Virus record (IMG/VR): IMGVR_UViG_3300020433_000014
Span: 1-43,269 of that record
From: a virus
Length of the DNA: 43,269 bases
Direction: 5' to 3' (one strand)
The stretch's first letter is position 1. Every line of letters starts with the position of its first letter. A model generated the notes under the pieces. That model saw only the letters and a program-made list of their open reading frames with translations, was not told the DNA's origin and did no database searches. This document shows positions 1 to 43,269 of this stretch, one piece after another. The position numbers and the translations under genes were made by a program.

Positions 1-3000
1 AATGTTATTGCTTCATAAGTACCATCATTAACGAAAGATGATTGATCAACGTTAGCACTTCCATTACCAATAGATGTTGCTGTAGTTGTATTAATTCTAG
101 CAGTAATATCTGTTTCAGGTAAATTCATTACAGATATAGTAGGTGTTAGAGTTTCAAACTGAGTATTCTGAGAAGCATAAATTTGATTACCACCCGCACG
201 AATACCATTATTTGCTACACCATTAATATGAAGCATATAAGTATCTAACCAAGGACAAGATATACTTGTATGAGTCTTGTTAATGTCGACTAGAGGAATA
301 CCGTCAAGATTATAACATTCAACAATTGCTCCTGATGCATGTGTTACATCACTGGTTCCGTTAGAACCCCTACCAGAGGTAGCAACAGTAATTGTTTTAC
401 CATCACTAGAAATAGCATTATACTTGATAATTTCATCTCCAATCTTAACGTATCCTGGATTTACATCAGTAATTGCTGCACCATTCACAACTTTGTGGAA
501 TAAATTTGCGTTCTCTACAGTGATTGATGTTGCTGCTGCTACTAATGCACTTGTTAAAGATGTATTAGAGACTTCAGAAATAGCACCCTCAATCTTAACA
601 TGATTTGTACGTTGATGCATACCATGGTTTCTATGATAGATAAGAATCTCTTTCTCATCACTTGTGTAAGCAGGTACAGAAGCAAGGAATGCACCAAAGG
701 AGTCACCACTTTCAGTAGAAGAGGTTACAGTCCCAGACCAACCACCTGCTTCACTAATAGTTTCAGTGTCTGTGAATGCACCAGTAATATAATTAAGCAC
801 CAATGCGTTAGACCCATTCCAAGTCTTAACAATACCAATAGATCCAGATGTTGCACCAGTAACAACATCACCAACCTCTAAAGTTCCAGATGCACTACCA
901 ACAACCATGGTTGCAAGTGCTTCAGAAGATCTTAGAAGGAAAGTAGTAGATGTTCCTTGTAACCAATTACCAGATACATCAGTTACAGTAATAGTATCTG
1001 CAACAGAATTAGATGTTGTAGAAGAAACTACAGTTGCTTCAGCATTTGTAGTGAGTTGTAATAAACGAGCACCAATACTAAAGGTGTACTGTGTAGAAAC
1101 AGGATCAGTAGTAAAAACAATTTTTGGTTTGATAGTCTGAATTGGATTATCAATCAATCTGTGTATACCACCATTACCTCTACCTTGTTTTGTATTATTA
1201 AGAGCAACAGTTCCACTAGTTGCAGTGAAGTTTGCACGATATACGGTAAACTTCAAATCTTCATATTGGTCAGCAGTCCACGTAGATGCGTTCTGTGATT
1301 TGAATAGAACACCAGCATAAGGTTGTTCAGAAATTGTTCTATTACCACTAATATCAACATCACCCATTCTAGAAATCCAAACCTTATACTCATTAGAGTC
1401 TGATAGAAGAACAAAACAATATTCAACAGATGACTTAATGTATACAGGTGCTTGGAATGTAAACTTAGTAGCAACAGCAGCACTTTCTGAAATTTCTACC
1501 TGATCAGGTGTTATAGTAACATCCGAGAAAGGAAGAATTGTTTTTGTTGGATAACCATTTTCCATTGTTCTGATCTGCATAGAGATCGGAATATTATCAT
1601 CTTTCGAGTTAAAGAATATTTCAACACCTGAAAGGAATGTACCACCTTCTTCCTCAACAATAAATGATTGAGCAAGAGGGTCATACCAACCAATCTGACG
1701 TGTTTCAGTTCTAGTTGTTTGTACAACTCTATCTTCAGATACAGTATCTCTAACAATTTCAGCATTACGAATTGCTAGAACATTTTCCTGAACAGTTTGT
1801 AATGTTCCTGTTGCTGAGTAAGTAGTATCAGCAGAAGAATCTACTGCACCAATCGCCTTACTATTTGTATTAGATGTTGTAAATCTAAATGAACGAGTAC
1901 CTGTTGCCCAACGTGGGTTAGCATCGTTTTTAGGGGAAGGAACAAAGAATGTACCTTGTAAATTACCAACGTTGTCAGTTAATAAACGACGATCCTGAAC
2001 AACTGCTCTAGCACCAGAAGTTTGACCAACTAAAATTTCTCCAACTTGCATATTACCAAAATAATCTGGTGATACAGTTTCAGATATAGCAGTTATATCA
2101 TGATTTAGAAATGCTGTTTGAGAAGCATAGGATGTAGGAAGAGTTTCTACTCCTTTACCATAAGGATTAGTCTTATATCCATCATCAGGAGCAACAACTT
2201 TTAATTGACAACCTGAAGTTTCTCCAAGTACAGTTTCACCAACAACGAAAGGAGTTTCATTTGTTCTGGAATCTGTTGTAGAATTCTTAATAAGTTCAAT
2301 TACTTTAGGAGTAAGGTATGTAGTTACGTCAACACCATCAAAGAATGCATACATTCTTGTGCGTGGTTTCAATCTATCAACATTAAATCCAATATTACGA
2401 GATCTGATCCAAGGAATAGCACTTCTAGAAAGAACACTATCTCCTAAAGATCTACGCTCAATCTTAGGAACAACCCTTGTACGAACACCTTGACGTGCTT
2501 GATTGTTTACAACACGGAATGTACGACGCTCATGTAGATAGAACAAACCTTGACGACGTTGCCCGTGACCAAGACGACCCAATTGACGACCAACACCAAA
2601 AGTACCTGATTGTGATCTTTGCCTTGATGTAGACTGTAATGTTTCACCAGTCCAGTTAGTTTGCCAAGAACCCCATTGAATAGGAGCAAAACCATTTTGG
2701 TCAACACCAAGATCCTGAGAAACAGTTGAGAAATCACCTTCAATATTTTCAACACGAGCAGGAACACGCTCAATATCAATCCAATCATCAGATGCAGGTG
2801 TTAAATCAACACGACCAATAAATGTAAACACGTTGAATGGGTTAACATTCTCAGTTCTAGATGCATAAGGTTGAGTGATAAGTGCAACATCCTCATAAGG
2901 TAGCATTAAGACATTACCATCAGTTTTTACAATATTTGTAGAGTCTTCTTCGTTATATTGAAGACCTATATTTGTTGTGAAATGTTGTGGACGTAGTTGA

Positions 3001-6000
3001 CCTTCTTTAAAATCAAGAGAACACTTATAATCTGGATGTAAAACATCACCAGTTGTATGATCAGTAAAATCATCTACAACATAACCATTCTTTAAACGAT
3101 CAAATCCATTTTCATCATAAGTTTTGGTGTTTTCTGCTTGAGATTCAAGTAAAGATAGAGAGGTGTAATATTCAACATGAGTAAGTCTTTGCTCAAGATC
3201 TCCAATATCTTTCATCGTATAACGACGAATAATCTCAGTGGTGATTATAACATCTCTTTCTGGATCAAATACATATGGTTTATATTCAATTGATGCTAAA
3301 AGCATCGCATTCTCTACTCTTGGAGGTGGAATTAGATAGTAACCAGATACACCTTTACTTACAATTAATTGACCATCATGTGAAAGATATAGTTTATCAA
3401 TTCTTGGAAGATACCATGAATAATCTGATCTAAATGAAGAGTTTACCTTCATAATATCGAAGATAGTTGAACCACCAGAACCACCAGTAGTATCAAATAC
3501 TCTAGAAACAAAATCAAAAGTACTACAATTCACGAAATAAGGATCACTTATAGTTCCAGTACCATTTCTCAATTCTTTAACAGCAGGACGGAAGTCAATC
3601 TGATCTCTAATATACTTAATAGAACCATCCATCTTGTAGTTAGGAATCTCCTTATAAGGGATACCACTATAAGATTCTGCTGAGAAATAATCACCAGATG
3701 CTTCATGGGAGAAGAAGTCAAAAATTACAAGTAATCTTCTTGTAGGTGCTACAGTAGAAGGAAGACGAATTAGTTTAGAAATATCATAGAAGTTTGTTTT
3801 TTGACCTGGTTCAAGTTGGAACTGATCAGTAATAACTTTACTTCCAGCAAAAATAGAATCCTCACTATCATCAATAATACCACTAATAGCATCTCCAGCA
3901 GTATTTTCCCCTGTAATTGTTTCTCCTGTAATGAATGGAATATCATTCAGACTGACATAATATAATTTTAAATCTGCGTTAGAGAATGAAATGACTCTAC
4001 CTCTAGCACCAGAAGTTTTACCTATCATTAATGTGCTTGCAGCAAAAAATACTGATTCAGTAAGAACAACATATGGTGCAGATGCATCATTGTCATCATA
4101 TGATTCATATATTGCATGAATATTATAAACATCATTTACACCAAACGAGATATCTAAATCTTCAACTCTAGTTCCATAAAGAGTACTGTAAATAAGACCT
4201 GTTGGTTGCACATCTACATCTTGGTCAGTTTTAATGACCTTCAATGTCTTCATCTTAGAAGCAGTTTTAATTTTTTTAGAAACAGTATTTTTAGAAATTA
4301 ATGCTGTAAGAGTTACTGTAGCAATACCAGTAAGACCACTAATTGAGAAAGATTGATTATCAGAACCAAAAGAGGTTGATAGTACACCAGCATCTACTTG
4401 TGCATCAATATCTACATTTTCTCCATCAGTAAATACCCCAGAACTTCCCTTATCGATAATTGTAAGAATATAATTATCACCAGATAATGCAGCAAATGCT
4501 TCAGTTTCAGGAAGAGTAAATGTAATAGAACCTGAAGTTACTGTCTTAGATGCGAAGTTTCTAAAAACAAAGAATGACTCATCACTCAAAGACTTCATTG
4601 TGTCTTCTGGAAGGTCAAAAGAAAGTTCTCCGTTCTGATAATCTTTTTGGAAAATGAAAGGACGTAATCTAACTAATTCACCATATTCACCAGCACTAAC
4701 TGTACCAATCTTTAAAGAATTATCAAGTCTAGCAGTTTGATCACTAAAATCAAAAACTGCATCTCCTGCTAAAACTGTAGATTTTCTATTTACTGAAGTG
4801 GTTGCAATAGAGGTTGGGTCAACTCTCTTAATACGAAGAGTATTTGTACCTTCCAAATCAGAGAGTGTTGGAGTAACTACATCACCAGGTCTCAGATCTT
4901 TTTCAAATCTTGTACGGAAACCAGTGATGTTTTCACGACCTACACTAGCAACATCAAAAGTTGCATTACCACCACCGCCAGTGATAGTAATAGTTTCATC
5001 AATATCGTAACCAGTTCCAGCGTTATTAACAGTCACTCCTGTAACTGCACCTGCTGTAACGGTAATATCAACTGTTAAGTTGCTACCATTACCACCAGTT
5101 GTAGCAACACCTGTAGCATTTGAATATCCACTACCACCAACGATAGTATCTACAGTAAGAACGTCACCAGTTGTTTCATCAATATTTACTGTGGAAGACT
5201 CAATAGGACGTGAATCATTTAGAATCCAGTTTGCACCAAATCTAACAGAACTAGTACCATCAAGACCAAAAGAAGATCTAACATCACTTAACTGATAAGT
5301 ATGTGCTGCCTCTAAGGTTCCAGAATCTCTGTTATTAACAGACAAAATTTCACCATTACTAAATTCACCACTTACATGCTCAATATAAATGTAATGTGTA
5401 TTATTTCCAGTATCTGCAATGTAACCTGTTGCACCAGAAGTCTTACCAATAATTTTAGTTCCTGCAGCATAAGTTACTGGATTTGAAATATTCAAAACAG
5501 TAAACATCTGAACATCAAAGAACCAAAGATCGTAAACACCACCAGTAATGGTTGGTTCGATTCCAAATGGTGATGTTGCAGCTAAAGCACTACTAGATTT
5601 TTGTAACTGAACTACTCTACATCTACCAATTCTATTAGCACCTGCCTTTATAGAAGAAGTTACATTTGGTGCCCAATCATCGTAGAGATTTAGAATTTGA
5701 TATGCATCACTAACACCATCTCCAGATATTTCTGGCCAACCATAGACATCATATATTTTTACAAAATTACCAAGATTAAAATTAATAATACCATTTTCAC
5801 GAGTTTCAAAATCCCTTGGTTTATCTACATCAACATATCTTGGACTAATAAAGTTAGTTCTATATCCTCTAATATATGCTTTACCAGGAGAAACTTCAAT
5901 TGCTAATTTAGCATCATCTGCAAGATTACCTTGATCAGAGGTTTGTCCTTTAACATAAACACCATTATTAAATCCATCATTAAGATGCTCTCGCATAGTA

Positions 6001-6956
6001 ACGTTGAATGTATCTATTACGTAATCACCAGACTCTTCAAAGGTTCTACGAGCAAGTGATTTTTCTAACTCACTATACTCAGTTCTTTGTACATAATTTT
6101 CTACTCTACTATTATTAATTCTTAGAAGTTCAATGAAGTCTTTATCCGCTTCATCAGTAATTAATCGTTTTACAAACTGTGTTTGAATTTTAAATCTATG
6201 AGCACCAGGTGCAGAATAATTTGAAGTACCAGCAGCATTATCATTCAGAGATTCATCATCTTCAGGAGTAACAATAGATTCTAAAACCTCAAGACCTATT
6301 CTGTAAGAAGGATTACTACTATACTGATCAAGAATTAAATACTTGTCTGGAACATTTACAAAATGACCTCTAATATAATAAACACCTTCACTAATATATG
6401 CTGTAGAACCTACAGCAGTAGCATTAACAGGAAGAAGTTGTGCAAAAGGAGTTCCAATTTCAATCAGAGTAGAACCAAATGTAATTTCTTTATCTGTAAT
6501 TAACTGTTCATTAATTTGGAATGTTTTTAGACCAGTGTCGGAGGTAGTATCACCAGAATCAATATACTTTACGTATAGTGTAATGTAACCTCTTTCTGAT
6601 TCTGAGGCAGAAATACTATATAAAACCTTTGCCTTAACACCTGTAGTTAGACCTTCAATAATAGTTCCAGTTATTTGAGTTCTATAAGTTTCAACATCAC
6701 TACCCAAGAAGGATTCTTGAACAAGAACTGCCTGTACATCCAAGTCATAACCAACTTGACCAGGAATTACCATCGCACCATCTTTGAATAGATGCGTTCC
6801 CATAGATTCTACCTGATTCTGCAGAATACTTTGAACTGTACTTAGTTCTCTTGCCTGAATAGGAAAACCAGGTCGGAACAGCACCCGATAAAAATTCTTA
6901 TCTTTATCAAAGTCGTCGTAATACGGTGTTACGTTTAGATTAGTATTTTGTGCCAT
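1..6956 (-). CDS. DUF4815-type virion structural protein, C-terminus cut by window edge
   Basis: An open frame runs from ATG at 6956-6954 to the left edge without a stop, about 2318 codons, so the C-terminus is missing. The N-terminus (starts MAQNTNLNVTPYYDDFD, then FYRVLFRPGFPIQARELS) has the form of the DUF4815 family of T4-like cyanophage virion proteins. Residues about 590-670 (nt 4940-5180) hold two GSGY-type glycine-rich beta repeats. Around residues 1436-1545 there is an Arg/Gln-rich stretch followed by RLKPRTRMYAFFDGVDV, a motif I associate with this family. Several segments show the GE-x-(V/I)-x-G...SGA-x-G-x-V pattern also found in gp8. The gene starts four bases after the gp8 stop and is probably co-transcribed with it. 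A role in the baseplate or fibre network is inferred from position. The long open frame and the start are secure; the function is not. Confidence 0.85.
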   Translation of the reverse strand, partial: MAQNTNLNVTPYYDDFDKDKNFYRVLFRPGFPIQARELSTVQSILQNQVESMGTHLFKDGAMVIPGQVGYDLDVQAVLVQESFLGSDVETYRTQITGTIIEGLTTGVKAKVLYSISASESERGYITLYVKYIDSGDTTSDTGLKTFQINEQLITDKEITFGSTLIEIGTPFAQLLPVNATAVGSTAYISEGVYYIRGHFVNVPDKYLILDQYSSNPSYRIGLEVLESIVTPEDDESLNDNAAGTSNYSAPGAHRFKIQTQFVKRLITDEADKDFIELLRINNSRVENYVQRTEYSELEKSLARRTFEESGDYVIDTFNVTMREHLNDGFNNGVYVKGQTSDQGNLADDAKLAIEVSPGKAYIRGYRTNFISPRYVDVDKPRDFETRENGIINFNLGNFVKIYDVYGWPEISGDGVSDAYQILNLYDDWAPNVTSSIKAGANRIGRCRVVQLQKSSSALAATSPFGIEPTITGGVYDLWFFDVQMFTVLNISNPVTYAAGTKIIGKTSGATGYIADTGNNTHYIYIEHVSGEFSNGEILSVNNRDSGTLEAAHTYQLSDVRSSFGLDGTSSVRFGANWILNDSRPIESSTVNIDETTGDVLTVDTIVGGSGYSNATGVATTGGNGSNLTVDITVTAGAVTGVTVNNAGTGYDIDETITITGGGGNATFDVASVGRENITGFRTRFEKDLRPGDVVTPTLSDLEGTNTLRIKRVDPTSIATTSVNRKSTVLAGDAVFDFSDQTARLDNSLKIGTVSAGEYGELVRLRPFIFQKDYQNGELSFDLPEDTMKSLSDESFFVFRNFASKTVTSGSITFTLPETEAFAALSGDNYILTIIDKGSSGVFTDGENVDIDAQVDAGVLSTSFGSDNQSFSISGLTGIATVTLTALISKNTVSKKIKTASKMKTLKVIKTDQDVDVQPTGLIYSTLYGTRVEDLDISFGVNDVYNIHAIYESYDDNDASAPYVVLTESVFFAASTLMIGKTSGARGRVISFSNADLKLYYVSLNDIPFITGETITGENTAGDAISGIIDDSEDSIFAGSKVITDQFQLEPGQKTNFYDISKLIRLPSTVAPTRRLLVIFDFFSHEASGDYFSAESYSGIPYKEIPNYKMDGSIKYIRDQIDFRPAVKELRNGTGTISDPYFVNCSTFDFVSRVFDTTGGSGGSTIFDIMKVNSSFRSDYSWYLPRIDKLYLSHDGQLIVSKGVSGYYLIPPPRVENAMLLASIEYKPYVFDPERDVIITTEIIRRYTMKDIGDLEQRLTHVEYYTSLSLLESQAENTKTYDENGFDRLKNGYVVDDFTDHTTGDVLHPDYKCSLDFKEGQLRPQHFTTNIGLQYNEEDSTNIVKTDGNVLMLPYEDVALITQPYASRTENVNPFNVFTFIGRVDLTPASDDWIDIERVPARVENIEGDFSTVSQDLGVDQNGFAPIQWGSWQTNWTGETLQSTSRQRSQSGTFGVGRQLGRLGHGQRRQGLFYLHERRTFRVVNNQARQGVRTRVVPKIERRSLGDSVLSRSAIPWIRSRNIGFNVDRLKPRTRMYAFFDGVDVTTYLTPKVIELIKNSTTDSRTNETPFVVGETVLGETSGCQLKVVAPDDGYKTNPYGKGVETLPTSYASQTAFLNHDITAISETVSPDYFGNMQVGEILVGQTSGARAVVQDRRLLTDNVGNLQGTFFVPSPKNDANPRWATGTRSFRFTTSNTNSKAIGAVDSSADTTYSATGTLQTVQENVLAIRNAEIVRDTVSEDRVVQTTRTETRQIGWYDPLAQSFIVEEEGGTFLSGVEIFFNSKDDNIPISMQIRTMENGYPTKTILPFSDVTITPDQVEISESAAVATKFTFQAPVYIKSSVEYCFVLLSDSNEYKVWISRMGDVDISGNRTISEQPYAGVLFKSQNASTWTADQYEDLKFTVYRANFTATSGTVALNNTKQGRGNGGIHRLIDNPIQTIKPKIVFTTDPVSTQYTFSIGARLLQLTTNAEATVVSSTTSNSVADTITVTDVSGNWLQGTSTTFLLRSSEALATMVVGSASGTLEVGDVVTGATSGSIGIVKTWNGSNALVLNYITGAFTDTETISEAGGWSGTVTSSTESGDSFGAFLASVPAYTSDEKEILIYHRNHGMHQRTNHVKIEGAISEVSNTSLTSALVAAATSITVENANLFHKVVNGAAITDVNPGYVKIGDEIIKYNAISSDGKTITVATSGRGSNGTSDVTHASGAIVECYNLDGIPLVDINKTHTSISCPWLDTYMLHINGVANNGIRAGGNQIYASQNTQFETLTPTISVMNLPETDITARINTTTATSIGNGSANVDQSSFVNDGTYEAIT
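4940..5180 (-). repeat. GSGY-type glycine-rich beta repeats inside the DUF4815 protein
   Basis: Two units of the pattern (I/V)-x-(I/V)-x-x-x-G-x-G-Y followed by a GGNGS or GGGGN turn. Visible cores are VGGSGYSNATG and VNNAGTGYDIDETITITGGG. This is the same module seen in gp8, the 1520-aa protein, the 6600-aa protein and the 982-aa protein. Confidence 0.7.
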
Positions 6957-6960
6957 TCGT

Positions 6961-8493
6961 TTAGAACTCGATTACGATTTTAATGTCTTCTACTTGGTCG
7001 TTTGCACGACTGATTGCTCTCCTATTATCTATATAAACAACCTGACCGCTATTTGGTTCAATTTCTGGTTTTGCATATCCACTAGTGAATCTCATACCCA
7101 AATCATACTCTGTGTTGTTAATAGTTCTTGAAGAAGAATTAGGAACAGCAGGAAAGTTTACGTCTGGTTGACCAGATGCACCTGAGGTTGCTCCACTTAT
7201 AACGTTAGATCCATCAAACTCATTCTGTGTACCAGTAACTTCAGGGAAGATACCATCAACTGAGTTCTGATAGTATTTCAAAACTTTAGTTGTTGCATTC
7301 CAAGATATAACTCTTGCTCTTGCAGTAATATTAGTACCTCCTACAACTCTAGTTTGAGTGATAATTTCATCAGGAACATAGTTACCTTGGAAAGTCGGAG
7401 AGAAAATAACTGCTTTTGTGGCAGAAACTGTTAAATCTGCAAGAAGTTCTGATGTACCAAACTTGAGTGGATTTGTTACGAGTCCAATACGACGATAATC
7501 ATTATCAATAGGGAAATCACCTGCACCCTCATCATATGAGAGTTTAGCATTAATCATCACACGGAAACCACCTAGTTCAATACTGGAATCAAATCCATGT
7601 CCATCTGGCGGTGGAACAACAACATCAACTTCTCCACTAGTACCTGTACCAATACCAGTAATAGCATTAATGCTAATTTGACCAAATGTATATCCTGTAC
7701 CACCAGATGTTACAGTAGCAGATGTAACCTTACCACCGTCAACAACGATAGAAACACGACCTCCAGTACCATCACCATTAATAGCAACGTTATCATAAGT
7801 TCCGTTATTATATCCAGAACCAGCAGCGTTTATAACAACAGTATCAATTTCTCCAGTAACAGCGTTAGTCTTTACTGCGGTATTGGTAAAGACTGGCATG
7901 TAGTCATTAGAGAAGAATTTAAGGACAGAAGCAACAGGGATGGTGTACATATACTTCCAACGATATCCATCGCCAGTAGTAATGATAGAGGTACTAGTAC
8001 CAGTAGGCTCAACTGTAGAAGGTTTACCATTAGGATCAGAGGGTGAAGTTCCATTATAGATGCATTTATAAACCTGATATTGTGAATTCACAACAAAAAA
8101 GTCTGCATCGTATAATTTTGTAGCACCAGAGGAGGCAGTCTTACTTGGAGAATAGTTATGACGATACATGTCATAGGTAAAACCCAAACCACCTGTAGTT
8201 TCTTCAGGAGAAACCCAATCAATTCTACGAACAACCTGAACCGTATCTGCAGCAAGAACTCTCTTAAGAGAGATCATGTCATCATATGAGTTAGAAAACT
8301 CTGAAAATGAATCCACTGCTTGTGGGGGTGCGTTCTCATTATCCCAAGGTTGGGATCTTCCAATAAAAACATAAAGTCTATCTCGATTGGGACCAGCTGC
8401 AGAATCGCTTTGAGACGCATCTGGTCCTTCAAGTGCTTTAATGAATTTCCTCGCTGAAAAAATTCTAAATTGATCAGTTAATAGGGCTGCCAT
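6961..8493 (-). CDS. 8: Baseplate wedge subunit gp8, enlarged by inserts
   Basis: T4 gp8 homologue, part of the baseplate wedge. Matches to remembered T4 gp8 motifs are collinear: IGRSQPW at 44-50 (T4 FGRSEPW), RRIDW at 89-93 (T4 RRDW), GDGYRWKYMYTIP at 174-186 (T4 GDGYVWEYLFEIP), RRIGLVTNPL at 334-343 (T4 RQISIITNPL), and a C-terminus with VVYIDNRRAI...DQVEDIKI (T4 MIYMENRPPI...DQTEEINI). It is 510 aa against about 334 in T4. The extra length lies in residues about 208-292, holding two GSGY-type repeats (AAGSGYNNGTYD, SGGTGYTFGQ), and about 365-455, holding an ARARVISWNATTKVL segment. The gene follows a 35-nt gap after the 1520-aa gene, with CATAAATA in that gap. The identification is strong; how the inserts sit in the baseplate is unknown. 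Confidence 0.93.
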   Translation of the reverse strand: MAALLTDQFRIFSARKFIKALEGPDASQSDSAAGPNRDRLYVFIGRSQPWDNENAPPQAVDSFSEFSNSYDDMISLKRVLAADTVQVVRRIDWVSPEETTGGLGFTYDMYRHNYSPSKTASSGATKLYDADFFVVNSQYQVYKCIYNGTSPSDPNGKPSTVEPTGTSTSIITTGDGYRWKYMYTIPVASVLKFFSNDYMPVFTNTAVKTNAVTGEIDTVVINAAGSGYNNGTYDNVAINGDGTGGRVSIVVDGGKVTSATVTSGGTGYTFGQISINAITGIGTGTSGEVDVVVPPPDGHGFDSSIELGGFRVMINAKLSYDEGAGDFPIDNDYRRIGLVTNPLKFGTSELLADLTVSATKAVIFSPTFQGNYVPDEIITQTRVVGGTNITARARVISWNATTKVLKYYQNSVDGIFPEVTGTQNEFDGSNVISGATSGASGQPDVNFPAVPNSSSRTINNTEYDLGMRFTSGYAKPEIEPNSGQVVYIDNRRAISRANDQVEDIKIVIEF

Positions 8494-8518
8494 GTCCTAG
8501 GTACTCTTGTCCTCTTGT

Positions 8519-8526
8519 TTATTTAT
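8519..8526 (-). promoter_or_regulatory. Late-promoter-like octamer CATAAATA upstream of gp8
   Basis: CATAAATA on the minus strand, two bases after the stop codon of the 1520-aa gene and 25 nt before the gp8 ATG. It fits the NATAAATA late motif of cyanomyoviruses and the T4 late consensus TATAAATA with one mismatch. The intergenic position supports function, but AT-rich DNA makes chance matches likely. Confidence 0.5.
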
Positions 8527-8528
8527 GC

Positions 8529-11500
8529 CTATTTGGAACGAACGGTTGATAAATACTCAATGCTCTTAATTCTATACTGTGCTCCGTTGTTTCCAGAGAC
8601 CTTTTCACCACCCATAATTGCGTATCCAACAACACCAGAACCAGTTGTATCTCCACCAGCATTAGTGAATGTAAGTGATGGATGTAGATTGTATGAGTTA
8701 TCTACATTTTGTACATAACCATATCCACCATTTGTAATAGTAACTCCTGCAACTTGGTCACCAGCAACTGTCATAGTAACTGTTCCTGTTGCTCTAATAT
8801 CACCAACATCTTCAAATGTCATTGTTGGTGTTGCGGAATAGTTAGTTCCTGCATTTTGAATTACAACATCAACAATTGTGCTATTCTCAGAAAATTTATA
8901 TAGATATCCAGCTTCTCCAACGTTAACATCACCAGTATTGAATGCAGTAACATCCTTCAATTGAAGAATTTTAGTTGATGAATCCCAAGAAACTACTGTT
9001 CCTCTAACACCAGATATATCTCCAGTAACAATTTCATTAACACTAAAGTTTTGACCATTACCATCACCAGCATCTAAAGTTATATTGACAAGAGCAATAT
9101 GCTCTCTTCCTTCACTAAGTCCACCTGCTGTTGCAATATTTGCATATTTAAATGGTACATTAGCATCTTTGACACTATCACCAACCTGTAATAATGTAGT
9201 ATTTGTTCCTCCTTGTGTTTCTTCAATACCATAAAGAGAATTGAAAATACCACCATCTAAACTAATTTGATTTTCAAAATCTGTTCCAGTATTTACTAAG
9301 TCAGCAATACCATTACCTGCACCTTCATTTTCTAAAATATCTTGGAATGCTCTATCCTGAAGAGTTGCAATTGGGACTGTAAGGGTTGTAATTGTAGATC
9401 CTGACTCAGTGATAATAACATGTGGATTATCAAGAGCTGCAGAACTACCAGCAACACCAGCATCAAATTGAACTGTAGCCTCTTCACTAGATGGTATACC
9501 ACCATCAATAAATGCTAATTCATCAATTTCAAATGTTAATAATAGTTCTCTAGTACTGGGATTCCAATCATAAACTTTAGCAACTTTATTATTAGCACTT
9601 TCAACTCTACGAATTACTCGATCACCAATATTAAATTTGTATGTGGAAATACCATTATCATCATTTTGACCATCATCAAGAATAACTCTCTGGTCATAAT
9701 TAAAGTTTACACCCCTAGTAATACCAGAAAATTTTTCATCTGTTTTACTAGTATATGAAATAGTTTCATAGTCTAAGATAAATTCACCAGATCCAGGAAA
9801 AGCACCAGTATTTGTTACATAAATTTCACTAGCAGATGTAGTTACGTCTTTAGTAAGACCAGACAAGTAAATATTTTTAGAATTATTTGATTGACGAGCT
9901 CTAGTCTTACGTTTAAGATTTACCAATCTCGTAAACACTACGTTTGGTGGAGAGGTATAACCTTCACCTTCATCAGTCACTGTAATGCCTGTAATCGCTC
10001 CCTGATCAATTGTAGCAACTGCTTTTGCTCCAATACCACCTCCACCAGTCAAAAGAACAAATGGAGGTTCCTGATAAAATTCACCAGGATCTGCAATTGC
10101 AATTGAAGTGACTTTTCCTGTGGCATCAATTTTTGCAGATCCTTGAGCATCCTGACCTCCTCCTCCTTCAAAAACTACTGTAGGAGCACTACTATAACTT
10201 CTACCAGCATTCAGTAATGTTAAACCTGTAACTGTTTGTACTGTAGATGTTGCAGTAGCACCAGATCCTTCACCACCTAAGATTCTTGCTTTTGTAGTAT
10301 TATAATAATTATCACCATTCTTAGTCATCTTAATGTAAGATATTTGACCACTATCAGTAATTACAACTTCTCCAGCAGCACCATCAGGAAAATCTGTTAT
10401 TAGTTCTGGAGTAGAATTACCTTCAAATAATGGTGTACCGTAAAATTTACGTCCAATAGCATAAGGATAAACAGGATTCCCACTACTATCCTCTGTCATA
10501 AAATATGCATATGTTCCATTTGGATAGTCTGGGGTTACTGCAAACTTTCCATTAAATTCATCAAGAGTTCCTATGGTTGTATCGTAAATATAATCTTGTA
10601 CTAAATCACCTAAAAGATAACCACTTTGAACAGTTCTTAATCCCAAACCGCTAGTTTGATATCCAAAAATATATAAAGCATCAGGTGCTGTTACTGGAAC
10701 AACAATTTGAATTCTTCTTTCAGTTGCTGAATTAAATCCAGCAATATATGCGGCATAATTTACTGTAGAACCATCCAATGTATATGTAACACCTAATTCA
10801 TACAAGAATGAAGTGGTTCCAATACTACTAGAGGGATGCCATCCACCATCAGTTTCGGAAAATAGTAAAAACTCATCATCGTTAGAGGCATCATCTTGAT
10901 TAAAGATAAAAGTTTTTCCTCTACCTAAAGATAAGAAATTTGGTCTAGAACCATCAAATAAAAATTCTCCATTAGAAATTGTTACATTATAAGTGATCGT
11001 ACCAGTAGTGTTTACAACAGGTCTTGTACCTTGAAGTTCTGCAGTAGTCCTTAGACGGAATGATGAAACTTCTCTTGTTACAACTCCACTATCATTAGTA
11101 ACATTAATTGGAGCTCCCATGTATCCATGTGCTTGGCATGCATAATACAAAGTATTAGGTGCATCTGAAGCAACTGTAATACTTACACTACGATTTGTAG
11201 CAGTAGAATGTCCAGCAGCATAAGTTGCATAATCAACATTACTTCCATCTAATGTGTATACAACACCAGTTTCATACCTATCAGTTCCACCATAGGCAGT
11301 TTCAAGTTGACTGAAGTATATGGCATGTGTGCTATTTGATGCATCATTTTGATTAAATGTATATGTTGCTCCTCTAACAAATGTAAGAACGGGAGATTGA
11401 GTAATAACAGTATACTGTCCACCAGTAATATAATATCCTTTACCAGAACCTTGTCCAAAAAAAGGATGATCTGATGTTTTATTATCAACAGTTACCGTGT

Positions 11501-13091
11501 AAGTGATTGTAAGACCATCAGGACTAGTGTATCCAAAAGGTCCGTAAATAGGATAACCATCAAAGGACATACCAATAATTTTAGAATGTCCGTCAGCACG
11601 TCTTGAAAGATCTATAGTTGTTTCATCATTAGGTTGAAAGAAATCTTCAGTATAATAATTATTAGTTAAAGTCTCAGCACTAGTATCTGTGCTAAGAATC
11701 ATATATCCTCTATCACCAGAAGAACCTGCCATATTTGGATGGTTCTTACAATAGTAGTAAATCCTATTAGTTTCATCCGCATTCATTATGAATATAGGAG
11801 CATATTCATTTTCATAATCTGTTGCTGGATTTGATGATGCTCCAGTGCTTGTATAATAAAGAGTTCCTGGAGTTTCGTTATGAGTACCATCAGGAGTTGT
11901 ACTAAATCTAATTGGATGATTATTATTTGAAGAATCCGATTGATTAAAATTAATTAAATAATTTCTTTTTACTGTAATATTTTCTGGAGCAAAGTAAAAT
12001 GTTCCTGGTGTAAAATTACCAAACTTTGCTGCATCTGCACCAAAATCGATATAATATGCATTAAAGGTATATGGATCCTCTATAATTTTAAATGAAAATC
12101 CTGTAGAACCTAAACATAAGTCATTCTTGGAAAAAGGAGACCCAGTAAGTTGTCTTAAATAAATTCTAGTTACAACATTACTACCATTCCTTACTACCTT
12201 AGAAATTTCTCCAGAAGCATTACCACCAATTTCATCAATAGTTCTACCTACAGCAACGGTGCCAAGAGTTTCGTCAACATTTTCAACATCTAAAACAACA
12301 TTACCATTTTCAACCTTTACGTTCCATGTAAATTGTTTTAGTTTTCCCCATTCTAAAACACCATTACCAAGTTTAAATTCATCAATAGTTTTATTTGAGT
12401 GATAGTATCTTACATTTCCTTCAGTTACAGTATCATAAACACTATTATTTTTAACATAATCATATTTTACTGTATCAATAGCAAAGTTAGTTGGTGCATT
12501 TCCTGTGGTTCCCCATTCTGGTGTATGTAAAAGACCACCATTAGAAAGAATCCCAAGTACTTTATTATCTTGTTCTACCCTAGTAGTAGGATGAGGTACA
12601 TCTTTACCCCCTCTATAGATAAATGTTTGATCAAAATTTCTATCAATTAATGGTCCTCCACCAGGTGCTGCTTCCGCTTGAATATAAGTGGGTTTAGGAT
12701 GATTATCAGATTGTATACGAAGTCTATCTGTATCTGTACTAAACGTTCCTGAGGTTGAAGAGTTTGGATGAGTTTGCCAGATTCTATTAATATCAAAAGA
12801 GTTTATAACATTTGGTGTTTCTTGTTCTGGGAAAAATTGTAATCTTAGAGGGTCATAACCTCGACCTCTTTCTAACACTCTAACGTGTATGATCTTACCA
12901 GAATCAGGATCAATAATTGGATACAGTAATGCTTCCTGATCTGGAGTGCCGCAACCAGTTATGGTTAAACGTGGTGGATTTGATTTGTCATATCCCGACC
13001 CACCATCTAATACTCGTATAGCACGTACACCAAAATTTTCATCAAAAATTGGTTTGATAGAGGCACCAGTACCAGGAACAGTTCTAGTCAT
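8529..13091 (-). CDS. 1520-aa virion protein with cupredoxin-like and interrupted YHYH-like domains
   Basis: Large structural protein. It opens with MTRTVPGTGASIKP and two GSGY-type units (24-86). Residues about 365-465 form a cupredoxin-like domain with candidate type-1 copper ligands H392, C448, H451 and M454 (CKNHPNM). At 505-520 GMSFDGYPIYGPFGY is the first part of a YHYH-like domain; the middle (RLRTT, 680-684) and last part (LDEFNGKFAVTPDYPNGTYA, 843-862) are far apart. Between them lie a second cupredoxin-like domain (about 555-665; H589, C652, H655, M658) and a third copy (about 700-815) in which all four ligand positions are replaced. Residues 917-1055 and 1406-1462 are GSGY repeats. 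A VVSWDSSTKILQL segment at 1366-1378 matches one in gp8. It starts five bases after the 407-aa gene. A fibre or baseplate role is inferred; copper binding is untested. Confidence 0.85.
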   Translation of the reverse strand: MTRTVPGTGASIKPIFDENFGVRAIRVLDGGSGYDKSNPPRLTITGCGTPDQEALLYPIIDPDSGKIIHVRVLERGRGYDPLRLQFFPEQETPNVINSFDINRIWQTHPNSSTSGTFSTDTDRLRIQSDNHPKPTYIQAEAAPGGGPLIDRNFDQTFIYRGGKDVPHPTTRVEQDNKVLGILSNGGLLHTPEWGTTGNAPTNFAIDTVKYDYVKNNSVYDTVTEGNVRYYHSNKTIDEFKLGNGVLEWGKLKQFTWNVKVENGNVVLDVENVDETLGTVAVGRTIDEIGGNASGEISKVVRNGSNVVTRIYLRQLTGSPFSKNDLCLGSTGFSFKIIEDPYTFNAYYIDFGADAAKFGNFTPGTFYFAPENITVKRNYLINFNQSDSSNNNHPIRFSTTPDGTHNETPGTLYYTSTGASSNPATDYENEYAPIFIMNADETNRIYYYCKNHPNMAGSSGDRGYMILSTDTSAETLTNNYYTEDFFQPNDETTIDLSRRADGHSKIIGMSFDGYPIYGPFGYTSPDGLTITYTVTVDNKTSDHPFFGQGSGKGYYITGGQYTVITQSPVLTFVRGATYTFNQNDASNSTHAIYFSQLETAYGGTDRYETGVVYTLDGSNVDYATYAAGHSTATNRSVSITVASDAPNTLYYACQAHGYMGAPINVTNDSGVVTREVSSFRLRTTAELQGTRPVVNTTGTITYNVTISNGEFLFDGSRPNFLSLGRGKTFIFNQDDASNDDEFLLFSETDGGWHPSSSIGTTSFLYELGVTYTLDGSTVNYAAYIAGFNSATERRIQIVVPVTAPDALYIFGYQTSGLGLRTVQSGYLLGDLVQDYIYDTTIGTLDEFNGKFAVTPDYPNGTYAYFMTEDSSGNPVYPYAIGRKFYGTPLFEGNSTPELITDFPDGAAGEVVITDSGQISYIKMTKNGDNYYNTTKARILGGEGSGATATSTVQTVTGLTLLNAGRSYSSAPTVVFEGGGGQDAQGSAKIDATGKVTSIAIADPGEFYQEPPFVLLTGGGGIGAKAVATIDQGAITGITVTDEGEGYTSPPNVVFTRLVNLKRKTRARQSNNSKNIYLSGLTKDVTTSASEIYVTNTGAFPGSGEFILDYETISYTSKTDEKFSGITRGVNFNYDQRVILDDGQNDDNGISTYKFNIGDRVIRRVESANNKVAKVYDWNPSTRELLLTFEIDELAFIDGGIPSSEEATVQFDAGVAGSSAALDNPHVIITESGSTITTLTVPIATLQDRAFQDILENEGAGNGIADLVNTGTDFENQISLDGGIFNSLYGIEETQGGTNTTLLQVGDSVKDANVPFKYANIATAGGLSEGREHIALVNITLDAGDGNGQNFSVNEIVTGDISGVRGTVVSWDSSTKILQLKDVTAFNTGDVNVGEAGYLYKFSENSTIVDVVIQNAGTNYSATPTMTFEDVGDIRATGTVTMTVAGDQVAGVTITNGGYGYVQNVDNSYNLHPSLTFTNAGGDTTGSGVVGYAIMGGEKVSGNNGAQYRIKSIEYLSTVRSK

Positions 13092-13096
13092 TTATA

Positions 13097-14320
13097 TTAG
13101 TTTAATATATTGATAGTGCCGTTCATAGCGGCATGAACAGTGCATTGATAATAAAGAGTGTTTGGAGCATTCATAGGAACAGTCCAATAAAGAATACTAG
13201 TTCCACTACCAGATTGACCATCTGTATAAGGAGTACCACTCAATCCTTGAGTACTTTGAATTCTATATGGGTGATTAGCACCATTTACACTATTATCAAA
13301 TGCGTATGTCATGCCTCGCATAACATACAATGTTGGGTCTTCTGTAGGTCCAGAAAATCCAGGACCATTAAATGTGAAATGACTACCGCCAACTGCACCC
13401 AAATCCCACCAAGTCATAGGACTGCGAGTTACAACCCAGTCAGTTCCATTCCAATATAAAGAATCTCCCTGAGTGATAGAAGGTACATCAGTATCAGTTA
13501 ATGCAGCAAAAGTTGTAGTTAAACTTCCATTGAATGCAACTGTGACTGTATCTCCAGAAATGGAAGTTACAATATCAGTTCCACCAGCTATAGTAAGTGT
13601 GTCTGTAGTTGAGTTAGCAGTTGTAGATCCAGTATCACCAGCAACAGAGGCAAATAAATTTTGTAAACTCGCACCAGCAGCATCATCACCAGGAATAAAC
13701 TTACCTCCACTAGCACTCCACTTTAAAACTTGTCCATCTGTAATTGGAGTGGATGTAATATCAACATCTGTTAGCAGATCAACACTAGAATACTCAGTAA
13801 TAAGTTTTGCTCTTACATCACCAGCACCACCAGCAGTAATATTAATATTCACATATGGATTATCATCACCATCAACTGTAAAAAAGTAACCAGTATTAGT
13901 AGCTGCAGGTGCATTACCAAGAGCAGTATACTCGTTTTTATAGGAAATAGTTGATCCTATATTAACACCTCCAGTAGCACCGTCAAAAGTAGTAGTTTGA
14001 CCTCCAGAAGTGATAAGAACATCTCCAGTCCCATTAGGAGCAATAGTAATATTTCCATTTGAAGAAGAAATAATACTATTTCCAGAAACATCTAATGCAG
14101 AAGTTAACGCATTATAATTAGCAGCAACAAAAGAACTGCCATTATATTTCAATACTTGGCCAGTAGCTGCATTAGAAAGATCTATGCTTAATGTAGCATT
14201 GTTTCCAAGGGCGGTATATATTTCATTAAAATTATCATTGATTTTATCACCACCACTTCTCAGCGTATCACCTGTATTATCGTTAGCTGTAGTACCAATG
14301 TTTACTGATTGTTTAGCCAT
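13097..14320 (-). CDS. Tail-fibre-like structural protein with C-terminal cupredoxin-like domain
   Basis: A 407-aa protein. The N-terminus (VNIGTTANDNTGDTLRSGG, then KINDNFNEIYTAL) is a motif common at the start of fibre and decoration proteins in T4-like marine phages and probably serves virion attachment. The middle is low-complexity Ser/Thr/Gly/Ala beta sequence with GQVLKYNGSSF and GDSLYWNGTDWV units typical of fibre shafts. The last 100 residues look like a cupredoxin fold: H350 (ANHPYRIQS) and the C-terminal cluster C393-H396-M399 (QCTVHAAMNG) give the H...CxxHxxM pattern of a type-1 copper site. An exact TATAAATA lies 20 nt upstream, so this gene probably has its own late promoter. Fibre identity is inferred from the N-terminus and composition. 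Confidence 0.8.
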   Translation of the reverse strand: MAKQSVNIGTTANDNTGDTLRSGGDKINDNFNEIYTALGNNATLSIDLSNAATGQVLKYNGSSFVAANYNALTSALDVSGNSIISSSNGNITIAPNGTGDVLITSGGQTTTFDGATGGVNIGSTISYKNEYTALGNAPAATNTGYFFTVDGDDNPYVNINITAGGAGDVRAKLITEYSSVDLLTDVDITSTPITDGQVLKWSASGGKFIPGDDAAGASLQNLFASVAGDTGSTTANSTTDTLTIAGGTDIVTSISGDTVTVAFNGSLTTTFAALTDTDVPSITQGDSLYWNGTDWVVTRSPMTWWDLGAVGGSHFTFNGPGFSGPTEDPTLYVMRGMTYAFDNSVNGANHPYRIQSTQGLSGTPYTDGQSGSGTSILYWTVPMNAPNTLYYQCTVHAAMNGTINILN

Positions 14321-14340
14321 TACTCACTACTTTTTTTAGT

Positions 14341-14348
14341 TATTTATA
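14341..14348 (-). promoter_or_regulatory. Consensus T4-type late promoter TATAAATA
   Basis: An exact TATAAATA octamer on the minus strand, followed by an A-rich run and the ATG of the 407-aa gene 20 nt later. The stop codon TAA of the 6600-aa gene is embedded in it. This is the only full match I saw in an intergenic position. Confidence 0.65.
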
Positions 14349-17300
14349 GGATCTCTGGATCTATTAGTTCTTCACCATACAGTGAAAGATCTGGTGGAGT
14401 CCAATCATCAGGGACTGTTGTTTCAACAGTAACTTCAGGATTTTTATATCCTGAACCAGTATTAGTAACTGTAACACCTGCAATACCAACAAGTGCCTTC
14501 ACTTGACCTTCAAATCCAGAAATAGAATCTAGTCTTACAACAGGTCTAGATGTATATCCAGATCCACCAGCTGTTACGCTAACTTTTTCAATATATCCAC
14601 TAGTTAAAATTGCAGTTGCATTTGCATTTTGTCCGAAGACAGATCCAAGATAATCAAACGTAATTAATGAGTTTGAAGACTCAATAACAGCAACTTCACG
14701 ATCACTTACCTCACCTTCAATATCAATAAAGTCTCCTGCCTCAACAGGTGGTACAACTACATCAGCATCAACGTCTGCCTCAGAACCAACATAAGAGAAT
14801 CCTACAAATGTTGATCCAAAACGAGGAACTTCAGAGAAGATAATTCTAGAACCAACGAGTTCAAAACCAACACCAGGTTCTTGAAGAACACCATTAACAG
14901 AAACAATAATATTATTCTCTGGTCGAATAGTAGATGATTGAACACCATCTGTAAGAGTCAATGAGTAGAATACATCATTACGTTTCAAGTTAAATGACTG
15001 ACGTAATGAATCAAATTCAAATCCAATATCATCTAATTGTCTTAATTTACCAAGATAGAATCCTGTAAACGATGCTCCAAGTTCAGGTGCTTCACTAAAT
15101 TGAATTTTATCAGAGAATGCTGTATATGCATTTCCTGCACCAGGAGGTTGTAGAATACCATTGACAAAAATCATCATGTGACCAGCAGGATCAGGAAGAT
15201 ATTGCTGACCATTATCAGTGGTTAAATTAAATACAGTTTGAGTTCCATCAAATCCCTTAAAGAATCTCTTAGTCCTTGCTTTGAGTTCTTTTTTAGCGAG
15301 TGATGCAGATCTATAATCATTTCCTCCTCGGATACCATCTCTTGCACTAAAGGTTCCATTAACATTAGTTAGATACAATCTCTTATTAAGAGAAATATCA
15401 CGAATTTCTTGAATAAGACCAGAAGCTACACCAGCAACAGTTAAATCTCCAGAAACAGTTGCCTTTCCAACTAAGGTTACTTCAGTAATTGAATAATCAC
15501 CAACAGTATCACCAGATCCTATTGATCCCTCAATAGGAACATAATAAATGTAATTATTGACTGAATCATATTCAGTTATAATACCATAATTACTAGTATC
15601 TTGACCATCATTAACAATACGATATATTCTGTTACCAACAGTGAAACTAGTTAGAGTAGAATCTACAGTTACAGTTAATCTAACATGACCAATAGAGGCA
15701 ACTTTGTCTCCTACTTGAATATCAAGACCAGCATATTTTTTAACATCTATGTATATTTCAGAAGAATTTGGGAAAACAACAGATGTTGTTTCAAGAGATC
15801 CAATAAGAGACTGTGTGTCAACAGTTAGTTTTCCTCCAGTATTATCAAGAACTGCTGCAATGTTAATATTATAAGAAACAGGTTCTGCAGATTCGTCGCT
15901 TGTAAATCCTTGGAACGGGATATTTTCAACAAAGGTGCCTCTAGTATCAATGAGATGTAATCTATTCTCAATCGCACTAATTTGTGCAAGTGTTGTATTT
16001 TCTAAACCTTGAATTACGTCCGTAACTTGCCACGTTCCTGCAGTTACAGCAACATCAAGATACTTATAATTATCATCCTCATGGAAACCATATACAACAC
16101 CAGTAATTGCAGCATCACCTTGTTTCTGAACTGCTTCATTCATTGTGAATGGACCGTCTGTGATATTTCCATCAATTCTAAATCTCTTATAAACTTTAGC
16201 AACTTTTGCTTGATTTAAAGTAAGTTGTGAAATTTCTGCAGAAACATCAGATGTGACAGAGTAAGCATAATCAGATTGGACTATTTCACCACTAACTCCA
16301 ACAGGAATATCACGATCACCATAAAGTTTAGTTAATGTGGGTAATGCATTATTTTCATCAATTGTAGTATAAAATTCATTATCACTTAGTTGTCCAGAAA
16401 CTATATCTAAACTAGATCCAATCAATCCCATCGCTGTATCAACATTATAATTTCCAGCAACATTACTATCGTAGAACTTATCGAAAGATGCAGCTGGTGA
16501 TGGACTTACCAAAGTATTGTTGAGTGATTGTTTCATATACACTCTCATAAGATCCAATGCAAATGTTTTGATGTTATACTCTGCATTTGTAAAGAATTCA
16601 GTTCCAAGAACAGAAACATATGTTCCAAGTTCTTTTGTAGTAAGTTTAGCACCCCAAACAAATAAACCAGTACCAGTACCAGTATAATCCAATAAACCAG
16701 TGCTACTAAGAATACTAATTCTATTATTCAAAGTGCTAAATCCAAATCCAATATCTATAGTCATGAATATTCTATACCACCCATCACCCAGAGGAATAGA
16801 TCCATGTGCAGAAACATTTATACCGCTAGTGGTAAAAAGACTACCAACAACACCTGTATCTAGATTTACACTAAAGTGTGCATTTTCAGTTCCAGAATCT
16901 AAAAGAAGTGTAAATCTAATTCGACTATCCTCTCCTTTTTTAGCAAAGAATGAAGATGTGAATGTTTGACTTGAAGTATTAGAACCAGTATCAAATGTTT
17001 CTGCAGTGCTATCAAATTTAATTGTATCCTTATCAAACGTATTAAATGATGTTAAACTGTAAGATCTTTCAATCTTATGTTCACCAGTAGTTGCAGTAGC
17101 TACAAGTTTTTCAGATGTTAATGTAGTGTCTGGACTGTATTCTGCATTAGCAGTAACTGTGGTAAGAGTGGGTGTCCAATTAGAATCAAACGCCTCAGGA
17201 TTAACCCAAAGATTTGTATTATTTACAGAACCCTGAATTAGAGAACTTATATTATTTTTAGAAGTCTCAATAGTTTTCACATTACTATAATTGTTATACC

Positions 17301-20300
17301 ATTCATGTGCTGAACTAATACCACCAGTGGCAATTGTAGCAGTAGCACCAGAACCAGGTGCGGTTAAATTAGCTCCTGCTGTATACAACGTTCCAATAAC
17401 ATTTCCAATGACCATTCTAGATCCAAAAACATATAAAACGATAGCAGTTGTAGAATTATCAGTGATAGTTTCTCCAACAACAAAAGTACCAGTCAATGAA
17501 CTAAATTCAAGAGAATACGCTGTCTGGGTGTCAAATGTATTAGAAGTAATATAATCATATTGAATATTGTTAACAACATCATCAACAAATGAGTCGTATA
17601 TCCAAGAACCAATACCGAATTGAGTATTAACTAGAGATGCAATTTCTGATTTATAGTAATTTTTATTATAAAGAATATTTTTAACTACACTACGTGCTTC
17701 AACACCGCCTGGGAATAAAGTGTCTAAACCAAAGTCAACAAGATCTCTCATTCTATACCAAACTTTATTAATATCAGTAGGAGTTTCTGAATCTCTATAT
17801 GCATTGATACTTGTATGCACTGCTGCATATTGATCACCAGATACAGTATCACCATTAGTGTAAAGTAAATTCTTAATTGCTTTTTCAGACATTGTTTTTA
17901 TCAATTCATGAGCAAAGAAGAATGCATATAGTTCATCACCTAGTCCAGAATTAATTTTCTTAGTTGAATCTAAGAATTTTTCCATTTGACCAATAACACT
18001 GTTATTACCACCTGTTTGAAGATCTGAAATTGCAGCAATTATAAAGTCTTCGATATAAGTTCTGTAATCTGAAATGTTATAAGTTAATGCATTAAAATTA
18101 CCACTAAAGATTGAATACTGAAGTTCTGTTCCAAGCAATCCAAGAGTAGATTGTCTACCAGTAATTTCCTGACTGATGTACTCTCTATTGAAGTATAATC
18201 TATCACCACCAATATTAAAATCATTACTGGTAGGAGCGATGATATCATTAATAGTTGTTATTAGAGTATCAACCTCAGTTTTAACAGCATCAAAGTAACC
18301 AGAAACACCTGCACCTGTAATACCCCAATCCGCAGTAATAATATTATCAGTATTACTATAATCAAGATCTCCAGTAATCGCTTGCTTCATATAGAGACCT
18401 AATCTATCATGAGCAAATACAGATTGCCAAACCTGAAGTCTAATATGCTGAAGTTCATTTTTGTTGTCAACATAAAATCTAGCAGCTCTCACAGTATTTT
18501 TATTACCACCATATTCAATATCTTTAGCAATTCCATCAACAATAAGAGCTAAATCAGTCTTACATCTTAGAGTACCATTACCACTTCCATCAAGGTTTCT
18601 AGGCATATCATTTAATAGATCTGGATATCTAGAGATCATATCAGATGCTGCTTTATCAACAATAACAGCAGTATTTTCTCGTATTAAGAATGCAGCGTCA
18701 CGGAACCTATCTTGTGAAGATGGATCAATACGAGGTGTATAAATCACGTTAGTTGCACTATCGTGATATGAGATGTCAAACTCTATCTTATTCAATGCAT
18801 CAACTATTCCACCTTGAAATTCTACTACAGGTGCAAATCTTGTAATAGTTCCAAGATGATCTGTAGGTGTTGCTGCAGATGCGTTAGTAATTGTATCGGT
18901 AAGGATATCTATCAAGTTACCAATAGTAGAATAAACATCAGCACAATCAGCAGTAGTGTAATTTAATTCTGTTACTGAATTAGTTACTGCACTTTCAAAT
19001 TGATGGACATACTGATCTTTAGCAGAAGAAGGACCAACGTTAACAGTGATTGTTGTTGCATCAGCAGCAGTAACTGCAAGAACAGCGTTGGCAGCAGGAT
19101 CAGTTGCTCTAGGATATGCTTTAGGTGCATCATATGAATCTTTACTACATTTAAATGTGACACCACCAATTGCAATACTAACTCTAGATGAAGTTGTTAG
19201 TGAATGAGATCCAATAGTAAGAACTAAATCACCAGTTGCAGCATCATAAGTTGCATCAGTCGGTGTAAACTGATTTAATGATGTATAAGAAGAATCTGTA
19301 ATTGTAGTATCAGTTACCTGTGTTAATCCATGATTACCTTGAATTGGCCAAAGAGTATTTGTAATAATATATTGAAGCATATCATCAACTTTCTCATAAG
19401 CAAATAAAGTCTCTTTAACTGCAGGTTCAATCTGTGCAATTTGGATTGGAGTTGAAGATCTATCAACGTAGTAAGATGCAGCATCCCAAATATGACTATT
19501 AGATCCATTTCGAAGATCTTGAGCGATTGCATTTAAAGTATCACGAATATCATCTTCACAGTTAATACCTTCATCAGCAATAACACCACCAGTTACAGCA
19601 GAAACGAATTTATGTAAGTAATTACCACCAGTAACAACTGCGTTTGCTGCAGCAGATACAAATTGATGGGTAGAAGTATCTGATGATGTTCCTACATTAA
19701 TTGTAACTGTTCCAGTTTGTTTAATTAAGGCACCAGCAGTTGCAGATACAAACAAATGTGTAGATGTATCACTAGATTTTCCAATATCGATTGTAAATGT
19801 ATCACTATCAACAACAGTTACCGCAACCCATTCTCGTCTAATAGGATCAGTTTGTCTAGGATAAGTATGCTGAGTAGCATTACCATCATATGCACATGTA
19901 AATGTCAATGAATCATCAGCAATCTGAATTCTATTTCCAGTAGATAATCCATGAGCACCATCAGAATCAATTGTTAAAATACCTGTTGCAGGATCATATG
20001 AGGCATCACTAATATCTTGTGTTGATGTACCAACTGCAGTAACTTCAATGGCAGTGTTGTATGCAGCGTCAGGAGTTCCAATATTATTACTTGCTCCACC
20101 AGCAGTTCCATCTTCACCACTTGCTCTTGGGTATGTCTTCTGAGTTGTTTGACCATCACCATTATAATCACAAGTAAAGGTGAATGAATTTGCAGTCAAT
20201 CTAATATGAGTTCCAACATTTATTGTATGATTAGCAATCGTCATTACAAACTCACCAGTTGCAGGAGTGTAAACTGCGTTAGATGGTTGGAAATTAATTA

Positions 20301-23300
20301 GAGGAGATGGTCCTACGTTAACTGTTAAATTGGTAGTGCTAGAGGATATGATTGGAAGAGCAACATCTTTAGATGCTGGATCTGTTACACGAGGATATGT
20401 CTTGGTAGATACATTACCATCCATTGTGCAAGTAAATGATAACGCACCATCATTAATCTTAATTCTATCCTTTTCAACAGTAATTGCATCAACTAAAGCA
20501 CTTTCAAATTGATGAGTTGTAGTGTTTGAAGATACCCCAACATTTACATCAAATGTATGAGCAGTTACATTAGAAATTGGTATCCATTTACCAGCTACAG
20601 GGTCAGTTGAACGAGGATATGGATGATCAGATCCATAACTGTCTTCACTACACTGGAATGTAATACCACCAACTTTAATATTAATTCTTTGACCATTCTT
20701 AAGACCATGATTCAAACTTGTAATTGTCATGACACCTGTTGAAGGTGTATAAGAAGCAGTTGATGGAGTTATTGTTCCACCATTTGATAAACTATTAGCA
20801 TCCACTGTCATTGATAACAAACCAGTAACAGCATCATATGTTGCATTGGTTGGTGTGAATCTTTGACCCAGAATAACAAGTTCTGGATATCTTTGTCTCA
20901 TTTGATAGACGACTTCTTTCTTGATTAAATCACTATTCTTAAGAATTAAATTAGCAGCATCAAGATATCTGTGTGTCTTACCAGCAAATCCAGTGACAAT
21001 AGGAGTTTGATTGTTTGCATTATAAGATGCAAGAATAGAATCATTATTAAACTCTTCTCCTTTAGTTAAAGATTCGCCACCAGACCAATCTTCAGTATAA
21101 GTTTGTCCATCAACACCATCAAAGTGAATGAGTAATTTTGCATCTGTATCACCCTGTAGAATTCCTATAGGAGCAGTAAACGTTGTGGTATAACGAGCAG
21201 TAGTAGAAACTCTGAAATCATCAAAATACCCAGTAGTGATTGCAGCACCAGCATAATCAGCACCAATTCTAATTGGTTTTGTAGAACCATAGTCGCTGCT
21301 ATCAGAATATGAACTACCCTCTTGGGTACCATTTAAGAACAACTTGGTATCAGTACCACTTCTACTAAGGGCAACATGATACCAAGTACCAACTACAAGG
21401 TTTGTTGAACCTGTAATAGTATTACTACCATTGTTAAAATACTTAATATTTGCACCATCAACATACAAATAAGGAGCAAGTTCAGTTGCACCAGATCTCA
21501 TATCAAAGATAGTCTTACTACCAGCAGCAATAGTATTCAATTTAATCCAACATTCAATAGTAAATGCTCCTGTACCAAATCCAAATTCTGTAGAAGTTGG
21601 AATAGTTAGATATCCATCGATAAGAACTGCACCAACGTTAACTGTAATTGTGGTATCTGTTTCTGCTGTAATTGTAAGAGCAGAACCAGATGCAGGATCA
21701 GTTGATCTAGGATATGCTTTGTTCGCAGTGTTTCCATCTTGTTCACAAGTAAATACAACACCGCCATCAGCGATGGTTACTTTATTTGATGTAGTGAGAG
21801 TGTGAGTACCAATCTCAATTACCATATCACCCGTAAATGGGTTATATGTTGTTCCTGCAGCAGCAGTAAATGATCCTGTAGCACCATTACTAGCAGTAAT
21901 GGCATCAGTAACACCACTTACAAAAGTGTGTACTGATGTACCAGGAGATAGTGCTAGACATGCAGTACCATATTTTTTATTATAAGTGTTAAGTTCAGAA
22001 CTTCCAACAAATGTAGCTGTATGATAATCGCTTCCATCATATGAAGATCTGCCTATTTTACCAAGGAATGCAGTTTTTTGTGATGCATTGTATCCAATAA
22101 TTTCTGCCTTAGTATCGGTTGTTCTAATAACTTGACCACGAGATAAGAATCCATCACCAACCCTATCTTTGAATGTTAATTTATTAACATTAATTTTATC
22201 AGCATTTCCAAATTCACCACCATAATTTCCACCATAATCAACTTTATAGTTTCTAATAAGTTCATCGTCAACAAAATTACCACTCTCGTTATCATAAACT
22301 AAAATATTATTACTAATTGGTTCACTAGGCGGGAATGAAGAATCAAAGGGAGTTACATTATCATTAAAATCAACAATACTTACTTGAGATTTAGAGATAT
22401 CATCAAGAACTTTATTTGGGTAAGTAATAGAAGCCAATCTATTGAATAGAAGTCCAAAGAAGGAAGATCCTTCAGATATATTAACTTGTTCAATAAATTC
22501 ATTAGTTATTGGATCTTGATATGCACTAGTTGCAGTAATTCTAGCAACTACTCCAGATTTAGCACCAATAATATAATCATCCAATTGAATATCATATAAT
22601 CCTGGAGTTGACTGATATGTACCTGTAGTTTTACTTAAAGTAAGAGTATTAGTAACAGAAATTTCTGTTGAATAAATTGGAGTATTTTCTTGTTGAGATG
22701 CTGCAGCAGTACCAGAAATTCCTCTGGTTGCAGTAATAGTTGTTGACTCGGAACCATTTACAATTTGAGTAACAGTAATAAGTTCAGAACCAATCTGATA
22801 ATCATCGTTAATTGTAAATGTTCCTGTAGGAACTGGACCACCATTATAAGTATTCGCTACTAACTCAATATCAGTTGTTGCAGCACCGATACTATAACGT
22901 AGTTTTGCTAAAGGTGTTTCTTGTCCACTATCAAGGTTCGATGTTTCTACTTTTGCTGTGTCTCCAGTTAGATTAGTAACTTTCTCATTGAATAAGAATA
23001 ATCCATTACTGAATACATCTGTAACTGAACTGAGAGTACCAGAGAATCCTGTAGCACCTACTTGACATTGCTCTCCATTTATAAAGGTACCCTGAGTAAT
23101 AAATCCACTAATTACATTACCACTAACATTGGTTACTGTGAGTCTAGCAGTAGAAGTAATACCAACAAGAGTATTACCAATATTAGGGAAAATACCACTA
23201 GTGAATGAAAGTTCTAAATCTTTAGTTGCCTGTGAAGCTATAGTAACGTTTACATATTTTACACTTGCAGGTGGTTGTGGTGGTTCTGCAAATACAATAG

Positions 23301-26300
23301 AATCACCCTGAACTTCAAAAGAAGTATTTGGAGTTTGTGCTACACCATTAAGAACAATTAAAAGTTGATCTCCACTAGCAATAACATTTTCACCATTATT
23401 AACAGTAAGTGGGAATTGAGTTTTAACACCGTCAAATTGATCAGAAATATCATCTAACCTTTGAACAACAGAAGTTAAGATATTCTCAGATGATGTAAGT
23501 TTCTTTTGACGGAATAGAACTTCAGTATTATTAAATTCAGAATAAATTGGTTCTGCTAGAGCAAAGTTTTGAATATTTGGTACAACTGCTTCTCTAGTAA
23601 GTTCAACTGACTTAGTAAGTTCAAAATCAATTTCTTTATTTGCAATAAAACCATAATCTTCTAAATTAAGTTCACCAAATACCTTAAATGATGCAGGATG
23701 AACGTTTCTAATAAGAATATCCTTCCAATCATCGATAGATACAGAAGACTTAACAGCATAAGAAAAATCTTGATAGTAGTAAGAGTCTTGAATCTTTTGA
23801 ATAATCTCTGAAGGTTTACCAACATCATTAATAAATTGTCCTGTAGTTTTGGTTATAGGACCAATTTCAAGAACACCTTTAGCAATATTAATATCACTAA
23901 TAATACCAGAAGATTTAGATATAACACCAGTTATACTTTCACCTTGAGTAAATGTATTATTATAATCTACAATTTTAAGAATTCTAGGACCAACCTGCCA
24001 TCCTTCATTAGTAGATACATATCCAGTGGCAGTTGCCGAATCTAAAGAACTACCTTGATATACAAGTTCACCCTCTAAGAAAGTTGATGTAATAACATTT
24101 GCTTCTGCTGTAGCACCAAAAGCTTTAGTCAATACTTGCTGTCTTCCTTCACCAGCATTTACAAATGAAAGACCATCACCTAATTCAGCATTTGCTGCAG
24201 TAATTGCTAACTTCATCTGATCAGGTTCTAATGAATTAGCAGTACCAGTGATAGCGTAATATGTTGTAGTTCCATTCAATCTACCAACCGCACCTGCAGA
24301 TAATGGATATTCTGCACCATCTCCAGTATCTACTACGTTCAATGTGATCTCAGAACCATTTACAATTCCATGAGGAAAAGCAAATTGAAGAAGACCTAAG
24401 TCAAGGTTAACGACATAGTTAAATGAAGATCTAAGTTCAACTCTGGGTGAAGAGGAATATCCAGCACCAGGATCTTTAATGATAATATTATCAATTCTTC
24501 CATTTCTAATAGTTGCTTCCGCAATGGCACCAGTTCCACCACCACCTGTTAAAATTACTGCAGGTGCTTGTGAATATCCAGAACCAGGATCAGTAACGGT
24601 AATACTATCAAGAATACTTGTAGAAGTTAACTGAGCATTAATTGGGAATGTAATTTCAGGACGGAGTGTGTAATCATGAGTATAATCATATCCAAAGTTA
24701 TTGTTCTTAAGTTTCTTAATCTTACCAACATTTGTTCCTTTTGCGAAAATTACAGCACCAGTACCAAATGCAGGAATGACTACGTTAATAACTGCTCCAG
24801 ATCCAGTTAAACCAGATCCAAGAATACCCTCAATAGATTCAATATCAATAGATGCAGTAGTATATCCTTTACCTGGAGATGTAATGTCTACAGACTGAAT
24901 TTGACCAGGAATAGTTGCACCTTCATCATCAGTTCCATCAGCAACAGTAATTTGAACAAATCCACCTTCACCGTCTCCAGAAATAGGGACAGAACTGTAT
25001 ACACCTACAGCATATTCAGTTCCTGGTTCTTCAATTTCAATTCTTTCAATTTTTCTTGAAGATTGAATTCCTGTTATAACAGGTAATTTTGAATAGAATC
25101 CACCTGAATTAATTAATCGAATATCACCAATTGCACCAACAGCTTTCTTGGAACTTGTTGTATAGGTAGTTGTTAGAACATTTGCATTACCCTCAGGTTC
25201 ATTAGATAAGAGGAATTTAAATATTTTTGCTCCTTGAGTAATAGTTCCACCAGCAGTTTCAGTAATAGTAAACGTTCCCAAGTATGGAGAATCAACAATA
25301 TCCAAATAACTATTACTATCAATAGGTGAGTCATCTCCTGTTCTAGATGGATCAAAGTAGTAAGAAATGTTAGTAACAATATCATTATCAACTTTTAACT
25401 TAATAGTTGGATTTGGTTGTCCAGCACCAGTAACACCAGGAGTTCCAACTCGTTCAATAGAGTTAAATGAATATTCTAATTTATACAAATTATCTTTAGA
25501 GAAAGATAAATTTGTCCCTACCATAGAAGAGTGAGAAACATCAAACAAATATTGATGTCCATAGTACATTTTTAAAACTGGAGATTTAGCAAAAATATTA
25601 ACATTTCCAGCAGTAGTAGCAGGATCTGTTTGAGCTACAGAGTTTAATTTATATGTAAATTCTTTATTACTTACAACACTATCAACAACAAAAGATCCAT
25701 CATATTCATCATATGCGGTTCCACTAAGTTCTTGAGTAGGATTACCATCAATGTTAATATTATCACCAACAGATAAGTAATGCCTATCTGAAGTAATTAC
25801 ATAAACCTCATCAGTATTTGATACTGCACTTACTTGGAGAATTTTATCAAGTGTAGAGATTAGTGTTATTTTAGTTACACCAGTTAAATTAGTAATTTGT
25901 GCTGTTGATTTAGCAGTGTTAAAAGTTATATCACTAGCAGTAATATCAACTACAGATCCAGGAATAAAAGAGGAGGAACCACTAATTTCAACAATTTTTA
26001 CTTTATAATCAGCAACAGCAAATGGTTTGAATGTTGCAAATTCATCAAGATCTCCATTTCCAGTTGTAGCAGCAGTTTTATCTAAATTATAGTCAGCAAG
26101 ATCAAAATCAAACGTTCCAGGTGTAGTATTAATTTTATCAATAAAATTATAATCTGGAATAACGTTAACATCAAAAGGAACTGGTCCTACAATTCCATAA
26201 GCACTAGACTCATTAAATTGTGCTGTAGATAAACGACCTGTAGTTAAATCATTTGACCAAGTATTATTATTTACAGCTAGATAAACTTTATTATTTGTAG

Positions 26301-29300
26301 TATCTTTTCTTAAAACATAACCACTATTAATAAATGCACCAGAAGTATTATTAAGAATAAGTTTCGATCCAACAGTAATATTGAAGTTTTGGTTAATTGT
26401 AAGTTCTTGAATATTATCAATTTTTAGAGTATTAGTCGTTTTTATGTAATAACGATTTTTAATCTCTGCAGAAATTTTTAGTTTCTTAGATCCAGGAGAA
26501 GGAACTGTTGCCGTTCTAGAACTCCATTCATCATTAGTATAACTAAGAGATTCAGTATTCTCGGTCATATTAATTGTAGCATCTTCAAAATCAAGACCTT
26601 GAAGACCAGTGCTTCCAAGAGCAAACGTTGTATTAGTTACAGTTAAAGTAGATCCTGTAACTGGTGTAATTGCAGTTCTAATAAATCCAATTTGAGTATT
26701 AGTTTGTAGACCTTTATCTCCAAGTCTATCAGAATCAGAATCTTTATCAGATTTTAAACCAAAACCAACATAATCAATAAAATCATGTTTTTGAAGATAA
26801 TCAGTAAACCAAGCATCATCCAACCAATCATATGCTAAAGCATAAGATGCTATAGGTGGAAGAGTAGTTACATCAGAAGGAACTGTAGGAGTTATTGCAC
26901 GGTTCCTTAAACGAAGATTATCAATGTATCCTTGGAATTGTTCATTCTTACGGAATTGGGCAGTAGTACCACTTCTACCAGGAATGTTACCAATATGAAT
27001 ATCTTTATTACCGAGTGATGTAGAAGCAATAGTACCATTTAAAACGGAAATACCATTCACATACACATTAAATGTATTATTATTTTTTTGAACTGCAATG
27101 AACTGCCAAGAATTATCGGCAAACATTGTTGTAAGTGTAGATTGAAGAGCACCACCAGCAGAATTAATTGCTGTTGAATTATTTGTAACTACTAATTCTA
27201 ATTTACCACTCGTATCATCATAATACAACCAAAGACCACCAGTAGCATCTGTTGCATCACCAATATTCAATAAAGTATATTGAGTTTGACTATGTGACTG
27301 ATATTCAGATCCATTTTTGTAAAGCATGAACTCAAGAGTCCAATTATCATTTAATTTTGTTCCTAAACTTGCTGCAGGAATCTTAATAGCAGCATTTTCC
27401 CAAACACTAGGAGATGCAGTTTGATATCCTTGAATAAATGCATAATCTGCAAGGAATCTTACAGAATCACCTGCTTGAAGAATAGTTGGAGTATAGTGAC
27501 CAGTAATATCTGTAGTTTGATCAGCACCTGTAGTAAAATCAAACAAAAATTCATTTCTGTTCCATTGTGTTTGACCAAATATGTAAGGATCTCCAGAATT
27601 ATCTACAGTGATAGCGTGAGCAGTAATACCTTCAATATTTTTTTGATTAAACTCAGTATTAGTATGTTTTTTAAGTTTACCATCATAACTAATTTTTACA
27701 GTATCAACTGTTTTTAAATCAGTCGTGGTATTGGTTTTAGTGAAGGCAATATTTAAATCACCAAAAATATCAATAGTGCTTCTAGAAGCAATTTGAACAT
27801 TATTACCTGCAGGAACTGCATAACGATAATTCCAAATCAAATCACCAGAGGTATCAATTTTACCAACCCAGAAATTATCTTTAATATTATTATCAGATTT
27901 TAAAGCAAGAGTTGCTGTAATATAAAATTCATCAAATTCATCAACAACTAAACTAGTATCTCTAAAGGAATAAACAACATTATTAATTTCTTTAATCCAC
28001 TCAATTGTAATTTCAGAGGTACCAACAAGTGCCTTACCAAAAGCAATTTTTGAATCTGCTGCACCATCGGAAGCAGAGACTTCCATGATAAAATAAACCG
28101 CATCATTAAGTACAATCAAATCAGTAATTTTTTCTGATCCAGAAGCAGATGCTAGTTTTCTTTTTGCAGCAAAACTTCCTGCAGAATCAATGGATGCTAT
28201 AAATCCATCTTGAGGATTAGAAGAGTTGGTATTAGTGAAACCACCAATAATGTATCGAGTATCAGAATACTTTTTAATTGCAGTGATATTATCAGATCTA
28301 GTTGAACCAGAGATACCTGCATATCCCTTTTGGAAACTAAGAGTTGCACTCAATCCATCAGTTGCTTGAACATACTTAACAAGTATAATATCAGGGTTGT
28401 ATGTACTAAGTGAAATTATATTTGGTTTATTTTGACCAACCACCCAAATATTATTACCACTAACATCTAATTTTAAAAATTCAGTGTAGTTAACTCCAGC
28501 AGTACTTTCAATAGTTTTTTCCCATTCTTTAACACCAAGTTCAGAGAATTTAGCAACAAATGCAACTTCATTACCACCTGCATCAAGAGTCTTTCCACAG
28601 AAAAATACTTCTTTTAAATCATTTACAACTACATCATTAATTTTAACATAATTTTCATGTTGAACTAAAGAAACATAGTAATCAGCTCTTTTAAACACCT
28701 GTGGATGAGAAAGAATAACACGAGGATTCTTAGTATATCCAGAACCAGAATTTACAATATCAACAACATTAATCGCACCAGTATTAGTTACATTTGCTCT
28801 TAATTGACCAGATTCTCCATCACCATCAATAACAATAGTAGGAGGAATTTCATTGTCATATCCAGATCCTGCTTGATCAATTGTAATTTGTTCAATACCT
28901 TTTAATTGTCTAACGATAAATGTTTTATTAGTTTCATCCATTACAGGAGTGTAATCAATAAAAACTGAATCTCCAGGAACTATGTTATGAGAATTAGTTG
29001 TTGTTAAAACACCATAGAATTGATCTTCAACAGTCTCAAAAGTATATGCACTTACTGGTTCACCTTTAATTTTAGAAATTCTAGCAGATACACCACTACC
29101 ATCAGTATCAGTATTGTCAAATATAAGAATATCATCAACCTGATAACTTACACCAGCATCTTCAATAGTAAATCCAGTTACCGAAGCATCTTCAAACTTT
29201 GTTGTAGTTTCAACTTCAATATCAACTTTTGAATCAAATTTAACTTTTGGAAAATAATCAAATAACTGAAGAGGAGATTCTTCAAATAATTGATCAGGAT

Positions 29301-32300
29301 CATCAGTTTCTTCTTGAGATATTACACCATCTCTATTTTCATCTTCAACATCAAAAAGTAAAATATCACCATCTTCTGTTGTTATTGCATTTGTAGATAA
29401 ATTAGGAGCTCTTTCAACATCAATATCAACATTTTCATATGGATCACGATATCTTACAACCCCAGTAGGAATATTTTGTTGAATAGCATCCTTGTTCAAA
29501 TTCCAAGAATCTACAATAGAATTAAAACTTGGACCTAAAACATAAGGAAATATTGCATTTCCTGCTTCAGAATTGTCAATAGTAATGAAATAACAATATC
29601 TTCCATTTGGAAAATCTGGAGTTTTACAAAAACGACCATTATATTGATCTAAATCTCCAAGACCAAAAGAATATTCATAATCTTCAATAAATCTTCCTGC
29701 TGGTTCTTCAGCAAGTAGAGGACCAGCAGTTCTAACTGGCACTGGGTTAGTATCAGTATCTAAAACTAAATTTGATTTAAGTTTGTATGATGTATCTAAT
29801 TTTGTAATTGTAGATGATTGATCTGTAGGATCTGAAAATCCATATGGACCGTAAATAGGATTTCCATCAAACGCCCAACCAATAATAGGAGAGTGAGCAA
29901 GTTGATCTTCTTGTTCTAAAATATTTCCAGTACCAACTTGCTCAAAAAGGTTATCACCAAGGATATATCTTAATCGTTGTGGATTTGAAATATGTGCATA
30001 TTCACCACCATATTGATTATTATACCCAGGAAACACAGAACCTTTAGCAGAATCTACTGTAGTAGTCTCTTGAAGATTATAAGTCCATTTAAATACATTA
30101 GGAGTAAAGGTTGCATCAGATCCAACAGAAGTAAGGTTAATAATTGTTGTTCCTTGGATATAATTAATACCTCTATTAATAATTTCAATACTTGTTACTC
30201 TACCAGCATTTTCTCCATCAAGATCGATATTCGCACGAGCAACTGCACCAAAACCATCACCTTGAATAGTAACTTCTGGTGCAGTTGTATATCCACTACC
30301 TGCAGAAATAATTGCGATAGAAATAATTCTACCATTATTTACAATAGCTTGTGCAACAGCACCAGAACCAGAATTAAGAGTAACTGTAGGATTAGATGTA
30401 TATGATTCACCACCATTGGTTATAGCAACAGATTTAACTGGACCTCTTACCGAAGCAGTAGCAGTAGCACCAGATCCACCACCACCAACAATTGTAATAG
30501 ATGGTTGAGATGTATATCCAGTTCCATTTGTATTCATAAGAATATTGGAAACAACACCTTTAGTAACGATAGCAGTCGCTGCAGCACCAGATCCACCGCC
30601 ACCAACAATGGAGACAAGTGGAGAAGAAGTATATCCAGATCCACCATCATTAACAACAATTTCTGTAATAGAACCATTAACAGTTACAGTACCTGTGGCA
30701 CCTGTTCCACCACCTCCTGTAATCTCAATATTTGGAGGGTTTGAAGCATCATAATCAAAACCAGCATTTGTAATATTAATAGAAGTAACTGGTCCAAAAG
30801 TTTTTGTTACATCTGACTTATATGACCAAACAGATGTTCCATTAATCCAAGTTCCAATCGCACCAGGAGCAATATTATTTTTAACAGAAATAGTCTGAGG
30901 ATTTAATGGAAATCTATTAAGTTTACGTTGATTTCCTGGTAAAAGTGCTGATCCTGGAAAAGGACCAATTGAATAATTAGGAATACCAGTAGATGCAACA
31001 TAAACAAAATCATTATTAAAGAAAGAGTTTTGAATATTTGTTGTATATGGACCAATAGAATTTAAAACAGCAGTATTATCAGATTTACCTTTGTTAAGGT
31101 CAACTGAAACCAAAATATTTCCTTGAGGAACAACTTCTGCTGGTTGAGGAAGTTCATATTGGAAAACAAGAGCATTATCTCTAGATTTTACCAAAAATGT
31201 TCCATTAAACAAAATTGGATTTGCACCATAAAGTGTTACCTGATCTCCAACTAAAAGTCCATGATTATTTTTACAAGTAACTGTAGCAAATTGATTATTA
31301 ACACCACCGTAAGTGATACTTTCTACTTCAATAAGTTTTTTAACGTTATACAACCAAGTTTGTAACTCTGGTTTATCAGAAGTACCACCTAGTTTAGAAA
31401 CAGTAAGTTTATCACCTTTTAGGTAATATGAACCAGTATCTGTTAAACTTGTCTGTTGAGCATCAACAATTCCTACAACACTTAGAACTACCTCTTGTGG
31501 CGTTCCCTTATTTACATAAACAAGAAGATTAGATGTGACTTCAGTTGCAGAATCCCAATCTTCTACAACATTATTAACAGAACGAGTACATTCGATAAAC
31601 TGGTTAAGAGATTTTTCTTTGTATTGAATTAATTCTGAATCACCGATTAGAAATTCACCGTTTCTTTCTGGCCAACCAATAGTTGAGTCTACAGTTATGA
31701 TACTATCAGTTGTATTAAGAGGTTCTGCAAGTTTTGTTTTATAAGGAACTACAAATCTTCCAGTAATAGTTTCTTCAGAAAGAACAAGTTCAAAAAGTTC
31801 AACGTCTGATGTTTTGATAGAGATGAAATTTTCAATTAAAGCACTAGCTGCACCAATATTATCATCAGCAATACTTAAATCTTGAGTTAATAATCCATCT
31901 TTAATATTTGTAGGATCTCCACTTACTAATGTAGCACGAAGAATTGTATCAATAGACCAAGTTGCATTAGAAGGTTTAATAATTTGATCTTTTGGATAAG
32001 ATACACTTACTTGCTCACCATAAAGAAGTTTGAAGAGATATGCAATACTGAAAGAAGTTCCTTTCGTAGAATAAAAATCTTTTACTGATTTAATTGCATT
32101 TCTTACATCAATCTTAGTAAAATCAAGTTCAGGAACATCAGGGAGAAATTGTTCTGTATACTTGTCCAAAAGTCTTTTTACAAAAAGAGCATCAAGGCAC
32201 TTAATTTGTGTGTCTTCCTCAGCAGTTGATGCTATGGTGTTATTTGAAAATACCGCATTCCCAGATGCAGTATACTCAATAATACCACTAACTGCTCTTG

Positions 32301-34146
32301 CACAACCCTCAAATTTTGCTTTACTATATCCACTTCCCTGTTTAGAGACTGTAAAACCTGTAACTTCATTTAATCCAATTTGAACAGAAGATCTTGCTTC
32401 TGGAGGATTTTGAATAATAACTTGAGGAGGATTTGCAGAGGAATATCCGCTACCAAAATTACTAATATTAATATCAGTGATTTTTCCATTAAATACCGAA
32501 GCCGTAGCAACTGCCCCAGTTCCACCATCTTCTCTATTATCTACGATATAAACTGATGGAATATCATCATATCCCAAACCACCACTTAAAAGTTCAATAG
32601 AAGTAATTCTACCATTAGAATCAACTACAGTTTCTAAAACTTGAGCAGATGTTGGATCAATAATTGCAATTCGAGGAGTAGTTAGATATCCTTGACCAGG
32701 ATTATTAATAACAATTGAAGTGACCTTACCATCAGTTAAAACTGCAGTTAATCTTGCTTTTACAGGATTATCTCCTATTGGTTCATCAATATAGACTTCT
32801 GGTGGTGTAGTGTAACCCTGTCCACCATCTAATACTTCAATAGTTCCTGAAACACTAGTGTTATTAAGAGTAACAGTGCCAAGTTTTGCACCACCAGGTT
32901 GTACAAAAGAAACTCTGGGGATAAATGTATATCCACTTCCAGAATTTGTAATATCTACACTAGATACTCTTCCATCTGTAACAACTGCTTTTAATTCTGC
33001 CTGAATAGAACCAGAACTGGTTGGTGCTTGGATAACAACAGTTGGTGGATTAGTATCACTATAACCTCTACCACCATCTAATAAGATAGAGTTTTTAACA
33101 CCGTTTACTAACGCAGAAGCAGATGCTCCATCTCCATTTAGACTAGAAATAGAAACCCTAGGTGGATATTTGTATTCATATCCACTTCCTGTTTTACTAA
33201 TCTCTATTGATGTTAATTTTCCATCGTTATTAACACGTGCATAACCAACTGCCCCAGAACCAAAAGAAGGAATTGGTGCTTCAATAGAATAAAGAGATAA
33301 TATTCTTCCGTTTAAAGGTGCCTCATTAAAAATGAAGATATCATGATCAATAAAGAAATCTTTTTTTGGTTCAAGTAATTTATTATCATAAACTGCTAAA
33401 ATATATTCATCAGCAACAGGTTCGTATTTTTCTCCATTTTTACGAATAAGGAAGTTTGTTTTAGAATCTCCGAAATCTGGAGAAATATCATCAAGAGCGA
33501 TAATATTATTTTCAATAAAACCGTTTAAAAATGTAATAGATGTTTTACTATTATCATCACCTAATTGTCTTGCTCTTGGAGCAGTTGTAAAGACAATATT
33601 ATCCTCATCAACAGTATAATCAACATCAGGAATTAAAACTTCACCATACAAACTAACAATTAAATGTTGTGCTGTTGGTGGTGAAATTGGAGAAGATTGT
33701 GATGTAAGAGGGAATCTAACTGTAGTTCCATCAAAAGAATTAATGATTTGAGCAAGACCAACCCACTTTAATTTTACCTGCTCATAAGAAACACCAGGAC
33801 TTAAAGCAATATTTGGTGCTGCTGTAGATGATTCATAATAAATTACCTCATCACCAATTAAAATAGAACCATTTTTATCTAAAAAAGTATCAACACTCTC
33901 AACAACAATTTCATCACTGCTTTCTGTAATCGCTTCTACTAACTTTGTATTACCACCTAAAATATTAATATCAAGTTTGTCAATATCGAGATATTGCAAA
34001 AAGTTATTAATAATATTCTGACCCAACCCAGTTTTTTCTTGAGACCTATAATAGTACTCAATAAACTTATTAAACAGTGGATAATCTGTCTTTAGAAACT
34101 CAGGAGACTGAGAAGCGATAGACTGGGAGACCTTATTAATATTCAT
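14344..34146 (-). CDS. Giant 6600-aa baseplate/fibre protein
   Basis: A single uninterrupted frame from ATG 34146 to TAA 14344, starting six bases after gp6, where T4 has gene 7; no similarity to T4 gp7 was recognised. Approximate residue map: baseplate-like core with DYPLFNKFIEYYYRSQEKTG (21-40) and KGTSFSIAYLFKLLYGE with YPKDQIIKPSNATW (about 645-740); GSGY repeats (310-615, 1120-1315, 1750-1810, 3016-3246, 6513-6570); YHYH-like domain (1416-1536); EF-hand loop (1602-1613); propeller-like repeats (1820-2203); LamG-like jellyrolls (2250-2423 and 4176-4326); YYYQDFSYAVKS...HPASFKVFGE (3443-3503); YPR-TDP modules and helical repeats (4083-5515); carbohydrate-binding-like domain (5646-5850); a VNG-x-LQ-P beta motif (138-200, 3570-3637, two copies 6293-6453). 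A baseplate-anchored role in adsorption is inferred from core, position and binding-type domains. Whether it is cleaved is unknown. Confidence 0.88.
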   Translation of the reverse strand: MNINKVSQSIASQSPEFLKTDYPLFNKFIEYYYRSQEKTGLGQNIINNFLQYLDIDKLDINILGGNTKLVEAITESSDEIVVESVDTFLDKNGSILIGDEVIYYESSTAAPNIALSPGVSYEQVKLKWVGLAQIINSFDGTTVRFPLTSQSSPISPPTAQHLIVSLYGEVLIPDVDYTVDEDNIVFTTAPRARQLGDDNSKTSITFLNGFIENNIIALDDISPDFGDSKTNFLIRKNGEKYEPVADEYILAVYDNKLLEPKKDFFIDHDIFIFNEAPLNGRILSLYSIEAPIPSFGSGAVGYARVNNDGKLTSIEISKTGSGYEYKYPPRVSISSLNGDGASASALVNGVKNSILLDGGRGYSDTNPPTVVIQAPTSSGSIQAELKAVVTDGRVSSVDITNSGSGYTFIPRVSFVQPGGAKLGTVTLNNTSVSGTIEVLDGGQGYTTPPEVYIDEPIGDNPVKARLTAVLTDGKVTSIVINNPGQGYLTTPRIAIIDPTSAQVLETVVDSNGRITSIELLSGGLGYDDIPSVYIVDNREDGGTGAVATASVFNGKITDINISNFGSGYSSANPPQVIIQNPPEARSSVQIGLNEVTGFTVSKQGSGYSKAKFEGCARAVSGIIEYTASGNAVFSNNTIASTAEEDTQIKCLDALFVKRLLDKYTEQFLPDVPELDFTKIDVRNAIKSVKDFYSTKGTSFSIAYLFKLLYGEQVSVSYPKDQIIKPSNATWSIDTILRATLVSGDPTNIKDGLLTQDLSIADDNIGAASALIENFISIKTSDVELFELVLSEETITGRFVVPYKTKLAEPLNTTDSIITVDSTIGWPERNGEFLIGDSELIQYKEKSLNQFIECTRSVNNVVEDWDSATEVTSNLLVYVNKGTPQEVVLSVVGIVDAQQTSLTDTGSYYLKGDKLTVSKLGGTSDKPELQTWLYNVKKLIEVESITYGGVNNQFATVTCKNNHGLLVGDQVTLYGANPILFNGTFLVKSRDNALVFQYELPQPAEVVPQGNILVSVDLNKGKSDNTAVLNSIGPYTTNIQNSFFNNDFVYVASTGIPNYSIGPFPGSALLPGNQRKLNRFPLNPQTISVKNNIAPGAIGTWINGTSVWSYKSDVTKTFGPVTSINITNAGFDYDASNPPNIEITGGGGTGATGTVTVNGSITEIVVNDGGSGYTSSPLVSIVGGGGSGAAATAIVTKGVVSNILMNTNGTGYTSQPSITIVGGGGSGATATASVRGPVKSVAITNGGESYTSNPTVTLNSGSGAVAQAIVNNGRIISIAIISAGSGYTTAPEVTIQGDGFGAVARANIDLDGENAGRVTSIEIINRGINYIQGTTIINLTSVGSDATFTPNVFKWTYNLQETTTVDSAKGSVFPGYNNQYGGEYAHISNPQRLRYILGDNLFEQVGTGNILEQEDQLAHSPIIGWAFDGNPIYGPYGFSDPTDQSSTITKLDTSYKLKSNLVLDTDTNPVPVRTAGPLLAEEPAGRFIEDYEYSFGLGDLDQYNGRFCKTPDFPNGRYCYFITIDNSEAGNAIFPYVLGPSFNSIVDSWNLNKDAIQQNIPTGVVRYRDPYENVDIDVERAPNLSTNAITTEDGDILLFDVEDENRDGVISQEETDDPDQLFEESPLQLFDYFPKVKFDSKVDIEVETTTKFEDASVTGFTIEDAGVSYQVDDILIFDNTDTDGSGVSARISKIKGEPVSAYTFETVEDQFYGVLTTTNSHNIVPGDSVFIDYTPVMDETNKTFIVRQLKGIEQITIDQAGSGYDNEIPPTIVIDGDGESGQLRANVTNTGAINVVDIVNSGSGYTKNPRVILSHPQVFKRADYYVSLVQHENYVKINDVVVNDLKEVFFCGKTLDAGGNEVAFVAKFSELGVKEWEKTIESTAGVNYTEFLKLDVSGNNIWVVGQNKPNIISLSTYNPDIILVKYVQATDGLSATLSFQKGYAGISGSTRSDNITAIKKYSDTRYIIGGFTNTNSSNPQDGFIASIDSAGSFAAKRKLASASGSEKITDLIVLNDAVYFIMEVSASDGAADSKIAFGKALVGTSEITIEWIKEINNVVYSFRDTSLVVDEFDEFYITATLALKSDNNIKDNFWVGKIDTSGDLIWNYRYAVPAGNNVQIASRSTIDIFGDLNIAFTKTNTTTDLKTVDTVKISYDGKLKKHTNTEFNQKNIEGITAHAITVDNSGDPYIFGQTQWNRNEFLFDFTTGADQTTDITGHYTPTILQAGDSVRFLADYAFIQGYQTASPSVWENAAIKIPAASLGTKLNDNWTLEFMLYKNGSEYQSHSQTQYTLLNIGDATDATGGLWLYYDDTSGKLELVVTNNSTAINSAGGALQSTLTTMFADNSWQFIAVQKNNNTFNVYVNGISVLNGTIASTSLGNKDIHIGNIPGRSGTTAQFRKNEQFQGYIDNLRLRNRAITPTVPSDVTTLPPIASYALAYDWLDDAWFTDYLQKHDFIDYVGFGLKSDKDSDSDRLGDKGLQTNTQIGFIRTAITPVTGSTLTVTNTTFALGSTGLQGLDFEDATINMTENTESLSYTNDEWSSRTATVPSPGSKKLKISAEIKNRYYIKTTNTLKIDNIQELTINQNFNITVGSKLILNNTSGAFINSGYVLRKDTTNNKVYLAVNNNTWSNDLTTGRLSTAQFNESSAYGIVGPVPFDVNVIPDYNFIDKINTTPGTFDFDLADYNLDKTAATTGNGDLDEFATFKPFAVADYKVKIVEISGSSSFIPGSVVDITASDITFNTAKSTAQITNLTGVTKITLISTLDKILQVSAVSNTDEVYVITSDRHYLSVGDNINIDGNPTQELSGTAYDEYDGSFVVDSVVSNKEFTYKLNSVAQTDPATTAGNVNIFAKSPVLKMYYGHQYLFDVSHSSMVGTNLSFSKDNLYKLEYSFNSIERVGTPGVTGAGQPNPTIKLKVDNDIVTNISYYFDPSRTGDDSPIDSNSYLDIVDSPYLGTFTITETAGGTITQGAKIFKFLLSNEPEGNANVLTTTYTTSSKKAVGAIGDIRLINSGGFYSKLPVITGIQSSRKIERIEIEEPGTEYAVGVYSSVPISGDGEGGFVQITVADGTDDEGATIPGQIQSVDITSPGKGYTTASIDIESIEGILGSGLTGSGAVINVVIPAFGTGAVIFAKGTNVGKIKKLKNNNFGYDYTHDYTLRPEITFPINAQLTSTSILDSITVTDPGSGYSQAPAVILTGGGGTGAIAEATIRNGRIDNIIIKDPGAGYSSSPRVELRSSFNYVVNLDLGLLQFAFPHGIVNGSEITLNVVDTGDGAEYPLSAGAVGRLNGTTTYYAITGTANSLEPDQMKLAITAANAELGDGLSFVNAGEGRQQVLTKAFGATAEANVITSTFLEGELVYQGSSLDSATATGYVSTNEGWQVGPRILKIVDYNNTFTQGESITGVISKSSGIISDINIAKGVLEIGPITKTTGQFINDVGKPSEIIQKIQDSYYYQDFSYAVKSSVSIDDWKDILIRNVHPASFKVFGELNLEDYGFIANKEIDFELTKSVELTREAVVPNIQNFALAEPIYSEFNNTEVLFRQKKLTSSENILTSVVQRLDDISDQFDGVKTQFPLTVNNGENVIASGDQLLIVLNGVAQTPNTSFEVQGDSIVFAEPPQPPASVKYVNVTIASQATKDLELSFTSGIFPNIGNTLVGITSTARLTVTNVSGNVISGFITQGTFINGEQCQVGATGFSGTLSSVTDVFSNGLFLFNEKVTNLTGDTAKVETSNLDSGQETPLAKLRYSIGAATTDIELVANTYNGGPVPTGTFTINDDYQIGSELITVTQIVNGSESTTITATRGISGTAAASQQENTPIYSTEISVTNTLTLSKTTGTYQSTPGLYDIQLDDYIIGAKSGVVARITATSAYQDPITNEFIEQVNISEGSSFFGLLFNRLASITYPNKVLDDISKSQVSIVDFNDNVTPFDSSFPPSEPISNNILVYDNESGNFVDDELIRNYKVDYGGNYGGEFGNADKINVNKLTFKDRVGDGFLSRGQVIRTTDTKAEIIGYNASQKTAFLGKIGRSSYDGSDYHTATFVGSSELNTYNKKYGTACLALSPGTSVHTFVSGVTDAITASNGATGSFTAAAGTTYNPFTGDMVIEIGTHTLTTSNKVTIADGGVVFTCEQDGNTANKAYPRSTDPASGSALTITAETDTTITVNVGAVLIDGYLTIPTSTEFGFGTGAFTIECWIKLNTIAAGSKTIFDMRSGATELAPYLYVDGANIKYFNNGSNTITGSTNLVVGTWYHVALSRSGTDTKLFLNGTQEGSSYSDSSDYGSTKPIRIGADYAGAAITTGYFDDFRVSTTARYTTTFTAPIGILQGDTDAKLLIHFDGVDGQTYTEDWSGGESLTKGEEFNNDSILASYNANNQTPIVTGFAGKTHRYLDAANLILKNSDLIKKEVVYQMRQRYPELVILGQRFTPTNATYDAVTGLLSMTVDANSLSNGGTITPSTASYTPSTGVMTITSLNHGLKNGQRINIKVGGITFQCSEDSYGSDHPYPRSTDPVAGKWIPISNVTAHTFDVNVGVSSNTTTHQFESALVDAITVEKDRIKINDGALSFTCTMDGNVSTKTYPRVTDPASKDVALPIISSSTTNLTVNVGPSPLINFQPSNAVYTPATGEFVMTIANHTINVGTHIRLTANSFTFTCDYNGDGQTTQKTYPRASGEDGTAGGASNNIGTPDAAYNTAIEVTAVGTSTQDISDASYDPATGILTIDSDGAHGLSTGNRIQIADDSLTFTCAYDGNATQHTYPRQTDPIRREWVAVTVVDSDTFTIDIGKSSDTSTHLFVSATAGALIKQTGTVTINVGTSSDTSTHQFVSAAANAVVTGGNYLHKFVSAVTGGVIADEGINCEDDIRDTLNAIAQDLRNGSNSHIWDAASYYVDRSSTPIQIAQIEPAVKETLFAYEKVDDMLQYIITNTLWPIQGNHGLTQVTDTTITDSSYTSLNQFTPTDATYDAATGDLVLTIGSHSLTTSSRVSIAIGGVTFKCSKDSYDAPKAYPRATDPAANAVLAVTAADATTITVNVGPSSAKDQYVHQFESAVTNSVTELNYTTADCADVYSTIGNLIDILTDTITNASAATPTDHLGTITRFAPVVEFQGGIVDALNKIEFDISYHDSATNVIYTPRIDPSSQDRFRDAAFLIRENTAVIVDKAASDMISRYPDLLNDMPRNLDGSGNGTLRCKTDLALIVDGIAKDIEYGGNKNTVRAARFYVDNKNELQHIRLQVWQSVFAHDRLGLYMKQAITGDLDYSNTDNIITADWGITGAGVSGYFDAVKTEVDTLITTINDIIAPTSNDFNIGGDRLYFNREYISQEITGRQSTLGLLGTELQYSIFSGNFNALTYNISDYRTYIEDFIIAAISDLQTGGNNSVIGQMEKFLDSTKKINSGLGDELYAFFFAHELIKTMSEKAIKNLLYTNGDTVSGDQYAAVHTSINAYRDSETPTDINKVWYRMRDLVDFGLDTLFPGGVEARSVVKNILYNKNYYKSEIASLVNTQFGIGSWIYDSFVDDVVNNIQYDYITSNTFDTQTAYSLEFSSLTGTFVVGETITDNSTTAIVLYVFGSRMVIGNVIGTLYTAGANLTAPGSGATATIATGGISSAHEWYNNYSNVKTIETSKNNISSLIQGSVNNTNLWVNPEAFDSNWTPTLTTVTANAEYSPDTTLTSEKLVATATTGEHKIERSYSLTSFNTFDKDTIKFDSTAETFDTGSNTSSQTFTSSFFAKKGEDSRIRFTLLLDSGTENAHFSVNLDTGVVGSLFTTSGINVSAHGSIPLGDGWYRIFMTIDIGFGFSTLNNRISILSSTGLLDYTGTGTGLFVWGAKLTTKELGTYVSVLGTEFFTNAEYNIKTFALDLMRVYMKQSLNNTLVSPSPAASFDKFYDSNVAGNYNVDTAMGLIGSSLDIVSGQLSDNEFYTTIDENNALPTLTKLYGDRDIPVGVSGEIVQSDYAYSVTSDVSAEISQLTLNQAKVAKVYKRFRIDGNITDGPFTMNEAVQKQGDAAITGVVYGFHEDDNYKYLDVAVTAGTWQVTDVIQGLENTTLAQISAIENRLHLIDTRGTFVENIPFQGFTSDESAEPVSYNINIAAVLDNTGGKLTVDTQSLIGSLETTSVVFPNSSEIYIDVKKYAGLDIQVGDKVASIGHVRLTVTVDSTLTSFTVGNRIYRIVNDGQDTSNYGIITEYDSVNNYIYYVPIEGSIGSGDTVGDYSITEVTLVGKATVSGDLTVAGVASGLIQEIRDISLNKRLYLTNVNGTFSARDGIRGGNDYRSASLAKKELKARTKRFFKGFDGTQTVFNLTTDNGQQYLPDPAGHMMIFVNGILQPPGAGNAYTAFSDKIQFSEAPELGASFTGFYLGKLRQLDDIGFEFDSLRQSFNLKRNDVFYSLTLTDGVQSSTIRPENNIIVSVNGVLQEPGVGFELVGSRIIFSEVPRFGSTFVGFSYVGSEADVDADVVVPPVEAGDFIDIEGEVSDREVAVIESSNSLITFDYLGSVFGQNANATAILTSGYIEKVSVTAGGSGYTSRPVVRLDSISGFEGQVKALVGIAGVTVTNTGSGYKNPEVTVETTVPDDWTPPDLSLYGEELIDPEIL
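18960..21870 (-). repeat. Tandem YPR-TDP module region in the giant gene
   Basis: At least six copies of a module: YxPxTGxxxxTI, then a HxLxxGxxIxI stretch, then (T/S)FxCxxD, then YPR(x)TDP, then TVNVG and usually a HxFxSA segment. The YPR cores lie near 21700, 20610, 20390, 20120, 19850 and 19110. A LamG-like jellyroll (near 21170-21620) follows the first copy. The Cys and YPR residues are invariant in the copies read; the copy near 20120 has YPRASGEDG instead of TDP. I recognise the pattern from marine phage fibre proteins but cannot name a family. Confidence 0.75.
24410..25100 (-). repeat. GSGY repeat cluster D in the giant gene
   Basis: About five units (SGGFYSKLP, EPGTEYAVG, SPGKGYTTA, DPGSGYSQAP, DPGAGYSSSP) with GGGGTGAIA and similar turns. 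A shorter pair (cluster C) lies near 28720-28900 and a terminal pair near 14440-14610. Confidence 0.8.
30200..30790 (-). repeat. GSGY repeat cluster B in the giant gene (6 units)
   Basis: Six units with cores such as DGGSGYTSSP, TNGTGYTSQP and SAGSGYTTAP, separated by GGGGSGA(A/T)A turns. Neighbouring units are closer to each other than to cluster A, as expected from local duplication. Confidence 0.85.
32310..33210 (-). repeat. GSGY repeat cluster A in the giant gene (8 units)
   Basis: Eight successive roughly 35-40-residue units, each ending in G-x-G-Y plus a Pro: for example TGSGYEYKYPP, GGRGYSDTNPP, SGSGYTFIP, GGQGYTTPP, PGQGYLTTP, GGLGYDDIP, FGSGYSSANPP and QGSGYSKAK. They alternate with a short strand and a DG(K/R)(I/V) turn. 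A repetitive all-beta structure is inferred. Confidence 0.85.
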
Positions 34147-34152
34147 CTAACT

Positions 34153-36183
34153 TTAGAAGCAACTAGAATCGTTGATTCCACCAGGATTACTGATGGGAGG
34201 GATGTCAAGAATAGCAGGAACTACATTGAAATCTGTTGGTGTCAAACTATTTAGTGGGACTGTTGGGGGTACAACTGTTCCAACAGGAGCAACTGTAACT
34301 GATGGGTTGACTATATTAATAATAGTTCCAGGAGTTGTTGCTGGAATAGTAGAATTGTTGGCAGGAATAAATTGAACTGGAATTTGAAGATCTGTTGGTA
34401 ATAATGTACCATCAGTAACTTCACCAATTCCAGTTACGTCATCTGTGATTGTTACTGCACCAGGAAGAAAACTTCCTCCTCCAGTATTAATAACATTCAC
34501 TGGACCAAAACAAATTTCACCAGTATTATAATTTACTGTTCCCGCATTATCACTGGTATAGATTTTACGAATACCAGTATTATAGAAAGTTCTCAAATTT
34601 CCAAAACCATCATCCTCAAATTGCTGATCAACACCAGGTCTGTCAGCAGTTCTAAATGTACCAGATAAAATTACGGGTTCTTTTTTACAAACTCCATCAC
34701 CTTCATCTTGACTAGGAGCACTATCATATAGATTACCTCCTGTAGAGACGCAATATGTGTTTGTTTGATTTGTATCTGGTTTTATATACTTCAAAATAGT
34801 AGTTTGAAGTGATGTATCTGTAACACACTTATTGGAGAGTGTGATTGCTTTTTCAAGTTGTTGTGCTCTAAAAGTTGAGTTAAAATTATTAATTTGCGTT
34901 TGTATTCCCCAATCAGTGATTGCTTTACTAATATCAGTTTCAATTTCAGAAGGATTTTGTCCACATCCAGTATCATACAAAGCAAATACGTTTACATTGA
35001 TGTATACATCATCAGGATCAGTTACAATGGGATCAATAGATGCCATTGCATATGGTCTTAAATTAGCAGCAATTTGTTTTTTAGTTGCATCATTAAGATT
35101 TGATCCTGTTTTTGTTTTAATAACAACGAAGACTTTTCCATATACAGGAGGATTTAATCCATCTCCACCATAAGCAACTACAGAATCTGCATTATCATAA
35201 ATCTTTTTAGTAATGATTGCATAGTCCTGAGCAGTTACTGCCCTATACTGTGCAGCATAAAATCTTGGTGCATTATACTTAATTGATTCAATACTCTCTG
35301 CTTTATCTCCTTGCTGAGATTTTTGCTTAGTAACTACGTTAACACCAGAAGTAGCATATGTTCTAGCATTGTTATCTACAATTTGTCCAATAAAACTAAA
35401 ACTAGAAACTTGATTACCATCAGCACCTGATGTAACCAAATACTCAAGATCGATAACCTCTCCGTCTTTTACTGCTCTACCAACACTATCATCACCAAAC
35501 CTAATCTCATACCTCATGTCCTCGGTCTCAGACAAGAAATATGAACGAGTTGTAGGTGTTACGGTAGCAACAGTATCTGCACGACTGTAGAGGTCAAATT
35601 GAGTGGATGATTCGTTTGGTCTTACTTTTACGACTAATGTTGAAATATCAGCGTCCTCTGAAGCAACTTTGTATGTTTGTTTTCCAAATGTATTAACAAT
35701 GTATGAAAAAGTAACCAAAGAACCCTCATACACAGTTACTGTGTCAAATATTGCCTCACCTGTAGTTTGATTTACACCAACTGTGATATCACTTAAAATA
35801 TTCCAAAGATATGTACCACCTGATGCTATAGCACCTTTTTTCAAGGTAACTGACGTTGGATATGAACCATTTACTTGATTAGTTGTTAAATTAAGTTTTA
35901 GACACGCTTTAGATGCACTAATAGATCTAGGAACATAATTCAATAACTTAGCAATATTAACAACATTGTCTCTTACTGTGGCAGAAGGTAAAAATACCTC
36001 ATTTAATGCCATATTTGCATTAAAAGAGGTATAGTATGTGTTATATGCTAATAGATCAATTAAATACGACAATGATGATCCATCAAAATCATAATCAGTA
36101 AACTCATTACGAGTCCTTAAATATGATTTTATTGAAGCTTTTACATCTTCGAAATCTAATGCTGTTAGGTTATTTGGTTGCAT
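34153..36183 (-). CDS. 6: Baseplate wedge subunit gp6
   Basis: T4 gp6 homologue. In T4, gp6 dimers link wedges into the ring around the hub, and the fold belongs to the baseplate J family. The 676-aa length is close to T4 gp6 (about 660). The N-terminus has the conserved pattern LTALDFEDVKASIKSYLRT, then DFDGSSLSYLIDLLAYNTYY and NMALNEVFLPSATVRDNVV, which is highly characteristic. A later segment, APRFYAAQYRAVTAQDYAII, is also a hallmark of gp6/J proteins. The C-terminal 100 residues are Pro/Thr/Val-rich and end in SSCF. The ATG overlaps the gp25 stop as TAATG, so translation is likely coupled. Confidence is high because motif, length and gene order agree. Confidence 0.95.
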   Translation of the reverse strand: MQPNNLTALDFEDVKASIKSYLRTRNEFTDYDFDGSSLSYLIDLLAYNTYYTSFNANMALNEVFLPSATVRDNVVNIAKLLNYVPRSISASKACLKLNLTTNQVNGSYPTSVTLKKGAIASGGTYLWNILSDITVGVNQTTGEAIFDTVTVYEGSLVTFSYIVNTFGKQTYKVASEDADISTLVVKVRPNESSTQFDLYSRADTVATVTPTTRSYFLSETEDMRYEIRFGDDSVGRAVKDGEVIDLEYLVTSGADGNQVSSFSFIGQIVDNNARTYATSGVNVVTKQKSQQGDKAESIESIKYNAPRFYAAQYRAVTAQDYAIITKKIYDNADSVVAYGGDGLNPPVYGKVFVVIKTKTGSNLNDATKKQIAANLRPYAMASIDPIVTDPDDVYINVNVFALYDTGCGQNPSEIETDISKAITDWGIQTQINNFNSTFRAQQLEKAITLSNKCVTDTSLQTTILKYIKPDTNQTNTYCVSTGGNLYDSAPSQDEGDGVCKKEPVILSGTFRTADRPGVDQQFEDDGFGNLRTFYNTGIRKIYTSDNAGTVNYNTGEICFGPVNVINTGGGSFLPGAVTITDDVTGIGEVTDGTLLPTDLQIPVQFIPANNSTIPATTPGTIINIVNPSVTVAPVGTVVPPTVPLNSLTPTDFNVVPAILDIPPISNPGGINDSSCF

Positions 36184-36602
36184 TACTCTGGTCTCTGTAA
36201 AACAAATTCTATTGTTTCAACAATAGGTAAACCAACTATTCTATATTCAATTGATACATTTAATTTATTTCCTTCAAAAATTGGAGTAACATCAACATTA
36301 GTGAGTGATACTCTTGGTTCATATTGATTGATTGTCGTCCTTATTTCCTCCGAAACGGCATCTGCAGTAAATGCATCCAACGGTTCAAATAAAAGTCTTT
36401 TTACTGACGAACCAACTAACGGTTGAAACGGTTTTTCTCCAGGAGAGGTTAAAATTAAGTTTTTAACCGCTTGTTTAATGGAGTTATCATTATTCACGAC
36501 AGAAAGATCGTCAGTAAAAGGATTCTTAGCAAAATTGACCGAGAAGTCTTTAAAACTTCTCGACCTTTTTAAGTTAGATCCTCCTATTTTTTTTAAAGCC
36601 AT
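36183..36602 (-). CDS. 25: Baseplate wedge subunit gp25 (GPW/gp25 family)
   Basis: A 139-aa lysozyme-like-fold wedge protein of the GPW/gp25 family, part of the inner baseplate contacting the sheath; T4 gp25 is 132 aa. Visible features are the NPFTDDLSVVNNDNSIKQAV segment, LILTSPGEKPFQPLVGS, RLLFEPLD, and the family-typical YEPRV at about 93-97. It is followed by gp6 with a TAATG overlap. A Shine-Dalgarno-like AGGGAG abuts the ATG with almost no spacing, so initiation may depend partly on coupling or on the GATAAATA element 27 nt upstream. The N-terminus MALKKIGGSN is basic. The call is strong. Confidence 0.95.
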   Translation of the reverse strand: MALKKIGGSNLKRSRSFKDFSVNFAKNPFTDDLSVVNNDNSIKQAVKNLILTSPGEKPFQPLVGSSVKRLLFEPLDAFTADAVSEEIRTTINQYEPRVSLTNVDVTPIFEGNKLNVSIEYRIVGLPIVETIEFVLQRPE

Positions 36603-36628
36603 CTCCCTATCAGGACTTTATACAATTA

Positions 36629-36636
36629 TATTTATC
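36629..36636 (-). promoter_or_regulatory. Late-promoter-like octamer GATAAATA upstream of gp25
   Basis: GATAAATA on the minus strand, 26 nt before the gp25 ATG, overlapping the TAA stop of the 48-aa gene. It matches NATAAATA. Its distance from gp25 resembles that of the octamers before gp8 and the 407-aa gene. Confidence 0.5.
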
Positions 36637-36778
36637 GCCCTTGTCCCCGATAACGCTTTTTTGCTCCATTTCTGCTTGTAGTAGAGTATTTTGAGTGTTT
36701 TCCTCTTCCTTGGCGACTTTTTTTCGGAATTGTCTCTACAAAAGATCCTCCAGCAAGATTTTGCTTGATTTTTGCCAT
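36632..36778 (-). CDS. 48-aa basic phage peptide
   Basis: A short gene between the membrane peptide and gp25. It begins MAKIKQNLAGGSFVETIPKK and continues with SRQGRGKHSKY and NGAKKRYRGQGR. It has 14 Lys/Arg and a single Glu in 48 residues, so it is strongly basic and probably binds nucleic acid or an acidic partner. I recognise near-identical peptides from cyanomyovirus genomes, where they are annotated as hypothetical; this is memory, not a search. The start has an AAGGAGG ribosome binding site about 10 nt upstream and overlaps the preceding stop as TAATG. The frame, start signal and coupling make it a real gene; its function is unknown. Confidence 0.8.
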   Translation of the reverse strand: MAKIKQNLAGGSFVETIPKKSRQGRGKHSKYSTTSRNGAKKRYRGQGR

Positions 36779-36897
36779 TAAAGTATAACCTCCTTAATAT
36801 AGTAATAAAAAATAGCAATAGAACTAATGCCTAATAATAGCACAAAAATACCAAATATACCAAATATGTTAAGTTTAAATGGTTTTTTCTTTTTCAC
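36778..36897 (-). CDS. 39-aa single-pass membrane peptide
   Basis: Starts at GTG (36897-36895), which shares its first G with the TAG stop of the PAAR gene (TAGTG), and ends in TAA overlapping the next ATG (TAATG). A GAGG ribosome binding site lies just upstream, inside the end of the PAAR gene. The product begins with Lys-rich KKKKPFK, has one hydrophobic stretch from about residue 10 to 33 (IFGIFGIFVLLLG then ISSIAIFYYY) and a short tail. One transmembrane helix with the basic N-terminus in the cytoplasm is predicted. A membrane peptide within a baseplate operon could act in host-envelope interaction or lysis, but nothing in the sequence proves either. The double stop/start overlap is the main evidence that it is translated. 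Confidence 0.7.
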   Translation of the reverse strand: MKKKKPFKLNIFGIFGIFVLLLGISSIAIFYYYIKEVIL

Positions 36898-37478
36898 TAA
36901 CCTCTAGTGCAACCTAAAAAAACGTTTTTGCTACATCCAGTTACTACTGAATTGCATGGGAGTGCTGTGGTATTAATACCAAAGGGATCTCCAAATACAC
37001 CTGCTCTTCTTCCATTAATAAAAACGGTCTTAATAGTAGCTTGATGTTGACGAGCGTGACCTTTAGCAGTCTCACGACCACCTTCAACACCAACTGTACA
37101 CCAATAGGCAGGATTAGTGGTACAACCTGGTGGACATTTTTTTGGAATTCCAGTATAACATGCCTGATGTGTAGTTGGAGTCGGGTGTGGAATTAATTTA
37201 TCTTGATCGATAATAGGAATAATTCCATTAATTAAAACATTTCTTTTTATTGCCGATAAAGGAGTCTGTGCAAGGGGTGGCCACATAGTCGTGGAATCCA
37301 TGAGTTTTACAGATTTCTGTTTGATTTTTGGATCCTTTGGTGGTTTTATACAACCAGGAAGAGTACCCCCTCCCAATCCTGGATGATGAGTTGATCCAGA
37401 ACCTGTTCCGTGTCCACTGCAACTTCCCATGAATAGTGCAGCAGCTCCTAAACTTATTGGTCTTGCTTTTAATGGCAT
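36897..37478 (-). CDS. PAAR-like spike tip protein (gp5.4-like)
   Basis: A 193-aa PAAR-family protein, expected to cap the central spike as the sharp, metal-stabilised tip, like gp5.4 of T4. The N-terminus has CSGHGTGS (20-27), matching the PAAR opening C-x-GHG. Two half-motifs follow: NVLINGIIPIIDQDKLIPHP (80-99) with PTTH, and TVFINGRRAGVFGDPFG (151-167), both of the (V/F)xINGxxx form. Several Cys and His residues (C20, H23, H98, H104, C107, C115, C119, C127, C175, C182, C190) could supply metal ligands; I cannot say which. Length exceeds the roughly 100 aa of a minimal PAAR. A good AAGGA ribosome binding site precedes the ATG, 14 nt after the 982-aa gene. Confidence 0.88.
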   Translation of the reverse strand: MPLKARPISLGAAALFMGSCSGHGTGSGSTHHPGLGGGTLPGCIKPPKDPKIKQKSVKLMDSTTMWPPLAQTPLSAIKRNVLINGIIPIIDQDKLIPHPTPTTHQACYTGIPKKCPPGCTTNPAYWCTVGVEGGRETAKGHARQHQATIKTVFINGRRAGVFGDPFGINTTALPCNSVVTGCSKNVFLGCTRG

Positions 37479-37492
37479 TTTATTTTTCCTTT

Positions 37493-40441
37493 TTATTCAT
37501 CATATGGATTACCATATGCTTGTGATGCTCGTACCACCGTTCTAGCATCCCTAGTAAGATCATGCCAGATAGTCATTTCTCCACTCGCTTTCCAAGGTTG
37601 ACAACCTGGACCCAATACTTGATTTCCAAAAGAAAATATATGTATTTCTTGGGTAGTTGTACCATCACCATTATTAACTACACCAGTGTCTGTATTTGGT
37701 GTCGCTGCTGGTTGGTTACACACAAAATGTGATTTACCAATATTAACGGGCGTACAACCTAAAGTTACTGTTAACTTTTGAACTTTTTTGGGGTCAGGAC
37801 GGTATTGCCGCATAACATATTTAGTGTATTTTGACGAATATGGTAATTGTGTAAAACTACCCGCATTGGTTTGTATCCTAGATTCATCAAGATTGGTATA
37901 TTCGGGATATACTGGTTGAGTAATGTCGTCAATATTTTGTAAAACCGTGTCTTGACTCGTTTTTTTATTAGATATGATCACTTCTTTAAAATCATTATCA
38001 ACTTCTGGAGAATTTTTTAGAAAATCCGTGTCATAATCTGGTACTATACGTGTTTTTAACGGATCTGTTTGAAATTTTTGTAATTTACGTTGACTACGTT
38101 TATGTGTACGTTGTCTTAGAGGATCCATTTTGATTTGCATAGGGGTATTTTTGTACTTATTCACATTTTCTGCGTTAACTTCTGAATAAGAATCATCAAT
38201 TCCCTGTAAATCATCCGCAGATGCCTTTATATCTCCTTCTGGAAGGGTTTTTAAGATATTACCATACTCATCAACCAGATCATCTCTCTTTCCCTCATTC
38301 TTATTAACCTCAATTGTCTCTTCATTCACGTTAACAACGACTAACTGGGGTCTTATCTTTGTAGAATATCCTTTTCCTGGTCTAATGATGTCTACAGAAG
38401 TTAATGAACCGCCACTAAAGTTTCCCCTTATCTTTGCTGTTTCATTATTTCCACCAGTATCTGAAACAACTTCCAAATTGGGAGCATTATCTTTTGTAAC
38501 TACCTCAAATTTAAGATTACTTTCAGTAGTTGAAAAAATAAATTCTGATTCTCCGTCATCTGTAGACTTATTTGGTATAAAATTACCGTCATCATCAGGA
38601 CTAGTGATATCTAATATAGGTGGTCCTGATAATTTGTCTAAATTTTCCCCTCCACTAGTGATTTCTTCCACTTGTATTTTTGCAGAACCGCCAGAAATGG
38701 TAATTTTATCACCTACAGTATACCCAGTACCAGGATTATTCACCTTTACACTAGTAATGCGGTCAATTAAAAGGTTACTTTGATCATCAAGTAGACTGGT
38801 AACTTCAATATCGAGTGTTAATCCGTTTCCAGTGCCTCCAGTAGTCGCAACATTTTCATCAGTGGAGTATCCAGTTAACTGAGAAGTAGTATTTAAATCA
38901 TCAAAATTACCAGTATTTAACTTAAAAACTCCTCCAGAGATGTTTATGTCACTAATTCCGCCATTTTCGTCAACCGAAATCCATGCTTGAGGATAAATTA
39001 CGCTATTAAAGATGTCTGGAGCGTTTTGATTGACATCTCCAGTGACAAATTGAAGAGATTTATCCAAAAATTCAAATAAACCTATCATAATTGCACGATC
39101 AGCAATTCCAAAACCCGCTTTTACCGTGATAATATGGTTTCTATCAGAGGTATATTGCGTGTCTTTAGTAAAATTACTGCCAGATCCGTCAAGATATGCA
39201 ATATGATACGGAAATTGACCTACTTCAGTGTGAAAAGTGCGGGTAATTGTGTGTCCATTGATCTTATCACCCAATCTCATGATATCAGTAACGTCACCAC
39301 CAGAGAGAGTAGTGCTAGGACCAACAGCAGTAACCTTTAAATTAACTGTTAAATTAACTGTTGTGCCGTTAGCTAGACCAACAGTAGCAGATAATGGAAA
39401 TATTTGACCTACTGTAAACCCTGTTCCATTGTTTAATATCTCAGTACATGTCCATTTGGTACCAAGCATCACTATATTTGATTCAGGTGGTGCAGCAGAA
39501 TCGTCAAAAAGAGACTCAATTCTAAATTTCACTCTAAAATTTGATGCAGATGCCCCATCATTAATATCAAATATCTCAAAATCAGAAAATCCAGCATCTT
39601 CAAATGTCCATGGATTTTGAGATGAGGTATAATCAATACCCTCTAGGGTATTTGGATTCCATCCATCAGCATAGGTTACACCATCAAAACTAAGTTCAAA
39701 GTCTGTAACACCATTAGGCACTGTGGTCGAAAACTGGTCATAACTAAATGCAATCTTAAGTGAGTCTGTATCAATAGCAAATAGTGTAGGATGTGGACAA
39801 TCTGGATCGCCAGTTAAATCATCACATCCCTCATACTTTAATGTGGTTTTGGCGGGGGTACACGTGAAGTTAGTACAAGGAATACATTCACTAGTACCAG
39901 AAAAACTACTTGAGGTGCTACCTGGATCATAGTCTTCTTCACCTGGCGTACCAGTAGGAAGCACGGTAGTTATAGTTTCTCCCTCATCATCTTCTATCCA
40001 ATATGCTGCTATACCAATTTGACCTGCATCATCGGACGTATCGTAGATATATGAAAACCAAGTATCAGAATATTGAAAGTCAAAAGACAACTTAGTCGGT
40101 GTAAAACCTAAAGCAATTATAGTTTCATCAAAATCCTCTCTACCAAATGAATAATCTCCACTACAAGGGTCGGTCTTGGTTGCCTTCCCACAAATTCCAG
40201 GCGGTTTATTTGGAGATTGGTATTCAGTTAGGTAGTATGGATACATGATAGCATCGTTATCTCTATCAGGTATGTTATAACTGTGGATAGCGTCGGGGTC
40301 ACGGATGAAGGAATGTGGATATTCTCGGTATTCAATCGTCACGCCCACAGAAGTTCCTACCGTAGGAGGATTTGGTGCTGTATAGTTATAACAATGAACT
40401 GGTCCGCAGATATCAGTAAATTGGTTAGTCTTGCATCCCAT
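37493..40441 (-). CDS. 982-aa virion protein of unknown function
   Basis: Large protein immediately upstream of the PAAR gene. The N-terminus is Cys-rich (MGCKTNQFTDICGPVHCYNY), followed by EYREYPHSFIRDPDAIHSYN. Residues about 330-360, 560-600 and 680-700 contain GSGY-type glycine turns (NNGTGFTVGQ, NPGTGYTVGDKITISGG, RPGKGYSTKIRP). Residues about 740-880 are charged and look disordered. The C-terminus has YSSKYTKYVMRQYRPDP, LTVTLGCTPVNIGKSHFVC and WHDLTRDARTVVRASQAYG, which I associate with a conserved cyanophage protein next to PAAR. A spike or hub-associated role is inferred from position. The ATG lies 13 nt after a clear AGGAGG and overlaps the 82-aa gene by 17 nt. No catalytic motif was recognised. 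Confidence 0.75.
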   Translation of the reverse strand: MGCKTNQFTDICGPVHCYNYTAPNPPTVGTSVGVTIEYREYPHSFIRDPDAIHSYNIPDRDNDAIMYPYYLTEYQSPNKPPGICGKATKTDPCSGDYSFGREDFDETIIALGFTPTKLSFDFQYSDTWFSYIYDTSDDAGQIGIAAYWIEDDEGETITTVLPTGTPGEEDYDPGSTSSSFSGTSECIPCTNFTCTPAKTTLKYEGCDDLTGDPDCPHPTLFAIDTDSLKIAFSYDQFSTTVPNGVTDFELSFDGVTYADGWNPNTLEGIDYTSSQNPWTFEDAGFSDFEIFDINDGASASNFRVKFRIESLFDDSAAPPESNIVMLGTKWTCTEILNNGTGFTVGQIFPLSATVGLANGTTVNLTVNLKVTAVGPSTTLSGGDVTDIMRLGDKINGHTITRTFHTEVGQFPYHIAYLDGSGSNFTKDTQYTSDRNHIITVKAGFGIADRAIMIGLFEFLDKSLQFVTGDVNQNAPDIFNSVIYPQAWISVDENGGISDINISGGVFKLNTGNFDDLNTTSQLTGYSTDENVATTGGTGNGLTLDIEVTSLLDDQSNLLIDRITSVKVNNPGTGYTVGDKITISGGSAKIQVEEITSGGENLDKLSGPPILDITSPDDDGNFIPNKSTDDGESEFIFSTTESNLKFEVVTKDNAPNLEVVSDTGGNNETAKIRGNFSGGSLTSVDIIRPGKGYSTKIRPQLVVVNVNEETIEVNKNEGKRDDLVDEYGNILKTLPEGDIKASADDLQGIDDSYSEVNAENVNKYKNTPMQIKMDPLRQRTHKRSQRKLQKFQTDPLKTRIVPDYDTDFLKNSPEVDNDFKEVIISNKKTSQDTVLQNIDDITQPVYPEYTNLDESRIQTNAGSFTQLPYSSKYTKYVMRQYRPDPKKVQKLTVTLGCTPVNIGKSHFVCNQPAATPNTDTGVVNNGDGTTTQEIHIFSFGNQVLGPGCQPWKASGEMTIWHDLTRDARTVVRASQAYGNPYDE

Positions 40442-40673
40442 CTATCTTATCCAACCTCCTATAGATTTCTGTAAAATTCTCTGCCAAGTTCATATAGTCA
40501 TGATACCCCTTTGGTTTGTAATAAGTCTTGGCGGGGGTAGGTAGTTCGGAAACATAGGTTTCCACGTCTTTGAGACGCTTAGAGAGCAGTCTAATGCACT
40601 CATTTAAATTCTGTAAAGACTTTCCGATCTGTTCTCCAGTAACAGCAGAAATTTTATCAGTTTTTTCAGTCAT
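40425..40673 (-). CDS. 82-aa small protein, probably coiled coil
   Basis: Unrecognised. The sequence is helical by composition: residues about 15-45 (IGKSLQNLNECIRLLSKRLK, then DVETYVSEL) show hydrophobic residues at roughly heptad spacing, and the end (ENFTEIYRRLDKIDGMQD) also looks helical, with a Pro/Tyr-rich link (PTPAKTYYKPKGYHDY) between. This suggests a small oligomeric or chaperone-like protein. It overlaps the AbrB-like gene by 8 nt at its start and the 982-aa gene by 17 nt at its end, so translation is likely coupled to both. Placement directly before a structural gene would fit an assembly factor, but that is a guess. Confidence 0.65.
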   Translation of the reverse strand: MTEKTDKISAVTGEQIGKSLQNLNECIRLLSKRLKDVETYVSELPTPAKTYYKPKGYHDYMNLAENFTEIYRRLDKIDGMQD

Positions 40674-40833
40674 TTGATTTCTTCATTGTAAATGCATTAC
40701 CATCCTCGGTAATGTCATAGTCTAATTCATCCTCAATAGTCCATCCCAGTTCTTCACAAATCTCATAAGGTATCGTGACAATTAAATCACCGAAATCATC
40801 TTCTTCGAGTTTGGTTGTGAATCTATGGGACAT
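40666..40833 (-). CDS. 55-aa AbrB/SpoVT-like protein
   Basis: Begins MSHRFTTKLEEDDFGDLIVT and continues IPYEICEELGWTIEDELDYDI, then GNAFTMKK. The pattern (strand, IPxEIxEELGWxxxDELxxDI, strand) is that of the swapped-hairpin AbrB/SpoVT/MazE fold, which binds DNA as a dimer. I chose the internal ATG at 40833 rather than one at 40914 because it lies 4 nt after the previous stop, leaves the upstream gene intact, and starts exactly at the domain. A phage transcriptional regulator is possible; similar small proteins in cyanophages are uncharacterised. The sequence is acidic for a DNA-binding protein, so a different partner is possible. Confidence 0.65.
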   Translation of the reverse strand: MSHRFTTKLEEDDFGDLIVTIPYEICEELGWTIEDELDYDITEDGNAFTMKKSND

Positions 40834-40837
40834 ATCT

Positions 40838-41056
40838 CTATAGGCGGTTAATGACTTGCGGATTGTCAGTGGGATGTTTTTCTTTCCACTCCATCCATAG
40901 TGTATATAGATCATCTAATACTTGTGAAATGTACATAGATGCATAACAATCAGCACAGGCATACATACGAGGGTCTAAGAAGTTCTCTTTTCTTATTAGT
41001 TGTTCTATTGCCCATGTACGAATGTCTTGCCTGTTTCTGCGAACCTTAGAAATCAT
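40838..41056 (-). CDS. 72-aa hypothetical protein
   Basis: Unrecognised. The start is well marked: CGGAGGT lies 6 nt before the ATG. The N-terminus is basic (MISKVRRNRQDIRTWAIEQL), followed by a CADC motif at about 34-37 and a helical C-terminal half (MYISQVLDDLYTLWMEWKEK). It is the first of a run of tightly spaced genes (72-aa, 55-aa, 82-aa, 982-aa) with 4-nt gaps or overlaps, so they are probably one transcript. The single Cys pair is too little to claim metal binding. Confidence 0.6.
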   Translation of the reverse strand: MISKVRRNRQDIRTWAIEQLIRKENFLDPRMYACADCYASMYISQVLDDLYTLWMEWKEKHPTDNPQVINRL

Positions 41057-41098
41057 TTTTTACCTCCGAAAAATTTTTTAATTATAAGATAAAATCAA

Positions 41099-41731
41099 TT
41101 ATTTCCACCTTGGACCAACTATCCATCCAACTAAACTTTTACGAATACCAGATTTAACTGGATTTACTCTATGTAAAACTCTCGAATCAAATGTAATTAT
41201 AGTACCTTTATCTTTTGGTGCATAAAAAGTATCAGCAGTAGGAGGACATCTAAATTCTAATTCTCCACCCTCATAATCTTCTGGATCTGAAAGTTGAATT
41301 GAAAATGACAACTTTCTTACATATTCTCCATTAAGTATAGCTATAGTTTCTCCCTGATTCTCAGCACTAGATATGTGCTTATTTTTCATCATACGACTTC
41401 TTATATCGTCATCACAATGCCAATCATAAAATTCTCCTTTTTCATATTCGGTATATTGTACAGTGCCATTATCAATATCTGTAATATCATACATGAAATT
41501 TTCACGATTTGATCTCGCAATATAATACCATATAAATCCACCTATCCAAAGATTACTATCAATCCAACAATTCCTGCTATTTCTTAAGTTCTTATTGTCA
41601 ATTGAACTTAAGTCATCATCTCTTATTGTTGATTTATCTAATGATTCATCATATTGTTTCAAGTCTCTAACTAAAATATCAACCATCTCTGATGGTAACT
41701 TAGAGAATTTCCAATAAACTAAATGTGCCAT
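41099..41731 (-). CDS. 2-oxoglutarate/Fe(II)-dependent oxygenase
   Basis: A 210-aa member of the prolyl-4-hydroxylase/PiuC-like 2OG-Fe(II) oxygenase group, which couples decarboxylation of 2-oxoglutarate to oxidation of a substrate. Visible residues: H105 and D107 (YDWHCDDD) as the HxD iron ligands, H187 (SRVLHRVNPV) as the distal histidine, and R197 (SGIRKSLVGW) as the likely 2OG-binding arginine. GGELEF at 155-160 is the usual strand before the core. All key residues are present, so activity is expected; the substrate is unknown. Such enzymes are frequent in marine T4-like cyanophages. It is separated from the next upstream gene by 230 nt containing a consensus promoter. The ribosome binding site is weak (AT-rich leader). 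Confidence 0.9.
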   Translation of the reverse strand: MAHLVYWKFSKLPSEMVDILVRDLKQYDESLDKSTIRDDDLSSIDNKNLRNSRNCWIDSNLWIGGFIWYYIARSNRENFMYDITDIDNGTVQYTEYEKGEFYDWHCDDDIRSRMMKNKHISSAENQGETIAILNGEYVRKLSFSIQLSDPEDYEGGELEFRCPPTADTFYAPKDKGTIITFDSRVLHRVNPVKSGIRKSLVGWIVGPRWK

Positions 41732-41955
41732 GTTTTAATTTTGAAAAAATTTTTTAATACCTGTGGAAAACTTTATTGGAATAATATATCAATCGCTTTG
41801 GGGAACCTTTGTAGGTTAGGGTAGTGGCTGCAATAATATATTAAGGGGCGTAAATTAACTGCCCTAAGTAACATTTAACACTCTCACCAGTTCTTATAAC
41901 TTAGTGGATGTAATCTGTAGCGAATTGTTGTTACATAGTGGAACCCCCTTTCATG
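41732..41955 (-). ncRNA. Candidate untranslated leader or small RNA
   Basis: About 220 nt between a consensus promoter and the oxygenase start, with no convincing gene. It holds a local hairpin (41841-41867; GGGC pairing with GCCC, extended by A/T pairs) and a possible long-range stem between its ends (GGGG near 41944-41947 with CCCC near 41800-41803). One GTTTTCCACA box sits near the 3' end. A 33-codon frame (41773-41874, ATG start, weak ribosome site) is possible but not convincing. It could be a long regulatory 5' leader or a separate RNA. Confidence 0.35.
41762..41771 (-). promoter_or_regulatory. GTTTTCCACA box 1 (DnaA-box-like)
   Basis: GTTTTCCACA on the minus strand, 31 nt before the oxygenase ATG. 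It contains TTTTCCACA, the DnaA-box consensus described for cyanobacterial origins. Confidence 0.45.
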
Positions 41956-41960
41956 TTTCT

Positions 41961-41990
41961 ATTATACCTCAGCAGATGCCAAACTGTCAA
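41961..41990 (-). promoter_or_regulatory. Consensus sigma70-type promoter
   Basis: Minus strand TTGACA (41990-41985), an 18-nt spacer, and TATAAT (41966-41961): both hexamers match the bacterial consensus exactly. It lies inside the end of the 72-aa gene and would start transcription near 41954, ahead of the candidate untranslated RNA and the oxygenase gene. Confidence 0.75.
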
Positions 41991-42180
41991 CCCCTAGATT
42001 ATCAGCAATTTCCCAATACCATCCGATGCTCTTCACATATTCAAACGGTGTAGTCCTCGGAGTGTTGGGAAACTGTTCACCCCTCTCTCTGCGGATACTA
42101 TCTATAAACCTCTCAAGGTCATAGATTGATTTAAACTGACCTCTTAGGATTTCGTTGTTGTCGTAGATAGTGTAAAGCAT
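41962..42180 (-). CDS. 72-aa hypothetical protein
   Basis: Unrecognised. It begins MLYTIYDNNEILRGQFKSIY and reads as an alpha/beta domain: a strand (MLYTIYDN), a helix (SIYDLERFIDSIRRERGE), a loop (FPNTPRTTPFEYV) and GWYWEIADNL. The C-terminal codons carry the consensus promoter for the next gene, so the last residues are coded by DNA under a second constraint. No ribosome binding site is visible before the ATG, but a sigma70-type promoter lies about 50 nt upstream. The start could be later, though no other Met occurs. It is probably an early or middle accessory protein, judged from its promoter type only. Confidence 0.6.
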   Translation of the reverse strand: MLYTIYDNNEILRGQFKSIYDLERFIDSIRRERGEQFPNTPRTTPFEYVKSIGWYWEIADNLGVDSLASAEV

Positions 42181-42228
42181 AGGATTGAGATGGATTAGAG
42201 TTTGTTTTTCTGAACCCTTACAAGGTTC

Positions 42229-42257
42229 ATTGTACCAAATTTTGAAGTGTTTGTCAA
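42229..42257 (-). promoter_or_regulatory. Sigma70-type promoter TTGACA-17-TACAAT
   Basis: Minus strand TTGACA (42257-42252), 17-nt spacer, TACAAT (42234-42229). Eleven of twelve consensus positions match. A short hairpin (GAACC pairing with GGTTC) follows at the expected transcript start. It drives the 72-aa gene at 42180. The surrounding 179 nt (42181-42359) hold no convincing gene. Confidence 0.7.
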
Positions 42258-42359
42258 GTATCTCGGAGATTGTTAAGAGGTGCTTGACAGTTCATAGGAA
42301 ACGTGCTAAGAGTGCATCACCTGAGAACATTTACAAAGAGATAAAACACACACCTAGAT

Positions 42360-42620
42360 TTATTTAATGTTTTCCACAATTTCCGCATACTCTGTGGAAA
42401 ACCTATTATAGGGTTTTGTTGGGTCTGGAATTATAGTATTCCAGAAGTCAGGATTGACTACCACATTAACCTGCCTGTATGGGTTGACCGAGTGCTCCGC
42501 CTCTTCAGGTGGTTTCAAAGATTCAGAGATGCATACGGTCACATACTGGTCACATACAAAATTAATAAAACTTGACCTATTTTCATAGATGACGAATTGA
42601 CCTCTTTCAAATTTTTTCAT
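42360..42620 (-). CDS. 86-aa hypothetical protein
   Basis: Unrecognised. It begins MKKFERGQFVIYENRSSFIN, reading as a strand-rich small domain (QFVIYEN, FVCDQYVTVCIS), then PYRQVNVVVNPDFWNTIIPD and NRFSTEYAEIVENIK. The N-terminal KFERGQFVIYE pattern resembles small SH3-like barrels, but this is weak. The ATG is directly preceded by GTTTTCCACA with no Shine-Dalgarno, and an AATAAATA octamer lies 21 nt upstream. Two more GTTTTCCACA boxes, inverted to each other, lie within its last codons. The unusual start context and boxes suggest special regulation. Confidence 0.6.
   Translation of the reverse strand: MKKFERGQFVIYENRSSFINFVCDQYVTVCISESLKPPEEAEHSVNPYRQVNVVVNPDFWNTIIPDPTKPYNRFSTEYAEIVENIK
42369..42378 (+). 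promoter_or_regulatory. GTTTTCCACA box 2 (DnaA-box-like)
   Basis: Plus-strand copy, forming a perfect 10-bp inverted repeat with box 3 across a 14-nt spacer. It overlaps the last codons of the 86-aa gene. Confidence 0.5.
42393..42402 (-). promoter_or_regulatory. GTTTTCCACA box 3 (DnaA-box-like)
   Basis: Minus-strand partner of box 2. In RNA the pair could form a 10-bp hairpin at the end of the 86-aa gene, but no U-tract follows, so a simple terminator is unlikely. Confidence 0.5.
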
Positions 42621-42630
42621 TGTGGAAAAC
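42621..42630 (-). promoter_or_regulatory. GTTTTCCACA box 4 (DnaA-box-like)
   Basis: Minus-strand copy immediately before the ATG of the 86-aa gene, where a ribosome binding site would be expected. Confidence 0.45.
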
Positions 42631-42640
42631 TCGTTTTGTT

Positions 42641-42787
42641 TTATTTATTTTCTGAAGAGCAAAAACTAGAATCGATTTTACAGAGGCGATCTAGTTTGTC
42701 TTCTTGAATTTGCTTAACTGAGTTAATTGCGTTGATGCCTATATTGACACCAACAACAATTACAATCGCAACTAAAATAAATCTCAT
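42641..42787 (-). CDS. 48-aa single-pass membrane peptide
   Basis: The ATG (42787-42785) directly follows the TAA of the 110-aa gene (TAAATG), with a GAGG ribosome site inside that gene's last codons. The product begins MRFILVAIVIVVGVNIGINA, a clear N-terminal hydrophobic helix (about residues 3-18), followed by a charged tail (KQIQEDKLDRLCKID) with two cysteines (36 and 43). A signal anchor with the tail in the periplasm, or an uncleaved signal peptide, fits; no lipobox is seen. It is translationally coupled to the 110-aa gene. The function is unknown; small inner-membrane peptides in phages include lysis and superinfection-exclusion factors, but no such link is shown here. Confidence 0.7.
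   Translation of the reverse strand: MRFILVAIVIVVGVNIGINAINSVKQIQEDKLDRLCKIDSSFCSSENK
42642..42649 (-). promoter_or_regulatory. Late-promoter-like octamer AATAAATA
   Basis: AATAAATA on the minus strand, overlapping the stop of the 48-aa membrane peptide and 21 nt before the ATG of the 86-aa gene. It fits NATAAATA at a spacing similar to the other three. It is the weakest of the four because the first base differs from T4. Confidence 0.4.
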
Positions 42788-43120
42788 TTACGCCTCTACT
42801 GTAACACCGTTGAAAAATGGTTTTGCTGTACCTGTTCCGAACTGTGAAAGGAACCAAACCCAGTTTTTTTGAAATACTTTTGAACCGTAAGAAAACTCAT
42901 CAAGAAGTGCATTCAAACGTGACTTAGTTGTATTTGATTCCCAACCGCCGTTAAAAAGTTGTAACTGTCTTTCTGCATGGAAGTATGTAGCAATATGGTT
43001 TCCATGTAGGTAAACGGTAGACTCAAGACCGTTGTCAGTTGTGAAGACTGTTGTATTAGAACCAGACCAGTTTGACTGAGTTCTGATTGCTTTGTTCATT
43101 TGAGTTTCAATTTTACGCAT
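42788..43120 (-). CDS. 110-aa conserved cyanophage protein of unknown function
   Basis: Begins MRKIETQMNKAIRTQSNWSG and contains VYLHGNHIATYF, LFNGGWESNTTKSRLNALLD and VFQKNWVWFLSQFG. The arrangement HGNHIA...L(F)xGGWxSxTTKSRLNALL is one I recall from small proteins widespread in T4-like cyanophages, always annotated as hypothetical. It is likely a compact alpha/beta domain; TTKSRLNALL would be a helix with a basic face that could contact nucleic acid, which is speculation. It has a sigma70-like promoter about 35-60 nt upstream and is coupled to the 48-aa membrane peptide. There is no good ribosome site before the ATG; a second Met at residue 8 is an alternative start. Confidence 0.75.
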   Translation of the reverse strand: MRKIETQMNKAIRTQSNWSGSNTTVFTTDNGLESTVYLHGNHIATYFHAERQLQLFNGGWESNTTKSRLNALLDEFSYGSKVFQKNWVWFLSQFGTGTAKPFFNGVTVEA

Positions 43121-43153
43121 GATGTGAGAAGTGTGTTTGTTTGTTATGTACTT

Positions 43154-43181
43154 ATTATAACCGAATAAGCAACGGTGTGAA
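43154..43181 (-). promoter_or_regulatory. Sigma70-type promoter TTCACA-16-TATAAT
   Basis: Minus strand TTCACA (43181-43176), 16-nt spacer, exact TATAAT (43159-43154). It would start transcription near 43147, giving a leader of about 27 nt for the 110-aa gene. Confidence 0.55.
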
Positions 43182-43199
43182 GTGGGTATGTGCCACTTC
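43179..43199 (-). other. 7-bp inverted repeat overlapping the -35 box
   Basis: GAAGTGG and CCACTTC separated by 7 nt, right after the stop of the edge-cut gene and overlapping the -35 hexamer of the next promoter. It could be a weak transcript-end hairpin (no U-tract) or an operator. Confidence 0.35.
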
Positions 43200-43269
43200 T
43201 TAAACTGTCACGATGACTGGTTTAAATGGTTTGTTCAAGAGTCTAAAATCTTTAGATACCATATCAAAA
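43200..43269 (-). CDS. C-terminal end of a gene cut by the right edge
   Basis: An open frame enters from the right edge and ends at TAA (43202-43200). The visible residues end in DFRLLNKPFKPVIVTV. It is too short to identify. The frame could also begin at an ATG inside the window (43262-43260), which would give a 20-codon peptide; a longer truncated gene is more likely. Confidence 0.4.
   Translation of the reverse strand, partial: FDMVSKDFRLLNKPFKPVIVTV

Follow-up and report, generated by a model that had tools for sequence, protein, structure and literature searches.

The blue copper proteins amicyanin, plastocyanin, rusticyanin, and auracyanin are built on a cupredoxin sandwich in which the first His ligand lies before a middle strand, the Cys ligand closes a late strand, and a second His and a Met follow in the next loop. 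The same arrangement was found in domains of two proteins encoded in the window analyzed here, a stretch of 43,269 nucleotides of viral DNA (IMG/VR record IMGVR_UViG_3300020433_000014). The blue copper proteins are free periplasmic or thylakoid carriers, whereas the window domains are C-terminal or inserted baseplate modules, and amicyanin is encoded with methylamine dehydrogenase as its electron acceptor, whereas the window genes sit among baseplate genes. The C-terminal cupredoxin of a multicopper oxidase from Nitrosopumilus maritimus (PDB 9cck) is, like the phage domains, marine and equipped with a C-x2-H-x2-M cluster but is part of an enzyme. In cyanophage genomes, a cupredoxin is already known as the photosynthesis-linked plastocyanin PetE, which the available text of PMC3037559 gives as a separate small gene (lengths 324 to 369); the window domains, in contrast, are parts of baseplate proteins of 407 and 1,520 residues. 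One gene annotated PetE, in S-SCSM2R (170926-171432), matched the cupredoxin family described below and adjoins an S8 peptidase gene and a gene named FhaB.

Metal on the virion attachment apparatus is known from T4 gp37, for which the accessible part of PMC11705849 describes iron and HxH motifs; these belong to a trimeric fiber, whereas the window domains carry a predicted mononuclear type-1 set within one domain. T4 gp9 and gp10 showed likeness to the N-terminal domain of gp9, with PDB matches within residues 3 to 66, and among the best 60 of 1,523 matches, enterobacterial T4-like records were aligned over only the first 71 residues of gp9. No description of a virion cupredoxin was found in the literature covered, which took in little from subscription journals and bioRxiv. 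Neither cupredoxin nor plastocyanin is mentioned in the available text of the P-SCSP1u cryo-EM study, where the distal fibers are unresolved, and cupredoxins are likewise absent from the available portions of the A-1(L) tail paper, of a jumbo-phage review (which predicts YHYH to bind Zn), and of a pelagimyophage paper (which has YHYH only).

The window represents part of a T4-like marine cyanophage genome, and phages of this kind rank among the most abundant marine viruses. The two neighboring open reading frames (ORFs) were confirmed at the coordinates of the initial annotation (Table 1), and its placement of the domains in phage structural proteins was borne out, the hosts being gp9 and a gp10-type wedge protein surrounded by baseplate genes. 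The PHROG_677 profile matched gp9 along its full length (residues 1 to 406 on 1 to 409 of 412; E 1.5e-189), the Pfam model T4_gp9_10_N (PF07880) matched residues 3 to 100, and gp9 of P-SSM7 was 89% identical. The name gp10 was taken from gene order and the annotation of relatives. Four related domains were located in the two genes, as had been claimed, one ending gp9 (gp9-C) and three in gp10 (D1, D2, and D4). In the three domains with full ligand sets, the 12 residues were exactly those originally listed, and the first-His strand pattern (N/T)H(P/A)-x-(R/Y) was confirmed in the contexts NHPYR, NHPIR, and THAIY.

Table 1. Features of the gp9 and gp10 genes, with positions in the window
Feature	Position	Strand	Basis
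gp9, baseplate wedge tail-fiber connector, 407 aa	13097..14320	-	PHROG_677, T4_gp9_10_N Pfam, P-SSM7 gp9
gp9 C-terminal cupredoxin domain, residues 301-407	13100..13420	-	AF2 model and VIA match
gp9 His350, predicted ligand 1	13271..13273	-	Invariant, 48/48
gp9 Cys393, predicted ligand 2	13142..13144	-	Sole Cys of gp9; invariant, 48/48
gp9 His396, predicted ligand 3	13133..13135	-	Invariant, 48/48
gp9 Met399, predicted axial ligand	13124..13126	-	Invariant, 48/48
gp10-like baseplate wedge protein, 1520 aa	8529..13091	-	PHROG_708 baseplate wedge subunit, E 0
gp10 D1, residues ~347-466, full set H392/C448/H451/M454	11694..12053	-	Alignment A3; masked-profile match, 26.3 bits
gp10 His392, predicted ligand	11916..11918	-	59/59
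gp10 Cys448, predicted ligand	11748..11750	-	59/59
gp10 His451, predicted ligand	11739..11741	-	59/59
gp10 Met454, predicted ligand	11730..11732	-	57/59
gp10 residues 502-521, YHYH-type segment before D2 insertion	11529..11588	-	By-eye reading
gp10 D2, residues 553-664, full set H589/C652/H655/M658	11100..11435	-	Masked-profile match, 116 bits
gp10 His589, predicted ligand	11325..11327	-	Residue check
gp10 Cys652, predicted ligand	11136..11138	-	Residue check
gp10 His655, predicted ligand	11127..11129	-	Residue check
gp10 Met658, predicted ligand	11118..11120	-	Residue check
gp10 D4, residues ~698-823, cupredoxin fold without ligands	10623..11000	-	VIA match to auracyanin A
gp10 residues 825-869, part of YHYH domain	10485..10619	-	PF14240 best stretch, protein E 5.3e-12

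Model support for the cupredoxin fold was good for gp9-C and weaker for D2; D1 received none of its own. The AF2 model of gp9 residues 301 to 407, with pLDDT values of 87 to 95 per ten residues, was matched by VIA to the N-terminal cupredoxin of HdNIR (6tfd_A; Z 10.1, 2.0 Å, 91 residues) and to rusticyanin (Z 9.5, 2.8 Å, 98 residues). Foldseek placed rusticyanin, nitrite reductase, and amicyanin highest among the PDB matches of this model, and each of the 50 matches listed was a copper protein. The structure prediction proposed in the initial annotation returned a Greek-key cupredoxin for this region, which by its model has the cupredoxin fold, but gave less for gp10. The PDB match covering D2 only was weak (Z 7.4, within the range that the tool calls common), and D1 (pLDDT 72 to 90 per ten residues) had no separate VIA match among those listed, so that its fold was inferred from homology. 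D4 was matched to auracyanin A (Z 8.5, 2.8 Å, 100 residues). The models of all three ligand-bearing domains show the Cys closing a strand and the first His preceding a strand by two residues.

When a profile of 29 divergent members was compared with PDB sequences, 49 were matched at E values up to 1, and 47 of these were copper proteins. The best was 9cck (E 0.0016), in which Cys, His, and Met fell in register with the same spacing as in the phage domains and the first His was unaligned; plastocyanin (2plt) and rusticyanin (2cak) showed all four ligands in register. This blue-copper list was obtained only with the 29-member profile, since the search with a first small alignment gave a best E of 0.36 and that with ten phage domains returned mainly laccase pieces, with E no better than 0.02. 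The initial likening of the H...C...H...M order to plastocyanin and azurin was upheld as to register with plastocyanin and can be refined as to spacing, which in plastocyanin is C-x2-H-x4-M; C-x2-H-x2-M is the amicyanin spacing rather than that of plastocyanin or azurin. The broader proposal, that the domains are cupredoxin-like and have full type-1 ligand sets, is supported alike by their fold, by their register with plastocyanin and rusticyanin, and by their conservation. The window's domains gave no match to PF00127 (Copper-bind) or other copper-protein Pfam models, one relative (L210) reached 18.0 bits against PF00127, under the gathering score of 21.2 bits, and NCBIfam returned no copper family among five proteins scanned. 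The domains appear to form a distinct, mostly marine cupredoxin family that stayed below every Pfam threshold in this analysis.

Conservation of the ligands was then considered in each protein. The C-x2-H-x2-M cluster was present in the C-terminal part of all 81 gp9 ORFs (80 relatives and the window copy), and H350, C393, H396, and M399 were unchanged in all 48 proteins of alignment A2, comprising the window and 47 of the 80 fetched loci. For gp10, alignment A3 comprised the window and 58 of 137 candidate regions, near-identical ones having been removed. The D1 ligands were nearly invariant there, and a Pro followed the first His in 55/59, which sets the domain apart from the known blue copper proteins; His502, Asp511, and columns 513 to 518 of the YHYH-type segment were invariant across the 59 regions. 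The D2 ligand set was present in only 4 of the 59, the window among them, and D2 is a rare, sporadic insertion. C448 and C652 are two of the four Cys residues in gp10. In D4, the ligand columns had drifted (E/Q/N, A/G/S, T/S/N, L/H/Y, and others), which makes this domain a natural internal control with the fold kept and the ligands lost. Beyond the gp9 and gp10 sites, a six-frame scan of the window found C-x2-H-x2-M once, on the plus strand near 40482.

A ligand-masked profile, built from ligand-bearing members and biased toward finding such members, gave 232 distinct domains, with four ligands in 201, three in 1, and none in 30. Without the loci from scans whose patterns included ligand residues, 139 domains remained (121 with four, 1 with three, and 17 with none). 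All 30 ligand-free domains were copies of orthologous gp10 D4 and carried its GWH motif, so that a single loss, not thirty separate ones, underlies the all-or-none pattern. The tally omits 81 of 313 distinct domain sequences, whose matches did not span all four ligand columns. Among these, 52 had the D4 GWH motif, including the window's own D4 (E, G, T; last column uncovered), and the rest were mostly gp10 D1 matches ending before the Cys-His-Met loop, together with P-HM1 and P-HM2 pieces, a ligand-free 486-aa copy in P-SSM7, and an S-PM2 remnant in a mixed state, with the Cys kept and the second His replaced by Gln. Judged from these comparisons, the ligands are under joint selection in the family, and a chance motif was ruled out by ligand conservation in gp9 and gp10 and by the masked-profile tally.

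It is probable that gp9-C, D1, and D2 are mononuclear metal-binding cupredoxins, most likely of the type-1 copper kind with amicyanin-like spacing. Retention of every copper-holding residue suggests that the virus particles may carry copper on their attachment machinery. The mature virion would hold one copper per domain, near the point of fiber attachment to the baseplate; in T4, gp9 and gp10 are each present as six trimers, and by that stoichiometry a particle of the window phage would have up to ~54 copper sites. At one end of the sandwich, the metal would link the strand of the first His with the C-terminal Cys-His-Met loop and so lock a domain that faces outward and carries or supports the tail fibers. 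Because gp9 and gp10 fold in a host cytosol with little free copper, the sites would probably take up their metal late, once the cell has lysed or at its surface. The likeliest job, to which we give about half of the weight, is attachment or adhesion by a metal-locked domain that faces the environment; redox and receptor roles are serious competitors. If the domains do hold copper, the attachment apparatus of the virion would contain a transition metal in stoichiometric amount, with a bearing on host finding, virion stability, light-dependent adsorption, and seawater copper.

The adhesion reading was weighed against four others. Type-1 sites are redox centers, and the copper might follow light- or metabolism-driven redox changes at the cell surface and gate fiber deployment or adsorption, which could account for the light-only adsorption of some cyanophages. 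Such a role is unlikely as matters stand. S-PM2, reportedly among the phages of the light-dependent adsorption paper of Jia et al. from 2010, has only the remnant with the second His replaced. P-SSM2 and P-HM1 carry four family matches each, and P-HM2, P-HM1, S-PM2, P-SSP7, and P-SSM2 taken together gave no clear link between the domain and light-dependent adsorption, with S-PM2 partly contrary. In favor stand P-HM2, which according to the available text of PMC7112961 is unable to adsorb in the dark and has five family matches (three with all four ligands, by eye), and P-SSP7, which by the same text infects in the dark and which has no match, a comparison of two phages that is too small for a test. 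The absence of a match in P-SSP7 and the remnant in S-PM2 also indicate that the site is dispensable for some marine cyanophages. An extended form of the idea, in which dozens of redox-active type-1 centers at the baseplate and fiber joints, loaded outside the cell, act as a switch for fiber deployment or host docking that responds to redox state, light, or copper in the environment, is similarly speculative. Somewhat more doubtful is a copper lure or scavenger, by which virion copper would be recognized by copper-uptake or copper-binding components of the host surface. There would be many sites per particle, probably facing outward given the identity of gp9 and gp10, but buried type-1 copper exchanges poorly, no sign of copper transport was seen in this analysis, and we know of no receptor for virion-bound copper. 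The precedent is iron, for which tail metal as receptor bait has been proposed in marine phages under the Ferrojan or Trojan Horse name (available text of PMC11705849).

The remaining two readings concern the metal itself. A structural ion other than Cu(II) in the virion, such as Zn(II), Cu(I), or Ag(I), would fit the folding of phage proteins in the cytosol, which has more available zinc than copper, and azurin made in the Escherichia coli cytosol often holds zinc; Cys/His/His/Met is typical of copper, however, and Zn sites seldom use Met, which leaves this improbable. The initial annotation had also allowed that the fold is kept only as a beta scaffold, in which case the ligand residues would be retained for packing. 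D4, with all its ligands lost, is such a module, and T4 gp9 likewise has a beta-structured fiber-binding C-terminal domain. The other three domains fit this poorly, since four residues were kept in 201 of 232 distinct domains and three in just one, and the ligands and one Tyr were the sole invariant columns in the 29 divergent members. A plain scaffold was accordingly accepted for D4 and rejected for gp9-C, D1, and D2, and as an account of all four it is quite improbable. Since D4 keeps its fold without metal, the adhesion reading may not be able to account for ligand conservation by stability alone.

Of 50,697 phage records, 338 contained the gp9 domain, many of these being near-identical isolates. 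By name, 337 were Synechococcus, Prochlorococcus, cyanophage, marine virus, or Pelagibacter records and one was "uncultured." Of the 352 records that matched the cupredoxin domain with E values of 1 or less, none was named Escherichia. Eleven distant phage matches were hand-picked from spread lists. Members of the family are likewise present in other marine phages and in marine bacteria and archaea, where they belong to surface-type proteins, so that phages and marine surface-type proteins share one cupredoxin family. Relatives in cellular contigs belonged to collagen-like, cadherin, or RTX proteins or to small lipoprotein-like ORFs. The Pfam comparison covered nine of the 45 genome-contig ORFs and excluded a tenth that contains an unknown residue. 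Derivation from a captured PetE was unsupported, as 0/45 genome loci were cyanobacterial by name, a count that says little about origin because the scan used one pattern in which Cys and the second His are fixed. Among the 45 contigs, some may be of viral or proviral rather than cellular origin. By eye, several Pelagibacter ORFs start like phage tail fibers, and five others share a phage-looking N terminus.

The 43-kb virus record comes from a T4-like marine cyanophage and contains its baseplate gene block; the 407-aa protein is 89% identical to a protein of Prochlorococcus phage P-SSM7, the nearest isolate among the matches listed. The initial annotation had placed twelve putative copper ligands in the 407-aa and 1520-aa proteins (here gp9 and gp10), and all were found where it put them: H350/C393/H396/M399 in gp9, H392/C448/H451/M454 in gp10 domain D1, and H589/C652/H655/M658 in domain D2. 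The proposed Cys ligand is the sole Cys of gp9, and across gp9, gp10, and the 6,600-aa protein, the motif C-x2-H-x2-M occurred only in these three complete sets. Four related domains, gp9 301 to 407 (gp9-C) and gp10 D1 (approximately 347 to 466), D2 (553 to 664), and D4 (approximately 698 to 823), could be aligned mutually; D4 lacks the ligands. On sequence comparison, D2 is a modular insertion, present in only 4/59 gp10 relatives. The YHYH domain of gp10 seems to be split, with D2 and D4 between its two segments, the first of which was recognized by eye. Since zinc binding was predicted for the YHYH domain by others (PMC7824862) and this domain encloses D2 and D4, gp10 may be a two-metal protein with YHYH and cupredoxin domains.

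Features of the baseplate gene block and its surroundings
Feature	Window position (strand)	Assignment	Basis or remark
407-aa protein	13097-14320 (-)	gp9 connector	PHROG_677 profile and relatives' annotations
1520-aa protein	8529-13091 (-)	baseplate wedge subunit, gp10	PHROG_708 profile; gp10 name from gene order and relatives' annotation
YHYH domain of gp10	10485-11588 (-)	PF14240	two segments
D4 Trp751-His752	10836-10841 (-)		invariant in 59/59 relatives
510-aa protein		gp8	PF09215
676-aa protein		gp6	Gp6-like profile
139-aa protein		further baseplate wedge subunit	profile search; PAAR-type PHROG gene next
193-aa protein	36897-37478 (-)	PAAR-type	PHROG_281; without Pfam match
6600-aa protein	14344-34146 (-)		between gp9 and gp6; nearly half of window; YHYH-like HSPIIGWAFDGNPIYGPYGF segment; C-x2-H-x2-M absent
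2OG-Fe(II) oxygenase-type protein	41099-41731 (-)		near structural block

The AlphaFold2 model of gp9 had pLDDT values of 87 to 95 (means of ten) over residues 301 to 407, with most of the remainder at low confidence. All 50 PDB matches listed by Foldseek were copper proteins, including rusticyanin, three-domain nitrite reductase, amicyanin, and laccases. In VIA, where a Z score under 8 may mean merely a common arrangement, gp9-C was superimposed on residues 28 to 135 of 6tfd_A (Z 10.1, 2.0 Å, 91 residues) and on rusticyanin 2cal (Z 9.5, 2.8 Å, 98 residues). For gp10, modeled over residues 330 to 900, D4 is a predicted cupredoxin by its match to auracyanin A (Z 8.5, 2.8 Å, 100 residues), the one row confined to D2 reached Z 7.4 (3.2 Å, 109 residues), and D1 had no row of its own among the matches listed, which extended at most over local residues 190 to 510, that is, D2 and D4. 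In the models of the ligand-bearing domains, a strand ends at the Cys and the first His precedes a strand by two residues, the same arrangement as in cupredoxins.

The ligands were strongly conserved. C-x2-H-x2-M was present in 81/81 gp9 open reading frames (ORFs), including the window's own copy, in a scan whose search patterns lack that motif. All four gp9-C ligands were invariant in 48/48 aligned gp9 proteins, compared with 28% of well-filled gp9 columns. Across 59 gp10 regions, the D1 ligands were retained in 59, 59, 59, and 57 (H, C, H, and M, respectively), while most neighboring residues varied. With tblastn (E up to 0.01), gp9-C matched 338 of 50,697 phage records, nearly all with cyanobacterial or marine names. 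All four residues were kept in 11/11 hand-picked distant matches (30 to 46% identical as listed), including podovirus P-SCSP2, pelagiphage Baldr, S-TIM5, Bellamy, P-SSM2, and P-RSM6. When bacterial and archaeal genomes were scanned with a pattern fixing the Cys and second His and leaving the first His and Met free, 45 loci were recovered, many of them from marine groups by title, and all had four ligands; a viral origin is possible for some of the contigs.

When 29 divergent members from phages and genome contigs, hand-chosen and all ligand bearing, were aligned, only the H, Y, C, H, and M columns were invariant. The profile of this alignment matched 49 PDB sequences (E up to 1), of which 47 were copper proteins (plastocyanin, rusticyanin, amicyanin, nitrite reductase, pseudoazurin, azurin, laccase, and copper oxidase) and the other two were an endopolygalacturonase and a ribosomal protein. 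In the printed alignments, the four ligands coincided with those of plastocyanin 2plt and rusticyanin 2cak. The top match, the C-terminal cupredoxin domain in an enzyme of Nitrosopumilus maritimus, shares the C-x2-H-x2-M spacing of the phage domains, but its first His was unaligned. The leading E values were modest (0.0016 to 0.004), so the homology is remote; with smaller profiles, the match lists were weaker or less specific, and no Pfam copper-protein model scored above threshold for the window's own domains.

The profile was then rebuilt with the ligand columns masked and run against every collected locus. Among 232 distinct domains spanning all four columns, 201 had four ligands, one had three (Met replaced by Ser), none had one or two, and 30 had none, the last class being underfound because only ligand-bearing members had gone into the profile. 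Without loci from scans that had ligand residues in the pattern, the counts were 121, 1, and 17 for four, three, and no ligands (n = 139), and after clustering of this set at 70% identity, 27, 1, and 9 (n = 37). The genome-scan set had four ligands in 46/46 distinct sequences. The GWH motif of D4 was present in 30/30 ligand-free sequences, which therefore count as a single loss in a single orthologous domain rather than as thirty. A further 81 sequences, 52 of them D4 type, were left out of the tally because their coverage of the columns was incomplete. Among these 81 is the S-PM2 remnant, a decayed copy within a virion structural protein (AJ630128, 50763 to 50873) in a mixed state: the Cys is retained, and Gln takes the place of the second His. 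Despite the training bias, the scarcity of partial sets matches what a metal site would predict. In D4, the ligand-equivalent columns have drifted (mostly E/Q/N, A/G/S, T/S/N, and L/H/Y in 59 gp10 regions) on a predicted cupredoxin fold, so the fold alone does not force ligand retention.

Among nine genome-contig ORFs scanned, the domain was carried by a collagen-like protein with an endosialidase-type chaperone, a collagen-like archaeal protein, cadherin-domain proteins, an M64/RTX protein, a repeat and propeller protein, and short ORFs, one from SAR86 with a lipoprotein-like N terminus. Matches of the gp9 model in BFVD included cyanophage fiber, connector, and other proteins, as well as small proteins with a beta-sandwich fold from relatives of pithovirus and marseillevirus. 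We read the shared theme as an environment-facing surface module.

T4 gp9 joins the long tail fibers to the baseplate, and gp9-C, D1, and D2 would be placed at the outer baseplate. Our preferred reading is that they would act as metal-locked attachment domains. Ranked after it are structural sites for zinc or Cu(I), a light-linked redox switch, and a copper lure formed by virion copper. A counter-hint to the switch is that the light-dependent phage S-PM2 has only a broken copy; a weak hint in its favor is that P-HM2, a phage unable to adsorb in darkness, had five family matches, and P-SSP7, which infects in the dark (PMC7112961 for both behaviors), had none. Cupredoxins as a kind of protein, and PetE of cyanophages (PMC3037559), are already known. 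In the literature searched, no description was found of a cupredoxin family that forms part of virion attachment proteins.

A PetE-annotated gene of S-SCSM2R (170926 to 171432; positions 3282 to 3788 of locus L217) gave a match to the cupredoxin domain of gp9 and none in Pfam, and it adjoins an S8 peptidase gene and an FhaB-named gene; it may be a mislabeled member of the gp9-type family. The same domain occurs in SAR86 and gammaproteobacterial ORFs (loci L196, L191, L211, and L204) with N termini that are lipoprotein-like by eye, and these are possible candidates for marine copper lipoproteins.
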